Part shown: piece after piece, positions 1-49,076 of the stretch
Numbering within the stretch: the first letter of the stretch is position 1
Layout of the letters: each line of letters begins with the position of its first letter
Source of the DNA: an archaeon GW2011_AR18
GTDB taxonomy: Archaea > Nanobdellota > Nanobdellia > SCGC-AAA011-G17 > GW2011-AR18
NCBI GenBank assembly: GCA_000806155.1
Contig: JWKX01000009.1
Location: forward strand, 1 to 49,076
DNA: 49,076 bases
Direction: 5' to 3'
Notes under the pieces: generated by a model
What the model was told of the DNA's origin: nothing
Seen by the model: the letters and a program-made list of their open reading frames with translations, nothing else
Databases searched by the model: none
Translations under genes and position numbers: made by a program

Positions 1-153
1 CTAAATCCTACAGACATACTTGTAAATGTATTCACACAGGAATTCTTCATCTCAATATTAAGAAAAATAATGACAACATCAATAATATTATCGTTATTAT
101 TCATACTTGCCGGAATATTTATTGAAAAAGCTTATAAACATCGCACTTTATAG
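1..153 (+). CDS. C-terminal end of a membrane protein (partial, truncated by window edge)
   Basis: Frame 1 reads LNPTDILVNVFTQEFFISILRKIMTTSIILSLLFILAGIFIEKAYKHRTL*; hydrophobic segment; not in ORF track because no start in window. Confidence 0.6.
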   Translation, partial: LNPTDILVNVFTQEFFISILRKIMTTSIILSLLFILAGIFIEKAYKHRTL

Positions 154-159
154 AAGGTT

Positions 160-921
160 ATGCTTAAAAAAAGGGGGCAAGTTAGCACTTTCGTAATAAT
201 AGGAGTTCTAGTATTATTTGTATTCATATTTGTATTCATGCTAAGGGATTCAATAAGAGAAAAATTCAGAGGAACAGTAGACAGAGAGGGATATCTTATC
301 TCACAAATGAACCAGATAAAAAAAACAATTAATACTTGTTTAGTAAAAGAGACAGATAAAGCAGTGAAATTATTGGGGGAGAGCGGGGGATATTTCAATC
401 CTGAAGATTATGTAACATATCATGGGACAAAAATAGCAAAATTATGTGAGAACATACCTCAAGAAAAAATATGCAATGCAAAACCATTAAGCATAGAAAA
501 TACAAATAAAGTATTAAAAAATTATCTACAAACAGAGATAAAAAACTGTATAGACTTAAACCCTTACAGAAAAAAAGATTACACACTTGAAGCAGGAGAA
601 TTAAATCTTGATGTCAGTATAAAAGAAACTGAAATCATAACACAACTAAATTATCCAATAACACTAAAATTAGACAATACAGAGGTAAAGAATGAAGAAA
701 TAATAAACAATGTGAAAATGCCATTAGGAAAAGCAATACAATTAACAAATACAATACTAAGCGAAGAAGCAATTACAGGGAATTTTGATGTCATGACAAT
801 GAGCTTATTATCTAAAGGAGAATATACGATAAGAGAGAGAAAAAGCTATCCAAATAAATTCTATATGATAGACTATAATGGGCTATATAAATTCAATATA
901 GGAATAGAGGGAGAAGCATGA
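160..921 (+). CDS. Type IV prepilin-like / class III signal peptide-like membrane-anchored protein (cassette 1)
   Basis: N-terminus MLKKRGQVSTFVIIGVLVLFVFIFVF: basic residues, then G-Q and a hydrophobic stretch; paralogous to 5566..6214. Confidence 0.7.
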   Translation: MLKKRGQVSTFVIIGVLVLFVFIFVFMLRDSIREKFRGTVDREGYLISQMNQIKKTINTCLVKETDKAVKLLGESGGYFNPEDYVTYHGTKIAKLCENIPQEKICNAKPLSIENTNKVLKNYLQTEIKNCIDLNPYRKKDYTLEAGELNLDVSIKETEIITQLNYPITLKLDNTEVKNEEIINNVKMPLGKAIQLTNTILSEEAITGNFDVMTMSLLSKGEYTIRERKSYPNKFYMIDYNGLYKFNIGIEGEA

Positions 922-3900
922 AAAAAAGCTTAGTATTATTCCAGATTTATTTAATAATAACATTAAGCATAGTATTTACACTATTATTAAATCCACAAAA
1001 TGTTTCTGCTGAGACTACAACACAAGATACAGCATCATGCTGTGCAAAAGCAAAAAACGGACAGAGCTGTGTAGGTGGAATAACACAAGAGCAATGTGAG
1101 CAGGGATACTCTCCTGTAAGCTGTGACAATCTAAATGAATGCAAGAACAGAGGGTGCTGCAAATTAGATGGAAATTGTGTCAAAGGAGTATTACAAGGAT
1201 CATGTTCAGGAGAATATTATAATGATGCAGAGTGCAATATAGGACAATGCCAGCCAAAATGCTGTGTACTAGGAAATGGATGCAGCCTAATGGGAGAGGA
1301 GAAATGCCAAGAACTAGGTGGAACAACAAATGATGCTGCAGATATAGGGAGCTGTAATCAGGTATGTGAGAGCAGATCAAAAGGATGCTGCAAATCAGAG
1401 GAAGGATGTTCATATGCATCAGGAGATAATTGCGGAGAAGAATTCTTTACAAACCAGGCATGCACAAGAGTATCAGGATGCACTTGTAATAATGATAATC
1501 CAACAACAGCATGTTCAGGTAATGATCTTTACAGTTATGATTCATGCGGAAATCCAACACTAAAAGAGAGGTGTGATGCAAGAGCAGGATCAATATGCGG
1601 AGACAAAGATGGAGATGGAAAATATTCATGCGAGGATATGAACTGCAAGAATACACAAGACAATCCATTAGTAGATGAAAATGGTGACGGAGTATTAAAC
1701 AACGATGGTAACTTAAGGAAAAATGGGGAGTCATGGTGTGAATACCAGAGTGCAGTAGGATTAGGATTAGATCTGCCAGGAACATCACATTACTTACATG
1801 CATGTATTAACGGAAAAGAAGAAGTCCAGATGTGCGGTGAGGGAAACAGAAACAAAATATGCGTCTATGATAACTCTGAACAAACAGCATTAAATTATAT
1901 ACAAGATTCAAGAGCGATGTGCATAGACAATGATTATCAAGAATGCCTATCCTGCAATGATGAGAACAATCTAAAAGAGGGAGAGACAAAAGCAGACTGT
2001 TGTGGAAAAGCAAGTCTATGCTCATGGATAGGACTAGGAGAAAAAAGCGGTATAACAGGTTCTGAAAGAGTATTAGGTTTTAATTTTTTATTACCAGTAA
2101 ATGCTAATATAAACTCTGAAGGAGTTATAACACTATCAGGTAAAAAAATAACATCAAGACTAAATGATGTCAAAATACTATTCATAAATAAAAATGATGA
2201 AACAGAATTAACAAAATCATTATCAGAAGCAGTACAAACAGAAAAACAAAAAACAGGAGATAAGATCTTATACAAATATGAATTAAAACTAAACCTTGAA
2301 AAAACAGTCACAGAAATAATGGATATCAATATATCACGAAAAGGAAAAAGTGAATTTCTAACTGTGATAGAAATAGAAGCAACAATAAAACAGGATGGAT
2401 ATTGTCTTCCATTTGTACCTCCAGGCAATATAGCAATAAAAAATATAGGAGCTAATAATGCTCTTTTAACAAAAGCTGAAGAGGAATGTGCATTAGGAGA
2501 TTCTAGAATTGCAACACAGTGGAAGAGAGAGGACTTTGAAGATGAATGGAGCTGCACAAAAAACTGCAATACTTATCCAGAAAGAAGCACAGCATACATA
2601 AACAACCAAAATTTCCTGTGCGGAACTTATGGAGATTGTGGAGCAAAATGGAATATATTAGAGAAGTGGGGTTCTGAAGGATATTATTTTGAATGCGGAA
2701 GCAGTACAGGACTAAAAAGCAAATATGAAGGAAAAGAGTGCAGCAGAAAAAAATATTATCTAGATACAGCACCAAATGAATTTAATTTTACAGTATTCAA
2801 ATATGCAGGGAGAGGTATAGTTGCTGAGTTAGAGGGAATAGACTCCTTCAGGAAAGATCCAGGCTTAGCTGTAGAAGGAAAAATAATCTATACATATGCA
2901 CTTGCAGTTTTGGTTGCTAATCCTGTTACCCTTATTATTGGAGGCATAGCAGCTTATTTTGAACTACCATTAATATGGGGAGATGATGTAAAAAGAAGAC
3001 ACTCTAGCAATAATTGTGATCCATGGGAACCTCCATTAGAGAATGAATGCTGGAGATGCCACACATATAATAATGAGACAAAAAGCGGAAGCACATGTGA
3101 TTATCTAAGCGGAGATTGCGGATTATTACCAAGCTCAAAAAATAAAAACTTTGCACTAGATGGATATGAATGTACAAGACAGATGTGCGCGAGCCTAGGA
3201 AAAGACTGTTTATGGCAAGATAGCAATCTAGGAGCAAGATGCATAGAACAACAAGATAGAGATGTAATAAGCCCGAAAATAAATGTCAAAGAAATAAAAT
3301 ATGAATGCCAAGACAACTGCAATATAAATAAAGAAGAAAACTCTGCAGGAATACAGGGAGCAACATATGTATCAGGAAAAATAAAACCAGGAAATAAAAT
3401 AACAATAACACTAGAGACAAGAAATCCAACAAATAATGATGCAGACCTAACAAGATGCAGATATACAACAGATGTTACACAAGAGTATCAGGATATGAGA
3501 ACATTTGATGATGGATTAGCATTTGAGCATACTCTAGAATTAAATTCATTGGAAATCGGAGAAAATAATCTTTATTTCGCATGCGAGGATGTATCAAATA
3601 ATGAGAACGAAGACAGATACTTAGTAAAGTTTGATATAGGAAAATATCCTGATAAAACAGCACCAACAATATTCCAGATAAAAACAATAACAGGATATGG
3701 AGACTGGAACAGAAATGAAGGGCAGAAAGATAGTGCTTATGTAATACACAATGGAAGTTCAATAAATCTACAATTAATGCTGGATGAACAGGTAAATGGA
3801 TGCAGATGGACAGACTCAAGCACGAACGTTGATTATGGACATATGACAAATGAACTAGTCTGTAATGAACCTGAAGATGCGACACAGCCATATACATGCA

Positions 3901-4565
3901 ATTCACAAATAGGAACTGAAAATGAGAACAGGATATGGTTCAGATGCCAGGATCTAGAATACAATAATAATACACAGAGCATACCAATAGAGGGATACAG
4001 GATAAAAAAATCAACTGAATTAAAACTCTTAGAGATAAAATGTCTATCTGAAAACAATGAGAAATGTGAAGGAACAATATATGATAATCAGATAACATTA
4101 CAGTTAACAACAGAGGGAGGAACTGAAGGAAATGCAAACTGCAAATGGAATCCAGGAACAGGATATGTAGAGTTTTTAGAGGGAGAGGGAACTAACTTAC
4201 ATAAACAACCAGGAATAAATCTAAAATCAGGAGAAAATAAAATAGAATATACTTGTGTGGATAAAGCAGGAAATAAACTAAATGGAGATGTACAATTCAA
4301 AGCAGAAAAAGATACAAGTGCTCCATTGATATTAAAAATATATCAGAGTGAAAACCAATTATTGATAAATACAAATGAAAATTCTGTCTGCAAATACTCA
4401 TTCAATAAAACATTTGATTTCAATACTGAGAATACATTATCAAAAGACAATAATGGAATTATACATTCTATAAACATAGACAAGGATAATAAATATTTTA
4501 AAATAGGATGCACAGACAGATATGAGAACAAGGCGGGACCATTTGAAGTGTATGTAAATAAATAG
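918..4565 (+). CDS. Giant secreted Cys-rich surface protein (1215 aa), CC-modules, Ca-binding-like loops, C-terminal Ig-like repeats
   Basis: Signal peptide MKKSLVLFQIYLIITLSIVFTLLLNPQNVSAE; four 'CC..C..C..C..C' modules; DKDGDGKYSCED loop; overlaps upstream gene by 4 nt; paralogous to 6184..10419. Confidence 0.8.
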   Translation: MKKSLVLFQIYLIITLSIVFTLLLNPQNVSAETTTQDTASCCAKAKNGQSCVGGITQEQCEQGYSPVSCDNLNECKNRGCCKLDGNCVKGVLQGSCSGEYYNDAECNIGQCQPKCCVLGNGCSLMGEEKCQELGGTTNDAADIGSCNQVCESRSKGCCKSEEGCSYASGDNCGEEFFTNQACTRVSGCTCNNDNPTTACSGNDLYSYDSCGNPTLKERCDARAGSICGDKDGDGKYSCEDMNCKNTQDNPLVDENGDGVLNNDGNLRKNGESWCEYQSAVGLGLDLPGTSHYLHACINGKEEVQMCGEGNRNKICVYDNSEQTALNYIQDSRAMCIDNDYQECLSCNDENNLKEGETKADCCGKASLCSWIGLGEKSGITGSERVLGFNFLLPVNANINSEGVITLSGKKITSRLNDVKILFINKNDETELTKSLSEAVQTEKQKTGDKILYKYELKLNLEKTVTEIMDINISRKGKSEFLTVIEIEATIKQDGYCLPFVPPGNIAIKNIGANNALLTKAEEECALGDSRIATQWKREDFEDEWSCTKNCNTYPERSTAYINNQNFLCGTYGDCGAKWNILEKWGSEGYYFECGSSTGLKSKYEGKECSRKKYYLDTAPNEFNFTVFKYAGRGIVAELEGIDSFRKDPGLAVEGKIIYTYALAVLVANPVTLIIGGIAAYFELPLIWGDDVKRRHSSNNCDPWEPPLENECWRCHTYNNETKSGSTCDYLSGDCGLLPSSKNKNFALDGYECTRQMCASLGKDCLWQDSNLGARCIEQQDRDVISPKINVKEIKYECQDNCNINKEENSAGIQGATYVSGKIKPGNKITITLETRNPTNNDADLTRCRYTTDVTQEYQDMRTFDDGLAFEHTLELNSLEIGENNLYFACEDVSNNENEDRYLVKFDIGKYPDKTAPTIFQIKTITGYGDWNRNEGQKDSAYVIHNGSSINLQLMLDEQVNGCRWTDSSTNVDYGHMTNELVCNEPEDATQPYTCNSQIGTENENRIWFRCQDLEYNNNTQSIPIEGYRIKKSTELKLLEIKCLSENNEKCEGTIYDNQITLQLTTEGGTEGNANCKWNPGTGYVEFLEGEGTNLHKQPGINLKSGENKIEYTCVDKAGNKLNGDVQFKAEKDTSAPLILKIYQSENQLLINTNENSVCKYSFNKTFDFNTENTLSKDNNGIIHSINIDKDNKYFKIGCTDRYENKAGPFEVYVNK

Positions 4566-4601
4566 AAACTTTTATTAACAACTGTTAATTAATTTTAACA
4601 T

Positions 4602-5135
4602 ATGTTAGAAATATTTAATCATCTAAAACCATTTTTCAATGACTGCTATAGAAAGATAAGTGTTAGAGAGTATGCAAAAATATTAGATATAAGCCCTCCT
4701 ACTGCTTCTATTTTACTTAATCTTTATTTTAAGGAAGGACTATTAAAAAGAGAAGAAGACAGAATATATCTATTTTTCAGTGCTGATAGAGACAGCTGGA
4801 TGTTTGTTGACTTATGCAAGACGTATTGGAAAAATCTGTTAGAGAAAATTGGATTTATAGAATATTTATCAAATGAATATAAAATAGCTAATATAATACT
4901 ATTTGGTTCATTATCTAAAGCAGAAGTAACAGAAAATTCTGATATTGATATGGCAATAATATCTGTAAGTGATAAAAAAATAAATTTCCAAAAATTTGAG
5001 AAGAAACTAGGCAGGAAGATACAAATTTTCAGATTTGACTCAATCAAGGATATAAAGAATAAAGAATTATTAAATAATATACTAAAAGGATATAATCTAT
5101 CTGGAGCAGAGTATGGATTGGGAAAAATGCAATAA
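4602..5135 (+). CDS. HTH-nucleotidyltransferase (MNT) protein of a MNT/HEPN pair
   Basis: N-terminal wHTH-like ISPPTASILLNLYFKEGLLKRE; NTase motif ILFGSLSKAEVTENSDIDMAII (GSx10DxD). Confidence 0.8.
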   Translation: MLEIFNHLKPFFNDCYRKISVREYAKILDISPPTASILLNLYFKEGLLKREEDRIYLFFSADRDSWMFVDLCKTYWKNLLEKIGFIEYLSNEYKIANIILFGSLSKAEVTENSDIDMAIISVSDKKINFQKFEKKLGRKIQIFRFDSIKDIKNKELLNNILKGYNLSGAEYGLGKMQ

Positions 5136-5526
5136 ACAAAAATTAGTAAAAGAAATAAAAACAGATCCAGAACTTGTCAAATCTTTGATAATGCAAAGTA
5201 ATAATAAACTCTATTCAAGCAATTTATTAGAATTAGATATTAGAACTGCAGCTTCAAAATTTATATTAGTATATGACTCTTTGAGAGAACTTTTAGAGGC
5301 TTTGGCAATAAATAAAGGTTATAAAATCTATAATCATGATTGTTATGCTTCATTCTTAAATGAAATAGTAAAAGATGAGAATTCAGCAAAAATATTTGAT
5401 GAGCTAAGAAAAATAAGAAACGGAATCAATTATTATGGAAATACTATCTCATTGAAAGAGGGAGAGGCTTTAATCAAGCAGACAAAAATCTTAATCAATA
5501 TTGTAATGAAATATTTAGAAAAATAA
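5113..5526 (+). CDS. HEPN-like domain protein, partner of MNT
   Basis: Overlaps the MNT gene by 23 nt; all-helical; ELRKIRNGINYYG motif resembling HEPN. Confidence 0.7.
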   Translation: MDWEKCNKQKLVKEIKTDPELVKSLIMQSNNKLYSSNLLELDIRTAASKFILVYDSLRELLEALAINKGYKIYNHDCYASFLNEIVKDENSAKIFDELRKIRNGINYYGNTISLKEGEALIKQTKILINIVMKYLEK

Positions 5527-5565
5527 ATAAAAACATTTAAATATAAACTTAAGAGGATATTAACT

Positions 5566-6214
5566 ATGAATAAAAGAGGGCAGGTAAGTGTTTTTGTTAT
5601 ATTAGGAATAGTTCTCATATTAGTTGTCGCTTTAGTATTATTCGCAAGAAAACAGACAGGCATAGGAATACCATCATTCCAGTTCTTACAGGATAAATTA
5701 AAACCAATTGAAACTAATTTGAAAGAGTGTGTAAACAAACAAAAAGATACAACAGTAAAAACTACCACCATTAAAAACAATGACTGATAATCTGAATAAT
5801 GTATTAAGAAATGAGGTAGAAAATTGCATAAATAAAGATCTATTAGAATCACAAAAATTTGGATATGAAGTAAGAGGAAGCAAAGCATTAACAACAAAAA
5901 CAGAAGCAGTAGGATCAGGAATATTAGTTACTGTAAATTATGATATACAATTAAAAAAAGATGAGGATATAACAAGCCTAAAACCAGTAAATGTTGTATT
6001 AGATATCCCATTAAAAGAATTATATGATGTAAGCTATGATATAGTAAATTCAGAAGCTAAATTCGGCAATTTTGAACAATTATTCTATATGCTAAACAAA
6101 AAAGGAAAATATTTAATAAATGTTGAGAGACCATTCCCTAACAAAGTCTATAAAATAAATAAAGATGGAAACGATTATGAACTATGGTTTGCTGTAGAGG
6201 GAGAGAGTTCATGA
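5566..6214 (+). pseudogene. Prepilin-like protein (cassette 2), frameshifted and internally shortened
   Basis: ORFs 5566..5787 (MNKRGQVSVFVILGIVLILVVALVLF) and 5780..6214 in the +1 frame together align with the 160..921 protein. Confidence 0.65.
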
Positions 6215-9200
6215 ATAAATATAAAAGAGTGATAAGTTTTATAGAAATGTTCTTAGTAATCAGTCTAGTATTCTCAATAAGTTTTAGTTTAAGTTCTCCT
6301 ATTGTAAATGCAGATTCAACTGTAGGATGCTGCGAGAAAACAAAATCAGGAGAGTACTGCCAGACAGCTTCTCAGGATAATTGTGCTTCAGGATCAAGTT
6401 TTGCACCAACAAGCTGTGAACAGACAAGTTATTGTAAATCAGGATGTTGTGCAGGAATAGGTGGATATTGTTATAATAATTATCCAAAAGCATTATGTGA
6501 AAAACAATATGGAGGAAGTTATAGTGCAGATCCATCATGTAATGTACAGGAGTGTAATGTAGGATGTTGTGTAATAGGAACACAAGCTTCAATATTAACA
6601 AAAGGAAGATGTTTAAATGAGACAAGCAGATTCCCAGATCTAGAATTAGATTTCAGAGCAGATGTACAAGATGAGTCTTCATGTTTAAATTTAGCTAAAA
6701 ATACAGAAAAAGGATGCTGTGTAACTGATAGTGGATGCAGTTACGGAGCAAAATCAACATGCAATGTACCTTCTGCTGTCAATGGAACAGGGTTTTATAA
6801 AGATAAATATTGTGCTTCATTACAGGGATTATGTTCTTGTGCTTCTGCTGATCATACAACAAATGGAAAAGGAAATACAATGTGTTTACCAGATGATGAT
6901 AGTGTATACTGGAAAGATAGTTGTGGAAATCCAGAAGGAATAAAAGAAAAATGCGATTACAGTAAAGGAAGTCTTTGCGGTGATAGTGATAAAGATGGAG
7001 TATTTAGTTGTGAAAGTTTAAAATGTGAAGGACAAGATGCTAACTCTGATAATAGTAAGAAATTAAGTGTTAACTTAGAAGGATATCACGGAACAGATCC
7101 AGCAGAATTGAAAACAAATGAAATCTTAAATGGAGAGAGCTGGTGCCAATCAGATAGTAAAGAACAAGATGCAAATAAATTATATGGACAGGATCCAGTA
7201 GGATCAAGATATTATAGAAGTTTATGTATCAATGGAAAAGAATTAGTAGAACCTTGTAAAGATTACAGACAAGAATTCTGTTATTCAGCTAATGTAGATG
7301 TACCAAGAAAAGATGAACAAGGAAATGAAATATTAGGTGGAATATATACTGAAGGAAGATGTTTGAAAAATGAATGGCAATCATGTATAGATAGTTGTAA
7401 TACAGCAGATTCATTTACAATGAGCAAAGGAACATATGAAGATGCATTAAAAAAAGATGAAGAATGTTGTGGAGATAGAACAAAAAGAGATTGTCAATGG
7501 ACAGGAAGCAAATGTTCACCAGCAGTAAGTCCAGGAGCAAAATTCTGGCAAGGTGAAGGATCAGATACTTGTGGAAAAGCAAATTTAGAATGTACAGCAA
7601 TGTTTGTATGTGGTGGATGGAATAGAGTTTTAGGACTATGTGATAATTCTCCTGATGAACAAGCAGGATCTGGAGTTGCTATCGGAGGAGTCTTTGGAGC
7701 AGGTGCTGGTATTGCTACTGGAGTAACTTTAGGAACTGTAGGGTTACCTGTTGGTGTTGCTGTAGCTGTTACTGCTTTAGCAACTGGATTAAAAAGTGGA
7801 TTTCAAGGTGGATGGCAATTAGTATACGGAGCAGAATGTTTCAGTCAAGATTATTTACAAGCAGCAAATAACTTATGTAGAAGCTATGGGGATTGCGGAG
7901 CAGATTATAATTATTTAATAGATGATGGAAACGTTCCTGAAAACTTAAAATTAACAAAATATGGATTTTCTAATACTGAGAAAGTAAATGGTGAATTAGC
8001 TAATGCTATTAGGTCAGATTCAAAAACTGAAGAAGGAAGAAATAACGGATTAGAATACAAATATGGAAAATCAAATGAAGTTCCTGGAAATCTAAGCTCA
8101 AATCCAGATTGGAGTAAAGGTAGCACATTCTTTAGGTTTGAGAGTAATACTAAAAAAGGAGAGAGAGGAAATAGGTTCTTCAGAGCATTATATTTAGGTG
8201 ATGAGAAAAAGTTACTTGGTGCCGGGGCAGTTTCATTGTCAACAGGTATAGGTTTGGCTTTCTTAACTCCTTTAGCAACAGGACAAGCTTTAGGGATAGG
8301 ACTAGGATTAACCCCTCATGGATTTTTACTTAGAGAGGTATTTGGTTTGGTACCTGCGATAGAAAAAACTACATTTAATCAGGGTATAGTAAGTGCTGAA
8401 GAAGCTGCTGCACACGAAGTTGCAACTAAAGCAATAGATGAATCTAGTAAAACTTTAGGAGAGATAACTGCTAGAAGAGTTGCTGCTGACGAAGCTGTAG
8501 CTCAAGCTAATGTAGAATTTACAAAATTAGTAACAGAAGAAACTCTTAAGAAAACTTCATTCGAGCAAGCTGAGAAAGCTGGAGCAGATGCTGTAGTACA
8601 AGAATTAGAGAGAAGTCTTGAGAGTGTGGCACTACAAAAACAAGCTGCAGAACAAACATTAACTAACGCTCAAGAACAAGCAGCTCAAGTTTTAGCTCAA
8701 GAAGTAGATGCTGAACTTGCTCATGAAGCTATAAAACAAACATCAGAAAAAGTTGTCTTTTCAACTACCACACAAGCTTTAGTAGCATTTAATTCAATAA
8801 TGTGGGCTTATACAATATTTGAAATTGGAAATACATTATTAGAAAAAACTGAGAAAGTTACAGTAAGTACAACATGTCAACCATGGCAAGCACCAGCAGT
8901 AAAAACAGCAGACAAAGATCAATGTGAAAGATGTAATCCAAGTTATACAGATTATTTGAATAATGATAAAACTCCAAAAGATGTCAAAGCACTAAAAGCA
9001 TGTTCAGAATATAGATGCAAAAGTTTAGGAGCAAGCTGTGATTTAGTAAATAAAGGATCAACAGAAGAACAATGTGTAAGCTTATCAAAATATGATGTAA
9101 ATAGTCCAGTAATAAAACCATGGAAGGAAGGATTCAGTAAAGAATTACAAGATAAAGTACAAGAAACAAGTTCAGGACTAAAAATAAATGGAGAGGTAAA

Positions 9201-10419
9201 GATATATGATAAGTTTTTAGTAGCATTACAGACAGATGAGCCAGCACAATGTAAAATGAGCTTTGATCATAGTATAAGATATCCTGAAATGCAAAATGTT
9301 TATTTCATGAGCAACACATTCAAGTATTATCATGCACAACAGATGTATTATCCAGCAACAAAAAATGCAACAGCAGATGGATTGAAATTAACTGGCGGAG
9401 GAAATTATAAAGTGTATATAAGATGCCAAGATGCTGTTGGAAATGTAAATGAAAAAGATTATGTAGTAGAATTTGATGTAAGCAAAGAACCAGATTTCAC
9501 AGCACCAACAATAGTTAGTACAAATTTCGGACAGGAAACATACTTAAGATATGGAACAAACAGAACAGATGTAACATTATATGTAAATGAACCTAGTGAT
9601 TGTAAATGGTCAACAACACCATTAGATTACAAAGTAATGCCAGAACAAAACAAATGTGTTGCAAGCAGACTAAACAGTCTAGGATATTATGAATGCCAGA
9701 ATGTAGGAACACAACAAATAGGAGCATTCGGTCCTGGAATAAATACAACAGGAATGAATAAAGGAGATAATAAATTTGTATACTTCAAATGCCAGGATAA
9801 ATCAGAAAATAAAAATTATAACAAAGAGGCATATAGACTAACATTGAAAGCAAGCGAGCCATTAGAGATAGAAACAAAAGAGCCATCTGGAATAATAAAA
9901 ACATCTCAACAACAAGCTAATTTAACAATAAAAGTAACAACAGATGGTGGAGCATTGTTAAATGGAAATGCAAATTGCAAATATACACAACAAGAGTCAT
10001 TAAAAAATAATTTAGGATCAATGACACCATTTTTAAAAACAAACTCCAGCATACATATACAACCATGGAGTCCACCAACAGGAAGACAGGATATATATAT
10101 AGGATGTGAGGATATAGCAGGAAATAATGCATTTACAAATATAAATTTCACAATAGAAAATGATGTAGTACCACCATCAATAGTAAAAATATATACAGAT
10201 GAGAGCTTACAACCACCAGTATTTACAATAGAATTAAATGAAAAAGCAGTATGCAAGGATAGTATAGACGGAATATTTGATTATGAAACATCTGGAAATT
10301 TAATGATTAGTGATGGAAATGTACAAAAGACAAGCACACCTGGATCAAGTGTTTATTATGTTTCTTGCAAAGATGAATTCGGAAACAAACTAGAGAATGC
10401 AAGAATACAATTTGCATAA
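6184..10419 (+). CDS. Giant secreted Cys-rich surface protein (1411 aa), paralog of 918..4565 with added Gly-rich hydrophobic and Ala/Glu coiled-coil regions
   Basis: Signal-like N-terminus MNKYKRVISFIEMFLVISLVFSISFSLSSPIVNAD (start likely 6211); CC-modules; DSDKDGVFSCESLKC; C-terminal repeats with DFTAPTIV and C..D..GN motifs. Confidence 0.8.
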   Translation: MVCCRGREFMNKYKRVISFIEMFLVISLVFSISFSLSSPIVNADSTVGCCEKTKSGEYCQTASQDNCASGSSFAPTSCEQTSYCKSGCCAGIGGYCYNNYPKALCEKQYGGSYSADPSCNVQECNVGCCVIGTQASILTKGRCLNETSRFPDLELDFRADVQDESSCLNLAKNTEKGCCVTDSGCSYGAKSTCNVPSAVNGTGFYKDKYCASLQGLCSCASADHTTNGKGNTMCLPDDDSVYWKDSCGNPEGIKEKCDYSKGSLCGDSDKDGVFSCESLKCEGQDANSDNSKKLSVNLEGYHGTDPAELKTNEILNGESWCQSDSKEQDANKLYGQDPVGSRYYRSLCINGKELVEPCKDYRQEFCYSANVDVPRKDEQGNEILGGIYTEGRCLKNEWQSCIDSCNTADSFTMSKGTYEDALKKDEECCGDRTKRDCQWTGSKCSPAVSPGAKFWQGEGSDTCGKANLECTAMFVCGGWNRVLGLCDNSPDEQAGSGVAIGGVFGAGAGIATGVTLGTVGLPVGVAVAVTALATGLKSGFQGGWQLVYGAECFSQDYLQAANNLCRSYGDCGADYNYLIDDGNVPENLKLTKYGFSNTEKVNGELANAIRSDSKTEEGRNNGLEYKYGKSNEVPGNLSSNPDWSKGSTFFRFESNTKKGERGNRFFRALYLGDEKKLLGAGAVSLSTGIGLAFLTPLATGQALGIGLGLTPHGFLLREVFGLVPAIEKTTFNQGIVSAEEAAAHEVATKAIDESSKTLGEITARRVAADEAVAQANVEFTKLVTEETLKKTSFEQAEKAGADAVVQELERSLESVALQKQAAEQTLTNAQEQAAQVLAQEVDAELAHEAIKQTSEKVVFSTTTQALVAFNSIMWAYTIFEIGNTLLEKTEKVTVSTTCQPWQAPAVKTADKDQCERCNPSYTDYLNNDKTPKDVKALKACSEYRCKSLGASCDLVNKGSTEEQCVSLSKYDVNSPVIKPWKEGFSKELQDKVQETSSGLKINGEVKIYDKFLVALQTDEPAQCKMSFDHSIRYPEMQNVYFMSNTFKYYHAQQMYYPATKNATADGLKLTGGGNYKVYIRCQDAVGNVNEKDYVVEFDVSKEPDFTAPTIVSTNFGQETYLRYGTNRTDVTLYVNEPSDCKWSTTPLDYKVMPEQNKCVASRLNSLGYYECQNVGTQQIGAFGPGINTTGMNKGDNKFVYFKCQDKSENKNYNKEAYRLTLKASEPLEIETKEPSGIIKTSQQQANLTIKVTTDGGALLNGNANCKYTQQESLKNNLGSMTPFLKTNSSIHIQPWSPPTGRQDIYIGCEDIAGNNAFTNINFTIENDVVPPSIVKIYTDESLQPPVFTIELNEKAVCKDSIDGIFDYETSGNLMISDGNVQKTSTPGSSVYYVSCKDEFGNKLENARIQFA

Positions 10420-10513
10420 CATTTCTTGTGGAAACTTCATAAAATGTCTTCTCTCCACTGGACACGACAAACTTGCGCGCCAGGTTTAAATACTAAATAA
10501 TCTTATTATAATA

Positions 10514-11347
10514 ATGGACTCACATAATGCTATTGCAGTTTTTGAAGGAAAAAATATAAGAAAAACATGGCATAATAATGAATGGTGGTTTTCTGTAGTT
10601 GATATTACAGGTATTCTTTCAGAAAGTCCAGATCCGAGAAATTATTGGAAAGTATTAAAATTTAGGTTAAAAGATGAAGGAAGTGAGGCGGTTACAAATT
10701 GTAACCAACTGAAATTAATTGCATCAGATGGTAAATATTATGAAACTGATTGTATTAATACAGAAGGCGCTTTTAGGATTATTCAGTCTATACCCTCTGC
10801 TAAAGCTGAACCTTTCAAGTTATGGCTAGCTAAAGTTGGATATGAACGTGTTAAAGAAATAGAGAACCCAGAACTTGCTCAGCAAAGGATGAAAGAAATC
10901 TATAGACAAAAAGGATATTCTGAAGAATGGATAGAAAAAAGAGTAAGAGGTATAGTTGTAAGACAGGAATTAACTGATGAATGGAAAAAAAGAGATGTAA
11001 AGTAAGATGTAGACTTTGCAATATTAACAAATGAAATCACGAAAGCAACTTTTGATAAAAATGTTGAAGAATATAAAAAATTCAAAGGATTAAAAAAAGA
11101 AAATTTGCGTGATCATATGGATGACATGGAATTAATATTAACAATGCTTGGTGAAGCTTCAACAACTAGGCTTACAAGAGAGAGAAATTCTGAAAAATTC
11201 AAAGAATTAAAGGAAGATGCTAAGGATGGTGGAGAAGTAGCTGGCTCTGCAAGGAAAAATATAGAAATAAAACTAGGAAAAAGTGTCCTTAAAAAAGATA
11301 ATTACTTACAAAAACCTGAGAAACAGAAAAGATTAGAGAAAAAATAG
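10514..11347 (+). pseudogene. BRO-N / DNA damage-inducible protein D-like gene with one in-frame TAA (11003-11005)
   Basis: ORFs 10514..11005 and 11105..11347 are in the same frame; open sequence after the stop reads DVDFAILTNEITKATFDKNVEEYKKFKGLKKENLRDHMDDMELILTMLGEAST. Confidence 0.75.
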
Positions 11348-11540
11348 TTACATATATTTGCTTTCTAATTCTTTTCTATATCTGAGAAACTTTTTTCTTG
11401 TTATTTTTTATTCTTGCCAAATCCATACAACTCTTTCAATGGATTTTCTTTTTTAATTGTCATTAGTAACTTTCTTGTTTCACTTTAATTTAAATTTTTC
11501 TATAGAAAGATAAATAAAGAGCATTTAGTTTTAATATTAT

Positions 11541-12065
11541 ATGAAAAAGGGGCAGCTGATGTCACAACCGTTGACATATATTTTTGCGATATTAGTCATA
11601 GGGATGATATTAGTTTTTGGATGGAGTTCAATAAAAAATTTATTAGGATTAGGAGAACAGGTAGGAGAGACGAAATTCATCAATGACTTAAAGAAAAATG
11701 TTGATGATACTTCAAAATTATATCCAGGAACAAGCATAGAATGTAGTTTTGTGAAAAAAACAGGAACAACAAATAACAGGTGTGAATTGCTTTTACCAGA
11801 TAATATAAAAGGAATGTGTTTTGCAGATACAAAAAATGAGGTAGATTTTAATAATATAATATTTAAAGATATAGAAGAAGAAATAAGAGTATATCAAACA
11901 ACTGGTGATAAAAATATATTTTTTTCTACTTTAAAAAATAAAATGAATCCATTATATTTAGAAAAGCTCACTACTAAAATTCCTTTCTGTTTAGATTTTT
12001 TTAAAAAAGACCAGAAAATAATATTAGAAAACAAAGGAAGAGTTGTTGAAGCAACAAAAGCTTAG
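11541..12065 (+). CDS. Prepilin-like protein 1 of cluster
   Basis: MKKGQLMSQPLTYIFAILVIGMILVFGW N-terminus. Confidence 0.65.
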   Translation: MKKGQLMSQPLTYIFAILVIGMILVFGWSSIKNLLGLGEQVGETKFINDLKKNVDDTSKLYPGTSIECSFVKKTGTTNNRCELLLPDNIKGMCFADTKNEVDFNNIIFKDIEEEIRVYQTTGDKNIFFSTLKNKMNPLYLEKLTTKIPFCLDFFKKDQKIILENKGRVVEATKA

Positions 12066-12073
12066 GTGAAAAT

Positions 12074-13096
12074 TTGAATAAGAAAGCACAAGGAGAACAA
12101 TTCAACTGGATATTTGTAATAGTCTCTGGAGCAATAATATTAGGATTCTTTACAATGTTCACTTTCCAATACATAACATTACAGGAAAAAAGACAGCATG
12201 TAGAGAGCCTAAGATTTTTTGGAAATGTATTAGGAATAGCTGAAAAACTAAATATAGGGGGAAGCGGTTCATCAGTAAATAGTTATGATACACAGGGATT
12301 AAGATTCGGATATAATGTCCCATTAGAATATTATTGTGATGAAACAGATGCAAGAATAATCATCGGAGGGAAAAATAAGGATTTCATACCATCATATAAT
12401 CTAAAAGATGAGGTAGTATTCATAAATGAAAAAATGATAGTAAATGGATTAGACTTAGGATTAATGCCATGGAAATTCCCATTCCAGATAACAAATTTTA
12501 TTTATTTATCAGATCCAAAAAAACAATATTATGCAGTATATGACCAATCAAGCAAAGAATATGTTGATAATCTAGAAGAAAAATATTCTGTAATATTCAA
12601 CCTATTCAATGATGGTTCAATAAACAGATATGAAAAAACAGAAATAAATAAATTAAAACCAAAAGAGAACTCAAAAATAATAATATTCAGCAACAGAAAA
12701 CCCTCAGAAAATAAAATAAAAGAATTAATAGGAGAAAATAAAAATGTAAATCTTATATATGTAGATTATAATAATAAAAAAATAAATTATTTTGAAGATG
12801 ATAATTTCGGAGAGGATATTGATTATTACAGTGATGAGATAATGCTGGGAGCATTTTTTACTGATAATCAAGAAAATTACCAATGCTCAATAAACAGGGC
12901 AAAGAAAAAATTATCAACTGTTGCAGTACATTATTCTGAGAGAACAAAATTACTGAAAAGAGTTGATACAAAGACAACATGCCAATATGACCTAATAGAT
13001 AATAGTCTAGTATCTTTAGCTAAAGGGAATTATGAAGTTGTAGAAAATTTAAGACAACAAAACAATCAGGGAGCTGGGTGTCTGTGGGTATTCTAA
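12074..13096 (+). CDS. Prepilin-like protein 2 of cluster (TTG start)
   Basis: NKKAQGEQFNWIFVIVSGAIILGFFTMFTF N-terminus. Confidence 0.65.
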   Translation: MNKKAQGEQFNWIFVIVSGAIILGFFTMFTFQYITLQEKRQHVESLRFFGNVLGIAEKLNIGGSGSSVNSYDTQGLRFGYNVPLEYYCDETDARIIIGGKNKDFIPSYNLKDEVVFINEKMIVNGLDLGLMPWKFPFQITNFIYLSDPKKQYYAVYDQSSKEYVDNLEEKYSVIFNLFNDGSINRYEKTEINKLKPKENSKIIIFSNRKPSENKIKELIGENKNVNLIYVDYNNKKINYFEDDNFGEDIDYYSDEIMLGAFFTDNQENYQCSINRAKKKLSTVAVHYSERTKLLKRVDTKTTCQYDLIDNSLVSLAKGNYEVVENLRQQNNQGAGCLWVF

Positions 13097-13608
13097 AATC
13101 TAAAAAAGGACAACTGCAGTTACAGGAGACAATATTAGCTGTCTTTGTATTTGTGATAATCATAATAATAGGGATGTTTGTATTCATAAATTATCAAAAC
13201 AACAGCATAAAAAAAGACTTTGATGATTTCAACAGAATAAAAACAAGGATCAATATCATAACACTAAATGATATACCCGAACTAGGATGCAGCAAATCAG
13301 GAATAAAAGAGAACTGTGTAGATGACTTAAAACTAATAGCTTTCAAAAACCTAGCAGAGAGAAGGAAGGCAGAATATGCAGAGAGCTATGGATATATGAA
13401 CATAACATTCTATCAAGTATATCCTGAGAAAAATAATAAAGAGTGTGATAAAGACAATCTAGAAAATTGTGGGGTATGGAATATATATGAGAACAAACCA
13501 AAAACAATAACTAGCAGAATAAGAGAGGCAACGCCTATATCATTATATAATGTAAAAGAGGATAAATACAAGATTGCACTTATGATCGTTGAGGTCTATA
13601 ATGTTTAA
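13078..13608 (+). CDS. Prepilin-like protein 3 of cluster (GTG start)
   Basis: KSKKGQLQLQETILAVFVFVIIIIIGMFVF N-terminus; overlaps neighbours. Confidence 0.65.
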   Translation: MSVGILKSKKGQLQLQETILAVFVFVIIIIIGMFVFINYQNNSIKKDFDDFNRIKTRINIITLNDIPELGCSKSGIKENCVDDLKLIAFKNLAERRKAEYAESYGYMNITFYQVYPEKNNKECDKDNLENCGVWNIYENKPKTITSRIREATPISLYNVKEDKYKIALMIVEVYNV

Positions 13609-14065
13609 TTCTAGATTTAAGATGGGACAGATGGAGATAGTCGGCTTGATGGTTGTTGTCATAATCATAATAATAGGAGCATTATTCTATCTGAAATTTG
13701 GAATACTTCATCAGGAACAGGATAATACTGACTTAAGCATAGAGCAGAGCTATACTATAAACTGGCTTAATTCAATACTCAATGTTAATGTATGTAATAA
13801 TACTATAAGCTATAAGAGTTCATTGATAGAATGTTATAACGATGGAATTGTTTGTAATGAGAGTGCGTGTGATTATGCAAAAACAGAAAGCTCTAATATA
13901 ATAAATTCAATAGGATTAAAAGATTATAGGAACTATTCTTTCTGGATACAGAGTGGAGATGATTTAAAACATATAAATAATGAGTGCAAAACTGGAGTGA
14001 AAGCAGATGAGGTAATATTAAGTGACAACGGCGATGAATATACAGTAAACTTTAGAATTTGTTAG
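13589..14065 (+). CDS. Prepilin-like protein 4 of cluster
   Basis: KMGQMEIVGLMVVVIIIIIGALFYL N-terminus; overlaps upstream gene. Confidence 0.65.
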   Translation: MRSIMFNSRFKMGQMEIVGLMVVVIIIIIGALFYLKFGILHQEQDNTDLSIEQSYTINWLNSILNVNVCNNTISYKSSLIECYNDGIVCNESACDYAKTESSNIINSIGLKDYRNYSFWIQSGDDLKHINNECKTGVKADEVILSDNGDEYTVNFRIC

Positions 14066-14191
14066 TTTACTATCGTCGAGTAACTAAGCTGCTTATTTTT
14101 AACTTTTCAATTTTGAAACCCCTCATAAAATGGCTTATTAAGGCGTATAAACCTAAAATAGGCCTAATCATGTATACTATAGCATATATAT

Positions 14192-14284
14192 CTTTATAAA
14201 TTCAAGTTATGCTTTCTACTTAGAGTCTAAAAAGATGCGATAGACTCAAAAAATAAAATACACTAACACATGGAGGTGTTACAG
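14192..14284 (+). promoter_or_regulatory. S-layer gene promoter/leader: TATA-like box, hairpin and strong Shine-Dalgarno
   Basis: CTTTATAAAT at 14192; inverted repeat GAGTCTA(14223-14229)/TAGACTC(14241-14247); GGAGGTG at 14272-14278, 7 nt before ATG. Confidence 0.6.
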
Positions 14285-14285
14285 A

Positions 14286-16601
14286 ATGCAAGAAAAATTT
14301 GCTTTAAAAAAGACATTAAGAAAAGTAGCTGCAGTAGGAACTAGCATAGCTATGGTAGGAGTAACCTTAAGCGGCGCTTTAGCAGTTGGGACATTAGGAA
14401 ATTATCCGAGTCCTTTCACAAAAAATTTAGGTGAAACTGTTGTAGTATGGGGAGCAGACACAGATAGTGCAGCTGTACAAGATGTTCTAGCTGGATTACC
14501 AGGTGGATCAACTTCAGGAACAACAACACAAGTAGTAGTACCAGGAAAGGTATTATACGGTGTAAACAGTTTAGGAACACAAAAAGTTGATGACTTATTT
14601 ATGAAAGGTGATACAGAAGATATGGCTTTAGGGACACTATTAAATGTTTCTACAGAATTTGGAAGTGTACTACAAGACAATCAAGTAGCAGGTTTATTGG
14701 ATAGTTCAGTAAACATTGATATTGGATCAGTAAGCGATGATTATTCACTGCATGAAGAGGTATTCTTCAATGGTGCAGGAACAAACGGTTCAAGTGTAGA
14801 ATCAGGTTTGACATATGATAGAAGCGAAGAATGGAAAGAGAGAACATTCGTACAAATACCAACAAGTAGCTTTGGTTACAGATTCAAGTTTGATAAAAAC
14901 TTAAAGAGTGGAAACTTCTTGAATGATTCAACAACCGATGATCCAATACTATTACCTTTCTTAGGAAAGAACATAGAAATTACTGCTGCGACAAATACAT
15001 CAGTCACTGCTAATGTCGGTGAGGCACACAGATTAAGTGCTGGAGATAGTGTAGTAGTAAATGTTGGCGGAGTACAAAGAACAGTAACATTAAAAGGAAC
15101 ATCAGCTAGTAAGGCAGATGTAGAAGTAGATGGACAACCTTTGACAATTACTGAAGATAGTACAAGAACATTTAGATTCACTGAAAAAAACGTTCAGGTA
15201 AGAGTACAGGATGTATTCAATGAGGATGGAATTGCAAACGATAGAGCAACATTACTTATTGGAGAAGACGCAAGAAAAACATACAACTCAGGTGATGAAT
15301 ACATCGGGGAAGATGAGGATGACCCTGTATGGACATGGAACTTAGTAGGTTTAATGACTGCTACCCCAACTTTGGAAGTTAAAAATGCAATATCCATAAA
15401 TAATTGGGCTGAGACAGATAATCCGGCAGTAAAACATGCTTTATACGTTGGAGATTACTTATGTCTACCAAACAATTATGTATGCATAGTATTCGAAGGA
15501 ATGAGTGAAGCAGATGAAATGTTCCAACAATACGAGATAACATCAGATGCAGATAGGACTCTATCACATGCAGATGGTGATACAACTAAGAGAGAGGGTG
15601 CAAGAACAATCTCTTTTAAGACAGTTGGTCTAACTGATCAAGGTTTTGTAGCTTCAGGAACTGATACAGATGAAGTTGTTATGGCAATAAATGAAAGTGA
15701 GATTACTTTCAGTAGAAAGGAACAAGACGGAAATGAATTCATTCAGTTCGCTAATGTTTCAATACCTGGTGGTGAACAAAATTTTGTTATGCCTCAAATG
15801 AACGATGTATTTACTTTTGATTATAAGAGTAGTAGCATACCTGTTGATTTTGCTTACTCTAATAATACTAATAAAGGTAACTTAACACTAGACTTTGGAA
15901 CTGCAGATGCTGTAACAGTAAACACAGATGGAAATGTTGTTATACAGTTTGAGAATGATACAAAAAATTCATTCACTTACTTAGGTGATAGCGACTCTGA
16001 TACAACAACAGCAATTGATTTAAGGTATAATCATATGGGAACACTATATGATATCTCTGGAAAAGAAGAGAACTTGAGGACAAAGCATGGTTTAGTAATC
16101 TATGACCCTAAATCAACCCAGTCATCAGATAGCTTGAAAATTGCTTTGCCAGGTGATGCAGTTGACTATAAAGCATTGGTAAGAGTAGCAAGACCTAAGG
16201 AAGGAACTACAAGCAGTGGTACAGTAGTTAAATCAGCATCAGTAACAATGAGAGATACTGATGTAGCAGACTTAACTGCTTACAATGTAGTAGCTGTAGG
16301 TGGACCTTGTGTAAACAGAGCAACAAGACAATTGTTGAACATGGCAGTAGATAGTCCAGCATGTGGAACAGACAGCGGATTAACTGGTGCAGGTGACGCA
16401 GTTGTTGAGTTAAAAGCTAATGGCGCAAAGTCAGCATTGTTAGTATGGGGATGGGAAGCAGACGATACAAGAAGAGCTGCTGTATTATTAAAGAACCCAG
16501 ACACATTCAAACAAAAGCTAACTGAAGCTGGAAAAACAGACCAAACAGCAGTTACAGTAAAGGGAACAGACCTAAGTTTATCTGGAATAACAGTAGCTTA
16601 A
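14286..16601 (+). CDS. S-layer protein (771 aa)
   Basis: Secretion signal MQEKFALKKTLRKVAAVGTSIAMVGVTLSGALA, acidic/Thr/Ser/Gly-rich body, strong leader and terminator. Confidence 0.8.
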   Translation: MQEKFALKKTLRKVAAVGTSIAMVGVTLSGALAVGTLGNYPSPFTKNLGETVVVWGADTDSAAVQDVLAGLPGGSTSGTTTQVVVPGKVLYGVNSLGTQKVDDLFMKGDTEDMALGTLLNVSTEFGSVLQDNQVAGLLDSSVNIDIGSVSDDYSLHEEVFFNGAGTNGSSVESGLTYDRSEEWKERTFVQIPTSSFGYRFKFDKNLKSGNFLNDSTTDDPILLPFLGKNIEITAATNTSVTANVGEAHRLSAGDSVVVNVGGVQRTVTLKGTSASKADVEVDGQPLTITEDSTRTFRFTEKNVQVRVQDVFNEDGIANDRATLLIGEDARKTYNSGDEYIGEDEDDPVWTWNLVGLMTATPTLEVKNAISINNWAETDNPAVKHALYVGDYLCLPNNYVCIVFEGMSEADEMFQQYEITSDADRTLSHADGDTTKREGARTISFKTVGLTDQGFVASGTDTDEVVMAINESEITFSRKEQDGNEFIQFANVSIPGGEQNFVMPQMNDVFTFDYKSSSIPVDFAYSNNTNKGNLTLDFGTADAVTVNTDGNVVIQFENDTKNSFTYLGDSDSDTTTAIDLRYNHMGTLYDISGKEENLRTKHGLVIYDPKSTQSSDSLKIALPGDAVDYKALVRVARPKEGTTSSGTVVKSASVTMRDTDVADLTAYNVVAVGGPCVNRATRQLLNMAVDSPACGTDSGLTGAGDAVVELKANGAKSALLVWGWEADDTRRAAVLLKNPDTFKQKLTEAGKTDQTAVTVKGTDLSLSGITVA

Positions 16602-16605
16602 GTTC

Positions 16606-16634
16606 GGGATAAAATCCCTTTTTTTTATTTTTTA
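16606..16634 (+). terminator. Hairpin plus T-tract terminator of S-layer gene
   Basis: GGGAT-AAA-ATCCC followed by TTTTTTTTATTTTTTATT. Confidence 0.65.
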
Positions 16635-16687
16635 TTATATTTCTTGCATAAAATTAATAAACAAATTGTTAATCATAAAATCATAAA

Positions 16688-17314
16688 ATGAAAAAGAAAA
16701 AATATTCTAAAAATATAACCAGTGAAGAAAAAGAAAACAAGCAGAGTTTTTTCAATAAAAAAAACCTAAGTATGATAGTAGTATTCGGAATATTAGGAAT
16801 AATGATATTATCAGCAGTAAGCTTTAGTTTCTTAGGGAAAGATAATACCCCACAAGGGAATAACGAAGATAATTATAACGGCTATAAATTTGTACAAAAT
16901 GAGGGATACTGGACTTCAAATATTGGCGGGAAAAACATACAGTTCCAGTATCATCCAAGAGATTTAGAAGAGATAAACATAGATGCTGCGACAAACTATA
17001 ATCTAAAAGACAAGATCTATATATTATTTAACTCAAAAGAGAATAAAGAGACAGACCAGGATCTGCAGAGAGCAAGAGCACTATTACTGACTATAAAACA
17101 ACAGGTATATTTCGGATGTGCAAATGAACAAGAATGCGGTGATATGCCAATAATTAACTGCAAAACAGAAAAAAACAGTGCAATATACTTCAAACAATCA
17201 ACAGAAAACAAAGCATATACAGAAGATAATTGCTTAATACTAGAATACAAAATTGATGATAAAAACAAATTAATAGAAAAATTATATTACACAAAAGCAG
17301 GAGTGATAATATGA
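16688..17314 (+). CDS. Membrane-anchored protein, paralog of the downstream gene
   Basis: Single N-terminal TM; INCKTEKNSAIYFKQSTENKAYTEDNCLILEY motif shared with 17311..17937. Confidence 0.6.
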   Translation: MKKKKYSKNITSEEKENKQSFFNKKNLSMIVVFGILGIMILSAVSFSFLGKDNTPQGNNEDNYNGYKFVQNEGYWTSNIGGKNIQFQYHPRDLEEINIDAATNYNLKDKIYILFNSKENKETDQDLQRARALLLTIKQQVYFGCANEQECGDMPIINCKTEKNSAIYFKQSTENKAYTEDNCLILEYKIDDKNKLIEKLYYTKAGVII

Positions 17315-17937
17315 AAAGAAAAGTAGTATTCTATGCATTAGTCTTTTTATTATTGTTCTTAATAGGATTCACAGCAACAGTAATAATAAACAAGATATTA
17401 GACAAAGGTTACACTTATGAAGGAAAGAAAGGGGATTACAGAATAGATGTATCAAAAATAGGGAATGTGACAATCTATAGCGCACATGTTGAAAAAGGAA
17501 ATATAGAATACATATATCATTTCAGAAACAAACCAGAAGAGTTAAAGAATATCTATCTTGAAGATAATTTACTTGATAAGATAAACAGACCAAAAGGTGT
17601 CAGAAACGTCTATGTCACAAGGGATATAGAGATAAATAAACAAACAGACAATAATGTCATAATAGCAGGAGCTGCTTTTGAGGCAATATTAGGGACAGCT
17701 GATTATAGCCTTTACCAGATACCATTAAAAAATGCTTATACAACAAGGGAAGACACAAAAACTCCAAAGATCACATGCAAGAATGTCTCACCAGTAGATG
17801 CAGTAATCTATATGAAGCTGGCAAATGAAACAAAAGTCTATAGCGAAAACGATTGCATAATAGTGCAGGGAATAGATTCTAATACATTGATAAAAGCAGG
17901 AGAAAAATTAGGATATTATCTAATAGGGATATACTAG
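17311..17937 (+). CDS. Membrane-anchored protein, tandem paralog of 16688..17314
   Basis: N-terminal TM; ITCKNVSPVDAVIYMKLANETKVYSENDCIIVQG motif; ATGA overlap with upstream gene. Confidence 0.6.
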   Translation: MKRKVVFYALVFLLLFLIGFTATVIINKILDKGYTYEGKKGDYRIDVSKIGNVTIYSAHVEKGNIEYIYHFRNKPEELKNIYLEDNLLDKINRPKGVRNVYVTRDIEINKQTDNNVIIAGAAFEAILGTADYSLYQIPLKNAYTTREDTKTPKITCKNVSPVDAVIYMKLANETKVYSENDCIIVQGIDSNTLIKAGEKLGYYLIGIY

Positions 17938-18081
17938 ATGATAAAAAAAGAATTATTAGAAATATTAGCTTGCCCCAAATGCAAGGGAAATGTCAAATAT
18001 GAGAAGAAAAAAGATATCATAAGATGTAATAAGTGCAAAAAAGATTATGAGATAAAGAATGATATACCAATAATGATTTAG
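17938..18081 (+). CDS. Trm112-like small Cys4 zinc-ribbon protein (47 aa; missed by ORF track)
   Basis: MIKKELLEILACPKCKGNVKYEKKKDIIRCNKCKKDYEIKNDIPIMI*; two CxxC pairs and ..LLEILACPKCKG.. signature. Confidence 0.75.
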   Translation: MIKKELLEILACPKCKGNVKYEKKKDIIRCNKCKKDYEIKNDIPIMI

Positions 18082-18118
18082 TTAAATTTAAAAGGATAAT
18101 ACTAATTCTAAATCCTAA

Positions 18119-18281
18119 GCCACGATCGCTTAATCTGGTAGAGCGCCGGTCTTGAAACAAACTTTTATTCTATAAGGGTTTGAAATATAACCGGTGTCTG
18201 AAAGGACCTGCAGGTTCAAATAAACCTTTTAGGAAAAGCTTTGCCAAAAACTTAAAGGTATTGAAAGTCCTGCTCGTGGCG
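18119..18281 (+). tRNA. tRNA-Ser(UGA) with two introns (18157-18188 and 18221-18267)
   Basis: Acceptor GCCACGA/TCGTGGC with discriminator G; D-arm GCTT..GAGC; anticodon stem CCGGT/ACCGG, loop CTTGAAA; variable arm GTCT-GAAA-GGAC; T-arm GCAGG-TTCAAAT-CCTGC after intron removal. Confidence 0.88.
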
Positions 18282-18353
18282 TTATATTCTATAAAAATAC
18301 ATAGAAGCGTACTAGAAAAAATAAAATTTAGGTATGAAAATAATAAAGAAGGA

Positions 18354-18479
18354 ATGGACGATATATTTACATATGCTATAAACCTTGGATATGAGATAAA
18401 TGTAGATACAAGAATAAAATGCGAACATCTATATGAGAAAAGACCAATGAAATGGGGAGAGGGAGACCTTAAGTATTAA
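18354..18479 (+). CDS. Possible small ORF (41 aa from ATG); function unknown
   Basis: MDDIFTYAINLGYEINVDTRIKCEHLYEKRPMKWGEGDLKY; the longer ORF-track version overlaps the tRNA. Confidence 0.3.
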   Translation: MDDIFTYAINLGYEINVDTRIKCEHLYEKRPMKWGEGDLKY

Positions 18480-18523
18480 ATTCCAGTAATAAACTTTAAA
18501 AAGCTATAAAATAAGAATAATAT

Positions 18524-20272
18524 ATGGATTTACAGTTTGGAAATTTATTAGGATTATTATCTTTCTTGACATTGATACCATTCATAATATCGTATCTAAT
18601 AAAACCTAAACCGCAAAATCTCAAAGTCCCATCATTAATGTTCTTCTTCAGCGAGAATAAGACAAAAAGCAAAAATAATCTATTCAGATATCTTGAAAAA
18701 AATATATTGTTCTTAATACAACTATTAGTACTATTCATATTAGCATTCAGTGCTGCTGATCCTTTATTTATAATAAATAAAGATGTAATCTCAAATAATA
18801 TAGTATTCATACTTGATGCAAGCGCAAGTTCTAAAACAATACATGATGGAAAAACAAGATTTGAATTCTCTAAAGAAAAAATAAAAGAATTATCAACAAC
18901 AAAAAATTCATTGATATTATTAAAATCAACACCTGTACTTTTATTAAACAATGTCGGAAGAGATGAACTTCTAAGAACTTTAGATAGAGTACAACCAACT
19001 GATGATACAAGTGATGTAGGAGGAGCAATAACCTTAGCAGGAGAGATATTGGGAGATAATAAAGGGAGAATAGTCTTACTAAGTGACTTTGTAAACAATA
19101 AAGGAATAAACCCGCAATTAGCAAGAAATGTCATAGAGAGCAAGGGAATAACTGTAGATTTCATAGATACAAAAAATGGTATTGCAAATAATATTGGAAT
19201 AGTAAATATGGCATTAACTGACAATTCTGCGAATATATACATAAAAAACTATAATGACAAAACTGAAAATATTAAATTATCAATAGATAAAAAAGTATCA
19301 GAAATTAATATTGGTCCTGGAAATACAGAGTCTTTAGTATTAAACTTAGAGGGAAATGGGACTGAGATAAAAATAAATAATGAAGATGATCTTTCAGCAG
19401 ATAATACTGTATATATAGCAAGACCATTTGGTGAAAAAATAAAAGTATTATTAATCACAAATGGAAACCCCAAATTTGTTGAGGCAGCACTCAATTCTAT
19501 ACCTGATGTTGAATTATCAATAACAGCACCACCAATAATACCTGAAAATAATTATGATGTATATATAATAAGCCAGATCAATAAAGACAAAGTACTTCCA
19601 GGAACTTTTAAAGATATAAAAACAAAGAAGGGAAAGATGATAATAGTCATGGCACAGCCAGGAATGGAAAAAATAAACTATGAAGGAATAATACCTGAAG
19701 TAATGAATAATACAAATGGAGGAATAATATCACTCAATTATATAACAAGATTCACAAAAGATATAGACTTTGGAGAGATAACAAAATTCTATAAACTAAA
19801 AAATATTGATAATGAATTAAATGTTGCTTCTGTTAATAATAAAAGCATAATGACATTATATGAAACAGAAGATGGAAAAATATTATATTATGGAATATTA
19901 GAGAGCGAGAGCGATTTTACATTAAATCCAAATTATCCTATATTCTGGATAAACTTATTATATTATTCAGCAGGAAGGACAGAACTAAATGAGATCAATC
20001 TAAGAACTGGAAGTATACTACAATATGGAAATGAAAATTTTATAATGGACAAGACAGGATATTTCAATATAGGAAACAAAAGAGTTGCTGTCAACTTATT
20101 AAATGAGAGAGAATCAGACCTGAATTATAAATCTACAGATGTAAAAGAATATACAACAGGAAATTTAGAAAAAATAAAAAGTGATGTTGATTATAAGATA
20201 AGCATTTATGGAATCATAATCTGCCTATTATTAATCATGTTTGAATTCTTCTATATATTATCTATTATATAA
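18524..20272 (+). CDS. BatA-like/vWA-type membrane protein of MoxR operon
   Basis: N-terminal two-TM BatA-like QFGNLLGLLSFLTLIPFIISYLIKPKPQNLKVPSLMFFF; vWA-like VFILDASASSKT. Confidence 0.7.
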   Translation: MDLQFGNLLGLLSFLTLIPFIISYLIKPKPQNLKVPSLMFFFSENKTKSKNNLFRYLEKNILFLIQLLVLFILAFSAADPLFIINKDVISNNIVFILDASASSKTIHDGKTRFEFSKEKIKELSTTKNSLILLKSTPVLLLNNVGRDELLRTLDRVQPTDDTSDVGGAITLAGEILGDNKGRIVLLSDFVNNKGINPQLARNVIESKGITVDFIDTKNGIANNIGIVNMALTDNSANIYIKNYNDKTENIKLSIDKKVSEINIGPGNTESLVLNLEGNGTEIKINNEDDLSADNTVYIARPFGEKIKVLLITNGNPKFVEAALNSIPDVELSITAPPIIPENNYDVYIISQINKDKVLPGTFKDIKTKKGKMIIVMAQPGMEKINYEGIIPEVMNNTNGGIISLNYITRFTKDIDFGEITKFYKLKNIDNELNVASVNNKSIMTLYETEDGKILYYGILESESDFTLNPNYPIFWINLLYYSAGRTELNEINLRTGSILQYGNENFIMDKTGYFNIGNKRVAVNLLNERESDLNYKSTDVKEYTTGNLEKIKSDVDYKISIYGIIICLLLIMFEFFYILSII

Positions 20273-22551
20273 ACAAGGATTTAATACAACTAAGCAAAGA
20301 AAAAGAATACAGAAAAAATCTTAATAATAGAAGAAAAATAATACTTTTTAGCAGGATAATAATTATAATATTATTAATAACAGCTTTAGCTTCACCATAC
20401 AAAGATGATAATAAACTAGTGTCTGGAGATCCAAAAGTAAAAATATTAATAGATAATTCATCATCAATGCAGCTCTATGAAACAAGCAATCTAATAAAAT
20501 TAAAAGAAGATCTGGAGAAAAGAATACCTACAGATATTGAATATATAGCCACAGGAGAAGAGACAAATCTTGGTGACAGCATATTAGCAAATCTAAGGAA
20601 GAATGATAATATCTTGTTATTTACTGATGGAAACAATAATATTGGAGCTGATCTTGGTGATGTTGCTTTAGCAGCAATAAATTATAATTCAACAATAAGT
20701 TCACTAGAACTAAAACCAAAATATTATGATGCTTCTGTAAAAATAACAGGAAGCGAGAAAACTGTTTCTAAAGCTGAAAATGTATTCATAGTAAAAATAC
20801 AACAGACAGAAAAAAGAAAAGTATATCTGACAGTAGAGGTTGATGGGAGAAAAATAATAGACAAAACAACAGATGAGAATGAGATAAAATTCACACAGTC
20901 ATTTGATAATGGATATCATAGGATAACAGCAAAGATAATACAAGATGATTATTTCACACAAAATAATATTTATTATAAAACAGTAAAAGTAGTGCCAAAA
21001 CCAAAACTGGGAATATATGGAGGAAATAAGGATCTTATCACTTTGCTTGATCCATTATATGAACTTAATATAATAACAGAGATAGATGAGAAAATAAATG
21101 ATTACACTGGTGTGATAATAGATAATAAAGATGCAACAGCACTAAATGAGAAGACAAACATACTTGGAAGTTATATAGCGGAAGGGAATGGAATGCTAGT
21201 TATAGGCGGGGATAAATCATATGATTCAGGAAATTACAAAGGATCAAGATTTGAACAATTACTCCCTGTACATATAGCAAAAGCAGGAAGAAAAAAAGGT
21301 GAGACAAGTGTAATTTTTGTCATAGATGTATCTGGAAGCACAGGACATTATTTTGGGAGTTCATTAAAAACAGATGTAGAGAAAACAATAGCAATAAACA
21401 TGATAAAAGACCTAAGTTTAACAAATTATGTAGGAGCAGTAGCATTCAATGATAAAGCTTATACAATACAGGATATAGTATTATTATCACAAGAAAAAAA
21501 TCTAGAAGATAATATTGCAAAATTAAAATATGGAGGAGATACTTACATAGAGGAAGGAATACTAAAGGCAGTAGAAATGCTGCAGAACAGTGGTGGGAGC
21601 AAGAATATAATCTTTATCTCAGATGGAAAGACACAGCATGAAGATGAAAGCAAAAATGCATTCAAACTAGCTGCTACTAAAGGAATAAGGATATATTCTA
21701 TAGGTGTCGGGGATGATACATATAAACAATTAATGAAATATGCAGCAGATACAACAGGAGGAACATACTTTGAACCTGAAGAGGGTCAGGGAATAAAATT
21801 ATTATTCGGAGATGCAGAAAGCTCTGGAAATAAAAAAATATTCCCATTATATGTCTTTAACAAGAATCATTTCATAACAGATGGACTGAAATTAAAAGCA
21901 AATATTTATGGATTCAACCAGGCAGCACCAAAAACAAGCTCAAGACTATTGATAACAACAGATATAGGAGATCCTGTACTTACTGTCGGGAGATATGGAC
22001 TTGGAAGAGTGGCTGCATTGACAACAGATTATGGAACATATGGATTTGAATTATTAAACAAAGACAATTCGTTATTATTTACTAGAACAATAAACTGGAT
22101 AATAGGAGATCCTGAAAGAAATAATGATAATTTCATAGCTATAAACGATGGGAGAGTAAATCAAGATATTGAGATATTGATAAAATCAAAACAACAGCCA
22201 ACATCAGATAAATATGTTTTCTATAAAATAGATGATGAACTTTATAGAGCCATAGCAAGAGTTGATAACATAGGATTCAATACATTACAAGGAGCAGTAT
22301 TCGCAGCAAATTATCCTATAGAATATGAAGATATAGGAAACAATGAGTATTTCCAAAATGTAATAATCTCAACAAATGGAAAAATATTCAAGGATACAGA
22401 TGCTGAACAGATAGCAGAATTTATAAAGACAAAATCAAAGAGGGAGATAGTAACAAAAAGCAGCTATAGCTGGATACTAATATTATCAACGTTACTAGTA
22501 TATGTTGCTGAAATAATATACAGAAGACTTAAAATATATAAAAATCAATAG
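20269..22551 (+). CDS. vWA-domain membrane protein; true start uncertain and upstream of the tracked GTG at 20419
   Basis: vWA MIDAS SVIFVIDVSGSTGH; ISDGKTQHED; upstream in-frame sequence encodes TM segment KIILFSRIIIIILLITALASPY. Confidence 0.7.
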   Translation: MNKDLIQLSKEKEYRKNLNNRRKIILFSRIIIIILLITALASPYKDDNKLVSGDPKVKILIDNSSSMQLYETSNLIKLKEDLEKRIPTDIEYIATGEETNLGDSILANLRKNDNILLFTDGNNNIGADLGDVALAAINYNSTISSLELKPKYYDASVKITGSEKTVSKAENVFIVKIQQTEKRKVYLTVEVDGRKIIDKTTDENEIKFTQSFDNGYHRITAKIIQDDYFTQNNIYYKTVKVVPKPKLGIYGGNKDLITLLDPLYELNIITEIDEKINDYTGVIIDNKDATALNEKTNILGSYIAEGNGMLVIGGDKSYDSGNYKGSRFEQLLPVHIAKAGRKKGETSVIFVIDVSGSTGHYFGSSLKTDVEKTIAINMIKDLSLTNYVGAVAFNDKAYTIQDIVLLSQEKNLEDNIAKLKYGGDTYIEEGILKAVEMLQNSGGSKNIIFISDGKTQHEDESKNAFKLAATKGIRIYSIGVGDDTYKQLMKYAADTTGGTYFEPEEGQGIKLLFGDAESSGNKKIFPLYVFNKNHFITDGLKLKANIYGFNQAAPKTSSRLLITTDIGDPVLTVGRYGLGRVAALTTDYGTYGFELLNKDNSLLFTRTINWIIGDPERNNDNFIAINDGRVNQDIEILIKSKQQPTSDKYVFYKIDDELYRAIARVDNIGFNTLQGAVFAANYPIEYEDIGNNEYFQNVIISTNGKIFKDTDAEQIAEFIKTKSKREIVTKSSYSWILILSTLLVYVAEIIYRRLKIYKNQ

Positions 22552-22559
22552 AAAATAAT

Positions 22560-23030
22560 ATGGGATTCATACAAGAAAATGCAAACGCGAAACTGTTCAT
22601 ACTTATAGTATTAATAGCTGCAATCACAGTATCATTAACATTTGTCTACCAGAATAATTTCAAGGATATAAACAACAGATATACTGAAAAATTAAATGAA
22701 TTAAACAGCACATTCCAGCAATTATCAGGAACAGAGAGTTTACTGAATAAAACCAAAGAAGATCTGACATTAAAATCATTAAGAGAACAAAAATTATCCA
22801 ACCAGTACACTGATGTAGAGAAAAAAAAGAACGCACTTGAGGAAGAAAACAGTGACCTGAAAAAAGATTTACAAGTTACTAAACAAAAATTAGATGATAC
22901 ATTAATAGAACTAGATACTGCAAAAGATGACCTTAAAAGCAAAAACGAGAAGATTGATAATCTTGAAAAAGATATAGACAGATTAAAAAAAGAGGTAAGC
23001 TGTCTGAGGGCTGGAAATGCAGATTGTTGA
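22560..23030 (+). CDS. Membrane-anchored coiled-coil protein
   Basis: N-terminal TM then heptad-rich LNELNSTFQQL...LKKDLQVTKQKLDDTLIELDTAKDDLKSKNEKIDNLEKDIDRLKKE. Confidence 0.65.
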   Translation: MGFIQENANAKLFILIVLIAAITVSLTFVYQNNFKDINNRYTEKLNELNSTFQQLSGTESLLNKTKEDLTLKSLREQKLSNQYTDVEKKKNALEEENSDLKKDLQVTKQKLDDTLIELDTAKDDLKSKNEKIDNLEKDIDRLKKEVSCLRAGNADC

Positions 23031-23802
23031 AAAAGCATTAGGTGAAATAAAGAATTTTTTTCTATTATTAGATATAGGGAATTCATTATTAAATTCATTA
23101 ATATTATTTTTAACATCGTTATTAATATCTAATTTTTTAGGAATAGAATGGAAATACTCATTAATAATCTCTATAATCTATTTTACTTATCATATCATAA
23201 AAAAACATAGAATAAATAAATATTTAGAGGTAGAAGAGAAAACACCATCATTAAAGGAACAACTAAGAACAGTAGCAGATAATGTAAACAAGACAAATCC
23301 CATAATAGATGAATTAAAAGATGATGTATTAAAAAAAATGAGAGATGTAAAAACATCAAATTTCATAGATAATAAAAGTTTAATATTAAGAGTATTAATA
23401 CTTGGAGGGCTTTCTTTTTCAATATTATTCTTATCTTACATAAATGTAGATTTTAAAGGAGAGATACAGCAGATAATAATAGAACCAATAAATGAGATAG
23501 GACTAAGAGGCAATGTACAAGAAGCAGTATATATGAACATAAGTGTCACTGAAGGAAATCTAAGTGATATATTAGGAAATAATTCCATAGCTAGATTCAA
23601 GAAAGAAAATATAAAACTAACAATAAATCCATTACTAAGCGAGACAGATCCATCAGATATCAGACAGGTGCAGGCTGAAAGCTTTACACCGCCAGATTTT
23701 CCAAAAGAGATATATACAAGTTATGACGTAAGCTATAATGAAAAAGTAGCAAAACAAAATCAGCAAGTAGTAAAAGATTATTTTGAGAAGATAAACAGGT
23801 GA
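23017..23802 (+). CDS. Multi-TM protein of MoxR operon, unknown function
   Basis: TM segments near residues 20-65 and 125-145; operonic with moxR. Confidence 0.55.
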   Translation: MQIVEKALGEIKNFFLLLDIGNSLLNSLILFLTSLLISNFLGIEWKYSLIISIIYFTYHIIKKHRINKYLEVEEKTPSLKEQLRTVADNVNKTNPIIDELKDDVLKKMRDVKTSNFIDNKSLILRVLILGGLSFSILFLSYINVDFKGEIQQIIIEPINEIGLRGNVQEAVYMNISVTEGNLSDILGNNSIARFKKENIKLTINPLLSETDPSDIRQVQAESFTPPDFPKEIYTSYDVSYNEKVAKQNQQVVKDYFEKINR

Positions 23803-23809
23803 AAAATAA

Positions 23810-26653
23810 ATGGTAAGCGTTGAAGAGATACATAAAAGATTCAAATTAGTCACTACAGAAGTAGCAAAAGTAGTAATAGGACAGGAAGATGTAATAGAAC
23901 AGATGCAGATAGCTGTATTATGCAATGGACATGCACTATTGGAAGGCTATCCAGGATTAGCTAAAACATTACTAGTAAAAACAGTTTCTAACATTTTAGA
24001 TCTAAGATTCAGCAGAATACAGGGAACACCAGATCTATTACCAAGTGATATTACAGGAACTTACATAATTGATGAGAGCAAAGGAAAAAAAGAATTCAAA
24101 TTCCAGCCAGGACCAATATTTGCAAATGTAGTATTAGTAGATGAGGTAAATCGTGCTACTCCAAAAACACATTCAGCAATATTAGAAGCAATGCAGGAAA
24201 AACAGGTGACAATAGGAAATTCAACATATAAATTAGAGGAACCATTCTTTGTATTAGCTACGATGAATCCAATTGAGATGGAGGGAAGTCTAACATTAGA
24301 CCAAGATGTTTTTATAAATGGACAATTAAGAACTGGACAGGAGTTATTAGATTATACTATAAAGAATAATATACAGCCGACTAAAGAAGGAAATTTTAAT
24401 TTATATAAATTACCTGATTCTTATACTTATTCTTTAAATGAATATGGTAAATTGGAAAAAAGCGAATGTTCTTTCTATATTATTCCATGTAATGATGAAG
24501 TAATAACATTAAAGACAAGAATAGGAAGAGAGATAAAAGTAACAAAAAACCATCCTTTCTTAGTTAATGAAAAAGGAGAGATAAAATGGAAAAAAGCAGC
24601 GGAACTAGTTGAGGGTGATTACTTAGTTTCTATATCAAAATTAGATGATGAAAAATCAAAAACAGAATTAATGACACATCTGGAAGTTTTAAAAGAATTA
24701 GAAAGAAATTATAAAGTTATATATTATGAAGACTATTTAAAACTAAAGGAATTAACAAATAACTTCATAGATTATACAAAATTAGAAACTGGAACAGAAT
24801 TTGATAATATAAGAATAATAAACAAACTTGAAATAAAAGAAATAGCAAAAGAAATAGGATTAGAAAAAAATGAATATTGGCAATTAATAAGATTCTTAAG
24901 AAGACCAACGGAAAATATAATTATAAGAGAAAAACTAACATCTTATTTTATTAAAAAAAGAATTATAATAAATGAACCAACTGACTTTATAGACTCATTA
25001 AGGCCTATATCAATAAAAAGATTTAATGTAGATGAAGATATTACATTTTTATTAGCATTTATTTTGGGCGATGGAAGCAGTGTAGGTTCTATATTTGTTG
25101 CTCAAAAGAATTATCCTAAAGCATTTGATAGATTTGTAAATATATTAAATAATAAAGTAGGAGTTGGTGTTAGTTATATATCTAAAGATAAAACGGGATG
25201 CAGGTATACAAGCAAAAGTTCAAGACCATTTGTAAAATATATGTGCCTAAGATTTGGACTAAAAGAGGAAGGACATAAAACAGGAGGAATTCCTTCATGG
25301 ATTATAGAATTGCCTGCTGAATTAAGAAGAGAATTCTTGAAAACGTTCATTTGTCTAGAAGGATGTATAAGAGATAATAGAATAAGATTTTCACAAGCTA
25401 ATAAAAACAGTATTAATCTATTATCTTATATGTTATTAAAAGAGGGAATAATATCATGGTTTTCTGAGAAGAATAGATATAATGGAAAAGATTATGTAAT
25501 AAAAATACAAGGAGAAGACTTTTTGAATTATTTACTAAAAATAGGTTGGTTAGATGATGAAACAAGAACTTATTGGTTAGAGCAGGCTAAAAGTGGAAAA
25601 TATTCTCCATTCAGAGTAATTCCAGCACCTAGAGAAATGGTATTGAAACTTGTTGATTTATTAGGAATAAACTCATTCCACACATATAAAAACAGAAGAG
25701 ACTTATTATCAAGAGATTGGTATTGTGGATATAAATCAATAAAGCAAGGGAGAGAGAATATTTCTTTAGATATGTTTAAATTAATGTTAAAAGGACTTGA
25801 AGATGAAATAGTATTAAGAGAAAATACAAACCTAGAAACAATAAATCCTTTAGACGTAAGACATAGTGCAGTATTATGTGGTCTTTCAATAACTGAAATA
25901 GGAGAAAAAATAAATATAAGTCATGATGCTGTCTGGAATTATTATGAAACAGGAAACAGCAATAGTTCACAACAAATAGTTAAATGCATACAAAATGAAT
26001 TTATTACAAGAATAACTGAAGCAAGATCAATATTAAATTACTTAAAAAAATTAGTCCAAGAGGGAGTTATCTATGATAGAGTAGAAAAATTAGATTATTC
26101 AGCATATGATGGCTTAGCTTTTGGTTTAACTGTTCCTGGATTACATAATTATATAGGAGGATATGGAGCTACAGGATTAAATCATAATACATTTGTATTA
26201 TCAGAGGCACAAGTTGATAGGTTTTTATTTAAAATAAAAGTAGGATATCCGAAATTAGATGAAGAGATAGAGATAGCAGGTAAATATAGTGAGGAAGTTC
26301 CTGAAGAAATAAAATTAAAGAAAATATTTGATAAAAATGACCTATTACATTTACAATCAATGGTAAAACAAATGCCAATAGCAAATGATATAAAAAAATA
26401 TGCAGTAGAATTAGTTGCAAGCACAAGAAATAAAAAAGACTTAATAGAATACGGGGCAAGTCCAAGAGCAAGCATAGCACTAATAATGGCAGGAAAAGCA
26501 AAAGCATTAATGAGCGGAAGAAAATATGTAAGCAAAGATGATATAAATTCAATGGCATTGCCAGTATTAAGACATAGGATAATACCAAGTTTTGAAGCTG
26601 AAAGACAAAACATGACAGAAGATGATATAATACTTAAATTATTGAAGAAATGA
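23810..26653 (+). CDS. moxR: MoxR family AAA+ ATPase containing an intein
   Basis: GYPGLAKTLLVKT Walker A, VLVDEVNRA Walker B, FFVLATMNPIEMEG..//..TFVLSEAQVDRFLFKIKVGYPKLDEE extein halves. Confidence 0.9.
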   Translation: MVSVEEIHKRFKLVTTEVAKVVIGQEDVIEQMQIAVLCNGHALLEGYPGLAKTLLVKTVSNILDLRFSRIQGTPDLLPSDITGTYIIDESKGKKEFKFQPGPIFANVVLVDEVNRATPKTHSAILEAMQEKQVTIGNSTYKLEEPFFVLATMNPIEMEGSLTLDQDVFINGQLRTGQELLDYTIKNNIQPTKEGNFNLYKLPDSYTYSLNEYGKLEKSECSFYIIPCNDEVITLKTRIGREIKVTKNHPFLVNEKGEIKWKKAAELVEGDYLVSISKLDDEKSKTELMTHLEVLKELERNYKVIYYEDYLKLKELTNNFIDYTKLETGTEFDNIRIINKLEIKEIAKEIGLEKNEYWQLIRFLRRPTENIIIREKLTSYFIKKRIIINEPTDFIDSLRPISIKRFNVDEDITFLLAFILGDGSSVGSIFVAQKNYPKAFDRFVNILNNKVGVGVSYISKDKTGCRYTSKSSRPFVKYMCLRFGLKEEGHKTGGIPSWIIELPAELRREFLKTFICLEGCIRDNRIRFSQANKNSINLLSYMLLKEGIISWFSEKNRYNGKDYVIKIQGEDFLNYLLKIGWLDDETRTYWLEQAKSGKYSPFRVIPAPREMVLKLVDLLGINSFHTYKNRRDLLSRDWYCGYKSIKQGRENISLDMFKLMLKGLEDEIVLRENTNLETINPLDVRHSAVLCGLSITEIGEKINISHDAVWNYYETGNSNSSQQIVKCIQNEFITRITEARSILNYLKKLVQEGVIYDRVEKLDYSAYDGLAFGLTVPGLHNYIGGYGATGLNHNTFVLSEAQVDRFLFKIKVGYPKLDEEIEIAGKYSEEVPEEIKLKKIFDKNDLLHLQSMVKQMPIANDIKKYAVELVASTRNKKDLIEYGASPRASIALIMAGKAKALMSGRKYVSKDDINSMALPVLRHRIIPSFEAERQNMTEDDIILKLLKK
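24287..26188 (+). other. Intein (634 aa) in MoxR with LAGLIDADG-type endonuclease and an HTH-like segment
   Basis: Ser1 SLTLDQDVFING; block B TKNHPFLV; LAFILGDGS and FLKTFICLEGC; C-terminal VPGLHNYIGGYGATGLNHN followed by +1 Thr. Confidence 0.88.
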
Positions 26654-26680
26654 GATTATTAAATAAATATTAGGAATAAG

Positions 26681-27412
26681 ATGTATAAAAAAATAAAAAT
26701 TTTAATTATTATATTATTTGTTATATTAATTTTCTTTGGTTTATTTGTTAAATATAATCCTCCAGTTAGTGGAATTATTTTGGATTCATTAACAAAACAA
26801 CCAGTCTTTGGTGTGCCTGTAGAAAGAATTATTTCGTATAATTTGCCGATACCTCCATTTCCTGATGGCATTCATGGAGATATCAAATATGATACACTGA
26901 CGAATGAAAAAGGAGAATTTCGTTTTGGCTTTAAAATCTCTCCAAAAATTGGCCACAGTGATACTTTGTATATAAATGAATTTGGAACTAGAATTAAAAA
27001 CTATACTAAGCTTAGAAGAGAAGACTCATCTTTTGTTACTCTCAGTAATCCAATTCTTTTGGAGCCAACTTTGAATATTATAACTAAATGTGGTAATGAT
27101 GCAGAATGCTTGGCTGCAAATTCTGCGGAATATTTGCACTCTAGAAAGAGTGTTTCAGACTGCAGTTCTATAGGTGAATCCGGCATGGATATTTTAGCTG
27201 GAAAGAATGGGTGTATAGCTGATTTTGCAATTTCAACTAATAATCTCTCTATTTGTTATTTGATTAGTAGAGATTTAGTTAAGGATATGTGCATAAAAGA
27301 TTTTGCTATTGCAAAAAATAATATTTCTGTTTGTGATTTTATCAATGATTTTGATGAAAATAATTATTGTGTTGCAAATATTAAATACCGCGAAAAAATT
27401 CGAAAAAAATGA
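26681..27412 (+). CDS. Signal-anchored protein with carboxypeptidase-regulatory-like fold and Cys-rich C-terminus
   Basis: N-terminal TM; SGIILDSLTKQPVFGVPVE; regularly spaced C pairs (C..DFAI....SIC). Confidence 0.5.
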   Translation: MYKKIKILIIILFVILIFFGLFVKYNPPVSGIILDSLTKQPVFGVPVERIISYNLPIPPFPDGIHGDIKYDTLTNEKGEFRFGFKISPKIGHSDTLYINEFGTRIKNYTKLRREDSSFVTLSNPILLEPTLNIITKCGNDAECLAANSAEYLHSRKSVSDCSSIGESGMDILAGKNGCIADFAISTNNLSICYLISRDLVKDMCIKDFAIAKNNISVCDFINDFDENNYCVANIKYREKIRKK

Positions 27413-27495
27413 CTTACTTTTTTTTGATGTTTTGAAAAATAAGATAAGGATTAAATTATAGTTAACTTTATTAAATAAAAAAACAAAATAATCAT

Positions 27496-28344
27496 ATGAT
27501 AAATACAGATTTTCTAAGACAGTTAGATAAGTTCAACTTAGTAATCAAGAAAAGAGTAACTTCTAGTTTTACAGGAGAGAGAAGATCAGAATTCACAGGA
27601 TCAGGATTAATATTCAGCGATTATGCAAATTATTCACAAGGAGATGATTTCAAGCATATAGACTGGAGATTATATGCAAAAACAGAAAAATTATATGTGA
27701 AAAGATACGAAGAAGATAGAAATTTAACAGTGCATATAATCTTAGATTATTCAGCAAGCATGGATTTTGGAACAAAAATAAAAAAATATGAGTATGCATC
27801 AATGATAGGATTAGGATTTGCATATATAGCAATGGGGAATAATGAAAAATTTGTATTAAGCACATTTGATGATAAACTAGATGTATTCAGGCCAAAAAAA
27901 GGAGGGAGACAACTTGCAAGAATGTTAGAATATCTGAATACTAAGAAACCAATAGGATTAACAAACTTTGAGAGTTCATTAATAAAATACCAGTCATTGA
28001 TAAATTCAAGAGCATTAGTAATAATAATATCAGACTTCTTCTATGATTTAGAACAATTAAATAATGTATTACACAGGTATAAAAAAAATAAAATAAAATT
28101 AATACAAGTATTAGATGGAATAGAGAAGAATATGAATATAGAGGGAGATTACAATTTAATAGATTTAGAGTCAGATGCAAGAATGAAAACATTCATAGAT
28201 CCATACTTAAGGAAAAAATATTATGAAAAATTAGAACAACATAATAATAATATTATAAATATGTGTTCAGAAGTAGGAGCTGATTTTTACAGTGTAGGAA
28301 CAAATGAAGAGATATTTGATGTGTTTTATAAAATATTGAACTAA
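27496..28344 (+). CDS. DUF58 domain protein
   Basis: SGLIFSDYANYSQGDDFKHIDWRLYAKTEKLYVKRYEEDRNLTVHIILDYSASM (DUF58 signature with vWA-like motif). Confidence 0.85.
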   Translation: MINTDFLRQLDKFNLVIKKRVTSSFTGERRSEFTGSGLIFSDYANYSQGDDFKHIDWRLYAKTEKLYVKRYEEDRNLTVHIILDYSASMDFGTKIKKYEYASMIGLGFAYIAMGNNEKFVLSTFDDKLDVFRPKKGGRQLARMLEYLNTKKPIGLTNFESSLIKYQSLINSRALVIIISDFFYDLEQLNNVLHRYKKNKIKLIQVLDGIEKNMNIEGDYNLIDLESDARMKTFIDPYLRKKYYEKLEQHNNNIINMCSEVGADFYSVGTNEEIFDVFYKILN

Positions 28345-28406
28345 TCTTGAAATATTTACGGAAAAAACTGCATAAGACTTATAAATTCTAAATATAGTAT
28401 AATATC

Positions 28407-28577
28407 ATGGTTTCAAAAAAGAAGAGTTTATTGTTATTAGCTGGTGTATTTTCTACTGTTGCTGGAATAATGTTTATGATACCATCATTTTTAAAAGCTT
28501 CATACTATATTGCAGCATTCTCTACTGTATTAGTAGTTGCTGGGCTTATATTAATAGCAATAGCTTTTGGTGATTAA
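28407..28577 (+). CDS. Small two-TM protein A1 (56 aa; missed by ORF track)
   Basis: MVSKKKSLLLLAGVFSTVAGIMFMIPSFLKASYYIAAFSTVLVVAGLILIAIAFGD*; paralog of 28957..29130. Confidence 0.65.
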   Translation: MVSKKKSLLLLAGVFSTVAGIMFMIPSFLKASYYIAAFSTVLVVAGLILIAIAFGD

Positions 28578-28578
28578 C

Positions 28579-28854
28579 ATGAATTTAAATTATAATATAA
28601 AAAAGAATTTGCTGGATTTAGAATATAACAAAAACTTACAATATTTTAATACTACAATAGTAATATTATTCACTTATATCATAGGTTTGGTTATTGCGTT
28701 TGTCACAAAACAAATAGATGTAAAAAATAATATCCAATTATCAATTGTTACTATAATCTCTTTAATATTAATATTCGTTTTATTAGTATTTCTTGTTCTT
28801 ATAAAAGATTCTATGAAAAAAGTAATAAGCCAGATAAAAGAACTGAAAATCTAA
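28579..28854 (+). CDS. Small two-TM protein B1
   Basis: IKKNLLDLEYNKNLQYFNT...ISQIKELKI; paralog of 29130..29405; ATG at 28579 preferred. Confidence 0.65.
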   Translation: MNLNYNIKKNLLDLEYNKNLQYFNTTIVILFTYIIGLVIAFVTKQIDVKNNIQLSIVTIISLILIFVLLVFLVLIKDSMKKVISQIKELKI

Positions 28855-28956
28855 TTCTTAATCAAAATCTCAAAGATAAATAATTAACTAATTTTTTGTA
28901 AAATTTACGAAAAAATCTACATAAGACTTATAAAGTTCATTTCTTTATTATTCATT

Positions 28957-29130
28957 ATGAAAATAAGACAAAAGAAAATGTTATTGACTTCTGGGATAGT
29001 CTCTATAGTCCTAGGCGCAGCTTTTTTAATCCCATCATTTATCAGTGAGATATGGTTCTTGGCTGTTATATCAGCTATATTGTTAATATTAGGACCAATA
29101 TTAATGGCTGTAGCATTTGGTGATGATTAA
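28957..29130 (+). CDS. Small two-TM protein A2 (57 aa; missed by ORF track)
   Basis: MKIRQKKMLLTSGIVSIVLGAAFLIPSFISEIWFLAVISAILLILGPILMAVAFGDD*; TAATG overlap with B2. Confidence 0.65.
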   Translation: MKIRQKKMLLTSGIVSIVLGAAFLIPSFISEIWFLAVISAILLILGPILMAVAFGDD

Positions 29131-29405
29131 TGAATATAAGCGATAACTTAAAGAAAAATCTTTTAGATCTAGAATACAATAAAAACTTACAATATTTTAA
29201 TACATGCTTAGTAATCATATTTACTTATCTTATAGGATTAATCTTTGCAATATTATCAAGACAGGTGGATATATCAAATTTTTTACAATTAGTCATTTTA
29301 ATCATATTCACACTAGTTTTTCTTCTTATAATGTTTTATTTTTTGATAGATCTTAAAACAGCATTAAATAGAATAGTAAAAGAGATAAAAGAACTGAAAA
29401 TTTAA
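29130..29405 (+). CDS. Small two-TM protein B2
   Basis: LKKNLLDLEYNKNLQYFNT...VKEIKELKI; paralog of B1. Confidence 0.65.
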   Translation: MNISDNLKKNLLDLEYNKNLQYFNTCLVIIFTYLIGLIFAILSRQVDISNFLQLVILIIFTLVFLLIMFYFLIDLKTALNRIVKEIKELKI

Positions 29406-30809
29406 TTCTTAATCAAAATCTTTTCTCTAGAACTAAAATTAAATACTTTAGATAAATTAAAACTTTTAGCATATTCTAATTTTTTAATATTATCAGCGTA
29501 AATAGTAATAAGAGGATCTCCAACTGATACTTTATCATTTAATTTCTTATGCAAATAAAGACCAGAACCTTTGTCAAATATCTGAAGAAGAGACTTTAGG
29601 ATTACCACCCTGAGCTTTGATAATATCTTTCATCTTATGAAGAGCAAGACCAGAATCAAGAATGTTCTTAGCTTTATTATAAGAATTAGGGACACCAGCC
29701 ATCTCTAAGATCATAGAAGCCATGTACAAAGATTTGTCTCTTAAATCAACAGGACCATGGCCTTCAAGAACAGAGAGAACATCACGAGCTTCTAATGCGG
29801 GACCAACACCATTACCAACAGGCTGAGAACCGTCTGTCAATAAAACTTTGATATTCATATTTAATCTTCTACCAAGAACAATAAATTTCTTAGCAAGATC
29901 TTTAGCTTTCTTTATCTCTTTAATCTTAGCTTCAGGACCAACAGGAATATCAATTATAACATGAGAGGCTCCAGCAGAGGCTTTCTTAGCAAGAATAGAG
30001 GCAAGCATAATACCCTCAGGATCAAGATTCAAAGGACGTTCAAGTTTTATCAATTTATCATCAGCTGAAGCAAGATCCATAGTGCCACCCCACACCATAC
30101 AAGCATTAGTTTTTTTAACAATATCCATAATCTTTTCTTTAGAATGCGATACAGGAGCAAGAACTTCCATGACATCAGAAGTACCAGCAGGAGATGTGAT
30201 AGACCTAGTAGAAGTCTTAGGCATATAAAAACCAGCAGCAGCAATAATAGGGGTAATAACCATAGTAGTCCTATTAGCAGGCAATCCTCCCACGCTGTGT
30301 TTATCTACAACCGTTTTTCCAGAAAAATTCAGTCTTCCCCCATTATTCAGGATAGCTTCAGTAAGATAGGCTGCTTCATCAAGAGATAATTTATGGATAT
30401 AACATCCAGAGACAAAATAAGTTGATTCAATCTCAGTCAATTCATTATTAACAATATCCTTAATTATCTTATCCATCTCATCTTTAGATAATTCATGACC
30501 ATCAAGTTTTTTTTTAATAAATTCAAGAGATACAGGCTTAGGTATGATAGAGGCATTTACTAATTCATTATCTCTAATACCAAGAATATCTGAGACATCA
30601 AGGAATAAACCAATCTCATTTTCTGCAATTTCTTTTTTACCATAAGAAAAATCTACTGCAACAACTAATTCTTTTTTAGAACCATCTCTAATCTTAATCC
30701 TATCTAATGGTTCAATATTCAGTTTAGCTGCTGTAACCTTATTCAAGATAGCAATATATGGTCCTTTAGTAGCAATATTCAGTATTTTAGCCTTAAGCTT
30801 CATTCTCAA
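29402..30809 (-). pseudogene. deoA: AMP phosphorylase (archaeal DeoA family), C-terminal domain shortened and frameshifted
   Basis: KTVVDKHSVGGLPANRTTMVITPIIAAAGFYMPKTSTRSITSPAGTSDVMEVLA in the main ORF; C-terminal DKGSGLYLHKKLNDKVSVGDPLITIYA lies in another frame (ORF 29402..29608). Confidence 0.8.
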
Positions 30810-31764
30810 GCTCCGGGTAGTATTCTTTAATTATTATAATCAGAGCAGATAATAATACTGGACCAGCAATAAAACCAATAAAACCAAATAATTTGATACC
30901 CCCAAAAATACCTACAATAACAACCAGAGGATGGAGTTTAGCTTTATCACCTATAATCTTTGCTTTAACTAAATTCTCAATAAGGACAAGTATTACCCCA
31001 AGTATTATAATGCCTGCAACAGTATAAGTATTGCCTCTCAAGAAATGTATTATTCCAAGAGGAATTAAAACTACTGAAGAGCCAAGCAACGGGATAAGAG
31101 CTAGAATTCCTATCAATATAGATAAAAAGAAAGCAGGATTAACACCAATTATCTTGAAAGTTATCAGTGAAATAACAAACATAATAGCTGCAGTAACAAA
31201 TAACCCATAAACAATAGCGAAAGTTGTGTCACCAACATGATTCAGAAGAGCATCTTTATCTTTAACAGGAAGGAAACTCTTAATCTTTTTAACAATACTA
31301 TCTCCGTATAATAATAATGTAAATGTTGTATATAATATTATCAAGAAATCAATAAGTTTAGTTGGAATAGATTTTATAAAATTAGAAGCAATAGCTGATG
31401 TTTCAGCAACTAACTTAGAATAATTATTTGTAATAAAATCATTACCGCCAATATAAGAGTTGATTGCGTCTGAATTGATAATCCCTGAATTATAAAGATT
31501 GAAAGTCTCTATAGCTAGGTTTGTAGCAATCAGCGCCAAAGGGACAATAATTATCAAAATAATCAATATAACAACCATTACAGCATTGAAAGTCTTATGA
31601 GGAATTGTTTTATTCAACTTTTTGTAAATAGGATAGAATAAGTAGGCAAAAATAAAACCACAAATAAGAGCTGGAATAAATGGCTGGATAATCAGGTATG
31701 TAATGTATAAAACTATTATAAGACTAAACAGCAGAGAATATCTCTTAATTTGATCCTTACCCAT
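30793..31764 (-). CDS. AI-2E family (UPF0118) transporter
   Basis: Multi-TM; IIQPFIPALICGFIFAYLFYPIYKKL; VVIVGIFGGIKLFGFIGFIAGPVLLSALI. Confidence 0.85.
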   Translation of the reverse strand: MGKDQIKRYSLLFSLIIVLYITYLIIQPFIPALICGFIFAYLFYPIYKKLNKTIPHKTFNAVMVVILIILIIIVPLALIATNLAIETFNLYNSGIINSDAINSYIGGNDFITNNYSKLVAETSAIASNFIKSIPTKLIDFLIILYTTFTLLLYGDSIVKKIKSFLPVKDKDALLNHVGDTTFAIVYGLFVTAAIMFVISLITFKIIGVNPAFFLSILIGILALIPLLGSSVVLIPLGIIHFLRGNTYTVAGIIILGVILVLIENLVKAKIIGDKAKLHPLVVIVGIFGGIKLFGFIGFIAGPVLLSALIIIIKEYYPELENEA

Positions 31765-31816
31765 ATACTAAATATTCGATGTATGATTTATAAATGTTTT
31801 GTGTATATAAAAATCT

Positions 31817-33910
31817 ATGTGCGGAATAATTGGGATAATAAACAACAGCAATGCTGGAAAGAATGTAATAGAAGGATTAAACAGTATAAACTATAGAGGA
31901 AAAGACGGTTCTGCATTCACAGATGGGAAAACAATAATACAAAATAAAAAATTAGAAGGAAAATCTTTCATAGGACATTGCTTACATGCAGTTGTAAACC
32001 ATATAATACAACCAATAAAAGGAAAAGGAATAATTGCTGCAAATTCTGAAATATATAACTGGAAAGAACTGGCTGAACAATATGAGATAAAATGTGATAA
32101 TGATTCAGAATTAATATTAAAGTTAGTAGATAAAAATGGAATAAAAAAAATAGAAGAATTAGATGGTGATTATGCATGTGCATACTGGCTTGATAATGAA
32201 ATCTATCTATTCAGAGACATATTTGGTGTAAAACCATTATGGTATACAATGCCATCAACAGAAGGATTTGCATTCGCATCAGAGAGAAAAGCACTAGAAA
32301 AACCAGGATATAAAAATATAGAAGAATTAAACCCAAGAACTATAATAAAATATAATATAAAAGAAAATAAAATAGAAAAAATACAAAGGGAATTTTTTAG
32401 ATTAAAAGAAAATAAAGAAGAATATGAAGAGATAAAGAAAAAAGTAAAAGGGTTATTGATAAATGCTATATCAAAAAGAATACCTGATGTAAAATTCGGA
32501 TTATTATTATCAGGAGGTGTAGATTCCAGTTTTATAGCAATAGTTTTAAAAGAGTTAGGAGTTGATTTTAAATGTTATTTTTCTATAATGGAAGATGAAA
32601 ACTTTAATGAACCAAAAGACCTTCAATATGCAAAAAAGTTAGCTGAAGAATTAGACTTAGAATTAGAAATAGTAAAAGTAAATCTCAAAGAAGTAGAAAA
32701 AACATTGCCTATAATAGTCCCATTAATAGAATCAACAGAGGTGACAAAAGTAAGTGTAGCATTACCGTTCTATTTCGCAACAAAAAAAGCTTCAGAAGAT
32801 GGAGTTAAAGTGATATTATCAGGATTAGGAAGTGAACAAGTCTTTGGAGGATATAAAAGATATAAAGAAACAGGAGACCTGAATAAAGAGTGCCTATCTG
32901 GATTGATGCACATCTATGAGAGAGATCTGTATAGAGATGATGTTATAACAATGTATAATAGTGTAGAATTAAGAGTGCCATATCTGGATAAAGAATTAAT
33001 TGAATATACATTAAGCATAAATGCCAAATATAAATTAACAGATGAACATGATAAATTCATATTAAGAGATATTGCTAATGATATGAATCTAAATAAAGAA
33101 ATCGCTTATAGAAAAAAAGTAGCAACACAGTATGGAAGTAATTTTCTTAAAGCAGTAGATAAACTATCAAAAACTTATAAAAATAAATCTGATTATCTAA
33201 AACAATATTATGAAAAACCAAATGTAAAATTAGGAGCATTATTCAGTTCAGGAAAAGACAGCTGCTATGCAATGTGGATAATGATAAGACAGAATTATTC
33301 AATAGAATGTCTAATATCAATGATAAGCAAAAACAAAGATTCTTACATGTTCCATACACCAAATATAACTTATGTAAAAGAACAAGCAGATGCAATGGGG
33401 ATACCAATAATATTACAAGAGACAGAAGGGGAGAAGGAAGAGGAGTTAAGAGATTTACGTAATGCGTTAATAAGAGCTAAAGAAGAATATAGAATTGAAG
33501 GAGTAGTCTCTGGAGCATTATTTTCAAGCTATCAAAGAGACAGGATAGAAAAAATAGGAGATGAACTAGGATTAAAAGTATTTGCACCATTATGGCATAA
33601 AAAACAGGAAGCAGAATTCAGAGAATTACTGAATGAAGGATTTGAGGTAATTGTCAGCAGTATAGCAGCAGATGGATTAGATGAGAGCTGGCTGGGAAGA
33701 AAATTAACATTAAAAGATGTAGATGAATTAGTAAAGATAAGCAAAAAATATGGAATAAATGTGGCATTTGAGGGAGGAGAGGCAGAGAGTTTTGTATTAG
33801 ATGGGCCAATATTCAAAAGAAAAATAATAATAAAAAAAGCAGAAAAGAAAATGTCTGAAAAAAATACAGGAATATATGAAATAAAAGAAGTTGAAATTGT
33901 GGAAAAATAA
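31817..33910 (+). CDS. asnB: Asparagine synthetase (glutamine-hydrolysing)-like fused to diphthine--ammonia ligase (Dph6)-like domain
   Basis: MCGIIGI Cys2 GATase II; LLLSGGVDSSFIA PP-loop; second PP-loop LGALFSSGKDSCYAMW with EGVVSGALFSSYQRDRIEKIGDELGLKVFAPLWHK...AFEGGEAESFVLDGP (Dph6 signature). Confidence 0.85.
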   Translation: MCGIIGIINNSNAGKNVIEGLNSINYRGKDGSAFTDGKTIIQNKKLEGKSFIGHCLHAVVNHIIQPIKGKGIIAANSEIYNWKELAEQYEIKCDNDSELILKLVDKNGIKKIEELDGDYACAYWLDNEIYLFRDIFGVKPLWYTMPSTEGFAFASERKALEKPGYKNIEELNPRTIIKYNIKENKIEKIQREFFRLKENKEEYEEIKKKVKGLLINAISKRIPDVKFGLLLSGGVDSSFIAIVLKELGVDFKCYFSIMEDENFNEPKDLQYAKKLAEELDLELEIVKVNLKEVEKTLPIIVPLIESTEVTKVSVALPFYFATKKASEDGVKVILSGLGSEQVFGGYKRYKETGDLNKECLSGLMHIYERDLYRDDVITMYNSVELRVPYLDKELIEYTLSINAKYKLTDEHDKFILRDIANDMNLNKEIAYRKKVATQYGSNFLKAVDKLSKTYKNKSDYLKQYYEKPNVKLGALFSSGKDSCYAMWIMIRQNYSIECLISMISKNKDSYMFHTPNITYVKEQADAMGIPIILQETEGEKEEELRDLRNALIRAKEEYRIEGVVSGALFSSYQRDRIEKIGDELGLKVFAPLWHKKQEAEFRELLNEGFEVIVSSIAADGLDESWLGRKLTLKDVDELVKISKKYGINVAFEGGEAESFVLDGPIFKRKIIIKKAEKKMSEKNTGIYEIKEVEIVEK

Positions 33911-33922
33911 TTTAAATAAATT

Positions 33923-34939
33923 TTATAAATCCCTTTTCATAGTAAAGAAATCAATTGCAGCCTCAAATATGTCTTTATCTTTTATATTAGGGAAATATCT
34001 ATTGAATTTATTACGTGCTTCATCAGCATATACTTGAGCTCTATTTTCTGCATATCCTATTGAACCTTTTTCTTTCATTAATCCAATAACATATCTTACT
34101 TCATCAACTGTCTTCTCTTTTCTAGATTTTTTCATTATATCAACTATCCTATCATGTTCTTCTCCAATTGTATTATTAATCAGATGAATAAGCAACAAAG
34201 TCCTTTTACCTTCATAAATATCCCCGCCAATCTCTTTACCATATACAGCACCATTCCCACTTATATTCAATAAATCGTCTCTTATCTGAAAACCTATACC
34301 TAGAGGAATACCTACTTCTGTCAAATGCAACAATGTTTCATCACTCTCTCCAGCTATAATCGCTCCTAATCTCATAGGACCAGCTATTGTATATTCTGCA
34401 GATTTACCATAAGCTATATCCTCAAAAACTTTATCTGAAAGTTCATTAAGACCAACATTTTTTATCACAAAAGATTCAGTATGCTGTCCTCTTAATGTAA
34501 TATCTAAAAATCTTATGAATTCACTCATTACCCTGCCTGATAATTCATTCCCTAAAATTTTTTTATTATCAATCAACACTTTCCACATCAGAAGATTAAG
34601 ATAATCACCAGCATTAATGGCAAGTTCATCACCGAACAATCTATGAAGAGCCGGATTTCCCCTTCTTTCTTCTGAATCATCCATAATATCGTCATGAATA
34701 AGAAGCCAGTCTTCTGATAATTGCATAGCTGCTGCTGTCTTTACAGCTTTAAGACAATCATCACCAAATGCTCCATATGACAATAAGATAAGACCGCCCC
34801 TCCCATATTTTCCCTGCCTTCTTGGATATTCACTAATAACCTCTGCAAAATTATGAGGACCATCATCTGGAAGATATTTTTTTATCTCTTCCCATATTAT
34901 TGGTTTATTATCTGCCAGAAACTTTTTGAAATCTGTCAT
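33923..34939 (-). CDS. Polyprenyl (geranylgeranyl) diphosphate synthase
   Basis: LLIHDDIMDDSEERRGNPALH (FARM) and GIGFQIRDDLLNI (SARM). Confidence 0.88.
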   Translation of the reverse strand: MTDFKKFLADNKPIIWEEIKKYLPDDGPHNFAEVISEYPRRQGKYGRGGLILLSYGAFGDDCLKAVKTAAAMQLSEDWLLIHDDIMDDSEERRGNPALHRLFGDELAINAGDYLNLLMWKVLIDNKKILGNELSGRVMSEFIRFLDITLRGQHTESFVIKNVGLNELSDKVFEDIAYGKSAEYTIAGPMRLGAIIAGESDETLLHLTEVGIPLGIGFQIRDDLLNISGNGAVYGKEIGGDIYEGKRTLLLIHLINNTIGEEHDRIVDIMKKSRKEKTVDEVRYVIGLMKEKGSIGYAENRAQVYADEARNKFNRYFPNIKDKDIFEAAIDFFTMKRDL

Positions 34940-35031
34940 ATCTTATTATTAATCATATAACTTATTTAACCCACCTATGATTATAATTAACTTTTTAAAA
35001 TTTTTAATATACTATTTTTTAAGATGTTAAC

Positions 35032-35307
35032 CTAACTCATAAAACTAATAAAAGCTTTCTGCAATACATAAATGGCAACAATAGTAGTAATAATCCAATA
35101 ACTAAAACCAAATACTGTCAATACATGATAAATACCACAGGCAAAATCAAGCATGCTTATAAAATCTCCACTGATTAAAGTAAAGAACAATCCTTTAAGA
35201 ATAAGGTAAATACCCATAATAATAACCATATTATGAGGAAGATAATTAACTAATACAAGAGAGAACACTGCAACAAAATCTGCAAGAGCTAAAAATTTGA
35301 GTAACAT
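35032..35307 (-). CDS. Small multi-TM protein
   Basis: LLKFLALADFVAVFSLVLVNYLPHNMVIIMGIYLILKGLFFTLISGDF; hydrophobic. Confidence 0.5.
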   Translation of the reverse strand: MLLKFLALADFVAVFSLVLVNYLPHNMVIIMGIYLILKGLFFTLISGDFISMLDFACGIYHVLTVFGFSYWIITTIVAIYVLQKAFISFMS

Positions 35308-35354
35308 TTTTCAAAGAAAAACGATAACATTTATAATGTTTGTTGTGAAAAGAA

Positions 35355-35684
35355 TTATATTCCTCTATATTTACCTTCGAAGAATGATATTATGTCTTTG
35401 ATCTTATCAAGATTAGGAGTTATTTTACCCTGAGGTGTCTCTTTTAATTTCCTAATATTATTATAAGAATCAGGGAATTCCTTCTGCAATCTCAAATAAT
35501 GCCTTTCAGATGGCTCATTCCTTAACAATCCTTCAATAGCATTGATAATATTTTTAACATTATGATTAAATAATTGTTCTTTTTGAATATTAGTTATACT
35601 AACACCTGAATTCTCTAACTGATATTGTGTCTCAGAAGCAACGTTTTTTAACTCTTTTAATTTAGCAAGTATATCAGCACTCAT
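35355..35684 (-). CDS. Small helical protein, unknown function
   Basis: Intact 109-aa ORF, helical character. Confidence 0.45.
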   Translation of the reverse strand: MSADILAKLKELKNVASETQYQLENSGVSITNIQKEQLFNHNVKNIINAIEGLLRNEPSERHYLRLQKEFPDSYNNIRKLKETPQGKITPNLDKIKDIISFFEGKYRGI

Positions 35685-35802
35685 AAATTAACTGGATAGT
35701 CTTTTGTTTATAAGTATTTTGGTAATTCTGAATGATTTATTATATATTATAAATATAAGTATTGTATTAAACTTAAATATCTAAATTTCTTAATTGCCTA
35801 TT

Positions 35803-36516
35803 ATGAGAATAAAAAAACTTGGCATACTATTAATGATGATGCTCCTTCTTTCTATGGTAACAACAGCTGCACTTGGAACATTAGTCATAAAATCAGAACC
35901 ATATGGCGCTAAAGTCTATATTGATGGAAAAGAGACACATAAATCAACAAGCACAGCAATAAGCTTAACATCAGGAAATCATACTTATAAACTTGTAAGA
36001 GAGGGTTATTTTCCATATAATGAAACAATAAAAATCGGTGATAATGAGATATTAAATAAAAACATAAAACTAAAACAAATATCTACATATAAAATAGATT
36101 CTTCGCCACAGGGAGCAAAAGTATACATAAATGGAATAGTAAGAGGGAAAACACCATTAGAAATAAAAAATTTAGAGGCTGGAGAATACAACATAAAACT
36201 CACACACAATACATATTTTGATTATACAAAAGTTACAAAACTTAAAGGTGGAAAAACCTCAGAAAAAATATACCTAAAAAAGAATACCCAAAAAGGACAT
36301 CTAAGAATAAAACCAACAACAGGGACAACACCAATAGCTGCTAAAATTTATTTAAATGAACTATACAGAGGAAGAGCTGAAATATTAAACCTTAAAAACC
36401 TAAACCCTGGGATATATGCATTAAGAATAAGCAGAGAGGGATACAAAGATACAGTACAATTGGTACAAGTAAAAAGCAATCAGACAGTAATATTAGATCC
36501 TAAAATCTCTAAATAA
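35803..36516 (+). CDS. PEGA domain secreted/anchored protein
   Basis: Signal peptide; repeats SEPYGAKVYIDGKETHKST, SSPQGAKVYINGIVRGKTP, PIAAKIYLNELYRGRAE; ATG at 35803 preferred. Confidence 0.85.
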   Translation: MRIKKLGILLMMMLLLSMVTTAALGTLVIKSEPYGAKVYIDGKETHKSTSTAISLTSGNHTYKLVREGYFPYNETIKIGDNEILNKNIKLKQISTYKIDSSPQGAKVYINGIVRGKTPLEIKNLEAGEYNIKLTHNTYFDYTKVTKLKGGKTSEKIYLKKNTQKGHLRIKPTTGTTPIAAKIYLNELYRGRAEILNLKNLNPGIYALRISREGYKDTVQLVQVKSNQTVILDPKISK

Positions 36517-36519
36517 ACT

Positions 36520-37389
36520 TTATTTCAAACTATCAGAAATCAATTTAGAAACATCAATCTTTGAATAAGGATTCTTAATAGTATTAGTTGTAATAATTGA
36601 ATTTGAATACTCTCTAATGAAATCTAAAGTTGATGGGTCTGCAAAAATACCATGAATAGAAATAACAGTAATAGATTTAGGCTTCATTTTTTTAATAACT
36701 TTAATAGCTTCTAAAATTGTCTTACCTGTAGATATGATATCATCAATAATAATCAACTCTTTATTTCTCACATTAATCTCTGAATTAAGTTTAACATGAA
36801 CTTCATAAGAATTAATACGATCTTTCTGAAGAATTGCAGTTGAAGCTTTGATTTTTTTAGCAATACTCTGAGCCCATTGGTAACTTTCAGCATCAGGACC
36901 AATAATAACAGGATCCTTGAAATTCTTAGAGATATAATCTTGGATAAGATCATTAGCACTTAACTTAACAGCCTTAGTCTTGAAAACTTCATTCAAAGAC
37001 TTAAATCTATGAAGATGAGGATCAATAGTAATAATCTCATCAGCAACATTCAATAAAGAACCAACAATCTTACTTGAAACACACTCACCAGGATTGAATC
37101 TCTTATCCTGACGAATATAAGCTAGGTAAGGAATAACAACTCTTACTTTTTTAGCACCTAAATCCTTAGCAGTGTGAATAGCAAAAATCAATTCTAATAA
37201 AGCTTCATCAGATGGATGCAATGATTGTACAAGAACAACATCCTGATTTTTTAATTCAGTCTCAAATTTCAGATATAATTCACCATCAGGAAACTTCTTA
37301 ACAGAAAGATCAGAATAATCACATTTAAGATTTTTAGAAATATTCTTAGCAAGATCTCTTGAATTAGAACAACCAATAATTAACATCAT
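36520..37389 (-). CDS. prs: Ribose-phosphate pyrophosphokinase
   Basis: FPDGELYLKF, VIPYLAYIRQDKRF, PRPP-binding IIIDDIISTGKTI. Confidence 0.92.
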   Translation of the reverse strand: MMLIIGCSNSRDLAKNISKNLKCDYSDLSVKKFPDGELYLKFETELKNQDVVLVQSLHPSDEALLELIFAIHTAKDLGAKKVRVVIPYLAYIRQDKRFNPGECVSSKIVGSLLNVADEIITIDPHLHRFKSLNEVFKTKAVKLSANDLIQDYISKNFKDPVIIGPDAESYQWAQSIAKKIKASTAILQKDRINSYEVHVKLNSEINVRNKELIIIDDIISTGKTILEAIKVIKKMKPKSITVISIHGIFADPSTLDFIREYSNSIITTNTIKNPYSKIDVSKLISDSLK

Positions 37390-37488
37390 ATCACCCTAGA
37401 ATAAATTAAATTCAGATAATATATAAGTTTTGTGATAAAGAAAAATTTTCATGGAAACATATATAAATAAACAACTGAATGAAGTATT

Positions 37489-38340
37489 ATGGTTTTTGAA
37501 GATCTGATAACCCCATTAAAAGCAAAAAAATATCCGCAAAAACTATTCTTCATAGGATTAGGATTCTCAATATTATCAGTACTATTCAGCTTATGGGTAT
37601 TCAAGAACGAGGCAAGCTTAGTCATGGTATTCTTAACAGTAGTAATGGTAATGCCATTGATGTATTTCACATTGAAAGATGAGGAAGAGGAAGACATGAG
37701 TTACAGGACAGAGTTATGGATACTGAAAGAACATATGAAAGCAGTAAAGTTCTTGATATACTTGTTTTTAGGATTTGTTGTAGGATTTTCATTATTCTAT
37801 CTAGTATTACCAGATGAAACAGTTGCACAATTATTCAATTCACAGATAAAAACAATAGAGAACATAAACAGCAATGTAGTATCTGGAAGTGCAGTAAGCT
37901 TAGATACATTTTTTTCAATAATTGGAAATAATATACGTGTATTAATATTCTGCCTAATATTTGCGTTCTTCTTTGGAGCTGGAGCAATATTTATCTTAGC
38001 ATGGAATGCATCAGTCATAAGTGCAGCAGTAGGGACATATTTCAGAAATGCATTATCAGATTATGCACAATATGTAGGATTAACAAAAGCAGCAATATAT
38101 CTAAATTTATTTGTAGCAGGAATAATGAGATATATGATACATGGAGTATTTGAAATCGGAGCATATTTCATAGGGGCAATAGCAGGCGGAATAATTTCTA
38201 TGGCATTGGTAAATAGCAATTACAGAATGCTTAAATACAAGAGAATTGTGACAGATGTATCAATCCTGATAGTCATAGCGTTGGGGTTATTATTCATAGG
38301 AGCAGTAATAGAGGTCTATCTTACACCTTTAATATTCTAA
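37489..38340 (+). CDS. SpoIIM (stage II sporulation protein M) family membrane protein
   Basis: NNIRVLIFCLIFAFFFGAGAIFILAWNASVISAAVGTYFR; PHGVFEI-like MIHGVFEIGAYFIGAIAGG. Confidence 0.8.
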   Translation: MVFEDLITPLKAKKYPQKLFFIGLGFSILSVLFSLWVFKNEASLVMVFLTVVMVMPLMYFTLKDEEEEDMSYRTELWILKEHMKAVKFLIYLFLGFVVGFSLFYLVLPDETVAQLFNSQIKTIENINSNVVSGSAVSLDTFFSIIGNNIRVLIFCLIFAFFFGAGAIFILAWNASVISAAVGTYFRNALSDYAQYVGLTKAAIYLNLFVAGIMRYMIHGVFEIGAYFIGAIAGGIISMALVNSNYRMLKYKRIVTDVSILIVIALGLLFIGAVIEVYLTPLIF

Positions 38341-38342
38341 GA

Positions 38343-40991
38343 ATGGAAAATAATGTTCTAAAAAACAGGAAAGAAAAGATACAAAATTTCTTCAAGAAAA
38401 ATATAAATTATCTGCAATATATCTTACTAGCAATAATAGTATATATTGGTGTTTATGTAAGATCACGAAACCTTGAATTATTAAAAGATGTAACAACAGG
38501 AAAATATATATCATTAGAATTAGATTCAACAATATTCTTAAGATATGCAAGAGAGATAGCAGAACATGGAACATTATATGCAAAAGACATGCTCAGAAGC
38601 TATCCATTCGGATCAGATATCTCAAACTTAGGAACTTTTACATCATATTTTATAGCTTATCTTTACAAATTCTTGAATATTTTTAATTCAGAAATAACAT
38701 TAGAATATGTAAATAATATCTATCCAATTGTCTCTATGGCAATAATGACAATATTCCTATTCTTATTATTAAGAAGATTATTCAATTATAGAGTAGGATT
38801 AGTTGCTGCTATAATCATAAATGTCATACCAGCATTCCTATTCAGAAGCATGGCAGGAAGTTCTGATCATGATATGTTAGGAATGATGCTGATATTCATG
38901 GCATTTTATTTCTATGTTGCAGCATGGCAATCAAAGAAAATAAAGTATAATATAATATTTGGAGCTCTTGCAGGAATAATAACAGGACTAGCATTATTCA
39001 CAGCAGGATCATCAAGTTTTATATTTGTAATAATAGGAATGTTCAGCATAATAGAATTATTCTTGAATAAATTTACAAGACATGATTATTATACATTTTT
39101 ATCATGGTTAATAGTAGCAAGTGTAATACTTGAGGTAAAATCAAGAGTTGCATTGTTTGTATTATTCTTCTCATTAAGCACAGGAACAGCTTATCTGGCA
39201 TTATTAGTAGCCACTGTAAACCATTTCCTATTCAAAAAAGACTATCTAAAAAAATACAGAGAAAAATATAAAAATATATTATCAAAAACACCTGAAGGAG
39301 TTACAAGTTTTATAATATCATTAGTAATAGGGGCAATATTATCACTTGTAATAGCAGGACCAAAGTTCATAATATCAAAATTCTCTGAATTAAGCCATAC
39401 ATTATTCAAATCATTCTCAGTAACAAGATGGGTACTTACTGTAGCAGAAAATAAAAGACCATATGTAACAGACTGGTTTGATGCATACGGAACATTTTTT
39501 GTATATGCATTCATAATAGGATCAATAATAGTATTCTATCATGCTGTAAAATCATTAAGATCAGCAAAAAAATTAACAATAGCATATTCTTTATTCATAT
39601 CTGCATATATATTCTCAAGACTATCAGCAAATTCAGTATTGAATGGAGAGAGTGGAATAGCTAAATTCCTATTCTTTGGATCATTAATCTTCTTTGGATC
39701 ATTTGTGATAATAGGATATTTAAATATGTATTACAAAAAACATAATGACTTTGAAAATATCTCAAAAATAGACAAGAATTATACATTCATTATAGTATGG
39801 TTCATAGTATTCATATTTGTAGCAACATCAGCAATAAGATTCTTATTTGAATTCTCAACCATAACATCAATATTAGTGGCTGTATTAATAGTCTCAATAT
39901 TTGACTTTTTCTGGAATAGAAATGAAACTTATTACAAAGTTGCAGCAGTAGTAATATTATTATTAATATTATTCAGTCCTTTTTCATTCATGTCCGGAAT
40001 AGTATCTGCAAATTATGATAGGAGCATAGGTCAATCAACTTATAGCGGACCTGGATATCACCAGCAATGGCAGCATGCAGGAAAATGGGTAAGAGATAAT
40101 ACACCTAAAGATGCAGGATTCATACACTGGTGGGATTATGGATACTGGTTACAGGAAGGATTCCAAAGAGCAACAGTAACAGATGGGGGAAACTTCTTCG
40201 GATGGTGGAATTACTTAACAGCAAGATATGTACTTACAGCACAGAATGATAATGAACCATTGAAATTTTTAAAAGCACATAATGTGAGTTATTTCCTAGC
40301 GATATCAGATGACATAGGAAAATATCCAGCATACTCTTCAATAGGAAGCGATGAGAACAAGGACAGGTACTCATACATAAGCACATTCATATTAAATGAA
40401 CAACTTACAGAAGAAAAAAGAAATTATACAATATTAACATATACTGGCGGACAGGCACTTGATGAGGATCTAATAATAGAAGGTAAAATACTTCCAGCAG
40501 GAGCATCAGGAATTGCTGCAATAATGATACCAATCACTATCTCAGAAGATGGAAAGACAATAGAAAGAATAGAACAACCAACTGCAGTATTAGGATATCA
40601 GGGGCAAAGATTTGATCTGTCTATAAAATGTGTATATTTTGATAAGTACTATGAATTCAATAATTATAAGTTAGATGCATGCATAAGAATAATACCTATA
40701 ATAAACAGTGATAATACAATGAACCAGATAGGTGGTGGTATTGTATTGACAAAGAAAACAGGAAATAGCTTGTTTGCAAGGTTATATATCTTAAACCAAC
40801 AATCAAAATATTTCAGTTTAGTATATGATGATTCAAACAGCGTACCATTATCATTCTATAATGGAAGATTAATAGGACCAATAAAAATATGGAAAGTAAA
40901 TTATCCTGATGACCTCAAATTGACATCTGAAGATTATATATACAATACAAGAACAGATTATCCGAATGTTGAGCTGACAAAACCGATATAG
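38343..40991 (+). CDS. aglB: Oligosaccharyltransferase AglB/STT3
   Basis: Multi-TM with catalytic WWDYG in FIHWWDYGYWLQEGFQRATVTDGG. Confidence 0.9.
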   Translation: MENNVLKNRKEKIQNFFKKNINYLQYILLAIIVYIGVYVRSRNLELLKDVTTGKYISLELDSTIFLRYAREIAEHGTLYAKDMLRSYPFGSDISNLGTFTSYFIAYLYKFLNIFNSEITLEYVNNIYPIVSMAIMTIFLFLLLRRLFNYRVGLVAAIIINVIPAFLFRSMAGSSDHDMLGMMLIFMAFYFYVAAWQSKKIKYNIIFGALAGIITGLALFTAGSSSFIFVIIGMFSIIELFLNKFTRHDYYTFLSWLIVASVILEVKSRVALFVLFFSLSTGTAYLALLVATVNHFLFKKDYLKKYREKYKNILSKTPEGVTSFIISLVIGAILSLVIAGPKFIISKFSELSHTLFKSFSVTRWVLTVAENKRPYVTDWFDAYGTFFVYAFIIGSIIVFYHAVKSLRSAKKLTIAYSLFISAYIFSRLSANSVLNGESGIAKFLFFGSLIFFGSFVIIGYLNMYYKKHNDFENISKIDKNYTFIIVWFIVFIFVATSAIRFLFEFSTITSILVAVLIVSIFDFFWNRNETYYKVAAVVILLLILFSPFSFMSGIVSANYDRSIGQSTYSGPGYHQQWQHAGKWVRDNTPKDAGFIHWWDYGYWLQEGFQRATVTDGGNFFGWWNYLTARYVLTAQNDNEPLKFLKAHNVSYFLAISDDIGKYPAYSSIGSDENKDRYSYISTFILNEQLTEEKRNYTILTYTGGQALDEDLIIEGKILPAGASGIAAIMIPITISEDGKTIERIEQPTAVLGYQGQRFDLSIKCVYFDKYYEFNNYKLDACIRIIPIINSDNTMNQIGGGIVLTKKTGNSLFARLYILNQQSKYFSLVYDDSNSVPLSFYNGRLIGPIKIWKVNYPDDLKLTSEDYIYNTRTDYPNVELTKPI

Positions 40992-41025
40992 AAAGTATTT
41001 TAATACTTTTTACAGCTAATATTCT

Positions 41026-42696
41026 ATGGACAGGGAATTAAAAAAAGTACTTATATTATATCTGATACTTGTAATAATAAAAATACTATTCTCATTATTA
41101 ATTACAGGTCCATCGGTATTTGGTGATGAATATGGATATGAAAAATTGGGCTGGTCATTATACAATAATCAGGAATATTCAATACATAATATACAGGTGA
41201 ATGCACCAATGCCATTGTATCCTATAATACTTTCGTTAACATATATATTTCAAAATGCAGGCCTAATATATTTTTTCATGAAATTATTAAATATACTTAT
41301 ATTGAGCTTTACAGCAATACCATTATATTATTTAGCAAGAAAATTCTTAGAAAAAAGAGATTCTTTAATAATAACTTCAATAATAATGATAACACCAATA
41401 ATGTTCAATACAAATTTTTATTTAATGGCAGAAAACTTATTTTATCCATTATTCATATTGTACATATACTTTTTTTATGAATCATTTACAAAAAACAGTT
41501 CAAAGAACAGTATGATAAGTGGGATATTACTTGGATTATTATTTCTAACAAGGATAGTATCAGGATTCATAGTGCCAGTCTTCTTCATAACATATATTTT
41601 CTATAGAAAAAAATTAAAGTTCAAAAATCTAATAACACATTATTTAATATCATTAATGATAGTAATCCCATGGTTCGTTAGAAATGGACTAAATTATGGA
41701 TTTACGATAAAAGGATTATTCGGACAGTATAGTCCTGTAATCACAGAAATAGCAAGCAGCGGGTCAATATTCTTACCATTCATCAATTGGTTTGTGTTAT
41801 ATCTTGCATACCTTATATTATCAACTGGAGTAATATTCTCAATATACTATGCATTAAGCTATAAAATAGAAGACCAGAACTACAAACTTCTACTTTTCAT
41901 ATCATCAATATCAATACTATTTTTAATAATCTGTGCAGCAAATGAATCAGCATCACTAAGAATATTCTATGATACACCTTTTAAATTATTTACAAGAAGG
42001 CCAATAGGAAGATATCTAGATCCAGCAATATTATTGATATTATTAAATGGATTCATAGCATACACAAAACTAAACATAAGCAAAAAATTATTCCTGAAAA
42101 TAAGCATAATATTCAGTATAATATTATTAATAGGAACACAATTAATCATAGCACCATTGTTACCATTCAATAACCAGTCATTATCATTATTTGGTGTTGC
42201 AAGTTATTCTTTTCATTCACTAATAGGAATAGCACAAGAGACATTTTCATGGATTATATTTATCTTATTTGCAATAATATTCCTGATATTAGGATTAGTG
42301 TATAATATTGATTTTTTCAAAAAAAGAGCTGTCATGTTTACGATAATATTCCTTATAACAAGCACAATACTTGCATTCTCTGCAACAGCAAAAGTATCAT
42401 ATGACTGGAACAACAGCGAGCAGATGAAATTAGGGAAATATATAGGAGAGAATTATAGTGGTAAAATACTTATTGATATTGATAATTGCGGAGAGAAGAT
42501 ATCTAAAGATGATTATCTAATATTATGCGATATGCCAAGAAAAAATACTATAATAGGTTTCTGGACGAATTCTGATATAACAATAGATAAAATTGAAAAT
42601 ATAAAGAATTATGATTATTTAATAACAACAAAAAAACTAGATTATAAAATCATAAAGGATATAAAAGGAAAACTTTTCTTTTACAAAATAACATGA
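41026..42696 (+). CDS. ArnT/PMT-like (GT39-type) membrane glycosyltransferase
   Basis: VFGDEYGYEKLGWSLYNNQEYS acidic first loop; about 11 TM. Confidence 0.65.
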   Translation: MDRELKKVLILYLILVIIKILFSLLITGPSVFGDEYGYEKLGWSLYNNQEYSIHNIQVNAPMPLYPIILSLTYIFQNAGLIYFFMKLLNILILSFTAIPLYYLARKFLEKRDSLIITSIIMITPIMFNTNFYLMAENLFYPLFILYIYFFYESFTKNSSKNSMISGILLGLLFLTRIVSGFIVPVFFITYIFYRKKLKFKNLITHYLISLMIVIPWFVRNGLNYGFTIKGLFGQYSPVITEIASSGSIFLPFINWFVLYLAYLILSTGVIFSIYYALSYKIEDQNYKLLLFISSISILFLIICAANESASLRIFYDTPFKLFTRRPIGRYLDPAILLILLNGFIAYTKLNISKKLFLKISIIFSIILLIGTQLIIAPLLPFNNQSLSLFGVASYSFHSLIGIAQETFSWIIFILFAIIFLILGLVYNIDFFKKRAVMFTIIFLITSTILAFSATAKVSYDWNNSEQMKLGKYIGENYSGKILIDIDNCGEKISKDDYLILCDMPRKNTIIGFWTNSDITIDKIENIKNYDYLITTKKLDYKIIKDIKGKLFFYKIT

Positions 42697-43577
42697 AAAA
42701 AATAATAATAACAATACCGGCATATAATGAAGAACAAACAATAGGGGTAACACTAGAAGAGATAAAAAATTCTATGTTAGGAACAAAGTACAAGTATACA
42801 TTGCAAGTAGTTGATGATGGTTCTTCAGATAAGACTATTGAGATAGCAAAAAAATATGGAGCAGATGTAATATCTCATAAAAGAAACAGAGGATTGATAG
42901 CTACATTTCAGACAGAAATTGAAAATTGTATAAAAAAAGGAGCTGATATAATAGTACATACAGATGCTGATGGACAATATGATCCAAAGGCAATACCATC
43001 AATGATAAAAAAAATAGAGGAAGGATATGATCTAGTATTAGGAAGCAGATTTAAGGATAGGATAAGTTATAAAAACCAATATACAAAATTATTAGGAAAT
43101 GTGATATTCTCAAAAGTAATAAGCAAACTGACAAGAACAAAAATAACAGATTCAACAACTGGATTCAGGGCATTTACTATTGAAGTAGCTAAAGAGATAC
43201 AATTCATAAATACTTTTACATATACACAAGAACAGATAATAAAAGCTGCAAGACAGGGATTCAGGATAACTGAAGTTCCAATAGAGGCAAGAAAAACAAG
43301 AGAGAGCAAATTATTCAAAAATTCATTACATTATGCAATAAAAGCATGGATAAACATAATAAGAATATACAGAGACTATGATCCATTAACATTCTTCGGG
43401 AAGATAGGATTTGGAATATTTACAATAGGAGTTGTTATAGGATTATGGCTGTTAATATTATTCTTAAAAGAGGGAAAAATAGGACATTTACCATCAACAA
43501 TATTAAGTATGCTATTAATTGTGATAGGAGTACAGATAATAATATTCGGATTCTTAGCTGATATGGGGAAGAACTAA
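42693..43577 (+). CDS. GT2 dolichyl-phosphate hexosyltransferase with C-terminal TM segments
   Basis: IITIPAYNEEQTIGVTLEEI, VVDDGSSDKT, HTDADGQYDPKAIP. Confidence 0.9.
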   Translation: MKKIIITIPAYNEEQTIGVTLEEIKNSMLGTKYKYTLQVVDDGSSDKTIEIAKKYGADVISHKRNRGLIATFQTEIENCIKKGADIIVHTDADGQYDPKAIPSMIKKIEEGYDLVLGSRFKDRISYKNQYTKLLGNVIFSKVISKLTRTKITDSTTGFRAFTIEVAKEIQFINTFTYTQEQIIKAARQGFRITEVPIEARKTRESKLFKNSLHYAIKAWINIIRIYRDYDPLTFFGKIGFGIFTIGVVIGLWLLILFLKEGKIGHLPSTILSMLLIVIGVQIIIFGFLADMGKN

Positions 43578-43647
43578 TGCTACTTTGTAGTGGTTTAAAT
43601 ATCGATAGCTTTTTAAAATTTTGTTTACTATTAATTTTGAGGATAAA

Positions 43648-44415
43648 ATGACACAATCAAGATTAACATTAAGTTTTACGCCAGAAGCACCACAACCTTA
43701 CGATGTAGAATTTTTCAGAACATTTGAAGGTTCAAATCATGTGCAAATGTATAAGTTAATAACAGGAAGAGAATACGGAGCGCCTATCAGGACTGATCAT
43801 ACAAGACTTCCAATATCTCCTAAAAGGTTCATGCAAACTCGTTTAGGAAGAATAGAAACAGCAAATGCTGAAAAGCATAGAAGTTTTTATGCACATACAA
43901 GCACAGCAGTAATTCCAGACCCTGAAAGTGATGCAGTAAGATTCTCACCAGAAAACCAATTAATTTATAGACTAAATAAAAATACTGAATTAGAAGGCAG
44001 AAATTTACCTATTACTTCGGAACAATATTATAAAAGTGATGGATTTACATTAACACCTGAACAAGCAAATGCATTAAGAAATAATCCTTACGATCAACCA
44101 ATTTTAAGAAGACATTTTTGGGAAGAAAGTGTAGCAGAAGGAGATGTTCAATTAACAAAAGATTACATAGATAATGTTGAAAAAAGAACAGGTTATAAAT
44201 TTGAAAAAAATGCAATGGGAATATTTTTACCTTCAACTAAAGGAGTGCGTTTGTTGTACGTCTGGGGTGTTGACGACTACGTTAGGTCTGGCGCTATTGG
44301 TGACGACGATCTTGGCAGCGACGATGGTCGTCTTGTCGGGGAAGTGGCGGAGCCACAAGTAGTCGCGAAAAAAATTGGAGTTAGTTTAGACAATTTACTT
44401 CAAGGAAAAATATAA
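43648..44415 (+). CDS. Uncharacterized protein with a GC-rich coding patch
   Basis: Intact ORF (ATG at 43648 preferred over tracked 43621); no family recognised. Confidence 0.6.
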   Translation: MTQSRLTLSFTPEAPQPYDVEFFRTFEGSNHVQMYKLITGREYGAPIRTDHTRLPISPKRFMQTRLGRIETANAEKHRSFYAHTSTAVIPDPESDAVRFSPENQLIYRLNKNTELEGRNLPITSEQYYKSDGFTLTPEQANALRNNPYDQPILRRHFWEESVAEGDVQLTKDYIDNVEKRTGYKFEKNAMGIFLPSTKGVRLLYVWGVDDYVRSGAIGDDDLGSDDGRLVGEVAEPQVVAKKIGVSLDNLLQGKI

Positions 44416-44530
44416 GTTAATATGCTTTATATTAAAAAATCCTGAAATGGAAATGAACAGAAAAACTAATATAAATAATCTTCAAAGAATTCATTAATGA
44501 AAATAATATAAGTAAAAAATTTAATAAAAA

Positions 44531-45736
44531 TTAATTAGACTCAATAGCAATATCAATTTTCTTATCTTCAACTTTACTATTCTCTAAAGAATTAGTTCTC
44601 TTATAAGAGTTAGGAAATAAGAAATATTTAACAGCTTTAAAAACAGAAGGAGGATGAAGCATCATATTATAGTAAGCAGCATTAGCCATAGGACATGCAC
44701 ATTCTTTATTCCTAATAGATTTCCTAACTTTTTCAGCCTGATTAGAATACCACACTTTATAGAAATCATAACCAGCTTTCCTGATATCACCCATAGGCTT
44801 ATCATAAGCTAGAATAGAACAAGCCCAAACTTGGCCTTTAGCATTAATATGAGCAGAGATAGTACTAGCATAACAAGGAATAACCTGAGATTTAGTCTTA
44901 AGAATATCAACAGTAAGATCATAATAGACTAACCTGAAAGCCTGAGTAATCCTAGATAAACCTGATTTATTTTTTATTTTTTTAGAAACTTCCTGAGAAA
45001 AATAATCAGTAGCTTTCTTATATTCCTCAGCAGAGGGAGTAATTGAGGAAGTGTTAAACATCTCGCTTCTTTCTTCAGCAACTTCATTGATATAAGTATC
45101 AGGTTCTAAACTTAAAGCATAATCAACAGTAGGTTTAATAACATCTAAATTATTTTTAGAGATAACAGTACCTAAACCAACATGCAAGTTAGGGAAATCC
45201 TTCTGTAAAATTTTTAATCTTTTATAAGTATCATTAAGTTTATCAAAATTACCTTTAACACCTCTCAACTCATCGTGCTTAGTACCATAACCGTCAAAAG
45301 AGGGTTTAATAGTATATGGAACAGAAGGATCATATTTTTTTATAATCTCCATAATCTCTCTAGTCTTTCTTTCAATAACACCAGGAGTCAAAGCATTAGT
45401 AGGAGTATGAATAACACGAGGTTTAAGATATTTACAAGCAAGCTCAACAATCTGAGGAAGATCTGATCTCAAATAAGGCTCACCACCACTAATATTAAAA
45501 AAATAAACAGGACCAATACTCTTGAACATTTTTTCAATCTCATCAATAGTAAGATCATCTTTAGCTGAAGCTGGATTTTTCTGATATTCCAAACCAATAT
45601 TACAAGATTTACATAAAGACTGACAAGCAGTTGTAACAGAGAGAGTAATCTGGTAAGGTCTAGGAGTTTTTTTAATGATGTTCCTATTAGCTAAAAAGTA
45701 ACCAATAAATTTAGGAATAGTTGATAATGGAGGCAT
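44531..45736 (-). CDS. Radical SAM protein with SPASM-like C-terminus
   Basis: SVTTACQSLCKSCNIG (CxxxCxxC), NISGGEPYLRSDL; C-terminal ECACPMAN. Confidence 0.85.
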   Translation of the reverse strand: MPPLSTIPKFIGYFLANRNIIKKTPRPYQITLSVTTACQSLCKSCNIGLEYQKNPASAKDDLTIDEIEKMFKSIGPVYFFNISGGEPYLRSDLPQIVELACKYLKPRVIHTPTNALTPGVIERKTREIMEIIKKYDPSVPYTIKPSFDGYGTKHDELRGVKGNFDKLNDTYKRLKILQKDFPNLHVGLGTVISKNNLDVIKPTVDYALSLEPDTYINEVAEERSEMFNTSSITPSAEEYKKATDYFSQEVSKKIKNKSGLSRITQAFRLVYYDLTVDILKTKSQVIPCYASTISAHINAKGQVWACSILAYDKPMGDIRKAGYDFYKVWYSNQAEKVRKSIRNKECACPMANAAYYNMMLHPPSVFKAVKYFLFPNSYKRTNSLENSKVEDKKIDIAIESN

Positions 45737-45822
45737 ATAATAGGTTAGAGAAGTATCTTTATAAAATTTGTGAATGAGTTTTACAGAATATATTATATTT
45801 ATATATCATTTAAGGAATTTTT

Positions 45823-46353
45823 TCAGATAAGTAGTTTCTCCATTTCTCTTGTGAATTCTTTTGCTCTTTGTAGTGATGTTTTTGCTTTTGAATGTTTTTC
45901 TATTTCTATTGTTTTGTACTGTATTAAGCTTCTTTTATTTCTTTCAAAGTCAAATGATTCTATTAGTTCGTCTGCTTTTATTCCTGCCAGGTTTAGTGCT
46001 TCTTCTTTTGTTTTTTCATAATCTTCAATTAGTGTTTCTTTAAGTTTTTGTCTTATGTAAACTATTATTGCGTCTGATGTTACTTTGTGTACTATTTTTT
46101 CTCCTACTTTGTAGCCTTGTTTTATTAATACTGCGTTTGCATAGTAGTACATTGCATAATAAGAACATACTATTGTCCATAGTTCTGATATATTGTTTTT
46201 GTTTACTTCTTCTGCTACTTTTAGGCTTTCTTTTCCGTTTGTTAATAGTATTTTCATTACTTGTTCGTTCATAATTGCTTTTTTGAGAAGTCCATCATTT
46301 AGGTATGATCTTACATTTGTTTCTGCTTCTTTTATTCTTTCTTTATCCAGCAT
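45823..46353 (-). CDS. HEPN-like domain protein (second MNT/HEPN pair)
   Basis: ELWTIVCSYYAMYYYANAVLIKQGYKVGEKIVHKV; FERNKRSLIQY; overlaps MNT gene by 11 nt. Confidence 0.7.
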   Translation of the reverse strand: MLDKERIKEAETNVRSYLNDGLLKKAIMNEQVMKILLTNGKESLKVAEEVNKNNISELWTIVCSYYAMYYYANAVLIKQGYKVGEKIVHKVTSDAIIVYIRQKLKETLIEDYEKTKEEALNLAGIKADELIESFDFERNKRSLIQYKTIEIEKHSKAKTSLQRAKEFTREMEKLLI

Positions 46354-46909
46354 TTTTTAACATCCTATAATATTCTTCTATTCCTAGTATTATTATGTTA
46401 TTTTTAATTGCTTCGCTTACAACTGTAAACTCTTTGCTTTTAGCCATGTGAATAAATTCTTCTGTTGTTATGCTTGTTAAGTGTATTTTATCTGGAAGCA
46501 ATGATAATGTACTTTTTATTTGTTTTTGGTCTCCTCCTATTGTTAATATGTCTATGTCTGAGTGTTTGTTTGATGTTTTTTTAGCTTGTGAACCGAAAAT
46601 TAGTACTATGAAAGTGAAATTAAGTTCTGCTAGTCTATTGTGAATTACTTGAAAGTTTTTATCTCTAAACAATTCTATTCTTTTGTTATATTCTGCTTCA
46701 TATATTTTATTATTGAAATTGTATGTTAACTCTGAAACTTTTGAGTTTCCTGTTATTGTGATTTTTATCATTTTTTCTTTTTCAAGATTTATTACCTTTT
46801 CATATGCTATTCTGTAATTAATATTAAGTTTTTCTGATATTTTTTTAATTGTAAACTTTTCTTCTTTATTTTCCAATAACAATTTGAGTATTTTAATTTC
46901 ACTGTTCAT
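46343..46909 (-). CDS. HTH-nucleotidyltransferase (second MNT)
   Basis: wHTH N-terminus; VLIFGSQAKKTSNKHSDIDILTI. Confidence 0.8.
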   Translation of the reverse strand: MNSEIKILKLLLENKEEKFTIKKISEKLNINYRIAYEKVINLEKEKMIKITITGNSKVSELTYNFNNKIYEAEYNKRIELFRDKNFQVIHNRLAELNFTFIVLIFGSQAKKTSNKHSDIDILTIGGDQKQIKSTLSLLPDKIHLTSITTEEFIHMAKSKEFTVVSEAIKNNIIILGIEEYYRMLKNAG

Positions 46910-46995
46910 GTCTATTACCTAATGTAATAATATTATTACTTAAAGTAATATATAAATTTTTCTATTTTTTAGTAGAAGATAAAAATATCTCTTAA

Positions 46996-48453
46996 TCAAG
47001 CAATATTAATGTTCTCTAAAGATTTATCGAAATCAATCTTAGATCTTCTTTTTTCCCATTTCTTATTCATAACATGCTTAGCACCAAATCTCAATAAAAT
47101 AGACCTAGTCTTAACATAAGGAGAGAATTTAATCAAAGTCTTATCAAATTTATCAATATAAGCACGCATAGGTCTTATACCTTTGTAAACTTCAAAACCG
47201 AAATTATCCCTAAAAACTTTTAATTCATCAACAGTAAAATTAGGATGAATCATATTACTATCCTGGAAATAAGAAGTAGAATATTCAGGAGCAAGCCAAC
47301 CATTCTTTTTACATAATTCATATAATGGTGTTCCAGGCAAAGCTGTGAAAATAGAACAACCTAAATAATCAGGATTAATCTTTCTGTTAAGATCAATAGT
47401 TTTCTGAATAGACTCTTTAGTTTCATAAGGAAGACCAATCATATTAAAAGCATAAGTTTCAATACCAGCATCACGAGCCCAATTGAAAGTCTGAATAATC
47501 TGTTCATCAGTCATGTCTCTTTCTAAAATCTCATTCCTAATCTTAGGGTCACCACATTCAACACCCATGTTAACTCTCTTACAACCAGCTTTACCTAGAA
47601 GAATAAAAGTCTCTCTAGAAACTGCATTAACTCTCGCGTTAACGTAAAAAGGAACATTACCAACAACTTGAGGATATTTATTACAGAATTCACGAACACG
47701 AACAGCATTCAAAGTAAAAGTATCATCATTAAAACCAATCTCTTTAACTCTATAATTAGTAACAATCTCTTTGATCTCTGATAAAATCTTATCAACAGAT
47801 TTGTATCTTACGAAAGCACCTTTACCCTTGTAAATCTCTTTCTGAGTCCTGTTAATACAATAAGTGCAAGGATAAGGACAACCTCTTGTAGAAATTACTG
47901 TTGCTGTACCGTTATGCCAATCAATATATCTTTGGTATTCAAAAAGACTTCTATCAGGAATAGGAAGCTCATCAAGATTAGGTAACTGACGTTGAGGATT
48001 ACTAATAATCTTACCTTCAGGAGTCTTGAACCAAATATTCATAATATCAGTCCTGTACTCCTTTTTTGATAACATGTTAGCAACATCTTTAATTGGCATA
48101 TCACCTTCACCAACACAAACCATATCAACATTTTTTAAATTAAGAACTTCATTAGGAACCATAGTAGGATGATAACCACCAACTAAAACAGGAACTTTAG
48201 GATTGAATTCCCTAATCATATCAATAATATGAGTAGCATATTTGAATTCATTAGTAGCCATAGAAGAACAAACTAATTCAGGATTAAATTTTTTTACCTG
48301 AGTCATAATCTCTTCATCAGATCTACCAAAAGTAGTATCAACTAATTCAACTGTATGACCATCTTCCTTAAGACAGGCACTAACAGCTGCCAAACCAAGA
48401 GAAATGTCTTTAGGTGTTTCAACAATATTAGGATAAATAATCAATACTTTCAT
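46996..48453 (-). CDS. B12-binding-domain radical SAM protein
   Basis: VGGYHPTMVPNEVL; STRGCPYPCTYCINRTQ; GFNDDTFTLN. Confidence 0.9.
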   Translation of the reverse strand: MKVLIIYPNIVETPKDISLGLAAVSACLKEDGHTVELVDTTFGRSDEEIMTQVKKFNPELVCSSMATNEFKYATHIIDMIREFNPKVPVLVGGYHPTMVPNEVLNLKNVDMVCVGEGDMPIKDVANMLSKKEYRTDIMNIWFKTPEGKIISNPQRQLPNLDELPIPDRSLFEYQRYIDWHNGTATVISTRGCPYPCTYCINRTQKEIYKGKGAFVRYKSVDKILSEIKEIVTNYRVKEIGFNDDTFTLNAVRVREFCNKYPQVVGNVPFYVNARVNAVSRETFILLGKAGCKRVNMGVECGDPKIRNEILERDMTDEQIIQTFNWARDAGIETYAFNMIGLPYETKESIQKTIDLNRKINPDYLGCSIFTALPGTPLYELCKKNGWLAPEYSTSYFQDSNMIHPNFTVDELKVFRDNFGFEVYKGIRPMRAYIDKFDKTLIKFSPYVKTRSILLRFGAKHVMNKKWEKRRSKIDFDKSLENINIA

Positions 48454-48504
48454 TATAAGTAAAATTATAAGATTCTATATAAAGTTTTCTTTAGTATAGT
48501 GTAT

Positions 48505-49076
48505 TTAAATCAAACTTTTGTAGACATCTTCTGTTTCCTTAACCATCTTCTCTATAGAGAAATTTTTCTTAACCCTAATCCTTCCAGCTTCTCCCATTTT
48601 TTTTGCTTTTTTAGGATCTGAAAACAATTCAATAATATGTTTAGCAATCTCATCTGAATTTCTTGGAGGAACTAAAAATCCAACATCTGGAGTAATAATA
48701 TCAGGAACACCACCAACCCTAGCGCCAATAGCAGGAGTCTTAGTAGCCAAAGCTTCAAGATAAACCTGACCAAAAGCTTCCATCAAAGAAGGCATAACAA
48801 AAACATTCGCATCCCTATGACGATTCAAAACTTCTTCATAAGGCAATTGGTCAAAAAATTCCACTTTATCAGACAAATTATTTTTCTTAACAAAATTTTT
48901 AATTTTTCTTTTATAAAGAAAAGAACTGCTACCAACAATAGTTAATCTTGCATCAGGAAATTTTTCTAAAACTTTAGGCATAGAAGAGACAACATAAAAC
49001 GCTCCCTTCCTTTCAGCATTAGGTCCTATGAATAAAACTTTATGAGAGGAATATTTCTTATCATCAATATCAAACA
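48505..49076 (-). CDS. GT4 family glycosyltransferase (partial at window edge)
   Basis: FIGPNAERKGAFYVVSSMPKVLEKFPDARLTIVGSSS...VFVMPSLMEAFGQVYLEALATKTPAIGARVGGVPDII; frame open upstream of tracked Met to the edge. Confidence 0.88.
   Translation of the reverse strand, partial: FDIDDKKYSSHKVLFIGPNAERKGAFYVVSSMPKVLEKFPDARLTIVGSSSFLYKRKIKNFVKKNNLSDKVEFFDQLPYEEVLNRHRDANVFVMPSLMEAFGQVYLEALATKTPAIGARVGGVPDIITPDVGFLVPPRNSDEIAKHIIELFSDPKKAKKMGEAGRIRVKKNFSIEKMVKETEDVYKSLI

Follow-up and report, generated by a model that had tools for sequence, protein, structure and literature searches.

A conserved archaeal surface locus of pilin-like and giant cysteine-rich proteins, a candidate minor-pilin and tip-adhesin complex in archaeon GW2011_AR18

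The archaeon GW2011_AR18 carries a locus in which small pilin-like proteins are encoded next to giant, secreted, cysteine-rich proteins, ahead of four further pilin-like genes (PIL_A–D) and an S-layer gene. By analogy with characterized systems, we put at roughly 0.55 the probability that the products form a minor-pilin/tip-adhesin complex of the type IV filament kind, similar to PilY1/FimU-PilVWX or Epd and drawn from unrecognised families. The proposal, made in a sequence-only reading of the same DNA, that this is a dedicated cell-surface locus is well founded, since both the small–giant unit and its linkage to PIL_A–D and the S-layer gene are conserved.

Organization of the surface locus

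The window, i.e., the whole stretch of DNA that was analysed, is contig JWKX01000009.1 of assembly GCA_000806155.1 (archaeon GW2011_AR18), positions 1 to 49,076 of the forward strand. Its relevant features are as follows.

160..921, +, small 1, pilin-like (MLKKRGQVSTFVIIG...), 253 aa (open reading frame; GQ leader, TM helix, and Cys residues shared with 40 relatives)
918..4565, +, giant 1 (paralogue A), secreted Cys-rich protein, 1215 aa, 72 Cys (open reading frame; homology to giant 2; A clade of the tree)
3261-4562, +, four Ig-like repeats of giant 1, matching those of giant 2 (eight-repeat alignment)
4602..5526, +, inserted MNT/HEPN-like nucleotidyltransferase/partner pair of the toxin-antitoxin type, 4602-5135 and 5113-5526 (MntA antitoxin model NF047752, 3e-7, below its cut-off)
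5566..5787, +, small 2, N-terminal fragment with leader and TM helix (frame stops at 5787; small-family homology)
5780..6214, +, small 2, C-terminal fragment in another frame (alignment with relatives; BLASTP to small 1, 6e-14)
6211..10419, +, giant 2 (paralogue B), secreted Cys-rich protein, 1402 aa counted from ATG 6211, 64 Cys (B clade of the tree)
9094..10416, +, four Ig-like repeats of giant 2 (eight-repeat alignment; all-beta model; Big_13/Y_Y_Y in relatives)
10514..11005, +, BRO-N domain gene, 3' of giant 2 and 5' of the pilin quartet (Pfam Bro-N, 3e-13)
11541..12065, +, PIL_A, pilin-like (MKKGQL leader and TM helix; conserved place beside the last giant)
12074..13096, +, PIL_B, pilin-like, 340 aa (NKKAQ leader and TM helix; 219/279 phylum genomes)
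13078..13608, +, PIL_C, pilin-like, QETI motif (KKGQ leader; family-conserved Glu at +6)
13589..14065, +, PIL_D, pilin-like, Glu at +3 (MGQMEIVG leader; weak Pilin_N match, 0.0036, below cut-off)
14286..16601, +, S-layer protein gene (S_layer_C, 9.6e-5, just below cut-off; position conserved)
16688..17937, +, two small single-TM genes, also 3' of the S-layer gene in relatives (homologues in the same place)

The open reading frames reported earlier at 160-921, 918-4565, and 6184-10419 are all present, and two details of the second unit had to be revised. The stretch 5566-6214, taken before as one small gene, consists of two fragments (5566-5787 and 5780-6214) in different frames, and the start of giant 2, placed at 6184, is likelier to be ATG 6211, from which the signal peptide lines up with those of relatives.

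The MNT/HEPN-like pair probably does not belong to the surface system, and the BRO-N gene is probably an unrelated insertion. Among relatives, the pair occupies differing sites within the surface locus (five loci), which gives the locus the look of a recurrent insertion target. Farther along the window, an intein with a LAGLIDADG domain interrupts a MoxR-type AAA gene (23810-26653) inside a BatA/VWA/DUF58 block.

Giant cysteine-rich proteins

The two giants are paralogous, aligning in BLASTP at 2e-42 over the N-half and at 3e-34 over the C-half. As the sequence-only reading had it, they share CC modules, a GESWC...CINGKE block, a central hydrophobic region, a C(D/Q)PW...C..C module, and four C-terminal Ig-like repeats. 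The EF-hand-like loop on the same list fared worse; the motif, DxDxDGxxxCE, is non-canonical and occurs in only part of the own family, and the EF-hand was dropped as a defining feature of the giants, not being conserved among relatives.

An alignment of 18 relatives and hydrophobicity scans of 80 giants define a common anatomy. A signal peptide is followed by the Cys-rich N-half, which opens with a CC motif, and by the GESWC...C.NG and GDCG blocks. Next, in most cases, are one or two hydrophobic segments, and then the C.PW..P...C..C module and the four Ig-like repeats, each of which contains Cys. Pfam searches of 18 giants at E<0.01 found Big_13 in 8 and Y_Y_Y in 7. A model of the Ig-like repeat is all-beta, with seven strands (pLDDT 71.8), and a fold search with it against the PDB gave weak beta-sandwich matches alone, none at E<=0.001. 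No PilY1 or DUF2341 Pfam domain was found in the two window giants, the 18 aligned giants, or three distant ones. VKOR, sought as an oxidase for the many disulfides of the giants, was not found in the own genome.

In ten loci of relatives, belonging to several families, the giant gene is split in two and each half has its own signal peptide, which provides comparative evidence that both halves of the giant are extracellular; the hydrophobic segment is mostly on the C-half. The signal peptides and the gene order place a large secreted protein alongside minor-pilin-like genes. In many of the giants, the hydrophobic part of the signal peptide contains a conserved F-[QE]-I (as in L040, L061, and L072, and in the C-halves of L112 and L113); this is unusual in a signal peptide of the ordinary kind and calls pilin leaders to mind. 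The possibility that the giants are themselves pilins was set aside, since the signal peptides end, ahead of the CC motif, in an A-x-A type sequence, which speaks for cleavage by ordinary signal peptidase.

Small and quartet pilin-like proteins

Small 1 overlaps giant 1 by 4 bases and is homologous to small 2 (BLASTP 6e-14). In 40 small relatives, an invariant G-Q after a basic leader is followed by a TM helix and then by a part with conserved Cys residues. Position -1 is G/S/A in 88/92 homologues and position +1 is Gln in 86/92; with an A24 peptidase in the genome, these counts bear out the prepilin-type N-terminus proposed for the small proteins. Position +5 is Phe in 77/92 homologues, in place of the Glu of many pilins. 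Glu at +5 is common, yet confined to a subset of archaeal pilins (PMC4371748), and since it is optional in archaea, its lack lowers, without excluding, pilin membership of the small proteins. A single-sequence structure model of small 1, made with no alignment, reached a pLDDT of only 45.6.

Alignment with relatives shows that small 2 lacks about 40 middle residues (QGG...C.N...C.N in relatives), including two conserved Cys. This disruption may be genuine decay or an assembly error. The small gene of another locus (L068:6285-7088) is also split, apparently with no residues lost.

A [KR][GAS] processing site and a hydrophobic stretch of ~20 residues are found in the set of small and PIL_A–D proteins. 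The residue at -1 is G/A/S in 48/54 PIL_D sequences and in 47/56 of PIL_A; the leaders of PIL_B and PIL_C are less uniform under an automatic processing-site rule. Glu is present at fixed positions of the leader, +6 in PIL_C and +3 in PIL_D. None of the small, giant, and PIL proteins of the window has a match above cut-off in Pfam, NCBIfam, or the PDB sequences. Eight loci additionally encode, 3' of PIL_D, proteins of 80-110 aa with about six Cys and a KKGQGLSLNVIIIA-like leader; these proteins, which follow distant quartets, could be major pilins.

Gene order and pairing in relatives

Gene order was read in 60 stretches from relatives, one of which (L124) is without the locus. The usual order is PCNA–(giant A or small–giant A)–small–giant B–PIL_A–PIL_B–PIL_C–PIL_D–S-layer–small TM genes, with one to three small–giant units per locus between PCNA and the quartet; this arrangement is conserved throughout the order and extends to further orders of the class. 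The window begins at a contig end, 159 bases ahead of small 1 (contig C9), and in the same genome PCNA stops 161 bases short of the end of contig C2 (42478-43385). With PCNA ending one contig and small 1 starting the other, the PCNA-first order probably spans the contig break; an additional unit upstream of the window could also be missing, since the window starts at a contig end. Contigs of many relatives likewise end within the surface locus, probably on account of tandem repeats.

Pairing was counted for the 97 giants with both an N-terminus and upstream context, in loci chosen by the presence of a giant or PIL_B, so that the counts describe such loci rather than all genomes. A small gene directly precedes the giant in 2/2 cases in the window, 14/14 in the own family, 21/21 in other orders, and 31/60 in the rest of the order. 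In all, 68/97 giants have a small gene beside them, so that the refuting condition set in the sequence-only reading, giants mostly without such a neighbour, did not hold. The strict pairing proposed there applies to 16/16 giants of the window's family and 21/21 of other orders, and fails for the giant A on the PCNA side in most other families of the order. The unpaired giants are mostly this paralogue, together with a few B copies separated from their small gene by an inserted one. Conversely, 68 of the 75 small genes with context have a giant next, the commonest spacing being a 4-base overlap (27/68 pairs). Recurrence of the small–giant unit in dozens of genomes is far above chance.

Divergence and breadth

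In a tree of 80 giants, most PCNA-side (A) copies lie apart from the pilin-side (B) copies, and each group spans many families of the order, from which it follows that the A/B duplication is ancient. The earlier description of a duplicated cassette stands as regards two paralogous units, and needs amending in that small 2 is broken and the duplication is not recent. Distances in the small and giant trees correlate (r = 0.65, 53 pairs). When small genes were swapped between the units of one locus, the mean r was 0.58, and 1/2000 permutations reached the observed value. Small and giant genes duplicate and diverge as units, although co-divergence alone is no proof of contact.

Breadth was assessed in 279 genomes of the phylum, all in one class; taken with a small genome, an archaeal PCNA, and the S_layer_C similarity, this would suggest DPANN archaea of the Nanobdellota type. 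The giant profile matched 200/279 genomes at 1e-5, many of them weakly, and the PIL_B profile matched 219/279; judged by these profiles, a distant form of the block recurs through most of the sample. Among 19 distant PIL_B loci, an open reading frame of at least 900 aa with at least 30 Cys lies no more than 3.5 kb upstream of the quartet in 16. A small homologue is present in 13 of the 19, directly before such a Cys-rich frame in nine; one distant small protein aligned with the family profile over 202 columns (2.7e-16). In the distant giants, too, a CC motif follows the signal peptide; TSP3-type repeats occur in some of them. Viral contigs, searched with both alignments, gave no match.

Assembly machinery in the genome

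The own genome encodes one A24 prepilin peptidase with a GGGD motif (PF01478, 3.9e-14, contig C14), a TadC/GspF pair on contig C13 adjoining two further KKG-type genes, and T2SSE-type ATPases. The bacterial prepilin leader, Pfam N_methyl, is absent from it. Peptidase and GspF-type genes are each present in 58/61 relatives, including those where a giant was not found; the machinery is therefore compatible with the locus and not specific to it.

Comparison with known systems

The PilY1/FimU-PilVWX clusters encode one giant and four or five minor pilins, whose complex primes and tips the pilus (PMC7541494). As in the locus described here, a large secreted protein is encoded together with four or five pilin-like ones, a genome has several alternative clusters or units, and the motor is encoded elsewhere. 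Unlike PilY1, the present giants have no PilY1-type Pfam domain, with Ig-like repeats and far more Cys residues instead, and the locus is distinguished by a single shared pilin quartet, a dedicated small protein per giant, and an S-layer gene within the block.

In archaeal Clade 1 T4P loci, genes for two large adhesin-like proteins accompany those for at least five minor pilins (PMC4858521), a combination also seen here. The processing sites of the Methanococcus Epd pilins are KGQV, KGQL, KGQI, and RAQI (PMC4371748), so that the KG|Q leader with Gln+1 is the same as in EpdA-E. In contrast to these systems, DUF2341 was not found in the giants here, the pilin families are not recognised, the small proteins are without Glu at +5, and the motor genes lie outside the locus. 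The Nanobdellota archaeon YN1, which appears to come from the same broad group, has an attachment organelle, a structure on its surface for which the constituent proteins are described as unknown (PMC11420986); the likeness to the present locus is confined to these two points. By analogy, the view that the locus would work like minor pilins with a tip adhesin is well supported, while its membership in the known families of that kind is only partly supported.

Proposed mechanism and alternative explanations

In the proposed mechanism, the small RGQ protein and PIL_A–D would enter the membrane and be cut by the A24 peptidase after [KR][GAS], and the TadC/ATPase machine, whose genes lie outside the locus, would pull the processed proteins into a short (pseudo)pilus. 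The giant, secreted by means of its own signal peptide and folded with some 30 disulfides, would be bound by its cognate small protein, which has Phe in place of the Glu5 of many pilins, and kept on the pilin-complex tip at the surface of the S-layer. Its exposed Cys-rich and Ig-like parts may then act as an adhesin, possibly toward a host cell. Two or three small–giant units per quartet would be exchangeable tips, as suggested by the dedicated small protein of each giant on one shared quartet. Export of the giant by the small protein is unlikely because the giants carry their own signal peptides; an anchor or tip role fits better.

Several lines of evidence favour this tip complex. The small–giant–PIL_A–D–S-layer order is kept within the order and in other orders, with 4-base overlaps in 27/68 pairs; the class III leader has Gln+1 as in Epd pilins, and the genome supplies an A24 peptidase, a TadC pair, and T2SSE ATPases. 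The giants are secreted, as the split halves with their separate signal peptides indicate, and co-diverge with the small proteins (1/2000 swaps), and the layout equals that of PilY1 with four minor pilins and of the archaeal T4P loci with two adhesins. The case is weakened by the lack of Pfam pilin and PilY1/DUF2341 matches, by the low confidence of the small model (pLDDT only 45.6), and by a machine that lies outside the locus and is also present in relatives where a giant was not found. It is further weakened by giant A having no small protein of its own in most families of the order, by the damage to small 2, and by the central hydrophobic segment of the giants, which could anchor them with no partner.

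That last feature suits a surface complex with no filament, in which the pilin-like proteins would be mere membrane anchors that fix the giants and the S-layer protein in the envelope, without extension. Some proteins with class III signal peptides are not pili, the S-layer gene belongs to the conserved block, and the filament motor genes are located elsewhere, all of which agree with such an arrangement. Five distinct pilin-like families, with a fixed leader Glu in PIL_C and PIL_D, nevertheless exceed the needs of simple anchoring, and the 80-110 aa pilin-like genes after the quartet in distant loci point the same way; we regard a complex of this kind as possible, with the odds clearly against it. 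It is improbable that the small, giant, PIL, and S-layer genes are kept together for co-expression only, with neither a common complex nor a host role. Functionally unrelated PCNA is also part of the conserved order, so that adjacency alone proves nothing, and block duplication of genes predicts correlated trees; yet the 4-base overlaps and the repeated joint duplication of small and giant genes speak for more than neighbourhood, and the small–giant–quartet unit survives in distant loci where PCNA was not seen adjoining. Least probable, and by some way doubtful, is secretion driven by a pseudopilus, with the five pilin-like proteins forming a type II-like piston and the giant released as its substrate: the parts list does match minor pseudopilins with a large exoprotein, and the N-half of split giants has no hydrophobic anchor, but Archaea have no outer membrane and the giants have their own signal peptides, so a piston is unneeded for their export.

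Biological implications

The archaeon is tiny and probably host-dependent, and from lifestyle alone, a role of the locus in host contact is plausible. A much broader reading would make the locus a host-recognition filament tip that serves attachment across most of the DPANN phylum, with small–giant units as exchangeable specificity modules on an invariant four-pilin base and its products as the pilins of the nanoarchaeal type IV pilus ATPases; taken as a whole, it strikes us as unlikely at present. Five pilin-like families and one giant adhesin-like family, with no name in Pfam or NCBIfam, appear to be present in most of the sampled genomes of the phylum, and the block is a prime candidate for the means by which these archaea grip other cells. 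The question of host attachment would thereby be reduced to a short list of genes whose products could be localised in existing co-cultures.
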